Shown: piece by piece, positions 1-64,000 of the stretch
How positions within the stretch are numbered: the first letter of the stretch is position 1
Layout of the letters: every line of letters starts with the position of its first letter
Source: Flavobacterium sp. CFS9
GTDB lineage: Bacteria; Bacteroidota; Bacteroidia; Flavobacteriales; Flavobacteriaceae
Assembly (NCBI RefSeq): GCF_041154745.1
Contig: NZ_AP031573.1
Coordinates: 1,116,001-1,180,000, forward strand
Direction of reading: 5' to 3'
Length of the DNA: 64,000 nt
Notes under the pieces: generated by a model
Told to the model about the DNA's origin: nothing
Databases searched by the model: none
The model's input: only the letters and a program-made list of their open reading frames with translations
Translations under genes and position numbers: made by a program

Positions 1-985
1 TCGGTTTCCAAAGTGGGCGGCTTTCGATATTTTCTTTTTCAAAAGCTAATCTTAAAGATTCACTACTTATACTATTGCTAAAATCTGGCTCAACCAAGAT
101 TGCATTCAACCAATAATTTGAGAAATAATCTTCATTAAGAACTTCAAAAAGTTCAACATTACGAATGGAATTAAAAATCGTTTTATAGAAATTATGATTA
201 ATTACTTTGGATTCTATATTAGTGTGCAAACTTTTAATCTGTCCTAAACCTATCCCTGCACAAATATTACTCATTCTATAATTATAACCTATTTCGCTAT
301 GTTGATAATGAACTGCATTGTCCCTTGACTGAGTTGCGAAAAAAACTGCTCTCTCTTTTGCCTCTTTAGAACTAGAAATTAATGCCCCGCCACTCGAAGT
401 TGTTATTATTTTATTTCCATTAAAAGATAAGATACCAAAATTACCAAAACTACCGCATTTTTTTCCTTTATAGCAACTCCCTAATGCTTCAGCACTATCC
501 TCAATAACAGGGATTTCATATTTATCAGCAATCGCATGTACTTCATCAACTTTATATGGTACACCATATAAATGGACAGCAATTATTGCCTTTGGTTTTT
601 TACCTTTCTTAATTCTATCTTTTATAGCAATTTCCAGATTTTGTGGACAAATATTCCATGTCTCTGCTTCACTATCTACAAAAATAGGAATTGCACCTTG
701 ATAAAGAACTGGATTTGCGGATGCCGAAAAAGTCATACTTTGACAAATCACTTCATCACCAGCCTTAACTCCAATTAAAATCAATGCCAAATGAATTGCC
801 GAAGTTCCAGAATTTAAAGCTGTTACAAATGATTCTTCTTCATAATATTTTTCAAGTTTACATTCGAATTCTTCTACATTAGGTCCGCCGGTAGTTATCC
901 AGTTTACCTCTAATGCTTTTTGAATATATTCATTTTCAAAGCCATTTTGTTGTGACAATGACAAGTAAATTTTTTTTTTATCCAT
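1..985 (-). CDS. DegT/DnrJ/EryC1/StrS sugar aminotransferase, C-terminus cut by window edge
   Basis: Pyridoxal-phosphate aminotransferase of the family that aminates keto groups of nucleotide-activated 6-deoxy sugars, PglE-like in character. The frame opens with ATG at 983-985 (MDKKKIYLSL) and stays open to base 1, so about 328 residues are visible and the C-terminus lies outside. Visible family features are the cofactor-phosphate loop SGTSAIHLAL (about 59-68), the acidic pair IEDSAEALG (about 161-169) and the Schiff-base lysine K192 in SFNGNKIITT. Its start overlaps the stop of the upstream cupin gene by 8 bases, so the two are co-translated or at least co-transcribed. Together they suggest synthesis of an amino-dideoxy sugar; the exact substrate cannot be told from sequence. 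Confidence 0.88.
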   Translation of the reverse strand, partial: MDKKKIYLSLSQQNGFENEYIQKALEVNWITTGGPNVEEFECKLEKYYEEESFVTALNSGTSAIHLALILIGVKAGDEVICQSMTFSASANPVLYQGAIPIFVDSEAETWNICPQNLEIAIKDRIKKGKKPKAIIAVHLYGVPYKVDEVHAIADKYEIPVIEDSAEALGSCYKGKKCGSFGNFGILSFNGNKIITTSSGGALISSSKEAKERAVFFATQSRDNAVHYQHSEIGYNYRMSNICAGIGLGQIKSLHTNIESKVINHNFYKTIFNSIRNVELFEVLNEDYFSNYWLNAILVEPDFSNSISSESLRLAFEKENIESRPLWKP

Positions 986-1403
986 TTAAAGACCAATAAT
1001 CTGAAGGATAACGACTATCATCTTCACTTACATTCGCTAATGGCAAAGTAGAAAATGAAATCAATTTTGAATTTACTTCTAAAGATTCAATAGCATTTGC
1101 ATAACCTGGAGGGATATGAACAATTTTACTATCCGATTCTGAAACTAAAATTGTCTCAACAATTAATTTTTTTGAAGGATTTTCCCAATTATCTACTTTA
1201 ACAAAGTGAATTTTAAAAGATCCACTCAAACAATAAAAATTTTTAGCGTCTAATTTATGCCCCTGCCAAGCACGGATCGGGTTTTCCGGAGTATTACTAA
1301 TAATATAAAAACGCGCTATATCGCTAAAGGAAAAATCATTTACGTATGAAATGATTCCACGATAATCTGAAAAATTCGCTCCTTGAATAATTTTAGGTAT
1401 CAT
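978..1403 (-). CDS. RmlC/WxcM-like cupin, sugar isomerase or epimerase
   Basis: Small single-domain cupin of 141 residues, the size of dTDP-sugar 3,4-ketoisomerases (FdtA-like) and shortened RmlC-type epimerases. The jelly-roll core is recognisable from RAWQGHK (about 44-50), LSGSFKIHFVK (about 59-69) and IPPGYANAIE (about 97-106). Located between a WecA-like initiating transferase and a sugar aminotransferase, overlapping both by a few bases. Such a cupin next to an aminotransferase often prepares a keto sugar for amination at C3 or C4. Whether it isomerises or epimerises is not decided by the sequence; RmlB, which would make the usual dTDP-keto-sugar substrate, is encoded elsewhere in the same locus. 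Confidence 0.75.
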   Translation of the reverse strand: MIPKIIQGANFSDYRGIISYVNDFSFSDIARFYIISNTPENPIRAWQGHKLDAKNFYCLSGSFKIHFVKVDNWENPSKKLIVETILVSESDSKIVHIPPGYANAIESLEVNSKLISFSTLPLANVSEDDSRYPSDYWSLNG

Positions 1404-2365
1404 ACATTTAAACTTAAATTGTTTTTATTTAACAAATAAAATTTCAATGAATATATAAATAATAGAGGTATAATTACAACCAAAAACAAGAGAGAATCTT
1501 GAACTTTTTGATATAAACTGATAACTAAAAATGAAACCCCCGATTGTATAATTGCATAAAACAATGATACTAACCTATGTTGTATCTTGCATTCATTACT
1601 TAAAACCTGGTATAAATGTAAGCGATGTGCTTCAAAAATATTCTGTTTCAGATATAAACGATGAATGATTGTACATATAGTATCTACTCCATAGACAGCT
1701 AAAAACAAAAGCCAAATAAGCGAATCTGTAACTAAAATTAATTTTACAACTAAGTAAATTATCCAAAATGCAATAGCAATACTTCCTACATCGCCAGCAA
1801 AACATTTAGCCTTTTTTCTATAATTAAAAAATAAAAAAACTAAGCTTGCAATCATTGCATATTTTATAAATATACCATCAGTAAAAAATTGAATATTTTG
1901 GTTTACATACAATAACACACCCATTACTATCAAAGTATATAGACCTGTAATTCCATTAATTCCATCCATGAAATTATATGCATTTATTAATCCAATAGCC
2001 AAAATATAAGCTATTACTGTTCCCCAGATTGGAACTAATTCAAACAAACCTAAATCATAAAAAACTAAGGAAATCGCTAAAAAATGAATCGATATTCTAA
2101 TCTTATTAGATAAACTTTGAATATCATCCCAAAAACTGACCAAACTAACCAAAGTTATTCCAGTAAAGAAAAAATAATTATTCTGTATATGTTGAATAAA
2201 ATACATTAAGGCCGAAAACCAAAAAATGATACCACCACCTCTTAATGTAATTTCTGTATGTGAACTTCTTTGATTAGGTTTATCAATTATGTTAAAATGA
2301 TCTGCCATTTTAAAATAAAGCAGCATTATAATCATCAAAACAATTCCTAAAGTTAAATATTCCAT
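1400..2365 (-). CDS. WecA/WbpL-type undecaprenyl-phosphate sugar-1-phosphate transferase
   Basis: Integral membrane enzyme of the MraY/WecA family, 321 residues with about ten hydrophobic segments. It transfers a sugar-1-phosphate from a UDP-sugar to undecaprenyl phosphate and so starts the repeat unit on the inner face of the inner membrane. Family signatures are the acidic pair in the early cytoplasmic loop (FWDDIQ, about 98-103), the catalytic Mg-binding segment NAYNFMDGINGITG (about 128-141), FAGDVGS, and the C-terminal loop AHRLHLYQ. The neighbouring SDR gene is WbpV-like. The WbpV/WbpL pairing is a classical route to QuiNAc- or FucNAc-initiated glycans, so that is the best guess for the first sugar. 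Confidence 0.9.
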   Translation of the reverse strand: MEYLTLGIVLMIIMLLYFKMADHFNIIDKPNQRSSHTEITLRGGGIIFWFSALMYFIQHIQNNYFFFTGITLVSLVSFWDDIQSLSNKIRISIHFLAISLVFYDLGLFELVPIWGTVIAYILAIGLINAYNFMDGINGITGLYTLIVMGVLLYVNQNIQFFTDGIFIKYAMIASLVFLFFNYRKKAKCFAGDVGSIAIAFWIIYLVVKLILVTDSLIWLLFLAVYGVDTICTIIHRLYLKQNIFEAHRLHLYQVLSNECKIQHRLVSLFYAIIQSGVSFLVISLYQKVQDSLLFLVVIIPLLFIYSLKFYLLNKNNLSLNV

Positions 2366-2407
2366 TCTTAATTATTATAATCTTTCTTTTTCAATATATT
2401 GTTCTAA

Positions 2408-3298
2408 TTACAGCTTTTCTCTTTTCAAATAATCTAGAACTGGTTCTGGTTTCCAATTTAATAATTCTCTTGCTTTTGAATCATCAAAAGTTAAATCTGA
2501 TGTAATTTTTTTCACTTTCAATGAAGTTATAGGAGCTCTCTCGCCTACTACTATATCTCCAATTTTTCCAATTAATTTAGCAATACCTAAAGGTAAACTA
2601 AAATATCTTTTGTTAGAAATCAAAAAACTTAACTCAAAAAAACTGGGATGAATTCCATCTGTTAGATTATATGTTCCACCAATTGGTGCGACTATTGGTA
2701 TAAAAGAAGCTATATCTTTAGTCAAAACCATACTTTTTTTTGCTTTCCCTCCTGCAATGTTAAAATAATAGCCCTTTTCAATTGCTTTTAGCATAGCTCC
2801 TAAATTCCCGGGAGGTTCTTTAGCAACTAAAAGAGGTAATCTTAAAATTGTACATATAACATTGTTTATGCGACACCATTCTATTATAATTTTCTCAGCC
2901 TCAATCTTACTAACTCCATAAGGATCAACAGCATTTAGAGAATGATTTTCATTTATATTACGACCTGTTTCTTGTCCATAAACAGAAACAGAGCTTATAA
3001 AAACAAATTGCTTTGGCAATCCTTTATTCTCCAAACCTTTTAAGAGATTTGAAGTGCCCGTTACATTAATATCATAAAATTCTTTTTTCTCCTGATCACT
3101 TTTTGGGATACTATGTGCTTTCCCCGCTGAATGAATGACAATGTCAAAATTTTCTTTAAAAACAGGAATTTCTTTTTCCAAAAAATAAGTATAATCTCCT
3201 TTACTTCGGGATAAATCAAAAACTTCATATTCTTTTGAAAGCTTCTCTTTTATAGATCTCCCCAAAAAACCATTCGCCCCTGTCAACAATATCTTCAT
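2408..3298 (-). CDS. NAD-dependent nucleotide-sugar reductase/epimerase, WbpV-like
   Basis: Extended short-chain dehydrogenase of 296 residues. The N-terminal Rossmann motif GANGFLG (about 7-13), the serine region SSVSVYG and the YGVSKIEAEK active-site tyrosine-lysine pair (YxxxK) are all present. Family members next to WecA/WbpL transferases reduce or epimerise UDP-4-keto-6-deoxy-HexNAc, giving UDP-QuiNAc or UDP-FucNAc. The gene lies directly upstream of such a transferase and overlaps the preceding GT2 gene by 4 bases. Function as the donor-sugar maker for the initiating transferase is inferred from that pairing, not proven. Confidence 0.82.
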   Translation of the reverse strand: MKILLTGANGFLGRSIKEKLSKEYEVFDLSRSKGDYTYFLEKEIPVFKENFDIVIHSAGKAHSIPKSDQEKKEFYDINVTGTSNLLKGLENKGLPKQFVFISSVSVYGQETGRNINENHSLNAVDPYGVSKIEAEKIIIEWCRINNVICTILRLPLLVAKEPPGNLGAMLKAIEKGYYFNIAGGKAKKSMVLTKDIASFIPIVAPIGGTYNLTDGIHPSFFELSFLISNKRYFSLPLGIAKLIGKIGDIVVGERAPITSLKVKKITSDLTFDDSKARELLNWKPEPVLDYLKREKL

Positions 3299-4050
3299 AA
3301 CTGTAATCTTTTACGAACTGCATTAAACTCGTGTATAAAAAAATAATATGCACTCCCAATTATATTCAGATTTAGCCACTCCCTGTAAATATGCCAGGTA
3401 TAAGTTACAGCTTTTAGCTTATTAGATGATAATGACGTTGAATGAACTCTATAATGTACAAGTTTCAAATTTATTCCTAATGCAATAGGACCACTTTTTA
3501 AAGCCATAAGCCAGAATAAATAGTCTTCATGCCCTATTTTTTCGAATTTAATTTTTTCTACAACCCTCATGTCCATCATTGAAGTTGACATAGCAATAAC
3601 GTTGCCTTTTAAAAGATCAAAGTAACTTACAGTATCTGGTATTCTATTAACTTCCCCTATTTTTTCATCAACTTCATTAATTCTGTAATATTGAGTAAAA
3701 GATATTGCAGCTTTATTTTGCTCCATAAAATTTAACTGAACTTCCAATTTATTTTCTTCCCATAAATCATCCGAATCAAGAAAAGCAATATATGGAAATT
3801 TAGCTTCTTTTATCCCTCTATTTCTAGATTCAGCAACTCCAGAATTTTTTTCATGAGTGACTAACCTAATTCTGGAATCGATGTTACAATATTCTTTAAT
3901 GATTTGTAAAGAATTATCTGGTGAACAGTCATCAATAATTATTAATTCCCAATTTTTATGAGTTTGATTTAATACCGACTCAATAGATTTTGTTATAAAT
4001 CTTTCTGATTTATAAGATGGCATTATAATAGAAACGTTATTCTCAATCAT
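3295..4050 (-). CDS. Family 2 glycosyltransferase
   Basis: GT-A glycosyltransferase of 251 residues. It begins with the typical SIIMPSYKSERFI strand-loop, has the nucleotide-binding IIDDCSPDNS (about 37-46) and the metal-binding LDSDD (about 91-95). Cytosolic or membrane-peripheral; adds one sugar of the repeat unit on the undecaprenyl carrier. It ends one base before the next gene upstream begins to be read and overlaps the SDR gene downstream by 4 bases. Donor and acceptor cannot be predicted from the sequence. Confidence 0.88.
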   Translation of the reverse strand: MIENNVSIIMPSYKSERFITKSIESVLNQTHKNWELIIIDDCSPDNSLQIIKEYCNIDSRIRLVTHEKNSGVAESRNRGIKEAKFPYIAFLDSDDLWEENKLEVQLNFMEQNKAAISFTQYYRINEVDEKIGEVNRIPDTVSYFDLLKGNVIAMSTSMMDMRVVEKIKFEKIGHEDYLFWLMALKSGPIALGINLKLVHYRVHSTSLSSNKLKAVTYTWHIYREWLNLNIIGSAYYFFIHEFNAVRKRLQL

Positions 4051-5106
4051 TTATAATAACTTTTTGTACAAAGAGTAATAATTTTTTGCCATTATTTCAT
4101 CAGAATATTTTTGATGATACTTATAATATGCATTTTCTATAAAGTTTTCTCGACGATCAGATTCTTTTAATTTTAAAATTTCTTTACAAAAATCATTAGT
4201 ATCGTCTAATATAAATTTAGGGACTTCTTCATCTGTAAAAAGCTCATTAAACGTAGGAATATTGCTTGTTAGACATAAAGTCTTGCATGATATCGCTTCA
4301 ATTAAAGCAATTGGCAATCCTTCACTTCTTGATGGCATCACATAAACATCATAAAACTGAAAAAATGATCCTATGTTTTTTTTAAACCCTAAAAAGAAAA
4401 CTTGATTATGAACATTTAATTCTCTAGCCAATAATTTTAAATTTTCGACTTCTGGACCATCACCTATAATTATAAAACAAAAATCCTTTAAAGTTTGAAG
4501 GCCTTTGATGACAGTATCTAAACCTTTAATTTTAGAAACCACTGCATGAGTCCCCATAACAAATGAAAACTTTCCTCTAATTTCCATCATTAATTCCTTA
4601 TCTATATCCGATATCGAATTTGTTTGAATTTTTTTTCTTCCATTATTAACAACCTCAACTCTGGTCTTAATCTTATTCGAATAATATTGTTTTGCAATAT
4701 CAGTAAGAACAACTACAGTATTTTGAGAATTTAAAACTAAATACCAAATTTTTGAAAAAATAGAAGCAAAAACAGCATTAAACTGATTTCTAAAATCTTT
4801 ATAAATAAAACTATGAATTGTAGTTATTAATTTTGTTTTATTATTAAACTTTCTTCCATGTAAATATGTATAAATATTTGGCCTTAAACCACTTGAATGA
4901 ATAATATCATAATCATTTACGGGAAGTAGCTCGAAAAAACCTAATCTTGTTGTTTTTTCTTCAAAAGTCAAAGCTATTTCTTCATCAAAATAATATATAT
5001 CAATTTCAATTTTACTGTCTATTAATTTCAGTTGAGGCATTAAATCTTGAAAAAGAGTAATGGAACTTTTATTGTCAAGCCTGGGAAACAGGTAAGCAAT
5101 TTTCAT
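4051..5106 (-). CDS. Family 4 glycosyltransferase
   Basis: GT-B glycosyltransferase of 351 residues, beginning MKIAYLFPRLDN. The C-terminal half holds the donor-binding features of GT4 enzymes: FVMGTHAVVSKIKGLD, IIIGDGPE, and the EX7E motif in SRSEGLPIALIEAISC (about 260-275) with both glutamates intact. It abuts the GT2 gene with no spacer. It probably forms a linkage with retention of anomeric configuration, as is usual in this family; the sugar is unknown. Confidence 0.88.
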   Translation of the reverse strand: MKIAYLFPRLDNKSSITLFQDLMPQLKLIDSKIEIDIYYFDEEIALTFEEKTTRLGFFELLPVNDYDIIHSSGLRPNIYTYLHGRKFNNKTKLITTIHSFIYKDFRNQFNAVFASIFSKIWYLVLNSQNTVVVLTDIAKQYYSNKIKTRVEVVNNGRKKIQTNSISDIDKELMMEIRGKFSFVMGTHAVVSKIKGLDTVIKGLQTLKDFCFIIIGDGPEVENLKLLARELNVHNQVFFLGFKKNIGSFFQFYDVYVMPSRSEGLPIALIEAISCKTLCLTSNIPTFNELFTDEEVPKFILDDTNDFCKEILKLKESDRRENFIENAYYKYHQKYSDEIMAKNYYSLYKKLL

Positions 5107-5154
5107 AATTTAAATTTATAAAACAATTAATAATCAACCATTTAAACAAAAACA

Positions 5155-6393
5155 TTAAATGAGACTATATGAAGAATCCGAATCACTAATTGAACTTTTG
5201 AATTTTAGATAAAAAAAACCAAATATTACATAATAAGTCCATGCTGTCCAAATTATTGCATTATTAGTAAAAGAAATTAAAAATAAAATTACGAGATACC
5301 AATTAATTACCGCTTTATTTCTAATTCTCACTTTTTTACTTATAAAAAAAATAAAGGTTAGAAATAAAATAGTAAAAATTACTCCTAAGTTTACTGGCAG
5401 AAGCGTAAAAACGTTATCACTTATTGCATTTGTACTTGTTTCCTGAAGTGATACCGGAACACCTATTATATAACAAACTATACTATTATTAATTATTTTC
5501 CAGAAGTAAATAAGTCTCTCTCCTCTTCCACTAGAAATATCATCCTGATCAAATCTATCGAAAAATGATGTATATAATATTTCTATATTAGAAAAATCAA
5601 TTTGGGTAATTGCTAAAGTTACTATAAACAATGTAAAAAAAGATATACTAATTTTATCTATTAATGATCCCTTTTTCAATTTGTTATAAAAAAAACAAAT
5701 CAACGTCAACAATAAAACCACCATTCCTCCTCGCGATATTGTGGGAGCGATGGCTATTATTGATAATAATGTCAAAAAAAAGAATTTAACTACTGACATC
5801 TTTAAATCAGATAAGACAAGAATAGTATAAATAGTTGAAGTAAAAACAGCCTGAACATTTGATCCTCCCATAATACCACCAAATCGACTAAACTCAACAT
5901 AGTCATCAGCCAGCACATCCACATGTTCAATAGCAGGTATACCCACCAAATAAAAAAGAGAGTTAATCGAATGAATGACCAATATTGCTAATAAAAAAAA
6001 TCTTATTTTTTTTTCAGAAATTCTTTTAAAATTCACCCTGTTAAACAGCATTAGAACAACCGGAACGAAAAATATAAATCGATCATTTCCTAACATGTTG
6101 ATCATGTTTTCTTGATAAAACAAAGCTCTGCAGCCTAGCACAAAAAGTAACAGCAATACAATTATGAAATAACTAAGAATCTGATTTCGATTAATTATTT
6201 TTAAATTTTTAATAAAAATAAAAAAAACAAAACCGTATGTTATAATAGTAACAAAGAATGATAGTCCTAAAATTTTTACATTAATAAAGTAATCAAATAT
6301 AGCAGCAATTCCAAAATAAAACAGGACGAGAATTAACAAATCTTGTCCAAATATTAATTCTTTATTTAATTTATCTTTTGAAATATCAAGCAT
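5155..6393 (-). CDS. wzy: Probable Wzy O-antigen/capsule polymerase
   Basis: Polytopic membrane protein of 412 residues with roughly ten to twelve hydrophobic segments, and a large hydrophilic loop in the second half carrying SSGRGERLIYFWKII. Wzy polymerases share this layout (long periplasmic loop, arginine-containing RGERL-type motif) rather than sequence. It is the only polymerase-like membrane protein in a locus that also carries a flippase and Wzz/Wzc-type co-polymerases, which supports the call. It would join repeat units at the periplasmic face of the inner membrane. It overlaps the upstream GT2 gene by 8 bases. Confidence 0.75.
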   Translation of the reverse strand: MLDISKDKLNKELIFGQDLLILVLFYFGIAAIFDYFINVKILGLSFFVTIITYGFVFFIFIKNLKIINRNQILSYFIIVLLLLFVLGCRALFYQENMINMLGNDRFIFFVPVVLMLFNRVNFKRISEKKIRFFLLAILVIHSINSLFYLVGIPAIEHVDVLADDYVEFSRFGGIMGGSNVQAVFTSTIYTILVLSDLKMSVVKFFFLTLLSIIAIAPTISRGGMVVLLLTLICFFYNKLKKGSLIDKISISFFTLFIVTLAITQIDFSNIEILYTSFFDRFDQDDISSGRGERLIYFWKIINNSIVCYIIGVPVSLQETSTNAISDNVFTLLPVNLGVIFTILFLTFIFFISKKVRIRNKAVINWYLVILFLISFTNNAIIWTAWTYYVIFGFFYLKFKSSISDSDSSYSLI

Positions 6394-7177
6394 TACTTTT
6401 AAGCTTTGATTTTAAATTCTTGATATAAAATTTAAAAAGTTCTGTATAAACAACTTTTACAAAGCCAAGCATATTGACTCCTTCAAATCCGAAGTTTATT
6501 ACGTACTTTATCAATGCGTAAATAGTTCTGACATGAGCTAAATGAGCATTAGAATTATAGGCAGAATTGGCTGCCATTCTATATTTTATAAGAGGTTCTT
6601 TTATATAAAAAAATGAATAACCATTTTTCATTAATTTCAACCAAAGATAAAAGTCTTCACATGCAATCAAATCAGAATCCTCATTAAAAATTACTAAATC
6701 AGAATATGAAATTAAAGTACTTGAAAGGGGGATTTGGTTTCTTTTAATCAGATCATTAATGTCATCTGTAGCCTTACGATTTGAAATTTTTTCACTAATA
6801 TTCTCACCAAAAAGTAATACATCAGAATAAACTAATTTTTTAGTCTGATCACTTTTGCCGTTTAAGATTGCTACTTGTGTTTCCAATTTATTAGAAAACC
6901 AAATGTCATCGTCATCACAAAATGCAATATAACTACCTGTAGCTTGCTTTAATCCATAATTTCTATTGATCGCAATGATACCATTATTATGATTTTGAAA
7001 ACATTTTATTTTTGCGCTTTTAAAGCTCTCTATATGAGTAAAAAAATCATAAGCAGAAAAATTATCAACGACAATTAATTCAAAATCCTGAAAAGTCTGA
7101 TTTAATATTGAATTTAATGTTTCCGCTAATAAATCTTTTCTATTATAAGTCGTTACGATTACACTAACAAGTGGCAT
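6386..7177 (-). CDS. Family 2 glycosyltransferase
   Basis: GT-A glycosyltransferase of 263 residues. Motifs: SVIVTTYNRKDLL at the start, a nucleotide-binding VDNFSAYDF, and the metal site FCDDDDIW (about 86-93). The second half, with CEDFYLWLKL, resembles the conserved ED-containing acceptor segment of family 2 enzymes. It lies between the SDR gene and wzy, so it most likely contributes one linkage of the same repeat unit. Substrate unknown. Confidence 0.87.
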   Translation of the reverse strand: MPLVSVIVTTYNRKDLLAETLNSILNQTFQDFELIVVDNFSAYDFFTHIESFKSAKIKCFQNHNNGIIAINRNYGLKQATGSYIAFCDDDDIWFSNKLETQVAILNGKSDQTKKLVYSDVLLFGENISEKISNRKATDDINDLIKRNQIPLSSTLISYSDLVIFNEDSDLIACEDFYLWLKLMKNGYSFFYIKEPLIKYRMAANSAYNSNAHLAHVRTIYALIKYVINFGFEGVNMLGFVKVVYTELFKFYIKNLKSKLKSNA

Positions 7178-7186
7178 ATTTATAAT

Positions 7187-8149
7187 TTATTTTTTAAACA
7201 TTGTTTTTTCTAAAAAATCGAAAAGATCATTTATTCCCATCTCTAAGCTCCATTTGGGTTCAAATCCAATTTGGCAAATCAAGCTGTTATCAATTTTATA
7301 TACTCTTTTTTCTGTGATATTATGGTTTGATTTTGCTTTCGTAATAACTAATTCAACATTATAGCGATCCAAATAGATTTTTTTTACTTTTTCAGCGATA
7401 TCCAAAATTGACAACGTTTTTCCAGAACTTAAATTATAAACAAAATGTTGTTTATTACTTGTTTCAACTACAGTCTGCACTCCACTACAAACATCCCAAC
7501 CATGAATAAAATCACGCAGAGGAGAACCATCTGACTGCAATACGATTTCTTTTTTTTTGTATGCCATTTGACATAAATCGTTTATAACCAACCACCAACA
7601 ATTATTTTCTTCAAACAATGGTGCTCCATAACTATTTGAAAGTCTAATTATGCTACAATCTACGGAAGATTTTCGATTGTAATAATCGCAAAGTACTTCC
7701 CCGATTTGATGAGTTAGCCCATAAGGATTTTGAGGTTTTAATGTTTGGTTTTCTAAAACGTGTTCATCTTGTAACGTTCCATAAATTTGTGCTGTAGAAA
7801 AATAAATAAATTTACTAAGACCCTGCTTAGAAAATATTTCCAATATGGACCAGACTGGTGTTATGTTAACTGAACTAACGAAAGTTGGAGATAAGTTAGA
7901 CTGATGATGATCTAAAGAAACAAGATGAATTACTATATCATAATTATCCTTAGCTAATTCTATTAGAAATAATTCATCTCTGACATCTCCAATTACAACT
8001 TTTTCCATCTTTGATACCCAATCCTGATTAGAAGGAATTTTTGAATGACAAAGAGATGTTACAGAATATCCTTCATTAGCAAAATGCAAGCACAGACGCC
8101 CTCCTATATATCCACTCCCGCCAGTAATGAGAATCTTTTTTTTTACCAT
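7187..8149 (-). CDS. NAD-dependent epimerase/dehydratase family protein, candidate CDP-sugar reductase
   Basis: Extended SDR of 320 residues with the Rossmann motif ITGGSGYIGGRL (about 7-18), a serine region STAQIYG and the active-site YGLTHQIGE, in which the usual YxxxK lysine position is occupied by a glutamine-containing stretch (Y-G-L-T-H). Its start overlaps the preceding cupin gene by 7 bases, and that gene is coupled to rfbG and rfbF. The likely job is the final C4 reduction of a CDP-4-keto-6-deoxyhexose. The departure from YxxxK is odd and makes catalysis uncertain; an epimerase-like or non-catalytic role remains possible. Confidence 0.72.
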   Translation of the reverse strand: MVKKKILITGGSGYIGGRLCLHFANEGYSVTSLCHSKIPSNQDWVSKMEKVVIGDVRDELFLIELAKDNYDIVIHLVSLDHHQSNLSPTFVSSVNITPVWSILEIFSKQGLSKFIYFSTAQIYGTLQDEHVLENQTLKPQNPYGLTHQIGEVLCDYYNRKSSVDCSIIRLSNSYGAPLFEENNCWWLVINDLCQMAYKKKEIVLQSDGSPLRDFIHGWDVCSGVQTVVETSNKQHFVYNLSSGKTLSILDIAEKVKKIYLDRYNVELVITKAKSNHNITEKRVYKIDNSLICQIGFEPKWSLEMGINDLFDFLEKTMFKK

Positions 8150-8586
8150 TGATATTTTATATCAGATAAGTTTTCTTTTCTTTCGATTTCATTTGGATCA
8201 TGTTCTATACTAGCTAAATTTAACAGCAAATTATATGATTTTCCTTTTCCACTGAAAGCGACCCAAACACCGGGAGGAATTGTAATTCTCTGGTAATTAT
8301 TATCTCCCAAAGTCACATCGAAAAAACAATTTTTAGTCATACTGTATTCTCTGTCATCGTAAATAACAAAACGAATTTCTCCAATTGGTACCACAAAATT
8401 CAAAGTCATATCAAAATGTTTCTTCCATGGTTTAGTATCTTCACTATTAATTGTAGAAAAATAAGCTTCTCCAAAACCAAAAAAACCAGGATCAGATTTT
8501 TTCATTCCATGAAATACATCACCCTTTGGATGATGTATTTTTTTTAGCGGGGTTAGTAAAACTCCGTCTACAATTATTTTGTCCAT
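8143..8586 (-). CDS. RmlC-like cupin epimerase, CDP-sugar cassette
   Basis: Cupin of 147 residues related to dTDP-4-dehydrorhamnose 3,5-epimerase. Visible features are HPKGDVFHGMKKSD (about 19-32), GEIRFVIYDDRE (about 89-100) and ITIPPGVWVAFSG (about 117-129). The gene overlaps rfbG upstream by 4 bases when measured from its ATG, and the SDR gene downstream. In this setting it should epimerise C3 and/or C5 of CDP-4-keto-6-deoxyglucose. Canonical RmlC is longer (about 180 residues), so this is a shortened relative and its regiochemistry is uncertain. Confidence 0.78.
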   Translation of the reverse strand: MDKIIVDGVLLTPLKKIHHPKGDVFHGMKKSDPGFFGFGEAYFSTINSEDTKPWKKHFDMTLNFVVPIGEIRFVIYDDREYSMTKNCFFDVTLGDNNYQRITIPPGVWVAFSGKGKSYNLLLNLASIEHDPNEIERKENLSDIKYQW

Positions 8587-9689
8587 GATATATTACCAAG
8601 TTTAGCTAAATCTTCGTATCCTTCAATCTGCGATTTTGTATAAGTAAACATATCAACATTATTCTTATAAAACTGATAATACCAATCGCTTGTATATTCA
8701 ATCAAAGTATTATAATCCAATGTTGGTTTCCACTGAAAATGAAATAAGGCTTTATCACAGTTTAATTTTAATAACCCTGCTTCATAAAATTTGATATCTC
8801 CTGTTACTTGATAAGCATCTTTAGAATTTTCGAAATGCCAACGTACACTCATATCTTCTAATATTTCCTGTACGGTATGATTATATTCCGGTTTTGGTCC
8901 AAAATTAAAACTTTCACCATTTAGAGAATGATCTTTATACAAACGTTCTCCTAATTGTAAGTATCCGCTAAGAGGTTCTAAAACGTGTTGCCAAGGTCTA
9001 GTTGCTTTAGGGCTTCTAATCTCTACTACTTTACCTTCGCTCCAAGATCTCATACAATCTGGTATAATTCTGTCTAATGCCCAATCTCCACCTCCTATTA
9101 CATTTCCAGCACGAGCTGAAGCTATCTGTACTTGCCCATCTTCTTTTTTGAAAAACGAATGATAATAAGATTTAAAAATCAATTCTGCTGCCCCCTTACT
9201 TCCACTGTAGATATCTTTACCTCCAACAGCATCAGTTTCTTTATAGCCATAAATCCATTCTACGTTATCGTAACATTTATCGCTTGTAATTATTATTGCT
9301 GTACAAGGTTTATCATATGCTCGCAAAACTTCAAGAACATTTGTAGTTCCCATTACATTAGTAGAAATTGTATCAACTGGCTCTGCATACGATAATGAAA
9401 CTATGGGCTGTGCTGCTAAATGAAATACAAAATCAGGTTTTACATCATTTATAATTTTTTTCATTGCATCCAAATCTCTAACATCAGCAAAAAAATGATT
9501 CATTTTATCCGTTAGCCCTAATTCAGCGAACATAGAAGGCTTTGTAGGAATTTCATTTGAAACACCATAAACATCAGCCCCTAAAGAAATTAACCAAGTA
9601 CATAACCATGATCCTTTAAAACCTGTGTTACCTGTAACTAAAATTTTTTTGTTACGATAAACATCTCCAAAGATTATTTTTTCTCCCAT
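8574..9689 (-). CDS. rfbG: CDP-glucose 4,6-dehydratase
   Basis: SDR-family dehydratase converting CDP-D-glucose to CDP-4-keto-6-deoxy-D-glucose in the cytosol. The Rossmann motif TGNTGFKGSWL, DVRDLDAM, ITSDKCYDN and the active site YSGSKGAAE identify the RfbG family. ATG at 9687-9689 gives 371 residues (MGEKIIFGDV). The open frame can be extended three codons to a GTG at 9698, which I consider less likely. The start lies inside the 3-prime end of rfbF, so the two enzymes of consecutive steps are tightly coupled. Confidence 0.94.
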   Translation of the reverse strand: MGEKIIFGDVYRNKKILVTGNTGFKGSWLCTWLISLGADVYGVSNEIPTKPSMFAELGLTDKMNHFFADVRDLDAMKKIINDVKPDFVFHLAAQPIVSLSYAEPVDTISTNVMGTTNVLEVLRAYDKPCTAIIITSDKCYDNVEWIYGYKETDAVGGKDIYSGSKGAAELIFKSYYHSFFKKEDGQVQIASARAGNVIGGGDWALDRIIPDCMRSWSEGKVVEIRSPKATRPWQHVLEPLSGYLQLGERLYKDHSLNGESFNFGPKPEYNHTVQEILEDMSVRWHFENSKDAYQVTGDIKFYEAGLLKLNCDKALFHFQWKPTLDYNTLIEYTSDWYYQFYKNNVDMFTYTKSQIEGYEDLAKLGNISWTK

Positions 9690-10471
9690 TTTACCCACGG
9701 TGCCTTACCGTTATTATAAAGTTCATTTAATAAAGTATATTCTCTTGAAGTATCCATCGGTTGCCAAAATCCGTCATGCTCAAAAACTTTTAATTCACCT
9801 AATTCTACAAGCTTTTTCATTGGCTCTTGCTCTAAAACTAAGTCTTCTGAATCACTTAGGATATCTAAAAACTCTCTGTTACATATGAAATATCCACCAT
9901 TAATTCTACCACCACTTGCCTGAGGTTTTTCGTTAAACCCTGTTATTGTTGATCCATCGTCTCCAATACCAAGTTCACCAAATCTTCCAGGTGGCCTAAC
10001 ACCAGTTAATGTTACCATTTTACCATGTGATTTATGAAAGGCTACCAGAGCATTAATATCAATATCTCCAACTCCATCCCCATATGTTAACATAAAATAA
10101 GGATCATCGCCAATATACTTTTTAATGCGACGTACTCTAGCTCCTGTCATTGCTTTAATACCTGTTTCTGCCAGAGTTATTTCCCAACCATCTTCATCAT
10201 GGCTTGTTTCAGAAATTATTTGTTCTGATTTTTTTCCTAATTTTATTGTTATATCTGAACTTCTAACTTCATAATTCAAGAAAAAATCTTTAATAACTTC
10301 ACTTTTGTATCCCATGCATAAAACAAAGTCATTGTAACCATAATGAGCATACGTTTTCATAATATGCCAGATTATAGGTTTTCCCCCAATTGGTATCATA
10401 GGCTTAGGTATGTCATCAGCGACATCTCGAATTCTTGTTCCGTATCCTCCACAGAGTATTACTGCTTTCAT
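9674..10471 (-). CDS. rfbF: Glucose-1-phosphate cytidylyltransferase
   Basis: Nucleotidyltransferase of 265 residues making CDP-glucose from CTP and glucose-1-phosphate, the first step towards CDP-6-deoxyhexoses. The N-terminus MKAVILCGGYGTRIRDVADD with the following KPMIPIGGKPIIWHIM is diagnostic for RfbF. YGDGVGDIDI provides the metal-binding aspartates and WQPMDTSREY closes the C-terminal part. It precedes rfbG with a 16-base overlap. No RfbH-type dehydrase occurs in the window, so the product is more likely a 6-deoxyhexose than a 3,6-dideoxyhexose. Confidence 0.95.
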   Translation of the reverse strand: MKAVILCGGYGTRIRDVADDIPKPMIPIGGKPIIWHIMKTYAHYGYNDFVLCMGYKSEVIKDFFLNYEVRSSDITIKLGKKSEQIISETSHDEDGWEITLAETGIKAMTGARVRRIKKYIGDDPYFMLTYGDGVGDIDINALVAFHKSHGKMVTLTGVRPPGRFGELGIGDDGSTITGFNEKPQASGGRINGGYFICNREFLDILSDSEDLVLEQEPMKKLVELGELKVFEHDGFWQPMDTSREYTLLNELYNNGKAPWVKWEKK

Positions 10472-10526
10472 AGTATCTCTTTTATTTTATAGATAATTTA
10501 TTAATATTAACTTTTAGTTTAAATAA

Positions 10527-11459
10527 TCATAATTGTAATCTTTCCCAGATAATTGTTTTTTCTATGGTTTGGTTAAAATCTGAAGCTTCAAAACCAATCA
10601 GCGATTTCATAAATGATATGTCCAAACAAAAATCTTTAACATCTGTTAATTTTGAATCGAGATATTTTACTTCTAAATTCGGTAAATAAATCTTAATCGT
10701 ATTTAAAATATCATTTAACTTATGTGATTTTCCCGAACCAATATTTATTGTTTTATTAACGCATTTTTGTTGTAATAAATTAAAAATAATTTTTACCAAA
10801 TCATCAACAAATAGATAATCTTTTGATTGATTTCCATCACCCCAAACTTCAATAACCTGACCTCTCAAGGCTCGTCGGATCGCTATATTAATAATTCCTT
10901 GTTTTTCTGAGGTATGGAACTTCCCAAAGGGATTAGAAACTCTCAATATTAAGTAATTAATCCCATATTGTTTTTCGTACAATCGGAGATAATTTTCAAT
11001 TGTTAATTTTACCACTCCATAAGAACTCAAAGGATAGCAAATTTCATTTTCAGAAATTAACTCCAAATTTTTCTCCCCATAAACAGCACCTCCAGAAGAT
11101 AGATATACAATATTTTTACAATCAAAATCTTTCATCACATCTAACAATCCTATCGTCGCAATCAAATTACCATTAATATCTCCTATTATATTACTTCCTG
11201 ATGATAATGGAGTTGTTGAAGTTGCACAATGAAAAACTTTTGTGAAATTCCATTTAGAAAACAAACTAATCAATCTATTTTTATCAGCATAATCACCTGT
11301 CACATATTCTACCCTGTCTTCAGAATTATTTTGATAACTTCGTGATAAGACAACAATTTTATAATCTAAAAACTGTTTATTTTTTAAAATATAATCTACT
11401 ATATTTTTTCCTATAAATCCAGTGCCCCCAAGTAGTAGAATAGTTTCTTTAAATTGCAT
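10527..11459 (-). CDS. NAD-dependent epimerase/dehydratase family protein
   Basis: Extended SDR of 310 residues with LLLGGTGFIGKN (about 9-20), serine region YLSSGGAVYG and active-site YGVVKLTIE (YxxxK intact). The segment WGDGNQSKDYLFVDDL is the usual substrate-side motif of UDP/dTDP-hexose 4-epimerases and reductases. It sits between a GT4 gene (10-base overlap) and rfbF. It is a second candidate, besides the 7187-8149 protein, for the C4 reductase or epimerase of the CDP-sugar branch. Substrate not determinable here. Confidence 0.8.
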   Translation of the reverse strand: MQFKETILLLGGTGFIGKNIVDYILKNKQFLDYKIVVLSRSYQNNSEDRVEYVTGDYADKNRLISLFSKWNFTKVFHCATSTTPLSSGSNIIGDINGNLIATIGLLDVMKDFDCKNIVYLSSGGAVYGEKNLELISENEICYPLSSYGVVKLTIENYLRLYEKQYGINYLILRVSNPFGKFHTSEKQGIINIAIRRALRGQVIEVWGDGNQSKDYLFVDDLVKIIFNLLQQKCVNKTINIGSGKSHKLNDILNTIKIYLPNLEVKYLDSKLTDVKDFCLDISFMKSLIGFEASDFNQTIEKTIIWERLQL

Positions 11460-12693
11460 ATAGTCGCTTATAAATTTTATTCAACACAATCCCATAAGTT
11501 TCTGGGCTATAGTCAACATATGTTTCTTTTGCATTAATCCCCATTTGATTTCTCAATTCTTTATCATTATACAAACGAAGAATTTCGATACCTAAATTGT
11601 GTGCAAAGGTTTCTATTTCATTTTTTATCAAGATACCATTAAAATTAGATTTTATAACTTGAGAAATACCGGCAAAATCTGTAGAAATAATTGCTTTTCC
11701 ATATCCCAAAGCTGACAATATTACTAATGGCATATCCTCATCTTTTATTGAAGGTAATACAAATAAATCACTGGCCATAATAAAATCTTCGCTATTAGTG
11801 CGATAACCTAACAAAAAGATATTTGATGTTAATCCTAAATCATTAATATAATTCCTTAAAAACTCTTCATCTTCTCCATTTCCTATAAAAGCACAAAAGA
11901 CTTTTTCTTTTGAAAGTAATTTTTTATCAAATAATTCTTTCAATGCTTCTACTAAATATTTTTGACCTTTTCTTTCAGATAAAAATGCAACCTCAACAAT
12001 CAAGAAACTATCTTGAGGAATTTTAATTAATTCAAAAATTTCTGCTTTGTTCAATTTTGCATTTGGTAACGGTACACAATTATTTACTACCAATATTTTA
12101 TCCGAATCAAAATTTCTTTTTTCAATTAATTGTTGTTTGGCTTTATATGATGCGTTTATAAAAAAAACAACATTTTTATTTATAAACGCATCATAGATCT
12201 TTTCTAAAAAAGTTTTACGCTTTCTTGCCTGATTATTAACCTGATAAATAACTTTTGTTCGAACTGTCAAATAATTAGCAACAACCATAATATTACAGCT
12301 TTTTGCAGCAGGATATCCTCCATTATTAACGTGAATAATTTCAGGCTTTACTTTTAATAGAAAATGCATTAATCTAATCAAATTCCATATAAAATAGAGT
12401 CCTACTTTTTCGATTAAATAAAATGGTATTTTAATTAGTTTTCGTACAAAGCCATTTTTAACAACATCATTTATCTTAAGAAATAAAGTTTCATTAGAAA
12501 GTAAAAATAGAGGATAATTATATTTGCGATCTAAAATATTTTCATTTCGAAGTCCTTCCTCATAATCTTTATGTTTTCTATAAGCAAATAATAATGTATT
12601 ATTTTTATTCAAAAAATCATTTTTCAATAAGAATATCATTAATCGTTCACTTCCACCATAAACGTAACAATCACTAAAAATTAATATTTTCAT
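11449..12693 (-). CDS. Family 4 glycosyltransferase with altered EX7E motif
   Basis: GT-B glycosyltransferase of 414 residues. The N-terminal GGSERL loop (about 13-18), VAFLSERKGQ, IGNGEDEEF and LLGYRTN are typical of GT4. The usual EX7E donor motif reads DEDMPLVILSALGYGKA: the first acidic residue is kept but the second glutamate is replaced by serine. Similar replacements occur in some active family members, so a loss of activity should not be assumed. The gene overlaps wzx upstream by 4 bases and the SDR downstream by 10-11 bases. Confidence 0.85.
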   Translation of the reverse strand: MKILIFSDCYVYGGSERLMIFLLKNDFLNKNNTLLFAYRKHKDYEEGLRNENILDRKYNYPLFLLSNETLFLKINDVVKNGFVRKLIKIPFYLIEKVGLYFIWNLIRLMHFLLKVKPEIIHVNNGGYPAAKSCNIMVVANYLTVRTKVIYQVNNQARKRKTFLEKIYDAFINKNVVFFINASYKAKQQLIEKRNFDSDKILVVNNCVPLPNAKLNKAEIFELIKIPQDSFLIVEVAFLSERKGQKYLVEALKELFDKKLLSKEKVFCAFIGNGEDEEFLRNYINDLGLTSNIFLLGYRTNSEDFIMASDLFVLPSIKDEDMPLVILSALGYGKAIISTDFAGISQVIKSNFNGILIKNEIETFAHNLGIEILRLYNDKELRNQMGINAKETYVDYSPETYGIVLNKIYKRLYAI

Positions 12694-14225
12694 AGTTTAC
12701 CTTCCCAACCAATAGTTTTAAATATTTGCATTCTAAAATTTCGGGAACTAAAGAATTGAATTATAAATGCCATTATAATCAAACATCCCATAACTAAAGC
12801 CACGATTAATAAATTCATTTTTGATTTTTCGTGTGGCAAATAACTTCTAATAAAAAAAGCAGTCATAATTAAAATTAAAACCGGTAAAAACATTGGAACA
12901 AAAATTTTCTTAATTGCTGTAAGTAAATCTAATTCCAAGTAGATGATCATTAACCTTAACAAAAATAAAGCTGATACCAAAAAAGCAACCAATTTAAAAA
13001 TTGCAAATGATTTAACTCCTAAAAAATTAACTGTAAAAACAATGCCAGTCCAAAAAACAAAAGGAAGTAACGCATTTACAAAATACAATACTTTTTGCTT
13101 TTCTTTGGCAATTAACATTGAATTAGTCGGATATGTCACAAATGCAAATATGTTGCATAATACTAAGCATTGTACGACTTCTATTGATTGTAAATAATCA
13201 TTCCCAACCCAGGTAAGCACAATAGAACTTGATAAAATTGCTATTACAAGTATCGGAAAAACAACAACTGGGGCTAAAATTGATACAATTTGGAGGTAAA
13301 AAGATTTTAATGCATTTTCATCACCAATACCGACAAAATGATTAAAACGCACATTAAAAGGAGAAAAAAGAATTCCTAATATACTTCTAAAAAATGATAA
13401 AACAGTTAATCCTATTGCATAAATTGCTACTTGATTAGCTCCTAAAATTTTACCAATTGCAACAGAGTCAAGCTCATAATACAATATCCATGATATGGTT
13501 ATAAACAAACTGGCAAAAGCTAAACCTTTTGTTTTTTTAAAAATTTCTTTGCTAAAACGTATCGAATAAAATAAAAACTTAAAATTATAATTGTATTTTT
13601 TTTTAGCAATATACAATGCGATTACTGTGATTACGAAATTGACAACCTGCGTAAATAAAAAATATCCAACAATATCATAATTGCCCTTTTTAAAAAACCA
13701 TAAAACGGAAATAATTTTTATTATACTTCCTAAAATATTTGTTCGCTGAACAATAAAATCCTCCATCCGAATACCAAAAATCATTTGTAATAGACGTTGA
13801 AGTAAAGTTGTAGGTGTAAAAATTGCTAATATTAATAGCAATAAAGATGCTATCTTATGTTGCGTAGCAGTATTAATTCCTTTTACTAAAATCTCTGGTT
13901 GTTGACTGAGTATAAAAAATCCAACTGAAAATAAACCTAAAAAAATAAGTAAAATAAAAATAGAAAAACCAATAACTTTAATTTCATTAGCTTCATCTCC
14001 TTTAGCAAAATATTCTGCTGCATATTTTTGTCCGGCTCCCATAAATCCTAAATCTGCATAAGCAAGAAATATCGAAAAAGAGATACAAACGGAATAAATA
14101 CCATAAATTGTAGGCTCAGACGTTAAATATGGAACAACAATAAACATCGACAGAAAATTTAAAACAAGTGAAACTCCCTGCCAAAAATAAATTTTAATGT
14201 AATTTTTTGTATAAGTATTTTGCAC
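12690..14225 (-). CDS. wzx: Wzx-type polysaccharide flippase
   Basis: Polytopic membrane protein of 511 residues with about twelve to fourteen hydrophobic segments, of the MATE-like PST/Wzx family. The N-terminus YTKNYIKIYFWQGVSLVLNF with the following FIVVPYLT and the internal YAIGLTVLSFFRSILG are typical. It moves undecaprenyl-diphosphate-linked repeats from the cytoplasmic to the periplasmic face. It is the only flippase seen in the locus. Its start is four bases after the end of the neighbouring GT-B gene, within one continuous transcription unit. Confidence 0.88.
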   Translation of the reverse strand: MQNTYTKNYIKIYFWQGVSLVLNFLSMFIVVPYLTSEPTIYGIYSVCISFSIFLAYADLGFMGAGQKYAAEYFAKGDEANEIKVIGFSIFILLIFLGLFSVGFFILSQQPEILVKGINTATQHKIASLLLLILAIFTPTTLLQRLLQMIFGIRMEDFIVQRTNILGSIIKIISVLWFFKKGNYDIVGYFLFTQVVNFVITVIALYIAKKKYNYNFKFLFYSIRFSKEIFKKTKGLAFASLFITISWILYYELDSVAIGKILGANQVAIYAIGLTVLSFFRSILGILFSPFNVRFNHFVGIGDENALKSFYLQIVSILAPVVVFPILVIAILSSSIVLTWVGNDYLQSIEVVQCLVLCNIFAFVTYPTNSMLIAKEKQKVLYFVNALLPFVFWTGIVFTVNFLGVKSFAIFKLVAFLVSALFLLRLMIIYLELDLLTAIKKIFVPMFLPVLILIMTAFFIRSYLPHEKSKMNLLIVALVMGCLIIMAFIIQFFSSRNFRMQIFKTIGWEGKL

Positions 14226-14229
14226 GTTT

Positions 14230-15528
14230 CTATTTTGTTTTTGTCTTTAATAAGTTTAGAACAGCATCCGTTTTAAATTCTTTACTGATGTAGTCATTCA
14301 AAATAGTTAAATCTACAAATACTTTTTTTGTTAATATTTCTTCTAGTTCTTCTTCTGATCTTGCTACAGGAACTTTCTTTTCACTTCTGTCAAATGGTGC
14401 GACTGGATAAAATCCATCAATTAAAGTATCCTCAATTAGTGGCTCATATACTACATAATTAACCCCTTCAATTAATGCTTCTAAAAAAGTAGTCGAGGTT
14501 CCGCCAATTACTAAACTTGAATTAGTTAATGATGTCTTTAAATCATCCGTATCAAAAACAAAAAAATCTTTTTCGATATATTTATGATACCAATCAATAT
14601 TTTCACTCGGATGTGGTCTTAATCGTACTTTCTTCACGCCCAATTTCTCTAAGACTTTTTTAATTGATAACAGATAATAAATAAGATTACTACGATCTCC
14701 CACTATCAAACTATCACTAAACTGAGATCCGTTAAGCGATTTAGTAATAATAAGTATATTATCCAGTTCAAATCTTAAATTTTGGTCTAATGACAGACTG
14801 CTATATTTAGGATGTCCGTTTACAATAATTTTATCTGGATTTAGTCCTGCTTTTACAAAATTTTTTTTTATACTTTCTCCCCAGACTACTAAATAATCTG
14901 TTCTATTATAATCAATATCATTATAAATACCTGGTAGTCCATGTATGAAGTTAAAGGTTGGAAGATTTAATTCTTTAAAGACGTCTATTGCCATTTTTTC
15001 AAAGAATCCAATATCTTGTGGCAAAAAAAGCGCTTTAATATTATGCCTAACAACATATTCTTTAAAATCAAACTTATATCTTTTTGCTAATGAAATAAAA
15101 TCTGGTTTTAGCAAATCTTTAAAATCACCTGCCAACTTATGATTTAACTCAAAAGTTTGCTTAAAAAATGAATATTCAAAATACTTTTGATTTTTACCAA
15201 ATATCCAAGGTGGAGTAATAAGTAAATATTCATTTAGTTCTGAATTATTATTTAAATTAAAATATGCTGAAGATAAGATAACATCAATGTCTGTTTTCTT
15301 TTTAAAACAGGAAAATAAAAATGCATATATCTTGATTCCAAAATTGAATAACTTATCTTTTATTCTTTTTTTTAAATCTCTTTCATATTCATTTGGACTT
15401 TTAAACTGTGCCCCATATGAATATATCCTGTTATTTAGATTAAAGTGCAAATAATCAAAAAAGAGTTGATCATTCGCTTTTTCTTTATGTTCTTCATTCA
15501 AAAAATTCAACAATAAATTTCTTTTCAT
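14230..15528 (-). CDS. GT-B type transferase with HP motif, candidate nonulosonate or glycerophosphate transferase
   Basis: A 432-residue soluble protein whose C-terminal half looks like a nucleotide-sugar binding GT-B domain. Visible landmarks are FIHGLPG (about 195-201), VWGESIKKNF, NGHPKYSS (about 238-245), RLRPHPSEN (about 302-310) and GGTSTTFLEA (about 342-351). A histidine-proline motif followed by a serine/threonine-rich glycine motif also occurs in bacterial sialyltransferases, KpsC/KpsS Kdo transferases and CDP-glycerol transferases. Given the pseI cassette directly upstream, transfer of a CMP-nonulosonate is a reasonable inference. I cannot place it in a named GT family with certainty. 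Confidence 0.6.
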   Translation of the reverse strand: MKRNLLLNFLNEEHKEKANDQLFFDYLHFNLNNRIYSYGAQFKSPNEYERDLKKRIKDKLFNFGIKIYAFLFSCFKKKTDIDVILSSAYFNLNNNSELNEYLLITPPWIFGKNQKYFEYSFFKQTFELNHKLAGDFKDLLKPDFISLAKRYKFDFKEYVVRHNIKALFLPQDIGFFEKMAIDVFKELNLPTFNFIHGLPGIYNDIDYNRTDYLVVWGESIKKNFVKAGLNPDKIIVNGHPKYSSLSLDQNLRFELDNILIITKSLNGSQFSDSLIVGDRSNLIYYLLSIKKVLEKLGVKKVRLRPHPSENIDWYHKYIEKDFFVFDTDDLKTSLTNSSLVIGGTSTTFLEALIEGVNYVVYEPLIEDTLIDGFYPVAPFDRSEKKVPVARSEEELEEILTKKVFVDLTILNDYISKEFKTDAVLNLLKTKTK

Positions 15529-15532
15529 TGAT

Positions 15533-16093
15533 CTATCTATCTTTAATTTTTTTTGCAGGTACTCCTATCATTATTGAATTATCCTGCACATCTTTTGTAA
15601 CGACACTTCCCGCTGCAATAACAGATCCATTTGCAATTTTTACTCCTGGCAAAATCACACAATTTGCTCCAATCCAAACATCATCACCAATAAAAACATC
15701 TGTTCTGGTTTCATCCCAGCCTTGTCCATTAATATTTTCACCTTTTTTAATATTATGATTTGATGCAACAATTGTTACAAATTGCGAAATCAGGCAATTA
15801 TTTCCAATTGTTATTTCTCCTCCCGCAGCCCTAATATTGTTAAACTCTCCAATTGAAGTATTTTTACCTATTTTCAGTAGTCCCTTTTTACTAGAATGCC
15901 CAGAATTAATGGCATAAATAACAGTGAATGCTCCAATTACAACATCATTTGAAATATTTAAATTCTCTTTATTGTAATACAATTTAACTGTATTATCGAT
16001 TATTATATTCTTTTTGCTTAAGGCTCTATACTTAAAAATAAAAAATAAAATTTTATGATAAATTGATCCCAAAATATTTTTAATAACCTTCAT
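15533..16093 (-). CDS. Left-handed beta-helix (hexapeptide) O- or N-acetyltransferase
   Basis: Acyltransferase of 186 residues in the CatB/LacA/WbbJ class. From about residue 40 on it is made of hexapeptide turns; IGNNCLISQFVTIVASNHN carries the probable catalytic histidine, and IGDDVWIGANCVILPGVKI followed by VIAAGSVVTKDV is the classical coil of the family, ending in GVPAKKIK. Acetyl-CoA is the expected donor. It lies next to pseI, so the acceptor may be the nonulosonate or another sugar of the repeat. Confidence 0.85.
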   Translation of the reverse strand: MKVIKNILGSIYHKILFFIFKYRALSKKNIIIDNTVKLYYNKENLNISNDVVIGAFTVIYAINSGHSSKKGLLKIGKNTSIGEFNNIRAAGGEITIGNNCLISQFVTIVASNHNIKKGENINGQGWDETRTDVFIGDDVWIGANCVILPGVKIANGSVIAAGSVVTKDVQDNSIMIGVPAKKIKDR

Positions 16094-16108
16094 AATTGGT
16101 TTAAATTC

Positions 16109-17146
16109 TTAATCTATATTCTTATTATTCAATCTTTCACCTTTTGTCAAATCTACATTAATTACTTTCCCCAAAATATCGTTAAAATACTTAGGATGTA
16201 AGCCAAAACCAGGTCTAATGGATCGAACATTTTCCTCTGTTATTACGTCTCCAACTTTCATATCTTCCACAACATATAACGATCTTGAAAAATCTTTTCC
16301 TTTTGCCTGTTTTTCTGTTAAAGTGTAATCTACTACACCTATAGCACTTTCAGCTTCTCGAACTGCTTTTACCATTTCTGTAAATTCTTCTTCGTTCATA
16401 GAAAATGAAGCATCTGGTCCACCAATTGCTCTGTCTAAAATAAAATGTTTTTCTATAATTTTTGCACCAAAACAGGTTGCAACAATAGGAACTGTAACTC
16501 CCATAGTATGGTCAGATAATCCGCTTATAACTCCATATCTTTCAGATAAATCTTTTACCATACACATATTTGCCTCATTTATTGGAGCTGGATAACTTGA
16601 CGTACATTTTAACAATGCCAAATCATTATTCCCCATTCTTCGACATGCCTCTAAAGCTAATTCGATATCCTCTTGCTCAGCAATACCTGTAGAAAGAATA
16701 ATAGGTTTTCCTTTCGAAGCAACATACTCAATCAAAGGTATATCTGTAATTTCAAATGAAGCAATTTTATATGCGGGAACGTTCAACTCTTCAAGAAAAT
16801 CAACAGCCGTTTTATCAAATGGCGAAGAAAAACAAATCAATCCTTGTTTTTCGGCTTCAAGAAACAATTCTTTATGCCATTCCCATGGAGTATATGCCTC
16901 TTGGTAAAGTTTATGCAAATTTTGACCATCCCATATCGTACCTTTAATTATAAAATCATCTTTATCACAATCTATAGTCATTGTCTCAGCCGTATATGTT
17001 TGCAGCTTTATACAGTTCGCACCTGCACGCTTTGCTGCTCTAATAGTTTCTAATGCTGTTTCAAGACTACCATTATGATTTGCAGATAATTCAGCAATTA
17101 TAAAAACTGGTGATTCACTATTTATTTCTATATTTCCTAATTTCAT
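16109..17146 (-). CDS. pseI: Pseudaminic acid synthase
   Basis: NeuB-superfamily synthase of 345 residues condensing phosphoenolpyruvate with a 6-deoxy-diamino hexose to give a nonulosonic acid. N-terminal TIM barrel (FIIAELSANHNGS, KLQTYTAETMT, KIASFEITD, LKCTSSYPAP, GLSDHTMG, EKHFILDRA) and a C-terminal SAF/antifreeze-like domain (GDVITEENVRSIRPGFGLHP) are both complete. The insert IIKGTIWDGQNLHKLYQEA and YTPWEWH resembles Campylobacter PseI rather than sialic acid synthases, which favours pseudaminic-type stereochemistry. It closes the cassette that begins with pseB and pseC and follows the deacetylase gene by 7 bases. Confidence 0.92.
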   Translation of the reverse strand: MKLGNIEINSESPVFIIAELSANHNGSLETALETIRAAKRAGANCIKLQTYTAETMTIDCDKDDFIIKGTIWDGQNLHKLYQEAYTPWEWHKELFLEAEKQGLICFSSPFDKTAVDFLEELNVPAYKIASFEITDIPLIEYVASKGKPIILSTGIAEQEDIELALEACRRMGNNDLALLKCTSSYPAPINEANMCMVKDLSERYGVISGLSDHTMGVTVPIVATCFGAKIIEKHFILDRAIGGPDASFSMNEEEFTEMVKAVREAESAIGVVDYTLTEKQAKGKDFSRSLYVVEDMKVGDVITEENVRSIRPGFGLHPKYFNDILGKVINVDLTKGERLNNKNID

Positions 17147-17153
17147 TTTCTAA

Positions 17154-17864
17154 TTAATTTATTGATCTTACTAAACAAAAGGCTTCTGCGAAATTAGTCC
17201 CAATTGTAATTCCCCATCTTTGAGCTTGAATTTTCAATGCTTCTGGAGAACGAGGATGAGGATATTCTCGACGTTCAAATTCATAGCTTTCCATCCCCTT
17301 AATCTTTGCATTCAAATCACTTTCTGATACACTAAAAAATAAATTTGGCAAAAACTGACGTGGATCAGTTGGCGATCTCCACTCAGTACCAGAAGGAGTT
17401 TCAAAAGTTATAATAGTCTTAACTTTTTCGTCTTTCATTGGTCTACAAGCTGTAATTATAGACTCAAAAGTTCGCTGATGATCCACATTTACATCTCCTC
17501 CATGATGAGTAAAAATTACTTCTGGATTGAATTGTTTTTTCTCTTTTTCAACAGTCTTAATAATATCTAATAACGCTACTGAATCAAATCGATTATCAGG
17601 AAAATCATAAATACTAGTACTATGATAACCTATGGCCAATTGTGCTTTTTTTATATTATCTCTGTGAATTGCAAGTTCCCTTTCCCATGCTTTAATATCT
17701 CTACTATCCGCACGAGATGTTATTCCTTCTCCAAGAATAACGACATGAGTCTGTACATTATATTCATTTATTAATTTGTGAAATGTGGCACCCAATCCTA
17801 ATAATTCATCATCAGGATGGGCAACAACAATCATTATTTTTTTATTTCTTAAAAATTCTAACAT
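17154..17864 (-). CDS. PIG-L/LmbE family zinc-dependent N-deacetylase
   Basis: Deacetylase of 236 residues with the family's zinc motif AHPDDELLGLG (about 15-25) and the second metal-ligand segment HHGGDVNVDHQRT (about 119-131). PIG-L enzymes remove acetyl groups from N-acetylated amino sugars or related compounds. The gene overlaps the formyltransferase-like gene by 23 bases and precedes pseI by 7 bases, so the three are read together. The likely role is to strip an N-acetyl group from a pathway intermediate or product so that another acyl group can be put on; this is inference from context. Confidence 0.88.
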   Translation of the reverse strand: MLEFLRNKKIMIVVAHPDDELLGLGATFHKLINEYNVQTHVVILGEGITSRADSRDIKAWERELAIHRDNIKKAQLAIGYHSTSIYDFPDNRFDSVALLDIIKTVEKEKKQFNPEVIFTHHGGDVNVDHQRTFESIITACRPMKDEKVKTIITFETPSGTEWRSPTDPRQFLPNLFFSVSESDLNAKIKGMESYEFERREYPHPRSPEALKIQAQRWGITIGTNFAEAFCLVRSIN

Positions 17865-18525
17865 TGGCAGTAATTATTTTTTCAGTTTCATTAAAAATAG
17901 CTTTATCAAATTCAAACTTTAAACTGTCATTTTCAATAAAGGCTTTTGGATAACCTTCACAATCCAACATCCTTATATAATCATAAGTTTCTTCTAGGCT
18001 TGTCAATTCAATTATATTACTATCTTCTGGCTTTCTTCTTGTGAATTCTGTAACTTCACCAAATTGAGGGGTTGCAATTAGCTCCTTTTGTATAATATCA
18101 AAAATCATTTCCCTTATTATTAGAGAAGCTCTGGAAAATATTTCTTCAGCAGTCCCGTATAATTCAAGCGATTCTTTTAGATAAATATCTCCAGTGTCAA
18201 GGCCTTCTTCAACTCTTAAAGCTGATATTTTTGTTGATTTGTATCCTCTAACAATCAAATTTTGCAAAGGACTACCTCCTCTTCCGAAGGGTAAATCAGT
18301 CATATGAAATACTATACATTCATATTTCTCGTAAATTTCTTTTGGAATAATATGCGACCAGTGAGGAATAAAAATTTTAGATGGTTTAAATTTTTCTAAA
18401 TTATCTAAATTAAAATCGCTTTTTGAATCAATCAATAACCAATTTTCATTATTAAATGACTTTTTTAGATCATTAAAAAGATCTTTATGCCAGCTTTTTT
18501 CTGACAGAACAATATAGTTATTCAT
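17842..18525 (-). CDS. Formyltransferase-fold protein, probable sugar N-formyltransferase
   Basis: Protein of 227 residues related to the formyl-tetrahydrofolate-using fold of methionyl-tRNA and sugar formyltransferases. The core is VFHMTDLPFGRGGSPLQNLI (about 72-91) followed by TKISALRVEEGLDTGDIY (98-115). The catalytic histidine H74 and the LDTGD aspartate region (D110) are present. The asparagine normally two residues before the histidine is a valine (V72). It lacks the long tRNA-binding C-terminal domain. Set against a PIG-L deacetylase, a role in replacing N-acetyl by N-formyl on a nonulosonate or its precursor is the best hypothesis. Confidence 0.8.
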   Translation of the reverse strand: MNNYIVLSEKSWHKDLFNDLKKSFNNENWLLIDSKSDFNLDNLEKFKPSKIFIPHWSHIIPKEIYEKYECIVFHMTDLPFGRGGSPLQNLIVRGYKSTKISALRVEEGLDTGDIYLKESLELYGTAEEIFSRASLIIREMIFDIIQKELIATPQFGEVTEFTRRKPEDSNIIELTSLEETYDYIRMLDCEGYPKAFIENDSLKFEFDKAIFNETEKIITANVRIFKK

Positions 18526-18539
18526 AATCTCTTTTAATT

Positions 18540-19544
18540 TTAGTACTCAAAAAATAAAAAATCTTCATTATCTGATTTCAAAGTTTTGAATCCTAAATGA
18601 GTAAAAACTTTCGCAGAAGGGTAATTTTCTTTTTTTACTGTGGCTTTAAATTTAAAATTAAATTTATTCAAAAGATGTTTGACAATTTCTTTTCCCAAAC
18701 CTTGACCTCTATAAATATGATCAATCGAATAATCAATTTGCCACTGTGAACCAACTTTATCAATTCTAATTTGTCCAAAACATTTATTCTTATTACTTAG
18801 TATAAATATTTTTGTTTCTGAATCATTTATCTTTTTTTTAAACCAAGCTAAATGATTTTCCCAGATAATTTGGTCTTGTACAATAGAGTTCTTACGAACA
18901 TCTTGATCATTGGCCCAAATAAATAACAATTCAACATCATCTTCATTAGCCTCTCTTAAAAACAATTCATCTTTAACTATACTACTATCGAATTTACTAT
19001 GTATAACGACATCAATAAAACCACCATCAAAAAAGCAATGTTCTGTCAAAACTGCCTCTTTCTTATACCCCTTATCTTCAAGCATTTCATATAAATGAGG
19101 TCTTAGGTCAAATGCATAAGTATATATCTTATGAAGGTTTATTTCATTAAAAGCAAAAGTTTCAATTAACCCTAAATAAATGCTCCAATATCTTTTAAAA
19201 TTATTCTTTTGTAATTCGGTATTCATTACAAAAGAGATTTCAGCATTTTTATCATTCCAATTAATATGGACCAATCCTCCATAACCAATGCAAATCTCAT
19301 TCTCCAAAAAAGAAAACAAAATTTGATCTGGTTTACTTTGATCAAAAAGCTTTGCAACTATATTTTCAAAATAATAATTTTGATCATCAATAGTTAACAG
19401 TTTAACTTGACGCAAATGATAGATTTGTTCATTACGCCACTTCATAATGTCCATACGATCCTCAAACCGAATCGGAACAATCGAATAATTATCGTCTGAA
19501 AATATTTGTTTCTGAAATGCCTTATATGAATTCATCTTTATCAT
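18540..19544 (-). CDS. Tandem GNAT-fold acetyltransferase, candidate PseH function
   Basis: A 334-residue protein that reads as two GNAT domains in a row. Residues about 15-165 form the first (IVPIRFEDRMDIMKWRN at its start), but no clear acetyl-CoA loop is seen there. Residues about 170-334 form the second, with the loop YRGQGLGKEIVKHLL (about 287-301) and the usual SAKVFTHLGFK end. The second domain is the probable catalytic one. In the standard pathway PseH, also a GNAT, acetylates the 4-amino group after PseC. This gene fills that slot by position. Start is ambiguous between ATG at 19544 and ATG at 19535. Confidence 0.75.
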   Translation of the reverse strand: MIKMNSYKAFQKQIFSDDNYSIVPIRFEDRMDIMKWRNEQIYHLRQVKLLTIDDQNYYFENIVAKLFDQSKPDQILFSFLENEICIGYGGLVHINWNDKNAEISFVMNTELQKNNFKRYWSIYLGLIETFAFNEINLHKIYTYAFDLRPHLYEMLEDKGYKKEAVLTEHCFFDGGFIDVVIHSKFDSSIVKDELFLREANEDDVELLFIWANDQDVRKNSIVQDQIIWENHLAWFKKKINDSETKIFILSNKNKCFGQIRIDKVGSQWQIDYSIDHIYRGQGLGKEIVKHLLNKFNFKFKATVKKENYPSAKVFTHLGFKTLKSDNEDFLFFEY

Positions 19545-20855
19545 TTAATTCAATCTTTTAAAGCCACCATGGCATACGGGGCCGTTTAAAAGATCTTGAA
19601 TTTTCAAATCTCCTTTCTCACACTTTGATATTGAACTATACACTTCATCAAGAGCATTAAAATAGGATTCTAAATGAGCCTCTGTTTGTGCTGTTGATGC
19701 ATAAAAGTTAGTACTTGCTAAAAATCCTTTATCCAACATTTCCTGAGCAATAAATGTTTTATAGGAAAGAGCATCAGGGCTATTAAAGCTGTAAGTACTC
19801 AAAGCTGGAATTCCAGAAATAGAAATGTTTAATTTATATGAATCGGCCAATCTCTGCCAACCGTTACGCATTTTATTCCCAGTTGCTGTAATGATTTCCC
19901 AAGATTTTACTTCTTCCATCACTTTTAACGTAGCTAAGGCTGCTGTTGATCCAATTCTTTCAGTCCAAAATGTACTACTAATAAAAGTATTTTGGGCAGC
20001 TTCCATAACTTCTCTTTTACCTACAACAGCAGTTAGAGCATATCCGTTTCCAATTGTTTTTCCATACATTGCAATATCAGGTTCAACTCCAAATTTTTGA
20101 TAAATTCCCCCAAAAGTTTCCCTAAATCCAGAGGTACATTCATCAAAGATTAAAACAATATTTCTTTCTGTTGCAAGATTTCTAACTTTCTGTAAAAAAT
20201 TATCTTCTGGTCCAAAATTTCTGAGAACTTCCATTTTGATTACACCAATTTCATTGTTATTAACTATTGAAAGTAATTCCTCGAAATTGTTATAATTAAA
20301 TGGATAAACAGTATCTTTTAAATTTTTCGGCACTCCTTTAGGGCTTAAACCTGCAAGCAAATGTCCAGATAAATCATCACCACCATCATTATGATTTGCT
20401 GACAAATACCAATCATGCCATCCGTGGTAACCACAAATAGCTACTTTATCTTTACCAGAAGCTGCACGAGCTATACGAATTGCTATTGAATTTGCTTCAC
20501 CACCACTCCTAGCAAAACGGACCATATCAGCCCATGGATTTAATTCAACTAATTTTTCAGCTAAATAAACTTCCTCAGGACAATTAAGAGTCGTCATGTT
20601 TCCTTTTTTTACAGTTTCCAAAACGGCATTATCAACTTCATCATTACCATATCCAAGTGTATTGGTTCCAATACCCATTATTGACATATCTAAAAGTTCT
20701 TTTCCGTCTAAATCCCATATTTTACAACCTTTTGCTTTTGAAAAATAAGATGGCCATAAATCTGGTAAAAACATTTCCGGTCTTTTAGATAACAACATTG
20801 TACCACCTGGTATTAATGTTTTAGCTTTCTTATATAATTCTTGTCCTGTTCCCAT
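19545..20855 (-). CDS. Class III (HemL-like) aminotransferase of the nonulosonate cassette
   Basis: PLP enzyme of 436 residues resembling glutamate-1-semialdehyde 2,1-aminomutase. Features: RFARSGGEANSIAIRIAR (about 113-130), GYHGWHDWY (142-150), LIFDECTSGFRE (235-246, D238 for the pyridine nitrogen) and the Schiff-base lysine K266 in MYGKTIGNGYAL. It is not the housekeeping HemL: it is packed between an SpsF-type gene (1-base overlap) and the tandem GNAT gene and lacks the usual HemL N-terminus. HemL-like enzymes are recurrent companions of nonulosonate genes, probably aminating a keto intermediate. The substrate is not known. Confidence 0.82.
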   Translation of the reverse strand: MGTGQELYKKAKTLIPGGTMLLSKRPEMFLPDLWPSYFSKAKGCKIWDLDGKELLDMSIMGIGTNTLGYGNDEVDNAVLETVKKGNMTTLNCPEEVYLAEKLVELNPWADMVRFARSGGEANSIAIRIARAASGKDKVAICGYHGWHDWYLSANHNDGGDDLSGHLLAGLSPKGVPKNLKDTVYPFNYNNFEELLSIVNNNEIGVIKMEVLRNFGPEDNFLQKVRNLATERNIVLIFDECTSGFRETFGGIYQKFGVEPDIAMYGKTIGNGYALTAVVGKREVMEAAQNTFISSTFWTERIGSTAALATLKVMEEVKSWEIITATGNKMRNGWQRLADSYKLNISISGIPALSTYSFNSPDALSYKTFIAQEMLDKGFLASTNFYASTAQTEAHLESYFNALDEVYSSISKCEKGDLKIQDLLNGPVCHGGFKRLN

Positions 20856-21616
20856 TATATATCTTTTTTTAATGACTTTAATAATCCTTCGTTTCTTATA
20901 ATTTCACCATTTATTCTGGTCAAATCATTTTCAATAATGTAATTCGTATATTCACTCCAAGATTTATCTGTGCCTAATTCCTTTACAAGTATTTCAATTA
21001 AATCAAAATCTCTCTTTTCATCAACAGTCATTCTAATATTAGAAAAATCTGAATTACAAGCATAATTAATAGACGAAAATAAATGTCCACCATTAAAATC
21101 TGAGTTATTTCTAATATAAGGTGTAACATGTTCTCTTTCAGAAAGCAATTTAGCTTCTTTCCATGCTTTTTCTAATGCTGAAAATTTAAATACTTCTATA
21201 TCCTGTCCATCTGGAAAATTTTCTATTAAAATATTTGAACCATAGTCTTTATCATTTTCTTGCACAAATGATATCACTTTATCAACCAAATTTGGATCTA
21301 TAAGTGGACAGTCCGATGTTACACGCACAATCCAATCAGGTTTATCAATCTTTACTGACTGATAAAATCTATCTAGTACATCAGATTCAGACCCTCTAAA
21401 GGATTCATATCCCCATTCTCTGGCTTTATTGTAAATTATAGCATCCGCATCAACAATAGTTGTAGCAACAATTATTTTAGAAACTTTAGAGCTTTTTTTT
21501 AATCTATCCAGGTGAATTTGAAGTAATGATTCCCCATTTATTTCCTTTAACACTTTTCCAGGCAGTCTTGTACTTCCTAATCTAGCCTGTGTAATTAATA
21601 TTGTTTTTATTTCCAT
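20855..21616 (-). CDS. SpsF-type cytidylyltransferase, probable CMP-nonulosonate synthetase
   Basis: GT-A-like nucleotidyltransferase of 253 residues of the SpsF family, which couples nonulosonic acids to CMP or acts in their activation in Bacillus-type sps operons. The N-terminus ILITQARLGSTRLPGKVL (about 6-23) holds the nucleotide loop, and VRVTSDCPLIDP (about 98-109) and MTVDEKRDFDLI (about 197-208) are typical of the family. It overlaps the aldo/keto reductase gene by 10 bases and the class III aminotransferase gene by 1 base. It stands in the place of PseF, which has a different N-terminal sequence in Campylobacter. Confidence 0.82.
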   Translation of the reverse strand: MEIKTILITQARLGSTRLPGKVLKEINGESLLQIHLDRLKKSSKVSKIIVATTIVDADAIIYNKAREWGYESFRGSESDVLDRFYQSVKIDKPDWIVRVTSDCPLIDPNLVDKVISFVQENDKDYGSNILIENFPDGQDIEVFKFSALEKAWKEAKLLSEREHVTPYIRNNSDFNGGHLFSSINYACNSDFSNIRMTVDEKRDFDLIEILVKELGTDKSWSEYTNYIIENDLTRINGEIIRNEGLLKSLKKDI

Positions 21617-22470
21617 AAGGATGGATTTAGCAAATCTAAATCTTTAACTTTTATAGCATTGATTTTATCTAAAAGATCTTGATTCAGATTATAATTTAGA
21701 GCATTTAAATTATCTGTAAGTTGTTCTGGAGAATCTACTCCAATTAAAACTTCATCAATTAATTTATTATTTAGACAATAGCTTAACGCTAGACTGGAAA
21801 GATTAATATTTTCAAGTTTAGCAAAATCTTTAATAGCAAGTAATTCTGATGATAGTTTTTGAGAGATAATGTTATCAAAGTTTTCTTTAAAAAATAATCC
21901 TTGCAAAAAAGCAGATCTTGTATGAATTATTTTTCCTTTTTTCTTTAAAGCTTCCATTACTCCACCACGTATTGAAGTATTATCGAGTAAATTAAATGGC
22001 ATCTGTACAACTGTTATGCTATCATCTGACAATAATGATTCTATTTGTTCATTTGTATAAACAGAGACTCCGATATGATTAATAATTCCAATCTTTTTAA
22101 ATTCATTTAAAACCGAAATACATTCTTTATTATTTAAGTATGACTCAAACGAATGAAACATTAAAACATCTAAAAATTTTACGTGTAATTCCTCCAAATA
22201 AGTGTTTACTTTATATTCAATATCTTTAATATCACCGTGAGGAATCTTAGTAATGATATTAAATATTAAATTGGGGTTTAATTTATGAAAATCGCCTATA
22301 ACCTTATGAGCATCTCCATAAGCTTCCGCTGTATCTAAAGTACGAACACCCAAATCAAAAGCCTTATTTAAGATCTGACAACTAGTTTCAAAACTTAATT
22401 TACCGTTGGTATTATTAATACCATAATTTAGGCCCATTTGAACCGTTCCTAATATTAATTTATTATTCAA
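21607..22470 (-). CDS. Aldo/keto reductase of the nonulosonate cassette
   Basis: NAD(P)H-dependent reductase of 287 residues with a TIM-barrel AKR sequence. The full catalytic tetrad is visible: D46 and Y51 in RTLDTAEAYG, K75 in ITKIP and H106 in LMFHSFE. Near the C-terminus ALSYCLNNKLIDEVLIGV is the usual cofactor-side segment. Its position between pseC and the SpsF-type gene implies oxidation or reduction of a sugar or nonulosonate hydroxyl, perhaps making the keto group used by the class III aminotransferase. This coupling is an inference from gene order. Confidence 0.85.
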   Translation of the reverse strand: MNNKLILGTVQMGLNYGINNTNGKLSFETSCQILNKAFDLGVRTLDTAEAYGDAHKVIGDFHKLNPNLIFNIITKIPHGDIKDIEYKVNTYLEELHVKFLDVLMFHSFESYLNNKECISVLNEFKKIGIINHIGVSVYTNEQIESLLSDDSITVVQMPFNLLDNTSIRGGVMEALKKKGKIIHTRSAFLQGLFFKENFDNIISQKLSSELLAIKDFAKLENINLSSLALSYCLNNKLIDEVLIGVDSPEQLTDNLNALNYNLNQDLLDKINAIKVKDLDLLNPSLWK

Positions 22471-22503
22471 TTTACAAAATATTAAAAATCTGTATTTTAT
22501 TAC

Positions 22504-23168
22504 CTACTTATAGCTGGCATTAATATCTTTTTTGAGTAATGAGATAACTATATTTATCAAAATAATTATCTGTTGCATCCAGTATTTTTCTGAATGATTC
22601 CAGATATATTTATCAAGAAGGTAATATAGTTTTGAGGAAGTAAAAATTTCATCATAGTTTTGCTTAAATGAAAACGTAGTAAACTCATTAATATACTTGT
22701 ATATATTTCTAAAAGATTTTTCCAATAAAAAATCAACAATTACAGGAATTTCCCTATTTTTTTTTAAAACTCTATCGATTTCAGAAATAACTTTAAACAA
22801 AATATCTCGATCTATAACATAAAAACAAATCCAACGATGACTATATCAATAAATTTATCTTCAAAGGCATATAATTTATCTCCCGTGCCATGTATAAAAT
22901 ATACATCAGAAAAATGTTCTACCTCATACTTTATAGCATTCTTGAAGGATCAATTCCATAAACCTCACAACTACTATAGATAGACTTTAAAGCATTTATT
23001 CGATATCCTGCTGAAAATCCAATTTAAAGAATTTTATCCGGATTAAGATTATATTCTTTTATCAGAGTAATAACCCGGTCACGTTGAAAGGTATATTTTT
23101 CAATAACTTAGCGATTTCTTACAAACCAAGCATATGCCTTACTAGCAAGAAACGATTCTTTCTGATTA
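22504..23168 (-). pseudogene. Decayed SAM-dependent methyltransferase
   Basis: Between pseC and the aldo/keto reductase lies a broken class I methyltransferase. Reading minus from about 23168, the frame gives NKNNQKESFLASKAYAWFVR and stops at 23108-23110. In the same frame it continues with FQRDRVITLIKEYNL and stops again at 23024-23026, then IGFSAGYRINALKS (SAM motif I) and EVYGIDPS. A frameshift near 22930 moves to a frame reading VEHFSDVYFIHGTGDKLYAF. A second shift near 22815 leads into the still open last part of 98 codons (22504-22800, ISEIDRVLKKNREIP). Two in-frame stops and two shifts make a functional product very unlikely. The remaining downstream part has no ATG of its own at the start. 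Confidence 0.85.
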
Positions 23169-23171
23169 TTT

Positions 23172-24368
23172 TTATTCAAAATAAGAGTTTATAATCTTTA
23201 TTACAAATTCTTGTTCTTCCTCTGTTAATGTTGGATACATCGGTAAACTGATGCAATCTTTATAATACTGTTCAGCAAATGGCATATCACCTTCTTTCCA
23301 TCCAAATTGCTTATAATATGGCATAAGATGACATGGAATATAATGAATCTGAGCAAATATGTTATTTTTTCTAAGATAATTATAAAGTCCTAATCTATCA
23401 TCAACTTCAATTATATATAAATGATAAGCATGTCCTTCTACTACACCAGATTGTCCTTTAATGAAACTTTTATTAATGAAAGCTTTATTGTAATTTGTTG
23501 CAATTTCACGTCTTTTTGCAATCCCATCATTAGCTCTTTCTAGTTGACTTAATCCTAATGCAGCTTGAAAGTCGGTTAATCGATAGTTAAATCCTAAGGT
23601 CTGCATTTCCATATACCAGGAAGGATAAACTATTTCTTCTGTTTCAAATCCATTAGCAAATTTTGTAGAATTAACATATTCTCCTTCATTTTTTGTAATT
23701 CCATGTGTACGCAGGGCTAGAAGTTTTTTATACAACTTTTCATCATTAGTTGTAATCATACCACCTTCACCACATGCAATGTGTTTTACAGGATGAAAAG
23801 AAAATATTGCCAGATCAGCAAAATTACCATTTCCGCAATTTTCTAGTATATTCTTAGAATTTAAAAATGCTCCGCCTGGTGCATGACAAGCATCTTCAAT
23901 AATCCATAAGCCAAATTCATCAGCTAATTTTCTAAAAGCTTCCAGATCTACCGCTCTTCCGGCAAAATCAACAGGAATAATCCCTTTGTATGTTCCTTTT
24001 GGAGAAGACTCCAATAACGATCTAACTTTATTGATATCTAAAAGATAAGTATTTGGATCAATATCAGAAAATATCACTTCTCCTCCACAATACCGAACAC
24101 AATTTGCAGATGCTGCAAAAGTAATAGGTGTAGTAATTACTTTATCGCCTTCCTTAACACCTAAAGCTAATGCACATAGATGCAAAGCTGCAGTCCCATT
24201 AGAAACTGCCACTGCAAATTTACTTCCGATATAATTTGCAAATGCATGCTCAAACTCAGATATTTTTGGTCCTTGTGTTAAATACTCAGATTTTAATGCT
24301 TCAATTACAACATTAATATCTTCTTCAGTAATATTTTGACGACCGTATGGTATGATATTCTGTCCCAT
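23172..24368 (-). CDS. pseC: UDP-4-amino-4,6-dideoxy-N-acetyl-altrosamine transaminase
   Basis: DegT-family aminotransferase of 398 residues that aminates C4 of the PseB product using glutamate. Features: VSNGTAALHLCALALG (about 56-70, cofactor phosphate), WIIEDACHAPGG (155-166) and the Schiff-base lysine K195 in FSFHPVKHIACGEGGM. The HPVK form with GEGGM is the PseC version of the motif. Its ATG overlaps the stop of pseB by one base, so both steps are translationally linked. Length fits characterised PseC enzymes. Confidence 0.94.
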   Translation of the reverse strand: MGQNIIPYGRQNITEEDINVVIEALKSEYLTQGPKISEFEHAFANYIGSKFAVAVSNGTAALHLCALALGVKEGDKVITTPITFAASANCVRYCGGEVIFSDIDPNTYLLDINKVRSLLESSPKGTYKGIIPVDFAGRAVDLEAFRKLADEFGLWIIEDACHAPGGAFLNSKNILENCGNGNFADLAIFSFHPVKHIACGEGGMITTNDEKLYKKLLALRTHGITKNEGEYVNSTKFANGFETEEIVYPSWYMEMQTLGFNYRLTDFQAALGLSQLERANDGIAKRREIATNYNKAFINKSFIKGQSGVVEGHAYHLYIIEVDDRLGLYNYLRKNNIFAQIHYIPCHLMPYYKQFGWKEGDMPFAEQYYKDCISLPMYPTLTEEEQEFVIKIINSYFE

Positions 24369-25381
24369 TATATTTCAAAAGTTGGGTCTAAATGTTCTTT
24401 TATTAAAGTTCTCAAAGTATCTACCGTTTCCCATTCGGTATTTGTTCCTGAATTATAATTAAATCCTGGTTCCACTAATTTAGCATTAAATTTATCAACA
24501 AAATCACTTATATTAAAAGTAGGAACAGTAGGTAATATCGTATAATATTTTCCTAAATCATAAGTATAAAATGCATCTGAAGATGTGATCATTTCCTCAT
24601 GAATTTTTTCACCAGGCCTAATTCCAACAATATCCAAAGAACACTCGGGAGCAACTGCTTTAGCCACATCAACAATATTATAAGATGGAATTTTTGGGAT
24701 AAAGATTTCTCCTCCCCATGCATGCTCAATGGCATGCATCACCATGTCAACTCCTCCTTGAAGAGAGATATTAAATCTTGTCATTGTTGTGTCTGTAATA
24801 GGTAATTTTCCTTCAGATTTCTTCTTCATGAAGAATGGAATTACTGAACCATTAGATCCCATTACATTACCATAGCGTACGACTGAAAATTTAATCGGAT
24901 TCTCTCCCTTTATATTATTAGCTGCAACAAACAATTTATCGGAGGTTAGTTTTGTTGCACCATACAAATTAATAGGAGCACATGCTTTATCAGTTGACAG
25001 AGCAACTACATTTTTGACACTTGTTTGCAGGGCGGCATAAATTACATTTTGTGCCCCGCCAATATTAGTTTTAATACATTCGTCTGGATTATATTCCGCT
25101 AAATGGACATGTTTCATAGCGGCAGCATGAATAACAATATCAACACCTTGAAAAGCTCTTACCAATCTTTCTTGATCTCTTACATCACCAAGAAAAAAAC
25201 GTATTTGAGGATAATCTTTCTCCAAATATTCCTGAGCCATCTGAAATTGTTTTTGCTCATCTCTAGAAAGAATTATAAGTTTTTTTATATTAGGATGATT
25301 TTTAAAAATATGTGCAGTCAGTGCTTTCCCTAAAGAACCTGTACCTCCTGTAATCAAAATTGTTTTATTTTCAAGATTCAT
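24368..25381 (-). CDS. pseB: UDP-GlcNAc 4,6-dehydratase (inverting)
   Basis: SDR dehydratase of 337 residues that removes water from UDP-GlcNAc and inverts C5, giving the L-arabino 4-keto sugar that starts pseudaminic acid synthesis. The Rossmann motif ITGGTGSLGK (about 10-19), HAAAMKHVHLAEYNP (85-99), the active-site LSTDKA (T130, D131, K132) and NLYGATKL (Y140, K144) match the FlaA1/PseB family. It is the first gene of the nonulosonate cassette, 86 bases after the Wzz-like gene; no clear promoter is seen in that gap. Confidence 0.95.
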   Translation of the reverse strand: MNLENKTILITGGTGSLGKALTAHIFKNHPNIKKLIILSRDEQKQFQMAQEYLEKDYPQIRFFLGDVRDQERLVRAFQGVDIVIHAAAMKHVHLAEYNPDECIKTNIGGAQNVIYAALQTSVKNVVALSTDKACAPINLYGATKLTSDKLFVAANNIKGENPIKFSVVRYGNVMGSNGSVIPFFMKKKSEGKLPITDTTMTRFNISLQGGVDMVMHAIEHAWGGEIFIPKIPSYNIVDVAKAVAPECSLDIVGIRPGEKIHEEMITSSDAFYTYDLGKYYTILPTVPTFNISDFVDKFNAKLVEPGFNYNSGTNTEWETVDTLRTLIKEHLDPTFEI

Positions 25382-25467
25382 TTTATCTACTTTTTTATGA
25401 TATAATTTAAAAAATATATTTTTACATTATTAGTTTTAACTAGTATACTTGTTGTGGATAGTTTTAC

Positions 25468-26538
25468 TTATGACAATAACTGTCTTAATAGTCTTCTTAT
25501 CACCAAAAACAATGAGACCAAAAAGCCCGCTAAAAAACCACCAAAAACAATTCCCTTAGCCTTTCCTAAACGTTCCTTATTTAAAGGTAAAATCGGTCTG
25601 TCAATTACCTGAATTAAAGGAGTTTCCTTTCTCAAAGTTACTTTTGCCAGTTCGCATTGTTTAACCAACTCTGTAAGTATTGCAGTATTTGCCTGAACAT
25701 CTACCTGTCTTCTTGCAGAAGGGGCTCTCCTAACATTTAAGGCTGGATTTAAATTAAAAGTATTATCATTAGCAACCGCTACACCAGTAATTGCACCATT
25801 TAATTCAGAACGAACAGAATCCGTTTGCCTCTCTAAAATTTTCATATTCATACGAGCCTTTTTACTTTTAGTCTCGATATAAAATTCACCTACTTGTTTT
25901 GCAAGAGCCTCAGTAAAGTATAATGAAAACAATTCGTTATCTGACTTTACATCCATTGTAATAATTGAGATCTTTTTATCTTTTTGTGCTACGGTTAAGT
26001 GATTATTAGACAAATCCTTATAAATCACTCCCAAAATACTATCATGTGCACGTGTAAATAGCTTACGATTAGTCTCTGGCAAAAATTGAAGCTTCTTTAA
26101 TTTAGGTATTTCGTTCCACTTTTCTCTCCATTCACTATTTTGAATATACATTTCTGCTAACGAAATTCTTTTTCCATTTATTAAAACTGGACTAAGCAAT
26201 GTTTTTTCAACCATTGCTCTAGATTTAAACAATTCCGTCAAATTAGAACCAGTAAAAATACTTCCTCCACCACCTCCAATATCAATTCCAAGCGAACTTG
26301 CTAAACCCATTGCTCCTCCTAATCCTCCAGATGGTTTTTCATCTTCTAACGCAAAGGTTAAAGTAGCCGTGTAAGCTGGTTTCTTAATTAAAGAATATGA
26401 AAGTCCAAGCACAGATCCAATTATTCCGGCTATAATGATAATTTTCCATTTAGAAAGCAAATAATGATACCATTCGACAATTTTTTGAATCAATTCCTTT
26501 AAAGTGACTTCATCATTAACATTCGATTCTTTTTCCAT
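25468..26538 (-). CDS. Wzz-like polysaccharide co-polymerase, kinase-less
   Basis: Chain-length determinant protein of 356 residues with the Wzz layout: a first membrane helix at about 31-51 (WKIIIIAGIIGSVLGLSYSL), a long periplasmic part with a glycine-rich stretch (about 72-98), and a second helix at about 330-350 preceded by the proline motif DRPILPLNKERLGK. No nucleotide-binding domain follows. It overlaps nothing and lies 7 bases after the SLBB exporter gene, with which it probably forms a trans-envelope pair. It is distinct from the Wzc protein at 35754-38195, so the locus has two co-polymerases. Confidence 0.87.
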   Translation of the reverse strand: MEKESNVNDEVTLKELIQKIVEWYHYLLSKWKIIIIAGIIGSVLGLSYSLIKKPAYTATLTFALEDEKPSGGLGGAMGLASSLGIDIGGGGGSIFTGSNLTELFKSRAMVEKTLLSPVLINGKRISLAEMYIQNSEWREKWNEIPKLKKLQFLPETNRKLFTRAHDSILGVIYKDLSNNHLTVAQKDKKISIITMDVKSDNELFSLYFTEALAKQVGEFYIETKSKKARMNMKILERQTDSVRSELNGAITGVAVANDNTFNLNPALNVRRAPSARRQVDVQANTAILTELVKQCELAKVTLRKETPLIQVIDRPILPLNKERLGKAKGIVFGGFLAGFLVSLFLVIRRLLRQLLS

Positions 26539-26545
26539 TTAAAAT

Positions 26546-29065
26546 CTATTTAAAAGCTGTAACAATTAATAACGCTAAACTAGAAATCACACTTCCAATT
26601 CCAACCCATTCTCCAGCTGTCATTTTTTTAGTTTGTGGTTTTTCCGGAACTACAATTTGTGAATCAGGTTCTACACTAGGATAGGATCTGAAAAACAAAA
26701 ATGATGTCGTTACAGAAGCTTTCCCATTAGGGTAAATAATATAAGCTTTCTTTTTCCATCCTTTACTATCCACTCCTCCAACTGAGTTTATATAATATTT
26801 AAACCCTTTTCCTTTTCTATATGGAATCTCAGAAGTTAGTAAAACATTGCCTGTCACTTTTACACCTTCATTATAAACGGCAACTTCAATCTCATCTCCT
26901 GGAAACAAAGTAACGTTTGAATAATGATTTTTATCTTTTACGATCTTCTCCCAATTTACAGGAATAGTCGCGAATTTTAATTCATCTCTAAGTTTTTTCG
27001 ACAATTTAGAACTGAGAGTATCTTTATCTTTTAAATTTAAACCTTCTTGTTTTGGTTTTAGCGCTTCTTCTTCCGCAGTAAGTTTTTTATCCAAATTAAG
27101 GTTTACAGACTCTAACTGTTCAATTTGCTCTTGCTTAATCGGTCTTTTTATTTTCATACCATCCAGATTTGCAATTGAGGTCAAACCTCCCGCTCTCATC
27201 ACAACGTTGTAAACAGTTTCTTTTTTATTTGCCAGAACATATTTACCAGGATAGGTAACAGCTCCACTTACCTTAACCATTTCAGGTTTTTCATAGACCG
27301 CCATTTTACGTATATTGATGACATCGAAAGGTTTTAATACAAAATTCTTAATCTGTTCGTTATTATTAGCTGTGATTTCAAGTTCAACCAGTTCAATTCT
27401 CTTTGGATCGGCATCATCAATCACATCAGATTTTACCATTCGGGCTATTTCAACTCTTTTTGATGCAGATCCAGTCAAACCACCAACTTGTACTACAAGA
27501 TCATTTAAAGTTAAATTTTCAAAGTATTCATACTCTCCTGGTTTTTTAACTTCCCCATCAATTGTTACTTTATACTCTTCTCTGAATTCCAAAATAGAAT
27601 ATACTGTTACAATATCTTCTCTTCTAAGTTCTATATCTGCATTCAAATCTCCGGATAGAGCAGCACTTAAATCTACATTAACAATTTCAGTTGTTAAATC
27701 GGTCTTCAAACGAATAATTCGTGCTCTTTTAGTATAAGCATCTTCCTTAAGCCCTTCCGCTCTTGTGATAAGATCTGAAATTCTCATTCCTTCACTATAA
27801 GAATAATAATCCGGTCTGAAAACAGCTCCTTCAATTTTAATACGATTTTCAAATCGGTTCAAGATTTTTGTAACTTTAAATACATCTCCTGATTGCGGAA
27901 CATAGGAACCATATTCACTTTCGTTGATATCGTGAACTTTAAATTCCTTTCCTGTTTTCTGAAGTACATTTACTGATGCAGTATAAGCAAACTCATTAAA
28001 ACCTGAGGCAAAATTCAAAAGATCAGAAAATTTTTCTCCTTTTTTCATCTCGAAAATCCCTGGTCGTTTCACCTCTCCTTCAACTACTACTCTTTGGGTG
28101 TAAGCAGGGATTCTAATAACATCATTATCCTTTAAACTCACGTTATCAGATTGATCCCCTTTTACCAGAAACTTGTAAATATCAACATTTTTATAAACTT
28201 TGTTATTTCGAATCAATTCAATATTTCTATAACTGCCATTCTTACCCGGACCTCCCGCTAAATGAAGTGCGTTATATACAGAGGCAAGAGAGGAAATAGA
28301 ATAGTTACCCGGTTGCTTCCCTCCAACAATCGTTACTTTAATTGTTCTAATATCGCCCAAACTAACACTAACCTGAGATTGTCCAGATCGCACCGTACTG
28401 TAAACTCTTGCAATCGCTGCTTTTATTCTTTGTGAAGCAGCCTCGATTGACATTCCTGACACTGCTATTTGTCCAACATTTTGAATTGAAATTTTACCTT
28501 CAAAATTAACCGGAACAGTATCATCAAACTGTTGAATGCCATATATACTGATTTCTAACTTATCCCCTGGCCCTAAAATATAATTTACCGGTGTTGCCAT
28601 TTTCAAATCCGGTTCAAAATTTAAAGTTGGGTTATCAAACAATTCGGATCCAAAAATCAAAGCGTTTAATGAATCTTTTATTTTTTCGTTTCTAATCTTC
28701 TCCTGTTTTCTTCCAAACTCAGAATCCTTATCAAACTCATTTGACTTATCGTCTTTCTTTTTATCCTTATCTTTAGAGTTCTTATCTTTGTCTTTACCAT
28801 TCTTTTTCTCGTACTCCGTTACTCTCGTTCGTAATTTATCGAACTCACTTTGACTCATCCCTTTTGATAAAGCCATAGACTGAACATCGTTGATGGTAGC
28901 ATTATTGCTCTTTAACTGAGCAACAATTTTGCCTATTTCGTCATCAGATAAATAATCCACTTTTACTGTACTTAAATCTTTCGACTTTATTATATCCTGA
29001 GCATTTGCATTAAAAGACGCTAGCAAAATAAAAAACAAAGCAAGAACGTATATTATCTTTTTCAT
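26546..29065 (-). CDS. Multi-SLBB outer membrane polysaccharide export protein
   Basis: Wza-related export protein of 839 residues, about twice the usual length. It has a signal peptide (MKKIIYVLALFFILLASFNANAQ-type, cleavage near 22), a lysine/aspartate-rich linker at about 92-130, a polysaccharide-export domain starting at NYILGPGDKLEISIYG (about 162-177), then several SLBB repeats (VTIVGGKQPGNYSISS, VVVEGEVKRPGIFEM, VTIDGEVKKPGEYEYF, VKVSGAVTYPGKYVLA, VKVTGNVLLTSEIPY). A hydrophobic segment at about 815-837 ends the protein. Such long SLBB proteins are common in Bacteroidota. It should guide the polymer through the periplasm and outer membrane with the adjacent Wzz-like protein. Confidence 0.9.
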   Translation of the reverse strand: MKKIIYVLALFFILLASFNANAQDIIKSKDLSTVKVDYLSDDEIGKIVAQLKSNNATINDVQSMALSKGMSQSEFDKLRTRVTEYEKKNGKDKDKNSKDKDKKKDDKSNEFDKDSEFGRKQEKIRNEKIKDSLNALIFGSELFDNPTLNFEPDLKMATPVNYILGPGDKLEISIYGIQQFDDTVPVNFEGKISIQNVGQIAVSGMSIEAASQRIKAAIARVYSTVRSGQSQVSVSLGDIRTIKVTIVGGKQPGNYSISSLASVYNALHLAGGPGKNGSYRNIELIRNNKVYKNVDIYKFLVKGDQSDNVSLKDNDVIRIPAYTQRVVVEGEVKRPGIFEMKKGEKFSDLLNFASGFNEFAYTASVNVLQKTGKEFKVHDINESEYGSYVPQSGDVFKVTKILNRFENRIKIEGAVFRPDYYSYSEGMRISDLITRAEGLKEDAYTKRARIIRLKTDLTTEIVNVDLSAALSGDLNADIELRREDIVTVYSILEFREEYKVTIDGEVKKPGEYEYFENLTLNDLVVQVGGLTGSASKRVEIARMVKSDVIDDADPKRIELVELEITANNNEQIKNFVLKPFDVINIRKMAVYEKPEMVKVSGAVTYPGKYVLANKKETVYNVVMRAGGLTSIANLDGMKIKRPIKQEQIEQLESVNLNLDKKLTAEEEALKPKQEGLNLKDKDTLSSKLSKKLRDELKFATIPVNWEKIVKDKNHYSNVTLFPGDEIEVAVYNEGVKVTGNVLLTSEIPYRKGKGFKYYINSVGGVDSKGWKKKAYIIYPNGKASVTTSFLFFRSYPSVEPDSQIVVPEKPQTKKMTAGEWVGIGSVISSLALLIVTAFK

Positions 29066-29114
29066 ATTTGAGTTAAAATTTAACCTTAAATTTGGTTGAA
29101 ACGAAATGTTTCTT

Positions 29115-30173
29115 TTAGGAGTATTGTTTTTGATAGTAATCCTTATAAGAACCGGAAGTCACATTTTGCAGCCATTCTTCATTATTCAGATACCAATTAA
29201 TCGTTTTTTCTAAGCCTTCTTCGAAAGTCACCGAAGGTTTCCATCCCAATTCTTTATTAATTTTTGATGCATCTATGGCATAACGCAAATCATGTCCCGG
29301 CCTATCTTTCACATAAGTAATTAATTCTTGTGAAGTCCCTTCTGATCTACCCAGCTTCTGGTCCATAATCTGGCATAATAATTTAACCAGATCTATATTT
29401 TTCCACTCATTAAAACCTCCAATATTATACGTTTCATGATTTTTACCTTCGTGAAAAACCAAGTCTATTGCAATAGCATGGTCTTCCACAAATAACCAAT
29501 CACGTGTATAATTACCATCCCCGTAAACGGGTAATGGCTTATTATTTATGATATTATTTATAAAAAGAGGTATCAATTTCTCTGGAAAATGATAGGATCC
29601 ATAATTATTAGAGCAATTAGTCAAAACATAAGGTAAACCATAAGTTTCTCCATAAGCTCTCACAAAATGATCTGAACTTGCCTTAGAAGCAGAATAAGGA
29701 GAATTAGGGTCGTAAGAAGTGCTTTCAGTAAAAAGTCCTTCTGCTCCAAGTGAGCCATAAACCTCGTCCGTACTAATATGGTAAAAACGTTTTCCTTCAA
29801 AATTTCCTTTCCATTGATTCTTTGCTGCGTTTAATAAATTCATTGTTCCAATCACATTGGTTTTAACGAAAGCTAATGGATCTTCAATCGAACGATCCAC
29901 ATGAGATTCCGCAGCTAAATGCAAAACGCCTTCAAAATTATGTTCTGAAAAAAGTTCATTTATAAAAGTTTCATCTACAATATCTCCTTTTACAAATGTA
30001 TAGTTAGACTTATCCTCAATATCTTTAATATTCTCCAAATTTCCGGCATAAGTCAGCGCATCCAAATTAAAGATCTGATATTCTGGGTATTTATTTACAA
30101 AACGTCTTACTACATGTGAACCAATAAAACCGGCGCCGCCAGTTACAAGAATTTTCTTCATTTTGCTTTCCAT
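29115..30173 (-). CDS. rmlB: dTDP-glucose 4,6-dehydratase
   Basis: SDR dehydratase of 352 residues making dTDP-4-keto-6-deoxyglucose. Motifs: LVTGGAGFIGSHVVRRF (about 9-25), HLAAESHVDRSIEDP, ISTDEVYGSLG and YSASKASSDHFVRAYGETYG with the YxxxK pair. YNIGGFNEWKNIDLV and GHDLRYAIDA are strongly RmlB-like. An alternative ATG lies at 30161 (MKKILVTGG), equally compatible with the family N-terminus. No rmlA, rmlC or rmlD homologue is seen nearby, so its product may feed the cupin plus aminotransferase at the left edge. Confidence 0.93.
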   Translation of the reverse strand: MESKMKKILVTGGAGFIGSHVVRRFVNKYPEYQIFNLDALTYAGNLENIKDIEDKSNYTFVKGDIVDETFINELFSEHNFEGVLHLAAESHVDRSIEDPLAFVKTNVIGTMNLLNAAKNQWKGNFEGKRFYHISTDEVYGSLGAEGLFTESTSYDPNSPYSASKASSDHFVRAYGETYGLPYVLTNCSNNYGSYHFPEKLIPLFINNIINNKPLPVYGDGNYTRDWLFVEDHAIAIDLVFHEGKNHETYNIGGFNEWKNIDLVKLLCQIMDQKLGRSEGTSQELITYVKDRPGHDLRYAIDASKINKELGWKPSVTFEEGLEKTINWYLNNEEWLQNVTSGSYKDYYQKQYS

Positions 30174-31181
30174 TTAATTTAACAATTTTGAATTTTGTCT
30201 TTCTAATTCGCAATATAAATCTTTTACATCCTGCGAACTTTCCTTTTGTAGGATCAGGTTTGCAGTACTTGTATAGACAAAAATGGTGTTTTTTAATCCT
30301 AAAAATGCAGTATATTTTTCGGTACCAATAACCATATTCCCATTATCATCCACAGAATGCCCTCTTGAAACCAAATAATCATAAACGGATTCAAACGAAC
30401 CTAAGTCCGACCATGAAAATGCTGCAGGAACTACTTTTATTTTCTTACTGCGTTCCATAACAGCATAATCGATACTTATAGATGGGATTTCTAAAGACAA
30501 ATCTAAATCTAAAAAACCCTCTTTGTTAGCTTCCCAAACAGCTTTAGATTTCTCAAAAACGTCCGGTTGAAATTGTTTTAATTCCTCTAAAAGAACTCCG
30601 GCTTTAAAACAAAACATACCGCTATTCCATAGAAAATTACCTCTTGCGATGAAATTTTTAGCAGTTGTTTCGTTTGGTTTTTCACGAAATGAAACTACTT
30701 TATCACCTTTTGATTCAATGTAACCGTATCCTGTTTCTGGTTTCGTTGGAATAATCCCAAAAGTTACTATAAAACCCTCTTTAGCTTTTACAATAGCTTC
30801 ATCTATAGCTTTATTGTAATCTTCCATCTTTTCAATAATATGATCAGATGGGGTTACAATTAAAATATCATCAGGATCACAAGCAAATGCAGCAAAAGCA
30901 ATTGCCGCAGCGGTATTTCGGGGAGTCGCTTCAACAATATTAACATACTCTCTTTTAGACTTATCCATTACTTTGGCACTAAGAGTGTGATTGTCTACAT
31001 TACCAACAACCATCACTTTATCAGCTAAATGATTATTGCGATCCACTGTCAATTCAAATAAAGACTTTCCTTCAAACATCTCCAAATATTGCTTTGGTTG
31101 ACTTTTTCTGGATAATGGCCAAAGTCTGCTGCCGATACCACCTGTCAAAATAACATGTATGATTGAATTATTTACTTCCAT
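30174..31181 (-). CDS. manC: Mannose-1-phosphate guanylyltransferase
   Basis: GDP-mannose pyrophosphorylase of 335 residues. N-terminal signature ILTGGIGSRLWPLSRKSQPKQYL (about 11-33), TPRNTAAAIAFAA, TPSDHIIE, TGYGYIE and FREKPNETTAKNF are all present, as is WNSGMFCFKA. The C-terminal phosphomannose isomerase domain of long ManC proteins is missing, so this is the single-function form. It provides GDP-mannose in the cytosol. No GDP-mannose dehydratase is seen, so mannose itself or a sugar made elsewhere may be the end product. Confidence 0.92.
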   Translation of the reverse strand: MEVNNSIIHVILTGGIGSRLWPLSRKSQPKQYLEMFEGKSLFELTVDRNNHLADKVMVVGNVDNHTLSAKVMDKSKREYVNIVEATPRNTAAAIAFAAFACDPDDILIVTPSDHIIEKMEDYNKAIDEAIVKAKEGFIVTFGIIPTKPETGYGYIESKGDKVVSFREKPNETTAKNFIARGNFLWNSGMFCFKAGVLLEELKQFQPDVFEKSKAVWEANKEGFLDLDLSLEIPSISIDYAVMERSKKIKVVPAAFSWSDLGSFESVYDYLVSRGHSVDDNGNMVIGTEKYTAFLGLKNTIFVYTSTANLILQKESSQDVKDLYCELERQNSKLLN

Positions 31182-31209
31182 TTTTCTTTAAATAAAAAAA
31201 GCCTTCTTA

Positions 31210-32523
31210 CTATAGCCTGTTATCAGCTAAAGTACCTAAGACTCCCTTTACATCGTATAATAAACTATTTTCTTTCTGCAACTCTGAAAAATCCAGTTTT
31301 AAAAATTCAGCATGTGCTACTCCAAGTACAACCGCATCGAATTTTTCTTTTGGTACAGAATTAATAGTTTGTAATTTGTATTCTTTTTTAACTTCCTCTA
31401 TACTGGCTAAAGGATCATATAATGTGACTGCAATTCCATATTCTTTTAACGCTTTGATTACATCAACAATCTTTGTATTTCTAACATCCGGACAATTTTC
31501 TTTGAAAGTAATTCCAAGCATTAACAAATTAGCTCCATTAACAGAAATTCCTTTTTTGATCATCAGTTTTACCACCTGAGCGGCTACATACTCTCCCATG
31601 CTGTCGTTTAAACGTCGTCCTGCCAAAATTATTTCAGGATGGTATCCGAATTCTTGAGCTCTTTGCGCCAGATAATAAGGATCTACACCAATGCAGTGTC
31701 CTCCAACCAATCCTGGCTTGAAGGGTAAAAAATTCCATTTTGTTGCAGCTGCCGCCAATACCTCTTGAGTATCGATATCCATAAGGTTGAATATCTTGGC
31801 TAGCTCATTTACAAAGGCAATATTAATATCTCGTTGTGAATTTTCTATAACTTTAGCTGCCTCCGCCACTTTTATTGAAGGTGCCAAATGTGTTCCGGCA
31901 GTAATTACAGATTTATAAAGAGCATCAACTTTTTGGCCAATCTCTGGGGTTGAACCTGAGGTTACTTTAAGAATTTTCTCGACGGTATGTTCCTTATCTC
32001 CAGGGTTTATCCTTTCAGGTGAGTATCCTGCAAAAAAATCTTCATTAAATTTTAACCCAGAAACTTTTTCTAAAACCGGCACACACTCTTCCTCCGTTAC
32101 ACCAGGGTATACAGTCGATTCGTAAATAACAATATCCCCTCTTTTTAATACTTTACCAACTGTTTCACTCGATTTGTATAAAGGAGTCAAATCAGGTCGA
32201 TTATTTTTATCTACCGGAGTAGGTACAGTTATCACAAAATAATTACAGTCTGCGATATCATTTATAGAAGTTGTACAAAACAACCCTTGTTTATCATCAG
32301 AATTATTGATTAAAACCTTTTGTAAGGTTTCGTCATCTATTTCCAATGTAGTATCTGTACCTGATTTTAAAGAAGCAACTCGCCCTTCATTGATATCAAA
32401 ACCTACAACGGCAAATTTTGTGGCAAATAATCTGGCCAAAGGTAAACCAACATAACCTAAGCCTATAACGGCTATCTTTATGTTTTCATCCAATTTGTAT
32501 TCTTTTTTATCCACTACAGTCAT
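31210..32523 (-). CDS. tviB: UDP-N-acetylhexosamine 6-dehydrogenase, TviB/WbpO-like
   Basis: UDP-sugar dehydrogenase of 437 residues, oxidising C6 of a UDP-HexNAc to the uronic acid with two NAD+. Features: IAVIGLGYVGLPLARLF (about 17-33), ITVPTPVD, YESTVYPG, GYSPERINPGD, KVIENSQRDINIAF and catalytic C277 in GGHCIGVDPYYLA. Sequence style is that of TviB/WbpO rather than of UDP-glucose dehydrogenase. With the TviC-like epimerase at 34760-35743 it can give UDP-GlcNAcA and UDP-GalNAcA. It is the first gene after a good promoter and directly follows a GC-rich leader. Confidence 0.88.
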   Translation of the reverse strand: MTVVDKKEYKLDENIKIAVIGLGYVGLPLARLFATKFAVVGFDINEGRVASLKSGTDTTLEIDDETLQKVLINNSDDKQGLFCTTSINDIADCNYFVITVPTPVDKNNRPDLTPLYKSSETVGKVLKRGDIVIYESTVYPGVTEEECVPVLEKVSGLKFNEDFFAGYSPERINPGDKEHTVEKILKVTSGSTPEIGQKVDALYKSVITAGTHLAPSIKVAEAAKVIENSQRDINIAFVNELAKIFNLMDIDTQEVLAAAATKWNFLPFKPGLVGGHCIGVDPYYLAQRAQEFGYHPEIILAGRRLNDSMGEYVAAQVVKLMIKKGISVNGANLLMLGITFKENCPDVRNTKIVDVIKALKEYGIAVTLYDPLASIEEVKKEYKLQTINSVPKEKFDAVVLGVAHAEFLKLDFSELQKENSLLYDVKGVLGTLADNRL

Positions 32524-32530
32524 TTCAATT

Positions 32531-32543
32531 CACGGCTCCGCCC
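32531..32543 (-). promoter_or_regulatory. ops-like GC-rich element in the tviB leader
   Basis: On the minus strand the tviB leader reads GGGCGGAGCCGTG about 8 bases before the tviB start codon. This resembles the ops core GGCGGTAGCGTG that recruits RfaH in enterobacteria, with one base missing and one inserted. It stands out in otherwise AT-rich sequence. A role as a loading site for the adjacent UpxY protein is only a possibility. Confidence 0.3.
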
Positions 32544-32590
32544 TTCTGAGTCACAAAATTTTGCCCCAGACACCCCACATTTATTTTCGG

Positions 32591-32621
32591 CAAATATAGT
32601 ATATTAACTCAATTTAATCAA
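32591..32621 (-). promoter_or_regulatory. Bacteroidota-type promoter of the tviB operon
   Basis: The minus strand shows TTG at 32619-32621, a 20-base spacer, and TATATTTG at 32591-32598, matching the TAnnTTTG -7 and TTG -33 consensus of Bacteroidota housekeeping promoters. Transcription would begin near 32584, giving a leader of about 60 bases before tviB. It lies between the upxY terminator and tviB, so it can drive the long downstream polysaccharide operon. Confidence 0.75.
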
Positions 32622-32717
32622 TACGGTTTCCCGTAATACCCAAAAAAACGGACTATTAAAAAAAACTTAATCCAACAATCCTCTATCAATCAGCATGCAA
32701 AAAACTATATTATAAAA

Positions 32718-32765
32718 AAAACAGAGAAATAAAATCTCAAATTAAAGAATTTTACCCTCTGTTTT
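32718..32765 (-). terminator. Rho-independent terminator after upxY
   Basis: The minus strand has an arm AAAACAGAG, an inner stem GTAAAAT/ATTTTAT and the closing arm CTCTGTTTT, followed by a run of T. The position 28 bases after the upxY stop fits termination of the wza-wzc-ugd-upxY transcript. Confidence 0.7.
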
Positions 32766-32792
32766 AACTGAAATAGTTAAACTATAACTAAT

Positions 32793-33257
32793 TTATTTGT
32801 ATTTTATTTTAAGCACACATCCCAAAGATTCTAAAACCAATATATAATGTGTATTTGACACTTCCTGAACTATCGCTTCCTGATTACTAAAAGCTCCTGA
32901 TTCTATTTTAATTCGATCTCCAGCCTGAATTGAAGTCACTGATATATCGCTTATATTTGGGGCTCTCAGACTTGCTTTTATACTATTAATTTCTTCATCG
33001 CGAACAATGGCCGGTTTCCCCAACCAAAATAAATAACGAACTACCCCGGCTGTCTGAAAAACTGAATTTCGATCAATATCTTTCAATTGAACGAATACGT
33101 AAGAATTAAAAAGGGGAACTTCAACTTTCTTTTTTCTATCTGACCATTCTTTAACCTGAATAATTAATGGACAATAACACTCAATCCCCATTTGAATCAG
33201 TCTATCCGCAACTTTCTTCTCCCATTTCGGTTTTGTATAAACAACATACCAATTCAT
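32793..33257 (-). CDS. upxY: UpxY/RfaH-type NusG paralogue, transcription antiterminator
   Basis: Specialised NusG-family protein of 154 residues: an NGN domain (MNWYVVYTKPKWEKKVADRL, then CYCPLI, VPLFNSYVFVQL and TAGVVRYLFW) and a short C-terminal KOW domain (IQAGDRIKIESGAFSNQEAIV). Such proteins travel with RNA polymerase and prevent early termination of a long polysaccharide operon. In Bacteroides the UpxY gene is the first gene of its capsule operon; here it lies just upstream of the tviB promoter and after ugd. It is followed by a terminator. Confidence 0.88.
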   Translation of the reverse strand: MNWYVVYTKPKWEKKVADRLIQMGIECYCPLIIQVKEWSDRKKKVEVPLFNSYVFVQLKDIDRNSVFQTAGVVRYLFWLGKPAIVRDEEINSIKASLRAPNISDISVTSIQAGDRIKIESGAFSNQEAIVQEVSNTHYILVLESLGCVLKIKYK

Positions 33258-33339
33258 AATTTTCCTTTACAATGAATAAAATCTCCAACACCCTCACTTT
33301 CTTATTTTCTAGTGAATTTCAACTCAATATCTGTTTCAA

Positions 33340-34731
33340 TCAGGAACCAATTCCATTATAAATAAAACCAATTGCCTCTAGTTTTTTCGCATCCAGGATA
33401 TTTCTGCCATCGAAAAGAAAGGCTGGTTTATGCATAGAATCATATATCTTTTGCCAGTCGTACGTTGTAAATTCATCCCATTCTGTTAAAACAGCAATTG
33501 CATGGGCATCTTTACAAGCATCGTAAGCGTTGGCAAACGTTGAAACTGTAGCATGGTTCTCTTCCGCCGATCTAGTTTCTAAATAATTTAAATCATTTAA
33601 TATCTTGATCTTTGAAACTTTCGGATCGTAAACTGTAATCTTTGCCTGCTCATTAATCAAATCATCAGCTACATAAATTGCGGCAGATTCTCTGGTGTCA
33701 TTCGTGTCTTTTTTGAAAGCCCAGCCTAAAAATGTAATTTTTTTATCGGCTACAGTATTGTATAAAGTCTGAACGATCTTACTGGAAAATCTTTTCTTCT
33801 GGTGATCATTCATTATAATTACCTGTTCCCAATAATCTGCTACTTCATTTAATCCGTAAGATTTTGCGATATACACTAAATTAAGAATGTCTTTTTGAAA
33901 ACAAGAGCCTCCAAAACCAACTGATGCCTTTAAGAACTTTGGTCCAATCCTGCTATCCATTCCAATGGCACGGGCAACTTCATTCACATCTGCACCTGTT
34001 TTTTCACACAATTCAGACATTGCATTTATAGAAGAAATTCGTTGTGCCAAAAATGCATTTGCGGTTAACTTAGACAATTCCGACGACCATACATTAGTGG
34101 TCAATATCTTTTCTTTGTCTACCCAGTTTGCGTAAACATCAACCAACGCACTAATTGCTTCCTCACCTTCCGGCGTTGTATCTCCACCAATTAAAATTCG
34201 ATCCGGGTTCAACAAATCAGTAACCGCAGTCCCTTCAGCCAAGAATTCCGGATTTGATAGAATTTGAAACTGAACTCCATTTCCTGTATTATCCAAAATG
34301 CTTTTAATAGCTTCCGCTGTACGTACCGGTAAAGTTGATTTCTCAACAACAATTTTATTTTCTTTGGCCACTTTTGCAATTTGTCGGGCACATAATTCAA
34401 TGTATTTTAAATCAGCTGCCATACCCTTACCTTTACCATAGGTTTTGGTTGGTGTATTTACCGAAATAAAAATCACCTGAGCCTCATTTATCGCTTTTTC
34501 AACTTCTGTCGAAAAAAACAAATTCCTACCTCTGGCTTCAGCGACTATTTCTGACAGTCCAGGCTCATAAATCGGGATATTATCCGTATTTGGATCATTC
34601 CAGTCTGTAATTCTTTGTTCGTTCAAATCAACAACAGTCACTTGAATATGTGGACATTTTTGAGCAATTACTGCCATTGTCGGACCTCCAACATAACCTG
34701 CACCAATGCAACAAATCTTTGTAATTTTCAT
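33340..34731 (-). CDS. ugd: UDP-glucose 6-dehydrogenase, eukaryote-like type
   Basis: Dehydrogenase of 463 residues converting UDP-glucose to UDP-glucuronate. [18 protein letters not shown] (about 6-23), [46 protein letters not shown] and catalytic C277 in [10 protein letters not shown] follow the longer, animal-like UGDH subfamily that is frequent in Bacteroidota. The C-terminal [19 protein letters not shown] is the nucleotide-sugar hinge. It lies 28 bases after the TviC-like gene and precedes upxY by 82 bases. Confidence 0.93.
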
Positions 34732-34759
34732 TTACTTTACTATTATCTTGATCTTTATT

Positions 34760-35743
34760 TTATTTCAAATTTTTCCAATACCAACTCACAGCTTCCTTCA
34801 ACCCATCCTGTAATGAGTATTTCGGATCGTACCCCAGCATTTTTCTTGCTTTATCAATACTTGCTAATGAGTGCGGAATGTCCCCTGCACGATTTGCACC
34901 GTAAACAATTTTCACCTCAGAAATTTTAGAATCGAATGCCGCTAAATATTCCTTTAAATAACCTACTAAATCATTTAAAGTATTTCGATCGCCAAAAGCG
35001 GTGTTATAAACTGTATTTATAGCTTCCGGATTTTGACTCATCATGGCCAATTCATTCATCTGAATTACATTCTCTATGTAAGTAAAATCACGAGAATAAT
35101 TTCCATCGCCATTAATTACAGGACTCTCGTATTTCATTAACTGCATGACAAACTTTGGAATTACAGCAGCATAAGCTCCATTAGGATCCTGCTTTCTTCC
35201 AAAAACATTAAAATATCGCAATCCTATAGTTTCTAATCCATAAGTTTTACTAAAAATCTCAGCATAGAGTTCGTTCACATACTTTGTGATCGCATATGGA
35301 GACAAAGGTTTCCCTATTACTTCTTCAACCTTTGGCAATCCCTGCGAATCTCCATAAGTTGATGAACTTGCTGCATAAACAAACCTTTTAACTTTGGCAT
35401 CACGAGAAGCGGTTAACATATTTAGGAAACCGGAAACGTTCACCTCATTTGTTGTGATAGGATCATTAATCGATCTTGGAACAGAACCTAAAGCAGCCTG
35501 ATGCAAAACATAATCAACTCCCTCAACTGCTAAAGCACAATCAGCAAAATTTCGAATATCTCCTTCAATTAATCTAAAATTCGGATTTGAGATAAAATCC
35601 TTTAAGTTATGACGATGACCTGTCGAAAAATTATCCAGACAGATCACTTTATGACCAAGTCCTAAAAAATACTCCGATAAATTTGATCCGATAAATCCGG
35701 CTCCACCAGTAATCAAAATTGTATATTGTATCGATATACTCAT
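34760..35743 (-). CDS. tviC: UDP-N-acetylhexosamine(uronate) 4-epimerase, TviC/WbpP-like
   Basis: SDR epimerase of 327 residues. Motifs: ILITGGAGFIGSNLSEYF (about 9-26), CLDNFSTGHRHNL, HQAALGSVPRSINDP, YAASSSTYGDSQG and SPYAITKYVNELYA (YxxxK). The serine-rich SSSTYGD version and LDNFSTG are typical of WbpP/TviC/Gne2 enzymes that interconvert GlcNAc and GalNAc forms of UDP-sugars or their uronates. The partner dehydrogenase TviB is encoded in the next transcription unit. Ten bases separate it from wzc. Confidence 0.88.
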   Translation of the reverse strand: MSISIQYTILITGGAGFIGSNLSEYFLGLGHKVICLDNFSTGHRHNLKDFISNPNFRLIEGDIRNFADCALAVEGVDYVLHQAALGSVPRSINDPITTNEVNVSGFLNMLTASRDAKVKRFVYAASSSTYGDSQGLPKVEEVIGKPLSPYAITKYVNELYAEIFSKTYGLETIGLRYFNVFGRKQDPNGAYAAVIPKFVMQLMKYESPVINGDGNYSRDFTYIENVIQMNELAMMSQNPEAINTVYNTAFGDRNTLNDLVGYLKEYLAAFDSKISEVKIVYGANRAGDIPHSLASIDKARKMLGYDPKYSLQDGLKEAVSWYWKNLK

Positions 35744-35753
35744 TTTCTTCCAA

Positions 35754-38195
35754 TTATTTTTTATAGAGTTTACTCAAAACCGTCTTCCAAACACTGCGTT
35801 TTTCCTCTTCATCGTGATACCCGTTAGCATAAGCACCGTAACCGTATCCATAAGCGGCACCATACTTTGCCTTGTTCTCATAACCATTTAATACAATGCT
35901 GGCATTACTCAACTCTCCTCTTTTTACTCGGGTGTTCAATAATGTAATCATATCCTTTTTGGTATAATTCTGCCTTACGATATAAAGCGTCACATCTGCG
36001 AATTGTGCCAATTCTAATGCATCCGAAACTAACCCAACCGGAGGTGTATCCAGAATAATATAATCATATTTTTGCTTCAGCTCTAAAATCATCTCTCTCA
36101 TCGCGTCACTCAAAATTAACTCTGAAGGATTTGGTGGAATTGGCCCCGAAAGTATAACATCCAGATTTGGAACTTCTGTAGGGTATGTAATTTCTTCTAA
36201 ACTATTTTGCTTTATGAGGTAATTAACAACACCTATTTGATTTTTCAAATTGAACTCATCTGCCAATCTCGGTTTTCTTAAATCTAAACCAAGAATTACC
36301 GTTTTCTTTTCGCTTAAAGCGAATACTGTGGCAATATTTATGGAACAGAATGTTTTCCCTTCACCACTTATGGATGACGTAATCATTAAAGTTTTCGAAC
36401 CACTCACCTGTTGTTTTTTATACAAAAACTGCAAAGAAGAACGAATCGCTCTAAATGCTTCCGATAATGCCGATTTTGGTTTATCAAATACTGCCAGACT
36501 CAACAAATCTTTATTTACACCAATGACACCAATTAACGGTATTTGCGTCAATTTACTAATATCGTCGGTATTTTGAATTGAGTTATTGACAAAGAAAATT
36601 CCAAAAACAAACAATAATGGAATTAATGTCCCTAAAAACAGCGCCAGTACATAGTTTACAGAGGTTTTCGGTCCAATTAATCCTCCTCCAATATCTTTTG
36701 CAGGATCAATAAAATGAATATCTGATAAGTTCGATGCTTTTACAATTTCAGCTTCGTTTCTCTTTTTTAGAAATTCAGTATAAATATTATCACTTAAGTC
36801 ATATTTCCTCTGAATTTTCAACAACTCCTGCTGTTCTTCCGGAAGTTTTTTTACGGTACTTTCGGCCTGACCTATTTTAGCATTTATACTAGCTAAATCT
36901 GTCAACAATAATGCTTTTGCAGAAGTTATATTTTCCAATAAAACATTTTTAACAGCCTGCATTTGATTGTCAAAATCTTTAAAAATCTTATCACTTTTTA
37001 CAGCATAAGCCATCTCCGATCTTTGCGCCGAAAGTGCAATAAGTTTTGAAACATGCAAAATAACATTTGGATCTTCAATACCTGCTACCGTAGGAGCGGG
37101 TAATCTTGAATAATCCGTACTATTATTTAAATACGATTTTAAAGAATTGTAATAGGCTATTTTTCTTGTAACCTGGTCTTTTTCGACATCGAAGTCCATT
37201 ATTTTATCTGAAACTTTAGCTCCACCGCCTTCAATTTCATAGATATTTTTATCCTTTCTAAAAGATTTCAACTCATTACCGGTTTGCTTCAATTGCATTT
37301 CCATAGCAATAAGAGTACTATCGATAAATCGGATGGTATTTGTTGCAAATTGGTTTTTCCCATCGAGTTGAAGTTTGATCAACATTTTTACCGTTGCATT
37401 CAAATAGTCAACCATCCTGGCTTTATTTGTACCTTGCATTCCCAGAGTCAATATTGATCCCCCTTTATCATCAGCGTTAACACTCACACCTCTATAACTA
37501 GATACAGTCCCGTCAAAATCATTAAATCTAACAAAATACTCATTTCCGGTGTAGAAGCCCGGATTATCATTTATCTGTAAACTCCAATTTAAAAAAGGAA
37601 GCGAGACTTTTTCCCCGGCCTTACATCTTTTTACATACTCTTTAGGCTGAACCGTTGTATTGCTATAGCTGTTATTAGAATATGTAATTAATGAAGCCGA
37701 ATTACCTTCAAACGGAATTCGAATTTCATATTCAGTTGGACTCAAAAACTTAATCCCGATTAATGTATTTGCAAGCTGTCCCTTTGTTTTGTCAATTTTT
37801 ACGTAAAAAGGAACGGCTCCGTAAGAATCAATCAAATTGTATTTTCCCTGAACAAGATAATCGATATAAAACTCTAATTTATCTACAACTAATTCGTTGT
37901 GTGATCTTGATTGTATAACGGTTGAAATTCCATTGACCTGATCTGAAACACCTCCCCAATTAAAAACCAGACTTGTATTGGAAGTAAAAAACGGGTTTCT
38001 TTCTTCCTTAATCGAAACCATCGTCTGCATCCCGTAAATTTTTTCTTTACGAATATTTACCTGATAAGCAATTGCAAAAGCAATTATCAAACTAATCGCA
38101 AAGAGTTTCCAATAACTGGCAATTTTCAGAAGAAATCCTTTAAAATCAAAATTTGAATGATTTTCAAAAATGGAAAAATCTTTTATATCTAACAT
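35754..38195 (-). CDS. wzc: Wzc-type polysaccharide co-polymerase with BY-kinase domain
   Basis: Inner membrane protein of 813 residues. N-terminal Wzz domain with a helix at about 29-46, long periplasmic coiled region, second helix at about 515-537, then a cytoplasmic bacterial tyrosine kinase domain with Walker A SSISGEGKT (K614), Walker A-prime VILGLDLRKPR and Walker B YIILDTPPVG. The C-terminal tail is tyrosine-rich (YGAAYGYGYGAYANGYHDEEE, six tyrosines within about twenty residues), the usual autophosphorylation cluster. It controls chain length and export together with Wza, encoded 15 bases upstream. Confidence 0.95.
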   Translation of the reverse strand: MLDIKDFSIFENHSNFDFKGFLLKIASYWKLFAISLIIAFAIAYQVNIRKEKIYGMQTMVSIKEERNPFFTSNTSLVFNWGGVSDQVNGISTVIQSRSHNELVVDKLEFYIDYLVQGKYNLIDSYGAVPFYVKIDKTKGQLANTLIGIKFLSPTEYEIRIPFEGNSASLITYSNNSYSNTTVQPKEYVKRCKAGEKVSLPFLNWSLQINDNPGFYTGNEYFVRFNDFDGTVSSYRGVSVNADDKGGSILTLGMQGTNKARMVDYLNATVKMLIKLQLDGKNQFATNTIRFIDSTLIAMEMQLKQTGNELKSFRKDKNIYEIEGGGAKVSDKIMDFDVEKDQVTRKIAYYNSLKSYLNNSTDYSRLPAPTVAGIEDPNVILHVSKLIALSAQRSEMAYAVKSDKIFKDFDNQMQAVKNVLLENITSAKALLLTDLASINAKIGQAESTVKKLPEEQQELLKIQRKYDLSDNIYTEFLKKRNEAEIVKASNLSDIHFIDPAKDIGGGLIGPKTSVNYVLALFLGTLIPLLFVFGIFFVNNSIQNTDDISKLTQIPLIGVIGVNKDLLSLAVFDKPKSALSEAFRAIRSSLQFLYKKQQVSGSKTLMITSSISGEGKTFCSINIATVFALSEKKTVILGLDLRKPRLADEFNLKNQIGVVNYLIKQNSLEEITYPTEVPNLDVILSGPIPPNPSELILSDAMREMILELKQKYDYIILDTPPVGLVSDALELAQFADVTLYIVRQNYTKKDMITLLNTRVKRGELSNASIVLNGYENKAKYGAAYGYGYGAYANGYHDEEEKRSVWKTVLSKLYKK

Positions 38196-38210
38196 CTTTT
38201 GAATTTAATT

Positions 38211-39005
38211 TTAGTTTTTAAGCAACAGATACACCGTTGTAGCCAAAGACAAAACGGTAATAATTGTTGTAATCGATTCTATACCTGTCTTTCCGGTTCC
38301 CCATGATTTTTGTTTGACCGGTTTTACATAAATATAATCGTTAGGCTGTAAATAATAATAAGGGGATTTCATCACGTTAATATCCGTCAAATCGATATCC
38401 TGCATTTGTACACCAGTAGGTGTCTGACGAATTACGGTTACCGCTTTTCTATTACCTGTAATAGTGATGTCTCCGGCATTTGCGATAGCTTCCATAATAT
38501 TTACATGTTCCTGAAACAGAGTTTTTGTACCTGTACTTCCCACTTCTCCATTTATGGTATATCTAAAACCAGCTAATTTCACAGTAACAAAAATATTAGC
38601 TTCACTTTTAAAATATTCTTCAAGTAATTTCTTTTCGATTCGAACACGGACTTCTTCAAGAGTGTATCCAATAACATTAATTTCTCCTAAGATTGGCATT
38701 CTGATATTACCATGATCGTCAACTGTAAACCCATTAAAATACAATCCTGACTCTGATTTTCCAGCTCCTGAAGAAGCACCATCTGTAGTATTAAAAATGG
38801 AAACCAACTTTGGATCAATTGCTTTTATGTCAATACTCAAAACATCATTCACCTGCAATCTGTAAGGCTTAGACTCCACAGCCGCAATATTATTCTGTTC
38901 TCCCGAATTATTTTTATCCTGCAAGTAAACCAGATCTTTTACAGGAATACAAGAAGTAAATAGTATGCTTATTAATAACAGTATATAAAAGCCGTTTTTT
39001 GTCAT
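38211..39005 (-). CDS. wza: Wza-type outer membrane polysaccharide export lipoprotein
   Basis: Export protein of 264 residues with a lipoprotein signal: hydrophobic YILLLISILF then the lipobox TSC with the lipid-bearing cysteine at about 19. The polysaccharide export domain begins YRLQVNDVLSIDI (about 48-60); GYTLEEVRVRIEKKLLEEYF and a single SLBB part (FRYTINGEVGSTGTKTLF) follow, then a C-terminal membrane segment at about 243-262. It forms the outer-membrane channel working with Wzc. It is the first gene of the locus on the transcription side, next to recR. Confidence 0.92.
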   Translation of the reverse strand: MTKNGFYILLLISILFTSCIPVKDLVYLQDKNNSGEQNNIAAVESKPYRLQVNDVLSIDIKAIDPKLVSIFNTTDGASSGAGKSESGLYFNGFTVDDHGNIRMPILGEINVIGYTLEEVRVRIEKKLLEEYFKSEANIFVTVKLAGFRYTINGEVGSTGTKTLFQEHVNIMEAIANAGDITITGNRKAVTVIRQTPTGVQMQDIDLTDINVMKSPYYYLQPNDYIYVKPVKQKSWGTGKTGIESITTIITVLSLATTVYLLLKN

Positions 39006-39021
39006 TAGTGAAATTTTATCG

Positions 39022-39029
39022 CAAATATA
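39022..39029 (-). promoter_or_regulatory. -7 box of the wza operon
   Basis: Minus strand TATATTTG, matching TAnnTTTG, 17 bases before the wza start codon. No clear TTG is found 17-23 bases upstream, so this is a weaker promoter call. The leader would be only about 10 bases long. Confidence 0.5.
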
Positions 39030-39075
39030 GACTTTCCTTTAATCTTCAGAAAATCTAAGTGTTATTTGAGTTTAT

Positions 39076-39696
39076 TTAATTGTTTTTGAAAGTTTTTTCG
39101 AATGGAACACGATGCAAAATACTTCTTCCAAGGGTAATTTCATCCGCATACTCCAATTCATCTCCTACCGAAATTCCTCTTGCAATGGTAGAAATTATAA
39201 TTTCCGATTCGGCAATTTGTTTATAGATGTAAAAATTAGTGGTATCCCCTTCCATTGTTGAACTAAGCGCAAAGATAATTTCTACGACCTTTCCTTCCTT
39301 TACTTTTTCAACCAGACTTGAAATATTCAATTGGCCGGGGCCAACTCCTTCAATTGGAGAAATTTTCCCTCCCAGTACATGATAAATTCCCTTGTACTGA
39401 CCAGTATTTTCAATCGCCATAACGTCACGAATATCTTCAACAACACAAATTGTTTGATGATTTCTTGATGAATTAGCACAAATTTCGCAGACTTTGGTAT
39501 CTGAGATGTTATGACAATTTTGACAAAATTTAATATTCTCACGCATATTCAATAGAGCCTGAGATAAAAAACCGGTTTGTTCCTTAGGCTGTTTTAACAA
39601 ATGCAGCACTAATCGCAACGCTGTACGTTTACCAATTCCGGGCAGCTGCGACATTTCACTGACTGCTTTTTCTATTAATTTTGATGAAAATTCCAT
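39076..39696 (-). CDS. recR: Recombination protein RecR
   Basis: DNA repair protein of 206 residues working with RecF and RecO to load RecA at gaps. Helix-hairpin-helix part [17 protein letters not shown] (about 18-34), zinc finger [16 protein letters not shown] with four cysteines (about 57-72), Toprim segment [13 protein letters not shown] and C-terminal [22 protein letters not shown] are all present and complete. A TACTTTTG box lies only 5 bases upstream of the start codon. It marks the boundary between the polysaccharide locus and housekeeping genes. Confidence 0.96.
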
Positions 39697-39701
39697 GACG
39701 A

Positions 39702-39709
39702 CAAAAGTA
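39702..39709 (-). promoter_or_regulatory. Putative -7 box of recR, leaderless arrangement
   Basis: Minus strand TACTTTTG ends 5 bases before the recR ATG. With initiation about 7 bases after the box, the transcript would start at or next to the start codon. No TTG at the expected upstream distance is seen, which lowers confidence. Confidence 0.4.
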
Positions 39710-39780
39710 ATACATTAATGTTTCTTATCTGATCCGATTAAAAATGAATTCCTCGATATTCTGAGGTTAAAACAAAAAAC

Positions 39781-40146
39781 TTAATACTGATTTGTAGCCA
39801 ACAAAACTAAAGTACAGGCCACCTCTGCCTTGATATTGTTTAATTCTAACAATTGATAAAATTCGGGATTCTCTGACCCTGGATTAAAAACAACTCTTTT
39901 AGGCTGTGCTTCGATAATATAATTGTAATATTCGCGCTGACGGGCTGGATTTAAGTACAGCGTAACAGTATCGATGTTTTTTACCGGAATTGTTTTCGTA
40001 TGAATCTTCACGCCGGCAACTTCGCCTCTGTTCTGACCAATTGCCAATACCGTATGTCCTTTTTCAACCAGCATATTTATAGCTTTAAAAGCGTAGCGTT
40101 CCGGTTTTGTAGTAGCGCCAAGAACGAGGGTTTTCTTATTTTTCAT
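39781..40146 (-). CDS. CoA-binding domain protein (YccU type)
   Basis: Small Rossmann-fold CoA_binding protein. ATG at 40146 gives 121 residues starting MKNKKTLVLGATTKPERYAF, the usual start of this family. A longer frame up to 40176 exists but would begin upstream of a TACTTTTG promoter box at 40164-40171, so it cannot be translated from that promoter. VLAIGQNRGEVAG and VTLYLNPARQREYYNYI are typical. The physiological role of this widespread family is unclear. Confidence 0.85.
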   Translation of the reverse strand: MKNKKTLVLGATTKPERYAFKAINMLVEKGHTVLAIGQNRGEVAGVKIHTKTIPVKNIDTVTLYLNPARQREYYNYIIEAQPKRVVFNPGSENPEFYQLLELNNIKAEVACTLVLLATNQY

Positions 40147-40163
40147 TGTTTTTAAATATACTG

Positions 40164-40171
40164 CAAAAGTA
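40164..40171 (-). promoter_or_regulatory. -7 box of the CoA-binding protein gene
   Basis: Minus strand TACTTTTG, 17 bases before the ATG at 40146. It decides the start codon of the downstream gene. The nearest TTG upstream is about 31 bases away, too far for the usual spacing. Confidence 0.5.
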
Positions 40172-40299
40172 ATCAAAAAGAATGAGCTTATTTTAGGTTA
40201 CCCAATTAGAATTAAAAGCAATAAAAAAACAATATCCTTACATGATCTTAGCCTGAAGTTTTAAAAAATGTCTATTTTTACCTCACTAACCTAAACTCT

Positions 40300-40929
40300 A
40301 TGGATTTATTCATTTATTTATTTGCCGCGCTGTTTTCAGTATTAAACCCTATCGGCACCGTACCTATTTTTGTTGGACTAACACAACACGATTCTCAAAA
40401 AGAGCGTTCCCGAATTTCACTTTGGACCGCTATTAATGTTGGAATCATTTTATTAGTTTCTTATTTTATCGGTCAGTATGTTTTAACTTTTTTCGGAATA
40501 AGCATTGATGCTTTGCGAATTGCCGGCGGAATCATAATTGTAAATTCCGGTTTTTCTTTACTTTCAGGAAAATTCAATAAAAAACGAGGAATCAACAAAA
40601 AAATCGAAACGGACGCACAACAAAGAAACGACATCGCCCTAACGCCTCTGGCAATACCAATGCTTGCAGGACCGGGATCAATGTCACTATTAATTGCTTT
40701 TTATCAGGAACACCACGGAGTAAACGAAATTATAATTTCGTGCTCCGCTATCATAGCAATTGCATTTACAATTTTTGCAATCCTTAAAAGTGCTCATTAT
40801 TTAGCACGTATACTTGGTGCTTCCGGAATTGTGGCTATTTCCAGAATTGTTGGCTTTATTGTAATTTCGATTGGGATTCAATACATAGTTAGCTCAATCA
40901 TCAATATTGTAAAAGGAAACCTGATGTAA
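40300..40929 (+). CDS. MarC family integral membrane protein
   Basis: The only plus-strand gene of the window, 209 residues with six hydrophobic segments. The family start LFIYLFAALFSVLNPIGTVPIFVGLT (about 3-28), the conserved IAGGIIIVNSGFSLL and the second NP/PLA-type half PLAIPMLAGPGSMSLLI (about 111-127) identify MarC/UPF0056. Transport function is presumed but undemonstrated, and the former link to multiple antibiotic resistance is not accepted. It faces ctlX convergently across a shared hairpin terminator. Confidence 0.9.
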   Translation: MDLFIYLFAALFSVLNPIGTVPIFVGLTQHDSQKERSRISLWTAINVGIILLVSYFIGQYVLTFFGISIDALRIAGGIIIVNSGFSLLSGKFNKKRGINKKIETDAQQRNDIALTPLAIPMLAGPGSMSLLIAFYQEHHGVNEIIISCSAIIAIAFTIFAILKSAHYLARILGASGIVAISRIVGFIVISIGIQYIVSSIINIVKGNLM

Positions 40930-40951
40930 ACACTACAACATACTTCTAACA

Positions 40952-40987
40952 AAAAAGGGGATAAAATGTGTGTTTTATCCCCTTTTT
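40952..40987. terminator. Bidirectional intrinsic terminator between marC and ctlX
   Basis: Perfect 15-base stem, AAAAAGGGGATAAAA pairing with TTTTATCCCCTTTTT, around a TGTGTG loop. A-runs on the left and T-runs on the right make it work in both directions, fitting the convergent genes marC and ctlX. Confidence 0.88.
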
Positions 40988-41005
40988 CTATATTTAAAAA
41001 TCTAT

Positions 41006-41941
41006 TTAACTTCTTGGCAAAAATACTTCAGCCATCATACAACGGGCACTTCCACCCCCGCAAGCTTCAATCGTATCTAAACTCGAACTTAGAATTTCCG
41101 CATGATTTTCTAATTGCGTAATTTGTTTCGGAGTCAGACTCTGATGTGCCGATGCACTCATTACGATATATCTCTTATCATTTGTTCCTCTAACTTCCAA
41201 CATATTTCCAGCAAAATTATTCACCTGTGCTTCGGTAATTAGAATAACTTCCTTTTTATCCGCTTTTAGATTTTCAAGAACCATTTTACGTTCTTTTTTA
41301 TCATCGATACTATCTGCACAGATAACGGCGAATGTTTCACCCAAACACATCATCACATTTGTATGATAAATCAGTTTACGTTCTCCGTCAACTGTTTGAA
41401 AAGCTTCAAAAATAACCGGAGCATAATCAAAATCTTCGCAGAATTCGATAAACAGCTCTTCATCTGCACGAGGAGACAAAGCGCAGTACGCTTTTGCATT
41501 TGCTCTATCCAAAAGCAAGCTTCCGGTTCCTTCTAAAAAGTAACCATCTTCTTCTGCCGATGTATAATCTACTATATTTGAGATTTCAAAGCCTTTCTCT
41601 TCAAGTACATCTAAAATATCTTCACGGCGCTCCTGACGACGGTTTTCTGCAAACATCGGATATAAGGCCACATCTCCATTTTCATGAAATGAAATCCAGT
41701 TATTTGGAAAAATACTATCCGGGGTATCTGTCTCTAAAGTATCTTCAATAACGGTAACATCAACTCCTACTGCTCTGAGTTTTTCGACAAAAGCATCAAA
41801 TTCCTGTTGTGCTTTTGCATTTACCGTACTTGGCAAAAGTCCGTCTAATACTTTTTGGTAATAATTATTTACTGCCGTTTGCTCATTCATTCTGAAAGCT
41901 ACTGGCCGAATCATTACGATTGCATTTGTAGTTTGTTTCAT
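41006..41941 (-). CDS. ctlX: Amidinotransferase-superfamily hydrolase, CtlX-like
   Basis: Guanidine-group-modifying enzyme of 311 residues (DDAH/arginine deiminase superfamily). Start ATG at 41939-41941 (MKQTTNAIVMIRPV); a TTG seven codons upstream at 41962 is less likely and lies inside a repeat. FPNNWISFH, LEGTGSLLLDR, the histidine in KLIYHTNVMMC and the catalytic cysteine in EACGGGSARCMMAEVF complete the propeller-fold signature. Flavobacterial relatives are often called citrulline utilisation hydrolase; the substrate is not settled by sequence. It follows a paralogue in the same direction and ends at the 40952-40987 terminator. Confidence 0.82.
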   Translation of the reverse strand: MKQTTNAIVMIRPVAFRMNEQTAVNNYYQKVLDGLLPSTVNAKAQQEFDAFVEKLRAVGVDVTVIEDTLETDTPDSIFPNNWISFHENGDVALYPMFAENRRQERREDILDVLEEKGFEISNIVDYTSAEEDGYFLEGTGSLLLDRANAKAYCALSPRADEELFIEFCEDFDYAPVIFEAFQTVDGERKLIYHTNVMMCLGETFAVICADSIDDKKERKMVLENLKADKKEVILITEAQVNNFAGNMLEVRGTNDKRYIVMSASAHQSLTPKQITQLENHAEILSSSLDTIEACGGGSARCMMAEVFLPRS

Positions 41942-41955
41942 TTTTTGTTTTTTTT

Positions 41956-42010
41956 GTTTCAAGTTTCAAGTTTTAAGTTTCACGTTCTGCAAAAACTTGA
42001 AACTTGAAAC
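41956..42010. repeat. Heptamer tandem repeat with inverted copy
   Basis: Between the two guanidino-hydrolase genes. Units GTTTCAA, GTTTCAA, GTTTTAA and GTTTCAC run 41956-41983, followed by two inverted units TTGAAAC, TTGAAAC at 41997-42010. The arms 41956-41974 and 41992-42010 form a perfect 19-base inverted repeat around a 17-base loop. It can fold into a strong hairpin in the transcript 15 bases before the ctlX start codon. Confidence 0.9.
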
Positions 42011-42017
42011 AATTATT

Positions 42018-42932
42018 TTAATCTCTAATCAACGGAAGCGTTGAGCATCTCAACAATCCTTCTTGCTTTGCAATTTCTGCGTATGGAATTTCCTCTACAA
42101 CAAAACCATTAGCACGCAACCAATTGTTCAGACGGGTAAAATTCTTTTCGGATACCACTACATTTTCAGCAATAGAAAATACGTTTGAAAACATATTATA
42201 CATTTCGTCTCTTTCGATATGAAACAAATTTTCTTTTCCAAAAAGGTTCACCAAATACGAATAATCTGCTTCTTCACGAAAACCTCTCTTGTAGATAATT
42301 CCCTTATCTTTTCCAACAGGCTGAAAACAGCAGTCAAGGTGTAAGGCATTGTCACGAGCTTCTAGTTTAGATTTTACCAAATCGAACTCTTTGACGATTT
42401 TATTTGGGAACATTTTTCTTAGATACTCTACACCATGCATATTTGTTCTTGCCGTAATGTAATCTTTATAATCACTTCCTTTATAAGTTCCAACAAACAC
42501 ATGATCATTCCACAACATTACATCTCCTCCTTCAATATGAACTTCCTCAGGTGGACGAATTACTTTCAACGGATCCATCTGGTCAATTACGTACTGAATT
42601 GCATCCAACTCACGTTCCCTGTCTGGCAGAATATTAGATTTTACAAAAGTATCATCTATCACAAAACCTATATCACGGGCAAAAATCTGATTGTAATTCT
42701 CAATCATTTCCGGACGATACACTTTTACATCATATTTTTGAAAAACAGCATTAAAAGCATCCATTTCGACAATCATATCTTTTTCGATTGGATAAGTCCC
42801 TGCTTTAATATGTTCCAATGATTTAGGATCATAAGCTTCCTCTAAAGATGGAGTTGGCCCATTATGAACTGCAGAACCCAAAACTACTGCCCGCAGTCTT
42901 GACGTTTCGTTCTTTATATTTAATTGCAACAT
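42018..42932 (-). CDS. Arginine deiminase/DDAH-superfamily hydrolase
   Basis: Enzyme of 304 residues of the guanidine-modifying superfamily. The conserved acidic segment FARDIGFVIDD (about 88-98), IEGGDVMLW (about 133-141), the catalytic histidine in ALHLDCCFQP (about 196-205) and the catalytic cysteine in LLRCSTLPLIRD at the very C-terminus are visible. It could hydrolyse arginine or a methylated or modified arginine to citrulline plus an amine, but I cannot choose a substrate. ctlX, a distant paralogue, follows 77 bases downstream. Confidence 0.85.
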   Translation of the reverse strand: MLQLNIKNETSRLRAVVLGSAVHNGPTPSLEEAYDPKSLEHIKAGTYPIEKDMIVEMDAFNAVFQKYDVKVYRPEMIENYNQIFARDIGFVIDDTFVKSNILPDRERELDAIQYVIDQMDPLKVIRPPEEVHIEGGDVMLWNDHVFVGTYKGSDYKDYITARTNMHGVEYLRKMFPNKIVKEFDLVKSKLEARDNALHLDCCFQPVGKDKGIIYKRGFREEADYSYLVNLFGKENLFHIERDEMYNMFSNVFSIAENVVVSEKNFTRLNNWLRANGFVVEEIPYAEIAKQEGLLRCSTLPLIRD

Positions 42933-42951
42933 AACTATATTGTATTTTGGG

Positions 42952-42959
42952 CAAAGATA
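42952..42959 (-). promoter_or_regulatory. -7 box of the guanidino-hydrolase pair
   Basis: Minus strand TATCTTTG, matching TAnnTTTG, 20 bases before the start codon at 42932. No TTG is found at the standard distance, where the gltA terminator hairpin lies instead. Confidence 0.5.
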
Positions 42960-42962
42960 AAA

Positions 42963-42989
42963 AAAGCTTCACAGGTTAAGTGAAGCTTT
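42963..42989. terminator. Intrinsic terminator of gltA
   Basis: Ten-base stem AAAGCTTCAC pairing with GTGAAGCTTT around an AGGTTAA loop, flanked on the minus strand by T-rich sequence. It lies 10 bases after the gltA stop codon. Confidence 0.85.
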
Positions 42990-42998
42990 AATTTTTTT

Positions 42999-44276
42999 TT
43001 ATTTGTTTGACTTAAAGTCTCTCAACGGATGTCCTGTATAAACTTGTCTTGGACGGCCAATTGGCTCTTTGTTCTCACGCATTTCTTTCCACTGCGCAAT
43101 CCAGCCTGGTAGTCTGCCTATAGCAAACATTACTGTAAACATATCTGTTGGTATTCCTAATGCTCTGTAGATAATTCCAGAGTAGAAATCAACATTAGGA
43201 TATAAATTTCTTGATTTGAAGTATTCATCTTCAAGAGCTGCTGACTCTAATTTTTTAGCGATTTCTAAAATAGGATCTTCAACACCTAAGGTATCTAATA
43301 CTTCTTTAGCTGCTTTTTTGATGATTTTTGCTCTTGGATCGAAGCTTTTGTAAACTCTATGACCAAATCCCATTAAACGGAATGGATCATTTTTATCTTT
43401 CGCTTTCGCTAAGAATTTATCTGTATCTCCGCCATCTTTGTTGATTTCCTCCAACATTTCAAGTACTGCCTGATTTGCACCACCATGTAAAGGTCCCCAA
43501 AGCGCAGAAACACCTGCAGAAATAGAAGCAAATAAACCAGCATGAGAAGAACCTACCATTCTTACCGTTGAAGTAGAACAATTTTGTTCGTGATCAGCAT
43601 GAAGAATAAATAATTTATCTAATGCATCAATTACAATTGGATTTGCAGAATATGGTCCCGTAGGTAATTTAAACATTAACTGCATAAAATTCTCTACATA
43701 ACCGGTTGTATTGTCATAATAATTCAACGGATACCCCATAGATTTTCTATAAGTCCATGTTGCAATTACAAGAAATTTACCCATTGTTTTACAAATGGCC
43801 TCGTACATCTCTTTTTCATTTTCAACATTTACTGCTTTTGGGTTGAATGCTGTTAATGCACTAGTCAAAGCAGACAAAACGCCCATTGGGTGAGCCGTTT
43901 TTGGGAAACCGTCGATGATATTTTTCATCTCTTCGTTTACCAAAGTATGCTTTTTAATACCATTTTCAAATTGCTCTAATTCCTTAGCAGTTGGTAATTC
44001 CCCAAAAATTAAAAGGTAAGATACTTCTAAGAAACTTGCCTTTTCAGCCAAATCTTCAATGGAATATCCTCTGTAACGCAAAATTCCTAGTTCTCCATCT
44101 AAGAAGGTGATTTCACTCTTACAAGAACCAGAGTTTTTATATCCCGGGTCTAAAGTAATAATACCTGTTAAATCACGTAATTTGTTAATATCGATAGCTG
44201 ATTCATTTTCACTCCCCGTGATTACCGGAAGTTCAATTTTTTGACCATCTACTTCTAATGTAGCTATTTTTGACAT
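42999..44276 (-). CDS. gltA: Citrate synthase
   Basis: Hexameric-type (type II) citrate synthase of 425 residues, the entry enzyme of the TCA cycle. The substrate-binding LHADHEQNCSTSTVR (about 231-245) and GPLHGGANQAVLEML (about 262-276) each carry an active-site histidine; the catalytic aspartate is in NVDFYSGIIY near 365. RLMGFGHRVYK and the C-terminal RPRQVYTG are typical. It is a single-gene unit, with its own promoter box and terminator. Confidence 0.97.
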   Translation of the reverse strand: MSKIATLEVDGQKIELPVITGSENESAIDINKLRDLTGIITLDPGYKNSGSCKSEITFLDGELGILRYRGYSIEDLAEKASFLEVSYLLIFGELPTAKELEQFENGIKKHTLVNEEMKNIIDGFPKTAHPMGVLSALTSALTAFNPKAVNVENEKEMYEAICKTMGKFLVIATWTYRKSMGYPLNYYDNTTGYVENFMQLMFKLPTGPYSANPIVIDALDKLFILHADHEQNCSTSTVRMVGSSHAGLFASISAGVSALWGPLHGGANQAVLEMLEEINKDGGDTDKFLAKAKDKNDPFRLMGFGHRVYKSFDPRAKIIKKAAKEVLDTLGVEDPILEIAKKLESAALEDEYFKSRNLYPNVDFYSGIIYRALGIPTDMFTVMFAIGRLPGWIAQWKEMRENKEPIGRPRQVYTGHPLRDFKSNK

Positions 44277-44314
44277 AATATATCGGAAATAAATCTTATA
44301 AAATAATAATTTAT

Positions 44315-44322
44315 CAAATCTA
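44315..44322 (-). promoter_or_regulatory. Putative -7 box of gltA
   Basis: Minus strand TAGATTTG, matching TAnnTTTG, about 38 bases before the gltA start. There is no clear TTG element at 17-23 bases upstream, so confidence is limited. Confidence 0.42.
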
Positions 44323-44382
44323 AGGAATTTAAGACTAATTAAAAAAAGAATCCTGCTATGAATTTGTTAAAACTCCAAAAAA

Positions 44383-44408
44383 AAACCATCTGCCGCGGCA
44401 GATGGTTT
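44383..44408. terminator. Palindromic terminator of eno
   Basis: A perfect 26-base palindrome (arm AAACCATCTGCCG) lies 24 bases after the eno stop codon and is followed on the minus strand by nine T. GC-rich centre in AT-rich surroundings. Classical intrinsic terminator. Confidence 0.9.
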
Positions 44409-44432
44409 AAATTGAATATATAACTCTTACAA

Positions 44433-45749
<1,317 letters not shown>

Positions 45750-45828
45750 TTATATTTTTTTTTTCGAAATTATAAAAATATTTAATAGTAAAAACGTATT
45801 CTATCCAAGAAACGTCTTTATTTATTAA

Positions 45829-46947
45829 CTACATCGTTTTAGCAGCAGCTTCTTTTATATTCTCTACAAACTGATCGAACAAATATGACGAATCGTGTGG
45901 TCCCGGACTTGCCTCAGGGTGGTATTGTACTGAAAAACAATTCTTATTCTTCATGCGCATACCCGCAACCGTTTCATCATTCAAATGCAAATGTGTAATC
46001 TCCAATTCAGGATGATTATCTAACTGCTCTTTGTTTACAGCAAATCCATGATTTTGAGAAGTTATTTCACCTTTACCTGTTATTAAATTCTTCACAGGGT
46101 GATTAATTCCTCTATGACCATTGAACATCTTATACGTTTGAACACCGTTTGCCAAAGCAATTACCTGATGTCCTAAACAAATCCCAAATAACGGTTTATC
46201 ATTTGCCAAAATTTCTTTTGCAACTTCAATAGCTCCAAAAAGCGGATCCGGATCTCCGGGACCGTTAGACAAAAAGTATCCATCCGGATTAAATTCTGTT
46301 AAATCTTTATAAGTTGAGTTGTATGGATAAACTTTAATGTAACAATCTCTTTTCGCCAGATTTCTTAAGATGTTCTTTTTTATCCCAAGATCTAAAGCAG
46401 ATATTCTATAAGTAGCATTTTCATCACCAAAAAAATAAGGCTCAGTAGTTGAAACTTTTGATGCCAACTCCAAACCTTCCATATTAGGCACATTTGCCAA
46501 TTCTTTTTTCAAATCTTCGATCGAAGTACCATCTGTACAAATAACAGCATTCATAGCTCCATTGTCACGAATATAACTTACAAGAGCTCTGGTATCAACA
46601 TCAGAAATACAAATTAAGTTTTGTTTGGTAAAATAATCTTCCAGACTCCCGGAAGCATTTTCTCTGGAATAATTAAAGCTAAAATTTTTACAAACCAAAC
46701 CGGCAATTTTAACGCTTTCAGATTCAACTTCAGAATCATTGACACCATAATTTCCAATATGAGTATTAGTGGCTACCATTATTTGACCAAAATAAGAAGG
46801 ATCTGTAAAAATCTCCTGATATCCGGTCATTCCCGTATTAAAACAAACCTCACCAAAAGTCTTACCGCTAATTCCGATAGATTTTCCGTGAAAAATAGTC
46901 CCATCACTAAGTAATAAAATGGCGCTTTGTCGTGTTGTGTATTTCAT
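45829..46947 (-). CDS. carA: Carbamoyl-phosphate synthase small subunit
   Basis: Glutaminase subunit of 372 residues supplying ammonia for carbamoyl phosphate, a precursor of arginine and pyrimidines. N-terminal CPSase domain (FGEVCFNTGMTGYQEI, about 31-46) and C-terminal class I amidotransferase domain with the nucleophile C257 in FGICLGHQV, and H343 and E345 in QYHPEASPG. The large subunit carB is not next to it in this window. The gene has a promoter with a 20-base spacer and lies between rplQ and eno. Confidence 0.97.
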   Translation of the reverse strand: MKYTTRQSAILLLSDGTIFHGKSIGISGKTFGEVCFNTGMTGYQEIFTDPSYFGQIMVATNTHIGNYGVNDSEVESESVKIAGLVCKNFSFNYSRENASGSLEDYFTKQNLICISDVDTRALVSYIRDNGAMNAVICTDGTSIEDLKKELANVPNMEGLELASKVSTTEPYFFGDENATYRISALDLGIKKNILRNLAKRDCYIKVYPYNSTYKDLTEFNPDGYFLSNGPGDPDPLFGAIEVAKEILANDKPLFGICLGHQVIALANGVQTYKMFNGHRGINHPVKNLITGKGEITSQNHGFAVNKEQLDNHPELEITHLHLNDETVAGMRMKNKNCFSVQYHPEASPGPHDSSYLFDQFVENIKEAAAKTM

Positions 46948-47023
46948 TCTTTAATTTGTATTGTTTTTTTTAATTGTTTCATGAAATCCCCGATAGGTTT
47001 TTCAATTGTAATTAGATATTTTG

Positions 47024-47054
47024 CAAATTTACTTCTTTAAAAGAGTGCCTCCAA
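47024..47054 (-). promoter_or_regulatory. Bacteroidota-type promoter of carA
   Basis: TTG at 47052-47054, a 20-base spacer and TAAATTTG at 47024-47031 on the minus strand. The leader to the carA ATG at 46947 would be about 70 bases long. The leader contains no obvious ORF; I see no recognised riboswitch. Confidence 0.72.
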
Positions 47055-47142
47055 GATTTTTTAAAACTTTCATCTATAAAAATAAAACCTACAAAGTCTT
47101 ATAACTTAAATTTTAATTTCACTCCAAAAAAAATCAAAAAAA

Positions 47143-47171
47143 AAGGATAAACTAAAAATTAGTTTATCCTT
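47143..47171. terminator. Terminator of the ribosomal superoperon after rplQ
   Basis: Eleven-base stem AAGGATAAACT pairing with AGTTTATCCTT around AAAAATT, followed on the minus strand by T-rich sequence. It lies 28 bases after the rplQ stop codon and closes the rplC-to-rplQ unit. Confidence 0.88.
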
Positions 47172-47199
47172 GATTTCTATAGAATCATTACTTTCATAA

Positions 47200-47688
47200 T
47201 TATTCAGAAGCTTCAGTAGTCGTTTCTGATTCAGCTGCTGGAGCTTCAGGAGCACCTTCAGCTTTTTTAGCTTTACCACCACGACGGCTTTTCGCTTTTT
47301 TAACTTCTTTTTTACCTCCGTTATAAAGCTCATTGAAATCTACAAGTTCGATCATTGCCATATCAGCGTTATCTCCCAAACGATTTCCAACTTTAATGAT
47401 ACGAGTGTATCCTCCTGGACGGTCACCAACTTTAGCAGCTACGTCTCTGAACAAGTCAGTTACCGCATATTTGCTACGTAAGTAAGCAAAAACAATACGA
47501 CGGTTGTGAGTCGTATCTTCTTTCGATTTTGTAATTAAAGGCTCAACGAATTGTTTAAGCGCTTTAGCTTTAGCAACAGTAGTGTTAATACGTTTGTGCT
47601 CGATAAGAGAACAAGCCATATTAGCCAACATAGCTTTTCTATGTCCAGTCTGTCTGCTTAAGTGATTGAATTTTTTTCCGTGTCTCAT
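47200..47688 (-). CDS. rplQ: 50S ribosomal protein L17
   Basis: L17 of 162 residues. The conserved part [21 protein letters not shown] (first about 20 residues cover the family start) through [16 protein letters not shown] is about 118 residues. A lysine-rich stretch and an alanine/glutamate/threonine-rich tail (about 130-162) extend it, as is usual in Flavobacteriia. It is the last gene of the superoperon, after rpoA. Confidence 0.96.
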
Positions 47689-47724
47689 TGCTATTTTAAA
47701 TTTAACCCGCCGCAGCGGATTGAA

Positions 47725-48717
47725 TTATTCTTTATCTAATTTGTATTTAGCTAAATCCATTCCGAAAGTAAGATTTTTAACTGCAACAAGTTCATCAAGT
47801 TCAGTTAAAGATTTTTTACCGAAATTACGGAATTTCATTAGGTCATTTTTATTGAACGATACTAAATCACCAAGTGTATCAACTTCAGCCGCTTTCAAGC
47901 AATTTAATGCTCTCACAGATAAATCCATATCAACAAGCTTAGTTTTAAGCAATTGTCTCATATGCAATGACTCTTCATCATACGATTCTGTTTGTGCAAT
48001 TTCGTCAGCCTCGAGTGTAATTCTTTCGTCAGAAAATAACATGAAGTGGTGAATTAAAACTTTTGCAGCTTCAGTAAGAGCATCTTTTGGATTAATAGAA
48101 CCATCAGTTTTAATTTCAAAAACTAATTTTTCGTAATCTGTTTTTTGCTCCACACGGAAGTTTTCAATTGCGTATTTTACATTTTTTACCGGAGTAAAAA
48201 TAGAGTCTGTAAAAATAGTCCCAATTGCAGCATTCTGTTTTTTGTTCTCCTCAGCAGGCACGTATCCTCTACCTTTTTCAATAGTTAAATCGAAGTTCAA
48301 TTTGATTTTTGAATCTAAATTACAGATAACAAGATCTGGGTTCAGAACTTGAAAACCTGAAATAAATTTTTGAAAATCACCTGCTGTTAATTGATCTTTA
48401 CCAGAAACAGAAATAGTAACTGCTTCATTATCGATATCTTCAATTTGACGTTTGAAACGTACTTGTTTTAGATTAAGGATAATTTCGGTAACATCTTCAA
48501 CAACACCTGAAATAGTAGAAAACTCATGATCCACACCCTCGATACGAACAGATGTAATTGCATAACCTTCTAATGCTGAAAGCAAAACTCTTCTAAGTGC
48601 ATTACCAACAGTCAATCCATAACCAGGTTCCAAAGGTCTAAATTCGAATTTACCTTCAAAATCGGTTGAATCGATCATGATAACTTTATCGGGCTTTTGA
48701 AAATTAAATATTGCCAT
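47725..48717 (-). CDS. rpoA: DNA-directed RNA polymerase alpha subunit
   Basis: Alpha subunit of 330 residues. The N-terminal dimerisation domain ([21 protein letters not shown], about 27-47, starts it) and a C-terminal domain with helix-hairpin-helix ([36 protein letters not shown]) are joined by a linker near 240. It nucleates core polymerase assembly. Full length, in the usual place between rpsD and rplQ. Confidence 0.98.
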
Positions 48718-48738
48718 AAATTTCGACTAAGTCAATTA

Positions 48739-49344
48739 TTATTTGTTGTACAACTCTACGATTAATTGTTCTTTAATGTTTTCTGGAATTTGTAGTCTTG
48801 CAGGTACAGAAACGAAAGTTCCTTCTTTAAGATCATTGTTCCAAGTAATCCATTCATAAACATGACTTGAATTTGACAAAGAACGTTCGATAGCTTCTAA
48901 AGATTTAGATTTTTCACGAACTGCTACTTTATCACCAGGCTTAAGGTGGTAAGAAGGAATATTTACAACTTCACCATTAACAGTAATGTGTCTGTGAGAT
49001 ACAATTTGACGAGCACCTCTTCTAGATGGAGCAATTCCCATTCTAAAAACAACATTATCTAATCTTGCTTCACATAATTGTAATAAAACTTCACCAGTTA
49101 CTCCTTTAGTTGCTGATGCTTTTTCGAATAAGTTTCTGAATTGTTTTTCTAAAATTCCATAAGAATATTTAGCTTTTTGCTTTTCCATTAACTGAACAGC
49201 GTACTCAGATTTTTTTCCTCTTTTTTTAGCCATCCCGTGTTGTCCAGGTGGGTAATTTCTTTTTTCGAATGATTTATCATCTCCGAAGATTGCTTCGCCA
49301 AATTTACGAGCGATTTTGGTTTTAGGACCAGTATATCTTGCCAT
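48739..49344 (-). CDS. rpsD: 30S ribosomal protein S4
   Basis: Primary 16S rRNA-binding protein of 201 residues. [20 protein letters not shown] begins the family N-terminus; the S4 RNA-binding domain [19 protein letters not shown] and [11 protein letters not shown] is complete. Zinc-binding cysteines of some S4 proteins are absent. In several bacteria S4 represses its own operon, and a structured leader lies just upstream here. Confidence 0.97.
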
Positions 49345-49358
49345 TTTAAAAAAAATTT

Positions 49359-49412
49359 AAGGTAGAGATTATGAATTCAGGTCTAATCCTTCGATAATCT
49401 ATGCTCTACCTT
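49359..49412 (-). promoter_or_regulatory. Long-range hairpin in the rpsD leader
   Basis: Between rpsK and rpsD the arms AAGGTAGAG (49359-49367) and CTCTACCTT (49404-49412) pair perfectly, with an extra possible ATTAT/ATAAT pairing inside. There is no T run after it, so a terminator is unlikely. An RNA structure controlling rpsD translation, such as an S4 target, is possible. Confidence 0.45.
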
Positions 49413-49435
49413 GTTTATACTATGAATAAATAAAA

Positions 49436-49819
49436 TTAAACTCTACGTCTCTTTGGAGGACGACATCCGTTGTGAGGCATTGGAGTAACATCGATAATCT
49501 CAGTAACTTCAATTCCACCGTTATGAATAGAACGGATAGCAGACTCACGTCCGTTTCCTGGTCCTTTTACATAAACTTTCACTTTTTTAAGTCCTGCCTC
49601 AAGAGCTACTTTACTACAATCTTCTGCTGCCATTTGAGCTGCATACGGAGTGTTCTTTTTAGAACCTCTGAAACCCATTTTACCAGCTGAAGACCAAGAA
49701 ATAACTTCACCTTTCTTATTAGTCAAAGAAATGATAATGTTGTTGAAAGTGGCAGAAATATGAGCTTCACCCGTTGATTCAACGATAACTTTACGTTTTT
49801 TTGCAGTTGCTTTAGCCAT
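49436..49819 (-). CDS. rpsK: 30S ribosomal protein S11
   Basis: S11 of 127 residues, platform protein near the mRNA exit site. [21 protein letters not shown] (family core starts about residue 20), [19 protein letters not shown] and the C-terminal [18 protein letters not shown] are typical. It lies 8 bases after rpsM. Confidence 0.97.
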
Positions 49820-49827
49820 ATTACTTA

Positions 49828-50202
49828 TTATTTAGTTGCTTTTTTCTTGTTAGCAACAGTTTTTCTTTTACCTTTTCTTGTTCTAGAGTTGTTTTTAGTT
49901 CTTTGCCCTCTTAACGGAAGACCAGATCTATGACGGATACCTCTGTAACAACCAATATCCATTAAACGTTTGATGTTTAAAGAAACTTCAGAACGTAATT
50001 CTCCTTCAATTTTGTAAAATGAAACTGCATCACGAATTGCTCCGATCTCGTCATCATTCCAATCTTGAACTTTTTTATCTTGGCTAACTTGAGCTTTTTC
50101 TAAAATCTCAATAGCTCTACTTTTTCCTAATCCAAAGATGTAGGTAAGTGCGATAACACCTCTCTTATTTTTTGGGATATCTACCCCTGCTATTCTTGCC
50201 AT
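49828..50202 (-). CDS. rpsM: 30S ribosomal protein S13
   Basis: S13 of 124 residues, head protein contacting the P-site t[23 protein letters not shown] opens it, [20 protein letters not shown] is the conserved C-terminal part, followed by a basic tail. Two bases separate its start from the rpmJ stop codon. Confidence 0.97.
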
Positions 50203-50204
50203 AA

Positions 50205-50321
50205 TTATCCTTGTCTTTGTTTAAATCTAGGATTCTTTTTGTTTATTACGTACAATCTCCCTTTTCTACGCACGATAATGCACTCGGCACTTCTCTTTTT
50301 TACTGATGCTCTAACTTTCAT
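50205..50321 (-). CDS. rpmJ: 50S ribosomal protein L36, zinc-free type
   Basis: A 38-codon gene: ATG at 50319-50321, TAA at 50205-50207. The product starts [20 protein letters not shown] and ends FKQRQG. Only one cysteine (C14) remains of the usual zinc ligands, so this is the zinc-independent form. It occupies the conserved position between infA and rpsM. Confidence 0.93.
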
Positions 50322-50330
50322 AGTGAATTT

Positions 50331-50398
50331 GCTTTAGGCTTTAGGCTTTAGGCTTTAGGCATAAGTTTTATTGCTTAATGCTTATTGCCTATTGCTTA
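50331..50398. repeat. Two blocks of four tandem heptamers between infA and rpmJ
   Basis: On the plus strand GCTTTAG is repeated four times without error at 50331-50358. After a 12-base gap four related heptamers follow: TTGCTTA, ATGCTTA, TTGCCTA, TTGCTTA (50371-50398). Both blocks keep an exact 7-base period. The array fills nearly the whole gap between rpmJ and infA within the superoperon. Confidence 0.9.
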
Positions 50399-50405
50399 CA
50401 GCTTT

Positions 50406-50621
50406 TTAATATCGATAAGTAATTCTTGCTTTTGACAAATCGTAAGGACTCATTTCCAATTTCACTTTATCACCAGGTAATAACTTGATGTAATGCATTC
50501 GCATTTTACCGGAAATATGAGCAATTACAATATGTCCATTTTCTAACTCTACACGGAACATCGCATTTGATAATGCTTCGATGATTGATCCGTCTTGTTC
50601 TATTGCTGATTGTTTTGCCAT
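50406..50621 (-). CDS. infA: Translation initiation factor IF-1
   Basis: OB-fold factor of 71 residues binding the ribosomal A site during initiation. [40 protein letters not shown], and [20 protein letters not shown] are the family sequence. It lies directly after secY; map and adk, often found here in other phyla, are absent. Confidence 0.97.
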
Positions 50622-50628
50622 AAATATA

Positions 50629-51975
50629 TTAAGCTACCGCTTTTCTATTTTTACCAGTCTTCATTAAACCATCATAATGTTTGTTTAACAAGTATGAATT
50701 GATTTGTTGAATAGTATCTATTGCAACTCCAACCATAATTATTAATGAGGTACCTCCAAAAAACATTGCCCAAGATTGTTGTACATCCATAATACTTACA
50801 ACAATAGCTGGGAACACAGCAATCAAAGCAAGGAATAAAGATCCTGGGAAAGTTATTAAAGACATCACTTTATCAAGGAAGTCTGAAGTTTCAGCTCCCG
50901 GACGAACTCCAGGAATAAAACCACCACTTCTTTTTAAATCATCGGCCATTTTGTTAGTAGGAACAGTGATTGCAGTATAAAAGAATGTAAATACAATAAT
51001 TAAAGTTGCAAATACAAAATTGTACCAAAATCCGAACATATTACTAAACGCACCAACAATAGATTGTGATGTGTCTGATTTAGACAATCCAGCTACAGCA
51101 GCAGGAATAAACATAATTGCCTGCGCAAAGATGATTGGCATAACTCCTGAAGCATTAAGCTTAAGAGGAATCCATTGTCTGTTACCACCAGCTAAATCCT
51201 GCTCGTAATCTCCAGTTGTAGTACGACGAGCGTACTGAACCGGAATTCTGCGTACTGCCATTGTAAGCAATACACAAGAAATGATTACTAATAACCACAC
51301 GATAATCTCAATAACTAACAACATTGGACCTCCATTGTTATTGGTAACTCTGGTTGTGAATTCTTGTATAAAAGCTTGCGGTAAGCGTGCTAAAATACCA
51401 ACCATAATCAATAATGAAATTCCATTTCCAATACCTTTATCTGTAATTTTTTCTCCAAGCCACATAGCAAAAATTGTACCTGTAACTAAGATAATAACTG
51501 ACGAGAACAAAAATTCAGGTGAATTAAAGCCAAGTAAGAATGCACTACCAGGCAATGTTCTGTACAAATTATAGATATAAGTCGGACCTTGAACCAGTGT
51601 AATAGCTATAGTCAACCAACGAGTGATTTGATTAATCTTTTTTCTACCACTCTCTCCATCGTTTTGAAGTTTTTGCAAATAAGGAATAGCAATTCCCATT
51701 AACTGAACAACAATAGATGCAGAAATATAAGGCATAATACCTAAAGCAAAAACTGAAGCTTTAGAGAAAGCACCTCCTGTAAACATGTCCAGGATAGATC
51801 CTAAACCATTTTTAGTTTGTCCCGCTAAACCTGTCAATTGAGTTGCGTCAATTCCAGGAAGCGTAACGTGTGCACCAAAACGATATACTAAAAGCAATCC
51901 TAATGTAATTAAGATTCTATTTTTCAGTTCTTCGATTTTCCAAACATTACTTATTGATTCAATAAATTTCTTCAT
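50629..51975 (-). CDS. secY: Protein translocase subunit SecY
   Basis: Channel subunit of the Sec translocon, 448 residues and ten membrane helices. Typical parts are [35 protein letters not shown] (helix 2 region), [14 protein letters not shown] and [16 protein letters not shown]. It works with SecE and SecG in the inner membrane. Located between rplO and infA. Confidence 0.98.
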
Positions 51976-51988
51976 CTTAATAGATAAG

Positions 51989-52441
51989 TTATATAGTTAC
52001 AGCTTCTCCACCAGCAGCTTCGATAGCAGCTTTTGCAGTAGCGGTAAATTTGTGGGCAGTTACTTTTAATTTTGCTTTCAACTCTCCTCTACCTAAAATC
52101 TTAACGATTTCATTTTTGGTAGCTAGACGATTTGCTACGAAATCTGTCATAGAAACAGAATCAGTAATCACACCATTGTCTACTAATAATTGAAGCGTAT
52201 CTAAATTAACACCTTCGTATTCTTTACGATTGATGTTTGTGAAACCAAACTTAGGCACACGTCTTTGAAGTGGCATTTGTCCTCCTTCAAAACCAATCTT
52301 TTTAGAATAACCAGAACGAGATTTTGCTCCTTTGTGACCTCTTGCAGAAGTACCACCTTTTCCAGAACCTTCTCCTCTACCTAATCTTTTATTTTGATTG
52401 TGCGTTGACCCTTCAGCTGGTTGTAAGTTACTTAAATTCAT
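51989..52441 (-). CDS. rplO: 50S ribosomal protein L15
   Basis: L15 of 150 residues, a late-assembly 23S rRNA-binding protein. The N-terminal glycine-rich part RLGRGEGSGKGGTSARGHKG and GFEGGQMPLQRRVPKFGF are diagnostic. Full length. Confidence 0.97.
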   Translation of the reverse strand: MNLSNLQPAEGSTHNQNKRLGRGEGSGKGGTSARGHKGAKSRSGYSKKIGFEGGQMPLQRRVPKFGFTNINRKEYEGVNLDTLQLLVDNGVITDSVSMTDFVANRLATKNEIVKILGRGELKAKLKVTAHKFTATAKAAIEAAGGEAVTI

Positions 52442-52452
52442 AACAGTATTTG

Positions 52453-52635
52453 TTATTTAGCTTCTTCAACAGAAACTAAGTGTTTAACTTTGTTTATCAT
52501 CCCAAGGATTGCAGGATTTGAATCATGCTCTACAACTTGTCCCATTTTACGTAGACCTAAAGCTTCCAAACCTCTTTTTTGAGAAAGAGGGCAGTTGATT
52601 TTGCTTCTTACTTGTTTTACTAATAATTTAGCCAT
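52453..52635 (-). CDS. rpmD: 50S ribosomal protein L30
   Basis: L30 of 60 residues. [20 protein letters not shown] and [20 protein letters not shown] are the conserved core. In its normal place between rpsE and rplO. Confidence 0.96.
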
Positions 52636-52647
52636 AATTTCCTTGAA

Positions 52648-53169
52648 TTAACCTTTAAAAACTTTTTCTAAAGAAACACCTCTTTGTTTTGCAACAGTGT
52701 GAGCGCTTCTCATTTGTAATAAAGCATCAAAAGTTGCTTTTACCACGTTATGAGGATTTGATGATCCTTGAGATTTAGATAATACATCGTGAATACCTAC
52801 TGATTCAAGAACTGAACGAACAGCTCCACCAGCAATAACTCCTGTACCATGAGAAGCAGGAATTAAGAATACACGTGCACCACCAAATTTACCTTTTTGT
52901 TCGTGAGGAACAGATTGTCCGTTCAAAGGAATTTTTACTAAATTTTTCTTAGCATCTTCTACTGCTTTCGCAATTGCTTCAGAAACGTCTTTAGATTTTC
53001 CTAATCCATGACCAACTACTCCGTTTTCATCACCTACAACTACAATAGCAGAAAAACCGAAAGCTCTACCACCTTTTGTAACTTTAGTAACACGATTAAC
53101 ACTTACCAGACGATCTTTAAGTTCAAGACCACTTGGTTTTACCAATTCTACATTTTTGTATTTAGACAT
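52648..53169 (-). CDS. rpsE: 30S ribosomal protein S5
   Basis: S5 of 173 residues. The double-stranded RNA-binding half contains [20 protein letters not shown] and [20 protein letters not shown]; the C-terminal half has [19 protein letters not shown]. It contributes to decoding accuracy. Confidence 0.97.
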
Positions 53170-53175
53170 AATATA

Positions 53176-53526
53176 TTAGAATTTAAGTCCAGCCGCTCTT
53201 GCGCCTTCTGCTAATGATTTAATACGACCGTGGTATAAATATCCACCTCTGTCAAAAGTGATGGTATCGATCCCGGCTTTTAACGCTTTCTCTGCAACTA
53301 GTTTTCCAACAGCAGCAGCTACTTCAACGTTAGTACCTTTTCCTATTTCTTTTTCTCTTGAAGATGCAGCTAATAAAGTAACTCCATTTACATCATCAAT
53401 AAGTTGAGCGTAAATTTCTTTGTTACTTCTAAATACAGATAGTCTTGGGTTAGCAGCAGTACCACTAATCGATTTTCTAATTCTGAATCTAATTCTCTGT
53501 CTTCTATCAGATTTTGTTAATGACAT
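53176..53526 (-). CDS. rplR: 50S ribosomal protein L18
   Basis: L18 of 116 residues, 5S rRNA-binding protein of the central protuberance. [20 protein letters not shown] and the C-terminal [20 protein letters not shown] are the family motifs. Confidence 0.97.
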
Positions 53527-53538
53527 AATCTTATATTT

Positions 53539-54081
53539 TTAAGCTGATTTACCTGCTTTTCTTCTTAATACTTCACCCACAAATTTAACACCTTTTCCTT
53601 TGTATGGCTCAGGCTTACGGAAACCTCTGATTTTCGCAGCAACCTGACCTAAAAGTTGTTTATCAAATGATGTTAATTTTACGATAGGGTTCTTTCCTTT
53701 TTCAGATATTGTTTCTAAACTTACTTCCGGAGCAATTTCTAAAACAATATTGTGAGAATATCCAAGAGCTAAATCTAACTTTTGACCTTGGTTTGAAGCT
53801 CTGTAACCAACTCCAACTAATTCAAGTTCTTTTGTAAAACCTTCAGACACACCAACAATCATATTACTGATTAATGCTCTGTACAATCCGTGTTTTGCTC
53901 TTTGGTCTTTATGATCAGACGATCTTTCAACTTGTACTTGATCGCCTTCAACTTTTACAGCTACGTCCGAAAACTCCTGAGATAGTTGACCTTTTTTTCC
54001 TTTTACTGTAATGATACCGTCTTTAACTTCTACAGTTACGCCAGCAGGGATTACAATTGGGCTTTTACCTATTCTTGACAT
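53539..54081 (-). CDS. rplF: 50S ribosomal protein L6
   Basis: L6 of 180 residues, two repeated domains near the factor-binding site. MSRIGKSPIVIPAGVTVEVK opens it; the C-terminal FRKPEPYKGKGVKFVGEVLR is the conserved 23S contact. Confidence 0.97.
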   Translation of the reverse strand: MSRIGKSPIVIPAGVTVEVKDGIITVKGKKGQLSQEFSDVAVKVEGDQVQVERSSDHKDQRAKHGLYRALISNMIVGVSEGFTKELELVGVGYRASNQGQKLDLALGYSHNIVLEIAPEVSLETISEKGKNPIVKLTSFDKQLLGQVAAKIRGFRKPEPYKGKGVKFVGEVLRRKAGKSA

Positions 54082-54099
54082 CTTATTTAGTCTTTAAAA

Positions 54100-54498
54100 T
54101 TAGTATACGTAACAAATTACTTCACCACCTACATTTAATTGTTTCGCTTGTTTTCCAGTCATAAGACCTTTTGAAGTTGAAACAATAGCAATTCCTAATC
54201 CGTTAAGGATTCTTGGTAATTTGGCAGCACCTGCGTATTTACGTAAACCAGGTTTACTAATTCTTTGGATATCTTTAATTACAGGCTCTTTAGTATCTTT
54301 ATCATACTTCAAAGCAATTTTGATTGAACCCTGAACAGAGTTGTCTTCAAATTTGTAACTCAAGATATAACCTTGATCAAATAAGATCTTAGTTATTTCT
54401 TTTTTTAGATTAGAAGCTGGAATTTCAACAACTTTGTGGTTTGCAGCCACAGCGTTACGAACTCTAGTCAAATAATCTGCAATAGGATCTGTATACAT
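54100..54498 (-). CDS. rpsH: 30S ribosomal protein S8
   Basis: S8 of 132 residues starting MYTDPIADYLTRVRNAVAAN. ATG at 54496-54498 matches the family start. A GTG 12 codons upstream (54534) lies inside a strong hairpin and would add an atypical extension, so I reject it. GLGIAIVSTSKGLMTGKQAK near the C-terminus is typical. The gene has its own promoter-like sequence upstream. Confidence 0.96.
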   Translation of the reverse strand: MYTDPIADYLTRVRNAVAANHKVVEIPASNLKKEITKILFDQGYILSYKFEDNSVQGSIKIALKYDKDTKEPVIKDIQRISKPGLRKYAGAAKLPRILNGLGIAIVSTSKGLMTGKQAKQLNVGGEVICYVY

Positions 54499-54522
54499 AT
54501 GTATTTGATTGCGATTATGGTT

Positions 54523-54546
54523 TTCGGGAGACACCCGTCTCCCGAA
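54523..54546 (-). promoter_or_regulatory. Hairpin in the rpsH leader
   Basis: Stem TTCGGGAGAC pairing with GTCTCCCGAA around a four-base loop, 25 bases before the rpsH start codon. No T run follows on the minus strand, so termination is unlikely. GC-rich in AT-rich surroundings. It could be a processing site or a binding target. Confidence 0.6.
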
Positions 54547-54578
54547 CCTTTAATCAATTAAAATTATTTTTCGGTTTG

Positions 54579-54609
54579 CAAAAGTAATAACTTATTGCGA
54601 GATTACCAA
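54579..54609 (-). promoter_or_regulatory. Internal promoter before rpsH
   Basis: TTG at 54607-54609 in the last codons of rpsN, a 20-base spacer, and TACTTTTG at 54579-54586, all on the minus strand. It matches the Bacteroidota consensus exactly and has the same spacer as the rplC, carA and tviB promoters. The rpsN-rpsH gap (104 bases) is among the largest in the operon. Confidence 0.7.
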
Positions 54610-54872
54610 GAAGCCTTTTTTACTCCAGGGATTAATCCATTATTTGCCATCTCACGGAAAGTTACACGTGAAATACCAAATTGACGAATATAACCTCTTG
54701 GTCTACCTGTTAATTTACAACGGTTGTGTAAACGAACTGGTGAAGCATTTTTAGGTAATCTTTGTAAGCCTTCATAATCTCCAGCTTCTAACAAAGCTTT
54801 TCTTTTTTCAGCGTACTTAGCTACCGTTTTCTCTCTTTTCACCTCACGGGCTTTCATTGATTCTTTAGCCAT
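54603..54872 (-). CDS. rpsN: 30S ribosomal protein S14, zinc-free type
   Basis: S14 of 89 residues. [20 protein letters not shown] and [18 protein letters not shown] are the conserved C-terminal half. Only one cysteine is present instead of the four of zinc-binding S14, and the length fits the zinc-independent class. Three bases separate it from rplE. Confidence 0.97.
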
Positions 54873-54875
54873 GTC

Positions 54876-55427
54876 TTAATTCTTTTTAAAAGGTAAACCT
54901 AATTCAGCCAATAACGACTTTGCTTCTTTGTCAGTTTTTGCAGTAGTAACAAAAGTAATATCCATTCCTGAAATTTTGTTTACTTTGTCAATATCAATTT
55001 CCGGGAAAATGATTTGCTCTAAAACTCCAAGGTTGTAATTACCTCTTCCGTCGAAACCAGTAGCTTTGATACCACTAAAATCTCTAACGCGTGGCAAAGC
55101 AGAAGTAATAAGTCTATCTAAAAACTCATACATTCTCTCTCCACGTAAAGTAACTTTTGCTCCAATAGGCATCCCTTTTCTCAATTTGAATGACGCAACG
55201 TCTTTCTTTGAAATTGTAGATACTGCTTTTTGTCCAGTGATCTTTGTTAACTCATCAACTGCATAGTCAATAAGTTTTTTATCAGATACAGCTGCACCAA
55301 CTCCACGGCTCAAAACGATTTTTTCAAGTTTAGGAACTTGCATTACGTTTGTATATCCGAATTCTTCTTTAAGAGCAGAGATTACTCTACTCTTATATTC
55401 TTCTTTTAGTCTAGGTGTATATGCCAT
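54876..55427 (-). CDS. rplE: 50S ribosomal protein L5
   Basis: L5 of 183 residues, 5S rRNA-binding protein contacting S13. [20 protein letters not shown] (about 29-48), [20 protein letters not shown] and [20 protein letters not shown] are diagnostic. Full length. Confidence 0.97.
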
Positions 55428-55429
55428 TA

Positions 55430-55744
55430 CTATAGTACTTGATTAGATTTTTTTGAAAATCTTACTTTCTTATCTCCTTCTACTCTAATACCAACTCTAG
55501 TTGTTTCCTTAGTTTTAGGATCAATTAGTGAAATGTTAGATATTTGTATAGAAGCTTCTTTCTTAACGATACCACCTTGAGGGTTTTTAGCACTTGGTTT
55601 TGTATGTTTTGAAACCATGTTTACACCTTCAACTATCGCTTTATTTTTCTCACGGTAAACACGTAATACTTTACCTTCAGCACCTTTATGGTCTCCGGCA
55701 ATAACTCTTACGATATCTCCTGATTTTATTTTTAGCTTTATCAT
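55430..55744 (-). CDS. rplX: 50S ribosomal protein L24
   Basis: L24 of 104 residues, early assembly protein with a KOW motif: [20 protein letters not shown] (about 7-26). [20 protein letters not shown] is typical of the family. Two bases separate it from rplE. Confidence 0.97.
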
Positions 55745-55755
55745 CTTAAAACGAA

Positions 55756-56124
55756 TTAAAGCACTTCTGGTGCTAATGATACAATTTTCATGAATTGTTT
55801 TTCACGAAGTTCTCTTGCTACCGGACCAAAAACACGTGTTCCTCTCATTTCCCCTGCAGCGTTCAAAAGAACACATGCATTATCATCGAAACGGATATAA
55901 GAACCATCAGCTCTTCTCACTTCTTTTTTGGTACGTACAACAACTGCAGTTGAAACAGCTCCTTTTTTCACGTTTCCGTTTGGAGTTGCATCTTTAATAG
56001 ATACTACAATCTTGTCACCAACAGAGGCATACCTTCTTTTGGTACCTCCTAAAACACGGATAGTTAAAACTTCTTTTGCTCCCGTGTTATCTGCTACTTT
56101 TAGTCTTGATTCCTGTTGTACCAT
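55756..56124 (-). CDS. rplN: 50S ribosomal protein L14
   Basis: L14 of 122 residues. [20 protein letters not shown] opens it, and [20 protein letters not shown] followed by [20 protein letters not shown] closes it. Complete. It contacts the 16S rRNA across the subunit interface. Confidence 0.98.
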
Positions 56125-56126
56125 AA

Positions 56127-56387
56127 TTATTTAGCTCTTTCTAAGATTTCAACTAATCTCCAACATTTTGTTTTACTTAAAGGACGCGTTTCGCTAATTC
56201 TTACAGTATCTCCAATGTTACAGTCGTTTGTTTCGTCGTGTGCAACATATTTCTTAGTTTTCAACACGAACTTACCGTATAATGGGTGTTTTACTTTTCT
56301 TACTTCAGCAATAACAATAGACTTATCCATTTTATTTGAAGTAACAACACCTATTCTTTCTTTTCTTAAATTTCTTTTTTCTTCCAT
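56127..56387 (-). CDS. rpsQ: 30S ribosomal protein S17
   Basis: S17 of 86 residues with an OB fold. [20 protein letters not shown] and [20 protein letters not shown] are the family signatures. Two bases before rplN in reading order. Confidence 0.97.
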
Positions 56388-56404
56388 CTTTCAGCAGAAT
56401 ACAA

Positions 56405-56596
56405 TTATTGTAACTCTCTTTTAGTTAACTCTGTAGCCAATCTTGCAACTGTTCTTCTTACACTTCTAATTTGAAGTGGGTTCTCAATTGGAGAAATAGC
56501 GTGAGCCATTTTTAGGTCAGCATATATTTTCTTAGTTTGACTAAGTTTTTCTTGCAACTCCGCTGCAGAAAGATCTTTTATTTCTGATTGTTTCAT
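56405..56596 (-). CDS. rpmC: 50S ribosomal protein L29
   Basis: L29 of 63 residues near the polypeptide exit. Two helices: KQSEIKDLSAAELQEKLSQT and NPLQIRSVRRTVARLATELT. Normal length. Confidence 0.96.
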   Translation of the reverse strand: MKQSEIKDLSAAELQEKLSQTKKIYADLKMAHAISPIENPLQIRSVRRTVARLATELTKRELQ

Positions 56597-56609
56597 AATA
56601 TAAATTTAA

Positions 56610-57035
56610 TTATGCTTCGAAATCTCTAGCAACGACGAATTTAGTTTTTACTGGAAGTTTTTGAGCTGCAAGACGTAAAGCCTCTTTTGCAACTGACAAT
56701 GGAACTCCTCCAACTTCAAACATAATTCTTCCTGGTTTAACAACAGCAGCCCAATACTCAACTGCTCCTTTACCTTTACCCATACGTACTTCAAGAGGTT
56801 TCTTAGTAATAGGCTTATCTGGAAATATTTTAATCCATAACTGTCCTTCTCTCTTCATGTAACGAGTTGCAGCGATACGTGCAGCTTCGATTTGACGAGA
56901 AGTCAAGAACATTCCATCTTCATGTACAGATTTAATTCCAAACATTCCATTAGAAAGTTCATGCCCTCTTTGAGAGTTACCTTTCATCTTACCTTTTTGT
57001 ACCTTACGGTATTTTGTTCTTTTAGGCTGTAACAT
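56610..57035 (-). CDS. rplP: 50S ribosomal protein L16
   Basis: L16 of 141 residues. [20 protein letters not shown] opens the protein; [40 protein letters not shown] and [20 protein letters not shown] are conserved. It binds near the A site. Confidence 0.98.
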
Positions 57036-57054
57036 TTTTCTTTAGTTTAAAAAT

Positions 57055-57816
57055 TTACTTTCTTTTACGAGCGTCTGGTTTTCCACCTTTATTAAAAGGC
57101 TTTCTGTCTCCTCTTGGAGAATCGCCACCTTTACCACCACCAGTTCCAGATTGTTTTTTATCCATTCCTGCAAGTGGAGAAAGATCTCTCTTTCCATAAA
57201 CTTCACCTTTCATGATCCATACTTTGATACCCATTCTACCGTAAGTAGTGTGAGCTTCAGCCAAAGCATAGTCAATATCAGCTCTGAAAGTTGATAGAGG
57301 AATTCTACCTTCTTTGAAACCTTCTGAACGCGCCATCTCAGCACCATTCAAACGACCAGAAATCAAAACTTTGATACCCTCAGCGTTCATACGCATAGAA
57401 GCAGCAATAGCCATTTTGATTGCACGTCTGTAAGAAATACGGCTTTCGATTTGACGAGCGATGCTTGTCGCCACAAGATAAGCATCTAACTCAGGTCTTT
57501 TAATTTCAAAAATGTTGATTTGAACCTCTTTGTCAGTAACTTTCTTAAGTTCTTCTTTCAACTTGTCTACCTCTTGCCCACCTTTTCCGATAATGATACC
57601 AGGTCTGGCAGTAGTGATAGTAACGGTTACAAGTTTCAAAGTTCTCTCGATGATTACTTTAGATACACTAGCTTTTGATAAACGAGCGTGGATATACTTT
57701 CTGATTTTGTGATCTTCGGCAAGTTTATCACCGTAGTCATTTCCACCATACCAGTTTGAGTCCCACCCTCTGATGATACCAAGTCTATTTCCAATTGGAT
57801 TTGTCTTTTGTCCCAT
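57055..57816 (-). CDS. rpsC: 30S ribosomal protein S3
   Basis: S3 of 253 residues with a KH domain ([20 protein letters not shown], about 72-91) and C-terminal domain [20 protein letters not shown] plus [21 protein letters not shown] glycine/lysine-rich disordered tail (about 220-253) extends it beyond the E. coli length, a pattern seen in many Bacteroidota. Confidence 0.98.
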
Positions 57817-57821
57817 GCTGC

Positions 57822-58235
57822 TTAAGAATTGCTTTGTGTGTTATTGATAGCTCCAAGCACGATTGTTACGTGGTTAGAACGTTTTCTTATTCTGTGTGCA
57901 CGACCTTGAGGAGCTGGACGAAGTCTTTTCAACATCATTCCACCATCTACTCTGATCTCTTTAACAAATAATCCAGCTTCTTCTAAATTACCTTCACTAT
58001 TTTTTTGCTCCCAGTTGTTGATTGCAGATAATAATAGTTTTTCTAATTTTCTTGAAGCTTCTTTAGAACTGAATCTCAAGATGTTAAGTGCTCTTTCTAC
58101 CTTCTGACCTCTTACCAAGTCCGCTACTAAGCGCATTTTTCTAGGTGAAGTAGGGCAGTTATTCAATTTTGCGAAAGCAATAGACTTATTAGCCTCTTTT
58201 CTCGCATCTGCTGTTTCTCTTTTACGAACTCCCAT
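57822..58235 (-). CDS. rplV: 50S ribosomal protein L22
   Basis: L22 of 137 residues lining the exit tunnel. [20 protein letters not shown] (about 27-46), then [20 protein letters not shown] and [10 protein letters not shown] of the beta-hairpin. Complete. Confidence 0.97.
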
Positions 58236-58243
58236 TGCTTCTT

Positions 58244-58522
58244 TTATTTTTTACCTTTATTTTTTGCTCCAGCATGACCTCTAAAAGATCTAGTTGGTGA
58301 AAACTCTCCTAATTTGTGACCTACCATGTTTTCTGTTACGTAAACCGGTACAAATTGACGACCGTTATGAACTGCGATAGTTTGTCCAACAAAGTCTGGA
58401 GTAATCATGGAAGCTCTAGACCAAGTCTTTACTACTCCATTTTTTCCGCTTTCAATGTTTTCCTGAACTTTCTTGTCTAACTTATAATGAACGAAAGGTC
58501 CTTTTTTTAATGAACGTGCCAT
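58244..58522 (-). CDS. rpsS: 30S ribosomal protein S19
   Basis: S19 of 92 residues, head protein working with S13. [20 protein letters not shown] and [20 protein letters not shown] are diagnostic. Confidence 0.98.
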
Positions 58523-58528
58523 ATCTTA

Positions 58529-59353
58529 TTATTTCTTTCTACGTTCTACGATATACTTGTTACTCGGGTTTTTCTTAGAACGAGTTCTGTAACCTTTAGC
58601 TGGCAATCCGTTTCTTGAACGTGGGTGCCCTCCAGAAGAACGTCCTTCACCACCTCCCATAGGGTGATCAACTGGGTTCATCGCTACTGGTCTAGTTCTA
58701 GGTCTTCTTCCTAACCATCTTGTTCTACCTGCTTTTCCAGATACAACTAATTGGTGATCAGAATTAGAAACAGCTCCAATTGTAGCCGAACATGTTAACA
58801 AGATTAATCTTGTCTCTCCAGATGGCATTTTAATTGTAGCGTATTTTCCGTCTCTTGCCATTAACTGAGCAAAAGTTCCAGCTGAACGAGCAATAACTGC
58901 TCCTTGTCCTGGACGTAACTCAATACAAGATATAACAGTTCCAAGAGGAATTCTGCTTAAAGGTAATGTATTACCAATCTCTGGTTGAGATTCTGGACCA
59001 GAAACTAATTTCTGACCAACTTTCAATCCGTTTTGAGCGATAATATAAGTTTTCTCTCCATCAGCATAAGCCAACAAAGCGATAAATGCAGTACGATTTG
59101 GATCGTATTCGATTGATTTCACAGTAGCCGGAATTCCAACTTTAGTTCTTTTGAAATCAATAATACGATATCTCTGCTTGTGACCACCACCCGTATAACG
59201 CATGGTCATCTTTCCTTGACTATTTCTACCTCCAGAGTTTTTTATCGGCGCTATCAAAGAGCGTTCCGGCTTATCAGTTGTAATGGCGTCATAACCATTC
59301 ACAACTCTAAATCGCTGACCTGGGGTAATAGGTTTTAATTTTCTTACTGACAT
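58529..59353 (-). CDS. rplB: 50S ribosomal protein L2
   Basis: L2 of 274 residues, needed for subunit joining and peptidyl transfer. Conserved segments: [40 protein letters not shown] and the C-terminal [20 protein letters not shown] with its essential histidine region. Full length. Confidence 0.98.
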
Positions 59354-59362
59354 TTTTCTATC

Positions 59363-59653
59363 TTAGATATTGTTGTAAAAATCAATTGTTTCTCCTTCTT
59401 GTACTTGTACAATTGCTTTTTTAATAGCATTTGTCTTTCCACTGATTAAACCACTTTTAGTGTATTTTGTAGTTCTGTCCGGTCTTACGTTCATCGTGTT
59501 AACTGAAACGATAGTTACTCCATAAGCAGCTTCAACAGCTTTCTTAATTTGAACTTTGTTTGCTTTTTTGTCAACAACGAATCCGAAGCGGTTTAAAACT
59601 TCACTTTCTTTGGTTACTTTTTCTGTTACTATAGGTCTAATTATGATACTCAT
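59363..59653 (-). CDS. rplW: 50S ribosomal protein L23
   Basis: L23 of 96 residues at the tunnel exit, docking site for trigger factor and SRP. IIRPIVTEKVTKESEVLNRF and YGVTIVSVNTMNVRPDRTTK are the family motifs. Confidence 0.97.
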   Translation of the reverse strand: MSIIIRPIVTEKVTKESEVLNRFGFVVDKKANKVQIKKAVEAAYGVTIVSVNTMNVRPDRTTKYTKSGLISGKTNAIKKAIVQVQEGETIDFYNNI

Positions 59654-59660
59654 ACTCCTA

Positions 59661-60290
59661 TTATTTACTTAAATTTTCTTCGATTAACTCCAAAGAACCT
59701 TCTAAAAGCACTAAATTGTTAGTGTTTAAAATAGCGTAAGTGCTTAATTCTGAGCTAGTTACGACATTAGAAGCCTTTAAATTGCGTGACGACAAATATA
59801 CATTTTTATTCGTCTCTCCCAACACAAATAGAGATTTTTTATTTTCTAACCCTAAAGCTTTCAAAACATTAGTGAAATTTTTAGTGTTTGGCGTTTCAAA
59901 ATTAAAGTCTTCAAGAACGATAATATTCGACTCTTTTGCTTTGATTGAGAAAGCTGATTTTCTTGCCAATCTTTTCAAGCCTTTATTCAATTTAAATGAA
60001 TAACTTCTTGGTCTTGGTCCGAAAATTGTTCCACCACCTTTAAACAATGGATTTTTGATACTTCCCGCACGAGCTGTACCAGTTCCTTTTTGTTTTTTAA
60101 TCTTACGTGTACTTCCTGTCACTTCAGCTCTTTCTTTAGCTTTGTGAGTCCCTTGTCTTTGATTAGCAAGATATTGCTTTACATCAAGGTATACAGCGTG
60201 ATTGTTTGGCTCAATTGCGAATACTGAATCAGAAAGTTGAACTTTTCTTCCAGTATCTTTTCCGTTGAAATCTAATACTTTTACTTCCAT
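59661..60290 (-). CDS. rplD: 50S ribosomal protein L4
   Basis: L4 of 209 residues from the ATG at 60288-60290 ([20 protein letters not shown]). An upstream ATG at 60335 lies inside rplC in another frame and gives an N-terminus without family resemblance, so I chose the later one. KKQKGTGTARAGSIKNPLFK and GPRPRSYSFKLNKGLKRLAR form the tunnel loop. Its start overlaps the rplC stop codon. Confidence 0.97.
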   Translation of the reverse strand: MEVKVLDFNGKDTGRKVQLSDSVFAIEPNNHAVYLDVKQYLANQRQGTHKAKERAEVTGSTRKIKKQKGTGTARAGSIKNPLFKGGGTIFGPRPRSYSFKLNKGLKRLARKSAFSIKAKESNIIVLEDFNFETPNTKNFTNVLKALGLENKKSLFVLGETNKNVYLSSRNLKASNVVTSSELSTYAILNTNNLVLLEGSLELIEENLSK

Positions 60291-60907
60291 TACTTCTGAA
60301 TGATTACATAAGAGTTTTTGTGCCCAGGAATACATCCTTTAACAACAAGCAGGTTCTTTTCAGCCACTACTTTTAAAACTCTAAGGTTTTGAACTTTTAC
60401 ATTGTCTCCTCCCATTCTTCCAGCCATACGCATTCCTTTGAATACTCTAGACGGATAAGAAGAAGCCCCCACAGAACCTGGTGCTCTTAAACGGTTGTGT
60501 TGACCGTGAGTTGCCTGTCCAACACCACCAAATCCGTGACGTTTAACAACCCCTTGAAAACCTTTACCTTTAGACACACCTTGTACATCTACAAATTCTC
60601 CTTCAGAAAAAATAGAAACATCAATAAGATCTCCTAATTTTTGCTCAGTTGCAAAATCTTGAAATTCAACGACTTTTTTCTTAGCAACAGTTCCAGCTTT
60701 TTTAAAGTGACCTAAAGCCGCTTTAGTGGAATGTTTCTCGTTTTTGTCATCGAAACCAAGTTGCAACGCTTCGTACCCGTCAACACCTTTGGTTCTGACT
60801 TGGGTAACAACGCATGGTCCAGCTTCGATTACTGTACAAGGAATGTTTTTCCCGTTTTCGTCGAAGATACTAGTCATGCCGATTTTCTTACCAATTAACC
60901 CAGACAT
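60290..60907 (-). CDS. rplC: 50S ribosomal protein L3
   Basis: L3 of 205 residues, one of the first proteins in 50S assembly. [20 protein letters not shown] at the start, then [20 protein letters not shown] and [20 protein letters not shown]. It is the first gene of the superoperon, with a promoter about 70 bases upstream. Confidence 0.98.
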
Positions 60908-60976
60908 AAATATTAATTATTAATTACTAAAATTCCCTTCAATTTGAAAATAACAGAAATTTCCAAACAGGGAGTG

Positions 60977-61007
60977 CAAAAGTAGATATTAAAATTGAAT
61001 ATACCAA
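60977..61007 (-). promoter_or_regulatory. Promoter of the rplC-rplQ superoperon
   Basis: TTG at 61005-61007, a 20-base spacer and TACTTTTG at 60977-60984 on the minus strand. An exact match to the Bacteroidota consensus. The leader of about 65 bases before rplC contains no strong hairpin. Confidence 0.82.
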
Positions 61008-61263
61008 ACAGTTAGAAAAATTAAATCGCTCATTATCAAAAACCAAGCATCAAAACAACATCAAAAACAACCCTAATCTTTCCTAAAATTGAAAACATTT
61101 TTTACATTTTTAATCCATCCACGCTTAACAATTAATTAATAAAACCACAACAAAAAACACCCGAATCACCTTAAAACAAAGGGCTTTATAAAAAATTAAA
61201 AGAGATAAAAAAATAAAAAACAACTCAAAACCACACCTTAAAAAAGACATTATTTTAAAACAA

Positions 61264-61293
61264 AAAAAGCGAGACATTTCTGACTCGCTTTTT
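61264..61293. terminator. Intrinsic terminator after rpsJ
   Basis: Ten-base stem AAAAAGCGAG pairing with CTCGCTTTTT around a ten-base loop. On the minus strand it is followed by a T run. It lies 20 bases after the rpsJ stop codon and separates rpsJ from the rplC operon. Confidence 0.88.
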
Positions 61294-61313
61294 ATATAAA
61301 AAATATAAAAAAA

Positions 61314-61619
61314 TTATACTTTTATCTCTACTTCAACCCCACTTGGCAATTCAAGTTTCATTAAAGCATCAATAGTTTTAGATGAAGATGAATAAATATC
61401 AATTAATCTCTTGTATGACATTACTTCAAATTGCTCTCTCGCTTTTTTGTTAACGTGCGGAGAACGTAACACAGTGAAAAGTTTTTTGTGCGTTGGCAAT
61501 GGAATTGGACCTGTTACAACTGCACCAGTAGTTTTTACTGTTTTTACGATCTTTTCAGCAGATTTATCTACCAACATGTGATCGTAAGACTTTAGTTTTA
61601 TTCTGATTTTTTGACTCAT
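61314..61619 (-). CDS. rpsJ: 30S ribosomal protein S10
   Basis: S10 of 101 residues; also NusE, the antitermination partner of Nus[21 protein letters not shown] opens it; [20 protein letters not shown] is the conserved loop. It follows fusA by 11 bases and is followed by its own terminator, so it belongs to the rpsG-fusA unit here. Confidence 0.98.
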
Positions 61620-61630
61620 TTTCTTAAGAA

Positions 61631-63787
61631 TTAAGCGTTACCTTTTGCTTTTTTAATTACCGCTTCTGAAATATTAGAAGGCGTTTCTGCATAGTGAGAA
61701 AACTCCATTGTTGAAGTAGCTCTACCTGAAGACAATGTTCTCAATGTTGTAACATATCCAAACATTTCAGATAAAGGCACATCAGCTTTAATAGTTTTAG
61801 CCCCATTTCTGTCACCCATATCATTAACCTGACCTCTACGACGGTTCAAGTCACCTACGATATCACCCATGTTTTCTTCAGGAGTAATAACCTCGATTTT
61901 CATGATTGGCTCCAAAATAACAGCTCCGGCAGCACGTCCTGATTCTTTATACCCCATTCTTGCAGCTAATTCGAAAGAAAGAGCATCAGAATCCACAGGG
62001 TGGAAAGATCCGTCTAATAAAGTCACTTTTAAACTATCAACAGCGTATCCAGCTAATGGACCTGTTTTCATAGCCTCACGGAAGCCTTTTTCAACAGCAG
62101 GAATATACTCCTTAGGAACGTTACCTCCTTTTACCTCATTAACAAACTGTAATCCAACAGGAACTTTACCATCAACTTCATCAGCAGGCTCGATTCTAAA
62201 TACGATATCACCGAATTTACCACGACCTCCAGATTGTTTTTTGTAAGTTTCTCTATGCTGAGCAGATTTTGTAAACGCTTCTTTATACTCAACCTGAGGC
62301 TCACCTTGATTAACCTCTACTTTGAACTCACGTTTCATACGATCAACTAAGATATCCAAGTGAAGCTCACCCATACCAGAAATAATAGTTTGACCTGAAG
62401 CCTCATCAGTTCTTACAGTAAACGTTGGATCCTCTTCAGCTAATTTTGCCAAAGCCATACCCATTTTATCAACGTCAGCTTTAGTTTTAGGCTCGATAGC
62501 GATACCAATTACCGGATCAGGGAATTTCATAGATTCCAAGATAATTGGATTCTTCTCATCACATAAAGTATCTCCAGTTTTAATATCTTTAAATCCTACA
62601 GCAGCTCCAATATCTCCAGCCTCAATAAATTCAATTGGATTTTGTTTGTTAGCGTGCATTTGGTAAATACGAGAAATTCTCTCCTTGTTACCAGAACGAG
62701 TATTTAAAACATAAGAACCAGCATCTAAACGACCAGAGTAAGCACGGAAGAAAGCTAAACGACCTACGAATGGGTCAGTAGCAATTTTAAATGCCAAAGC
62801 AGCAAACGGCTCTTTTACATCTGGCTTACGCAAGATTTTAGTTTGATCTTCTTCTAATAAATCAGCATCATCAGGGTGAATTCCTTCAATACCTTCTTTA
62901 TCCAAAGGAGATGGTAAATATTTACAAACTGCATCTAACATGAACTGAACTCCTTTGTTTTTGAAAGAAGAACCTGCAAGCATAGGAATGATTGCCATGT
63001 CGATTGTAGCAGCTCTTAAAGCGTTGTTGATTTCTTCCTCTGTAATAGAGTTCTCATCTTCCATGTACTTATCTAAAAGATTTTCATCATAAGTAGCAAT
63101 TTCTTCGATAAGAATAGAACGGTAATGCTTAACATCATCAACCATATCAGCCGGGATATCAACAATATCAAAAGTAGCTCCCTGAGTTTCATCATGCCAT
63201 ACAATAGCCTGATTTTTTACTAAGTCAACGATACCCTTGAAATCAGCCTCATCACCAATAGGCAAAGTAATTGCAACCGCATTCGATTTCAACATATCTT
63301 TAACCTGCCCACAAACCCCAAGGAAGTTAGATCCCTGACGGTCCATTTTGTTTACGAATCCCATACGAGGAACTCTATATTGATCAGCAAGCCTCCAGTT
63401 AGTTTCAGACTGAGGCTCAACACCATCAACTGCACTAAATAAGAAAACTAAACCATCCAATACACGTAAAGAACGATTTACCTCTACAGTAAAGTCAACG
63501 TGCCCAGGAGTATCAATAATATTAAAGTGGTAAGGCAATGATTCCGGAAGCACTTTACCTTGCTCTGTTGGAAAATTCCAAGTACAAGTCGTAGCAGCAG
63601 AAGTAATTGTAATACCTCTTTCCTGCTCTTGTGCCATCCAGTCCATTGTTGCAGCACCATCGTGTACCTCACCAATTTTGTGTGACTTTCCAGTATAAAA
63701 AAGAATACGCTCAGTAGTTGTTGTTTTACCAGCATCAATATGAGCAGCAATTCCGATATTTCTTGTATATTTTAAATCTCTAGCCAT
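61631..63787 (-). CDS. fusA: Elongation factor G
   Basis: Translocation GTPase of 718 residues. G domain with [20 protein letters not shown] (about 15-34), [12 protein letters not shown], and [10 protein letters not shown]; later domains contain [20 protein letters not shown] and [20 protein letters not shown]. It is the classical full-length form, not the shorter EF-G2 type. It lies 10 bases after rpsG. Confidence 0.98.
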
Positions 63788-63797
63788 TTCTTTACGA

Positions 63798-64000
63798 ATT
63801 AAAATCTAAAGTGAGAGAATGCTTTGTTAGCTTCTGCCATTTTGTGAGTATCCATTCTTTTCTTAACCGCAGCACCTTCTTCTTTAGCAGCTGCTAAACA
63901 TTCTGACGCTAAACGTTGTGCCATAGATTTTTCATTTCTTCTTCTTGAATAAAGTATTAACCACTTCATTGCCATAGAAATTTTTCTGTCTGGACGAATC
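63798..64000 (-). CDS. rpsG: 30S ribosomal protein S7, N-terminus cut by window edge
   Basis: The last 66 codons of S7 are visible, ending at TAA 63798-63800. The readable part includes [40 protein letters not shown] and the C-terminal [19 protein letters not shown]. Start lies beyond the right edge. It is followed by fusA after 10 bases. Confidence 0.96.

Follow-up and report, generated by a model that had tools for sequence, protein, structure and literature searches.

Background

The CMP-pseudaminic acid pathway of Campylobacter and Helicobacter runs through PseB, PseC, PseH, PseG, PseI and PseF. The PseG reaction is a regular part of pseudaminic acid (Pse) synthesis, and its gene is one of those used to recognise the pathway. 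In Pse itself, C4 and C8 carry the sole free non-anomeric hydroxyls.

Variants that join a cytidylyltransferase and an aldo/keto reductase (AKR) to a Pse pathway have been described. In Acinetobacter baumannii prophages, EpaA, a protein with CTP_transf_3 and Aldo_ket_red domains, acts with EpaB to convert Pse5Ac7Ac to 8ePse5Ac7Ac, as demonstrated by NMR (PMC12053666). The nab cluster of Vibrio B9-25K2, as portrayed in the part of the source used here, is a Pse cluster with a bifunctional SpsF-like and aldo-keto reductase protein, no NeuA homologue, and PseG; a dehydrogenase follows, and that part mentions no class III aminotransferase (PMC7371886). In addition, the passages of a review drawn on here record an 8-amino-3,5,7,8,9-pentadeoxy-manno-nonulosonic acid in the LPS O-polysaccharide of Flexibacter (Tenacibaculum) maritimum, and its reference list dates the report to 2003 (PMC3210612). 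We found no assigned genes for 8-amino nonulosonates in the open-access literature searched, nor anything there linking them to a module of AKR, SpsF and HemL-like aminotransferase, or linking a GNAT protein to the PseG step.

Here we analyse a window of 64,000 nucleotides from Flavobacterium sp. CFS9 (positions 1,116,001 to 1,180,000 of NZ_AP031573.1), the host genome being a single contig of 5.37 Mb.

Results and discussion

Organization of the operon

An ORF check of the window placed all of the operon genes on the minus strand at the positions given below. PseB, PseC and PseI are intact, as stated in a preliminary description of this DNA, and each scores above the respective NCBIfam cut-off: PseB, the inverting UDP-GlcNAc 4,6-dehydratase (24368..25381), with 498.6 bits against 407.75 for TIGR03589; PseC, the UDP-4-keto-sugar aminotransferase (23172..24368), with 460.8 against 423.5 for TIGR03588; and PseI, the pseudaminic acid synthase (16109..17146), with 516.8 against 340.25 for TIGR03586. 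Between PseC and PseI lie an AKR with a TTG start (21607..22470; PF00248, 136.2 bits), an SpsF-type cytidylyltransferase (20855..21616; PF02348, CTP_transf_3, 109.3 bits) that has no match to TIGR03584 (PseF), and a HemL-like class III aminotransferase (19545..20855; PF00202). The last scores well under the HemL cut-offs (TIGR00713, 193.3 against 527.3 bits; NF004856, 235.1 against 486). The AKR tetrad residues D46, Y51, K75 and H106, the aminotransferase K266 and the SpsF type are all present, as had been described. These genes had also been called overlapping or abutting, which holds for AKR and SpsF (10 bp) and for SpsF and HemL (1 bp) but not for PseC and the AKR, which are some 700 bp apart.

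That interval is occupied by a decayed methyltransferase-like gene (22504..23171 in a stop-to-stop reading), with several in-frame stops and frame changes. Locus L041 has an intact 224-aa ORF (6951-7625) in the same place, with matching stretches and weak methyltransferase family matches, all those shown being below cut-off. A PseG hidden in the gap (22471-23171) was considered and rejected, the content of the gap being this broken gene. Relatives carry various ORFs, or none, between PseC and the AKR.

Downstream of the aminotransferase is a 334-aa double-GNAT protein (18540-19544). Its residues 1-187 (18984..19544) form a domain that we call GNAT-A, which has a GNAT fold without the P-loop motif and sits in the PseG slot. 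The C-terminal half (18540..18983) keeps the P-loop in alignment (RGQGLG). Against TIGR03585 (PseH) the whole protein scores 61.8 bits, with the best stretch at residues 197-323 and a cut-off of 93.1; by sequence, then, this half is a PseH-like N-acetyltransferase domain that falls short of curated PseH. It is followed by a formyltransferase-like protein (17842..18525; PF21553 and PF00551), with a probable role in N-formyl tailoring, and by a PIG-L family N-deacetylase (17154..17864; PF02585, 70.1 bits), whose role is probably also one of tailoring. The preliminary description had omitted the double-GNAT protein, the formyltransferase-like gene and the PIG-L gene.

Beyond PseI, a hexapeptide-repeat acetyltransferase (15533..16093; PF00132, 62.1 bits) is possibly responsible for O-acetylation. 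The adjoining 432-aa protein (14230..15528) has no Pfam match at 1e-5; its strong relatives in L030, L031, L041 and L071 adjoin PseI, and we infer that it is a candidate nonulosonate transferase. A second nonulosonate pair, NeuB/NeuA, is found near the window, so CMP activation could be shared. Besides SpsF, the genome encodes two further PF02348 proteins, one of which, NeuA2, scores 147.5 against the PseF (TIGR03584) cut-off of 205.7.

Compared with the Campylobacter and Helicobacter pathway, the locus thus has in common PseB, PseC, PseI, a PseH-like acyltransferase domain and the operon logic. It differs in lying in a genome without PseG, in having SpsF and no PseF in the operon, and in its additional AKR, class III aminotransferase, GNAT-A, formyltransferase and PIG-L protein.

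PseG is missing from the genome

The absence of PseG from the window, noted earlier, was confirmed with TIGR03590 and with a PseG profile built here (A2), and the whole-genome profile search that had been proposed as a check extended it to the entire genome. At E <= 0.001 our own profile had no match in the host genome, and TIGR03590 had a single one, of 20.6 bits; the ORF concerned is MurG, beside an FtsW-like ORF (named by reading of the sequence). PF04101 is found at four places in the genome: once in that MurG, twice within a single UGT-like frame of 808 aa and once in a frame of 372 aa. The earlier suggestion that UDP must be removed by something else is right for this genome.

GNAT-A and PseG are complementary among sampled Bacteroidota

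PseI was found in 57 of the 395 Bacteroidota genomes sampled; PseG is present in 48 of these and GNAT-A in exactly the remaining nine. Six of the nine had contributed nothing to the GNAT-A profile, and for these six the odds by arrangement, kinship ignored, are 1 in 25.8 million. In each genome the GNAT-A search scored the eight best first-look candidates, with a threshold of E <= 1e-25, so that a distant second GNAT-A copy could be missed. When 22 GNAT-A genomes, including that of the window, were searched whole, none contained PseG, and two weak matches to the PseG profile (20.4 and 18.7 bits) proved to be WecB-like ORFs. The same profile recovered PseG in seven of seven control genomes with E-values of 4e-97 or better; four of these had supplied rows to the profile and three had not.

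The broken gene at 22504-23171 might suggest a decaying locus that has lost PseG and makes no nonulosonate. We consider this very improbable, since the remaining operon genes are open, the PseC-AKR place is itself variable in relatives and the PseG-less arrangement recurs in those 22 genomes.

Furthermore, in three operons (L145, L146 and L147) that have neither AKR nor HemL, GNAT-A fills position X of the order PseB-PseC-PseF-X-PseI. PseF was over its cut-off in both of the operons checked (L145 and L147), and the three corresponding genomes (G143, G212 and G232) contain no PseG. From the 48/9 split and this filling of the slot in module-free operons, GNAT-A is the best candidate, judged by sequence, for a non-orthologous PseG substitute.

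Beyond the Bacteroidota sample the complementarity has exceptions: six of 59 PseI-bearing loci have neither gene. Fifteen genomes of exception loci, nine PseI-type and six NeuB-type, were searched whole, a set leaving out L116, one of the six PseI loci with neither gene; nine of the 15 gave no PseG match. Going by title, twelve of these genomes are MAGs or single cells, but the nine include two isolates, L075 and L125.

A single GNAT-A clade was not rejected in a tree test (AU p 0.067). The PseI tree nevertheless requires three changes, and not one of the 200 bootstrap trees gets by with a single change; this careful tree comprises 27 Bacteroidota rows of 53, leaving out L098, L149, L150 and other phyla, including the Chlorobi-type L033-L036.

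GNAT-A as a divergent GNAT domain

GNAT-A has the GNAT fold, the fold comparison being a re-alignment of Foldseek's own ranking. Taken alone, the domain has TIGR03585 (PseH) as its sole family match (27.9 bits); it does not match TIGR03590 and is outside the PseG family. A sequence search gave 26.8 bits for PDB 4ri1, a PseH, and a profile comparison between GNAT-A and the operons' PseH-like domains showed no significant similarity (probability 0.2%, E 0.25). The kinship to PseH, which we regard as distant, hence rests on the weak TIGR03585 match, 4ri1 and the fold.

Unlike PseH (4ri1) and SpeG acetyltransferases, GNAT-A lacks the Q/RxxGxG/A loop, the acetyl-CoA P-loop motif of GNAT acetyltransferases, and occurs where PseG is absent. 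The pattern [QRK]xxGx[GA] is found in 0 of 74 sequences in alignment A5 and, as a simple pattern, in one of 120 listed relatives, although its absence does not prove that CoA binding is lost.

We consider two accounts of these features. GNAT-A may be a GNAT-fold nucleotide-sugar hydrolase, a distant relative or paralogue of PseH that has kept the UDP-sugar site and lost acetyl-CoA binding, and that displaced PseG (or the reverse) more than once in Bacteroidota, in both ordinary and 8-amino (triamino) pseudaminate operons; we see the chances of this proposal as evenly balanced. To our knowledge, hydrolysis by the GNAT fold has no precedent. Alternatively, GNAT-A could be an ordinary acyl-CoA N-acyltransferase, acting on the 8-amino group or another amine, with housekeeping Nudix and phosphatase enzymes removing UDP. 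This seems unlikely to us: it leaves the 48/9 split unexplained, the P-loop motif is gone, and in L145-L147 GNAT-A occurs without the amination module, always with a further acyl- or formyltransferase candidate next to it.

AKR, SpsF and the aminotransferase form a recurrent module

The counts in this section refer to 80 named loci listed out of 575 confirmed HemL loci. Of those listed, 64 carry AKR and 66 carry SpsF, and the three genes are a recurrent module, with fusions of SpsF to HemL in 45 listed loci, of SpsF to AKR in two (L085 and L092) and of NeuA to AKR in one. Scored with our own profiles, four listed loci have a GNAT-A-PseH fusion and ten a PseG-PseH fusion. No HemL relative was confirmed in viral contigs, and no cytidylyltransferase-AKR fusion of the EpaA type was recognised in the phage records searched.

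The AKR, HemL-like and SpsF genes had been placed "in place of" PseG, and the genome whose operon carries them does lack PseG. As compensation for the missing PseG this is hardly credible: PseB, PseC, AKR, SpsF, PseI and PseG stand together in 21 of the 80 listed loci, and L145-L147 have neither the module nor PseG. Because the module accompanies clusters with PseG, it does not replace it, and the holder of the slot is GNAT-A.

A further possibility is that the module leaves the nonulosonate untouched and supplies the same polysaccharide with a separate CMP-linked building block, an amino acid or a sugar. Twelve of the 80 listed loci, some of them short, have no other Pse or module gene above thresholds, and six listed loci without PseC have PseB, AKR, SpsF and HemL together with NeuB. 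We nevertheless hold it to be distinctly improbable, as PseI or NeuB is present in 51 of the 62 listed loci with both AKR and SpsF, SpsF belongs to the nonulosonate/Kdo cytidylyltransferase family, and in A. baumannii Pse is modified by a protein of SpsF-AKR type, EpaA (PMC12053666).

A proposed route to an 8-amino pseudaminate

The module is best read as had been suggested earlier, with a redox step and then amination yielding a triamino nonulosonate; the EpaA analogy, the conserved and fused genes and the Flexibacter 8-amino sugar support this. Like EpaA-EpaB, the locus has a cytidylyltransferase and an AKR alongside a Pse pathway, a likeness of domain content (PF02348 and PF00248). Here the two are separate proteins from overlapping genes of one operon, with an aminotransferase beside them, and the predicted product is an 8-amino sugar rather than an 8-epimer. 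We propose on this analogy, EpaA-EpaB being epimerising, that the AKR oxidises C8 of the nonulosonate and that the HemL-like enzyme aminates it there; SpsF is proposed to carry out CMP activation.

The enzyme families, the absence of PseG and the GNAT-A/PseG complementarity are supported by sequence and gene order. We put at roughly 55% the probability that the product of the operon is a CMP-activated pseudaminic acid, destined for a surface polysaccharide and bearing a third amino group at C8, with GNAT-A replacing PseG. PseB and PseC would convert UDP-GlcNAc to UDP-4-amino-4,6-dideoxy-L-AltNAc, the N4 of which would be acylated either by the formyltransferase or by the C-terminal, PseH-like domain of the double-GNAT protein. 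The GNAT-A half would bind the UDP-sugar and free the sugar instead of PseG, and PseI would condense the freed sugar with PEP. SpsF would activate the acid with CMP; the AKR would turn the hydroxyl at C8 into a ketone, which the HemL-like enzyme would aminate. The formyltransferase and the PIG-L protein may later adjust the N-acyl groups. In this scheme we infer hydrolysis by GNAT-A, C8 as the site, the order of the last steps and the final product.

T. maritimum, also of the Flavobacteriaceae, has a sugar of the predicted kind, although its acyl groups are unlike those suggested by the formyltransferase of the window. Its gene cluster was not found and is absent from the 80 named loci listed of 575, so its 8-amino sugar is not tied to the genes of the window. 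A search for such a link gave 12 matches among 393 genomes of the family; T. maritimum was absent among the names given for the 120 listed relatives, most of which carry no species designation, and no O-antigen terms were found in the T. maritimum literature searched.

Conclusions

A set of genomes in which a differently folded protein occupies the slot of the absent PseG makes this gap in the pathway directly testable. If the proposal is true, GNAT-A would add hydrolysis to the functions of the GNAT fold, and Bacteroidota surface-glycan loci labelled "GNAT family N-acetyltransferase" would need corrected annotation. The AKR-SpsF-aminotransferase module, for its part, provides a genetic handle on 8-amino nonulosonates.

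Composition of the operon

A check of the open reading frames (ORFs) confirmed the nonulosonate cluster on the minus strand at 15533..25381, with intact PseB (24368..25381), PseC (23172..24368) and PseI (16109..17146), each scoring above its curated NCBIfam cut-off. The aldo/keto reductase (AKR, 21607..22470) retains all four residues of the DYKH tetrad (D46, Y51, K75 and H106), K266 was found in the HemL-like class III aminotransferase (HemL, 19545..20855), and the SpsF-type cytidylyltransferase (20855..21616) is a CTP_transf_3 protein to which the PseF model gives no match. The preliminary description had listed these genes; missing from its list were the operon's double-GNAT protein, its formyltransferase-like protein and its PIG-L deacetylase. 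It had also described the genes as overlapping or abutting, which fails between PseC and the AKR, where a broken methyltransferase-like gene (22504-23171) separates the two. At the same place, the related locus L041 has an intact ORF (6951-7625) with stretches matching the broken gene, and L071 has a 224-aa ORF known by size and position.

A 432-aa protein (14230-15528) without a Pfam match has strong relatives in each of four Pse loci, L030, L031, L041 and L071, and represents a candidate nonulosonate transferase family. The stretch 8574-10471 encodes a CDP-glucose 4,6-dehydratase (TIGR02622, above cut-off) and an adjoining nucleotidyltransferase, so the locus probably also produces a CDP-linked 6-deoxy sugar.

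The amination module and its predicted product

Counting the host genome, HemL-like relatives were found in 5/101 genomes of the genus and 12/296 of the phylum (both at E 1e-80), and in 3/60 of the family (E 1e-40). Eighty additional loci carrying such relatives, out of 575 confirmed candidates, were named and scored for gene presence with our own profiles and thresholds, and all counts hold among these listed matches: AKR 64, SpsF 66, PseC 47, PseB 46, PseI 44 and PseG 32, with none of the other scored genes in 12/80. Fusion of SpsF to the aminotransferase occurs in 45/80 of the listed loci, SpsF-AKR fusion in 2/80 and fusion of a NeuA-type domain to AKR in 1/80. The gene order PseB-PseC-AKR-SpsF-HemL-X-PseI recurs in relatives. 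The AKR, HemL and SpsF had been proposed to stand in for PseG, the UDP-sugar hydrolase of the pathway; however, PseB, PseC, AKR, SpsF, PseG and PseI occur together in 21/80 of the loci listed, and PseI or NeuB is present in 51 of the 62 listed loci having both AKR and SpsF. The module thus accompanies nonulosonate genes and is no substitute for PseG. Eight HemL-bearing loci from proteobacterial MAGs and single cells (L089, L100, L104, L106, L110, L114, L115 and L117) are without AKR or SpsF and apparently share one common context, judged by ORF sizes.

In pseudaminic acid (Pse), C4 and C8 bear the free non-anomeric hydroxyls. With an aminotransferase adjoining the AKR, the simplest reading of the module would be conversion of the C8 hydroxyl to a ketone by the AKR, followed by amination. 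An analogy comes from Acinetobacter baumannii, where EpaA, which combines a cytidylyltransferase and an aldo/keto reductase, is reported to act together with EpaB in converting Pse5Ac7Ac to its 8-epimer, as shown by capsule NMR (PMC12053666); a bifunctional SpsF-AKR protein is also described in a Vibrionaceae Pse cluster (PMC7371886). By analogy, the triamino nonulosonate suggested in the preliminary description from redox and amination would remain the best reading of the operon; the interpretation given there is supported in part. A sugar of this kind is known: a review lists 8-amino-3,5,7,8,9-pentadeoxy-manno-nonulosonic acid, tentatively L, in the LPS of Flexibacter maritimus, with two versions of the N5 versus N7 acyl placement (PMC3210612).

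Among the matches listed, six loci (L058, L077, L102, L105, L113 and L125) combine PseB, AKR, SpsF, HemL and NeuB, with PseC, PseG and GNAT-A, the N-terminal half of the double-GNAT protein, all below our thresholds. Four of them (L058, L077, L102 and L125) were read closely, and in each an RmlD-like reductase, named by reading, precedes NeuB. The module therefore occurs also without the enzyme for the C7 amino group, and these clusters possibly make an 8-amino sugar lacking that group. In L031, HisF/HisH-like and PseA-like genes, named by reading, lie between HemL and GNAT-A (6676-9267), and L050 has three ORFs of similar sizes in the same place, which suggests acetamidino tailoring.

It is not certain that SpsF is the enzyme activating the Pse derivative with CMP, since the host genome encodes a second nonulosonate pair in a neighbouring polysaccharide locus (L012, 1466-3196), 17-19 kb past the left end of the window. 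It comprises NeuB (404.3 bits against a cut-off of 399.65) and a PseF/NeuA-like cytidylyltransferase (PseF model, 147.5 against 205.7); no NeuC was recognised by reading the ORFs of the 20 kb listed.

Distribution of PseG and GNAT-A

The host genome, a single contig 99.99% complete, was searched whole, and the absence of PseG first noticed in the window extends to all of it. TIGR03590 matched MurG alone, PF04101 matched four places (the same MurG, a pair within a single UGT-like frame, and a 372-aa frame), and a PseG profile built here gave no match.

PseI was found in 57 of 395 sampled Bacteroidota genomes (E 1e-100; 56 above the family cut-off) and GNAT-A (18984-19544 in the window) in nine (E 1e-25; best eight candidates per genome scored). 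PseG was detected in 48 of the 57 (E 0.001), and the nine without it are exactly the nine with GNAT-A. Six of these nine lay outside the GNAT-A profile and the PseG search came later; with kinship ignored, such an exact split would have a probability of 1 in 25.8 million for the six, or 1 in 9.0 billion if all nine are counted. The window's genus has members of both kinds (PseG in G127, GNAT-A in six genomes including the host), as does genus g80 (PseG in G224 and G552, GNAT-A in G131). No PseG was found in 22 GNAT-A genomes searched whole; two weak matches to the PseG profile were read as WecB-like ORFs. All seven PseG control genomes were recovered, four of which had given rows to the profile.

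The two proteins also share a position. A free PseG follows HemL in L030 (207.7 bits; cut-off 153.55), a PseG-PseH fusion is the next ORF in L033-L036 and L045, and GNAT-A, free or fused to PseH, lies between HemL and PseI in the window, L031, L032, L041-L044 and L046. Across the GNAT-A alignment, H43, R45, Y88, D98, E102 and R148 are invariant. Among 104 loci, a set that holds two pairs with identical PseI (L034/L087 and L035/L072) and six loci chosen for carrying GNAT-A (L145-L150), PseG occurs in 38, GNAT-A in 22, both in 0 and neither in 44; for 59 loci with PseI above 350 bits the figures are PseG 31, GNAT-A 22 and neither 6.

GNAT-A is also found apart from the amination module. Three loci of one genus, L145, L146 and L147, carry PseB-PseC-PseF-GNAT-A-acyltransferase-PseI operons, the acyl gene being a GNAT protein, a fused PseH and, by reading, a formyltransferase-like protein, respectively; PseF is above cut-off in L145 and L147 and recognised by our own profile only in L146. 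No HemL relative was detected at E 1e-80 in their genomes (G143, G212 and G232). L146 has every known pathway step but PseG, and GNAT-A is the sole extra domain among its Pse genes. In L148 an AKR occurs together with an SpsF-aminotransferase fusion distant from HemL, and L149 and L150 are more distant GNAT-A cases.

Elsewhere, a number of clusters lack both PseG and GNAT-A in their vicinity. When the entire genomes of 15 such exceptions were searched, 12 of them MAGs or single-cell genomes by title, PseG matches came from six (in four with E of 2e-13 or lower); the other nine gave no match, and two of these nine (L075 and L125) are isolates. Of the six PseI-bearing loci lacking both genes, this search covered all but L116. 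The exclusion rule is demonstrated for the Bacteroidota sample only.

Possible replacement of PseG

On a PseI tree of 53 rows, the PseG/GNAT-A label changes at least five times, three of them forced by starred branches. A careful tree, restricted to 27 Bacteroidota rows from this set, shows three changes of the label, and 0/200 bootstrap trees need just one change (5-95% range 3-3); however, the AU test on the 27 rows gives p 0.067 for a single GNAT-A clade, which at the 5% level is not rejected. It is thus likely, but not certain, that one protein replaced the other more than once, whichever the direction. The GNAT-like protein is the best candidate to take the place of PseG, and such a replacement would be a more surprising result than the triamino product.
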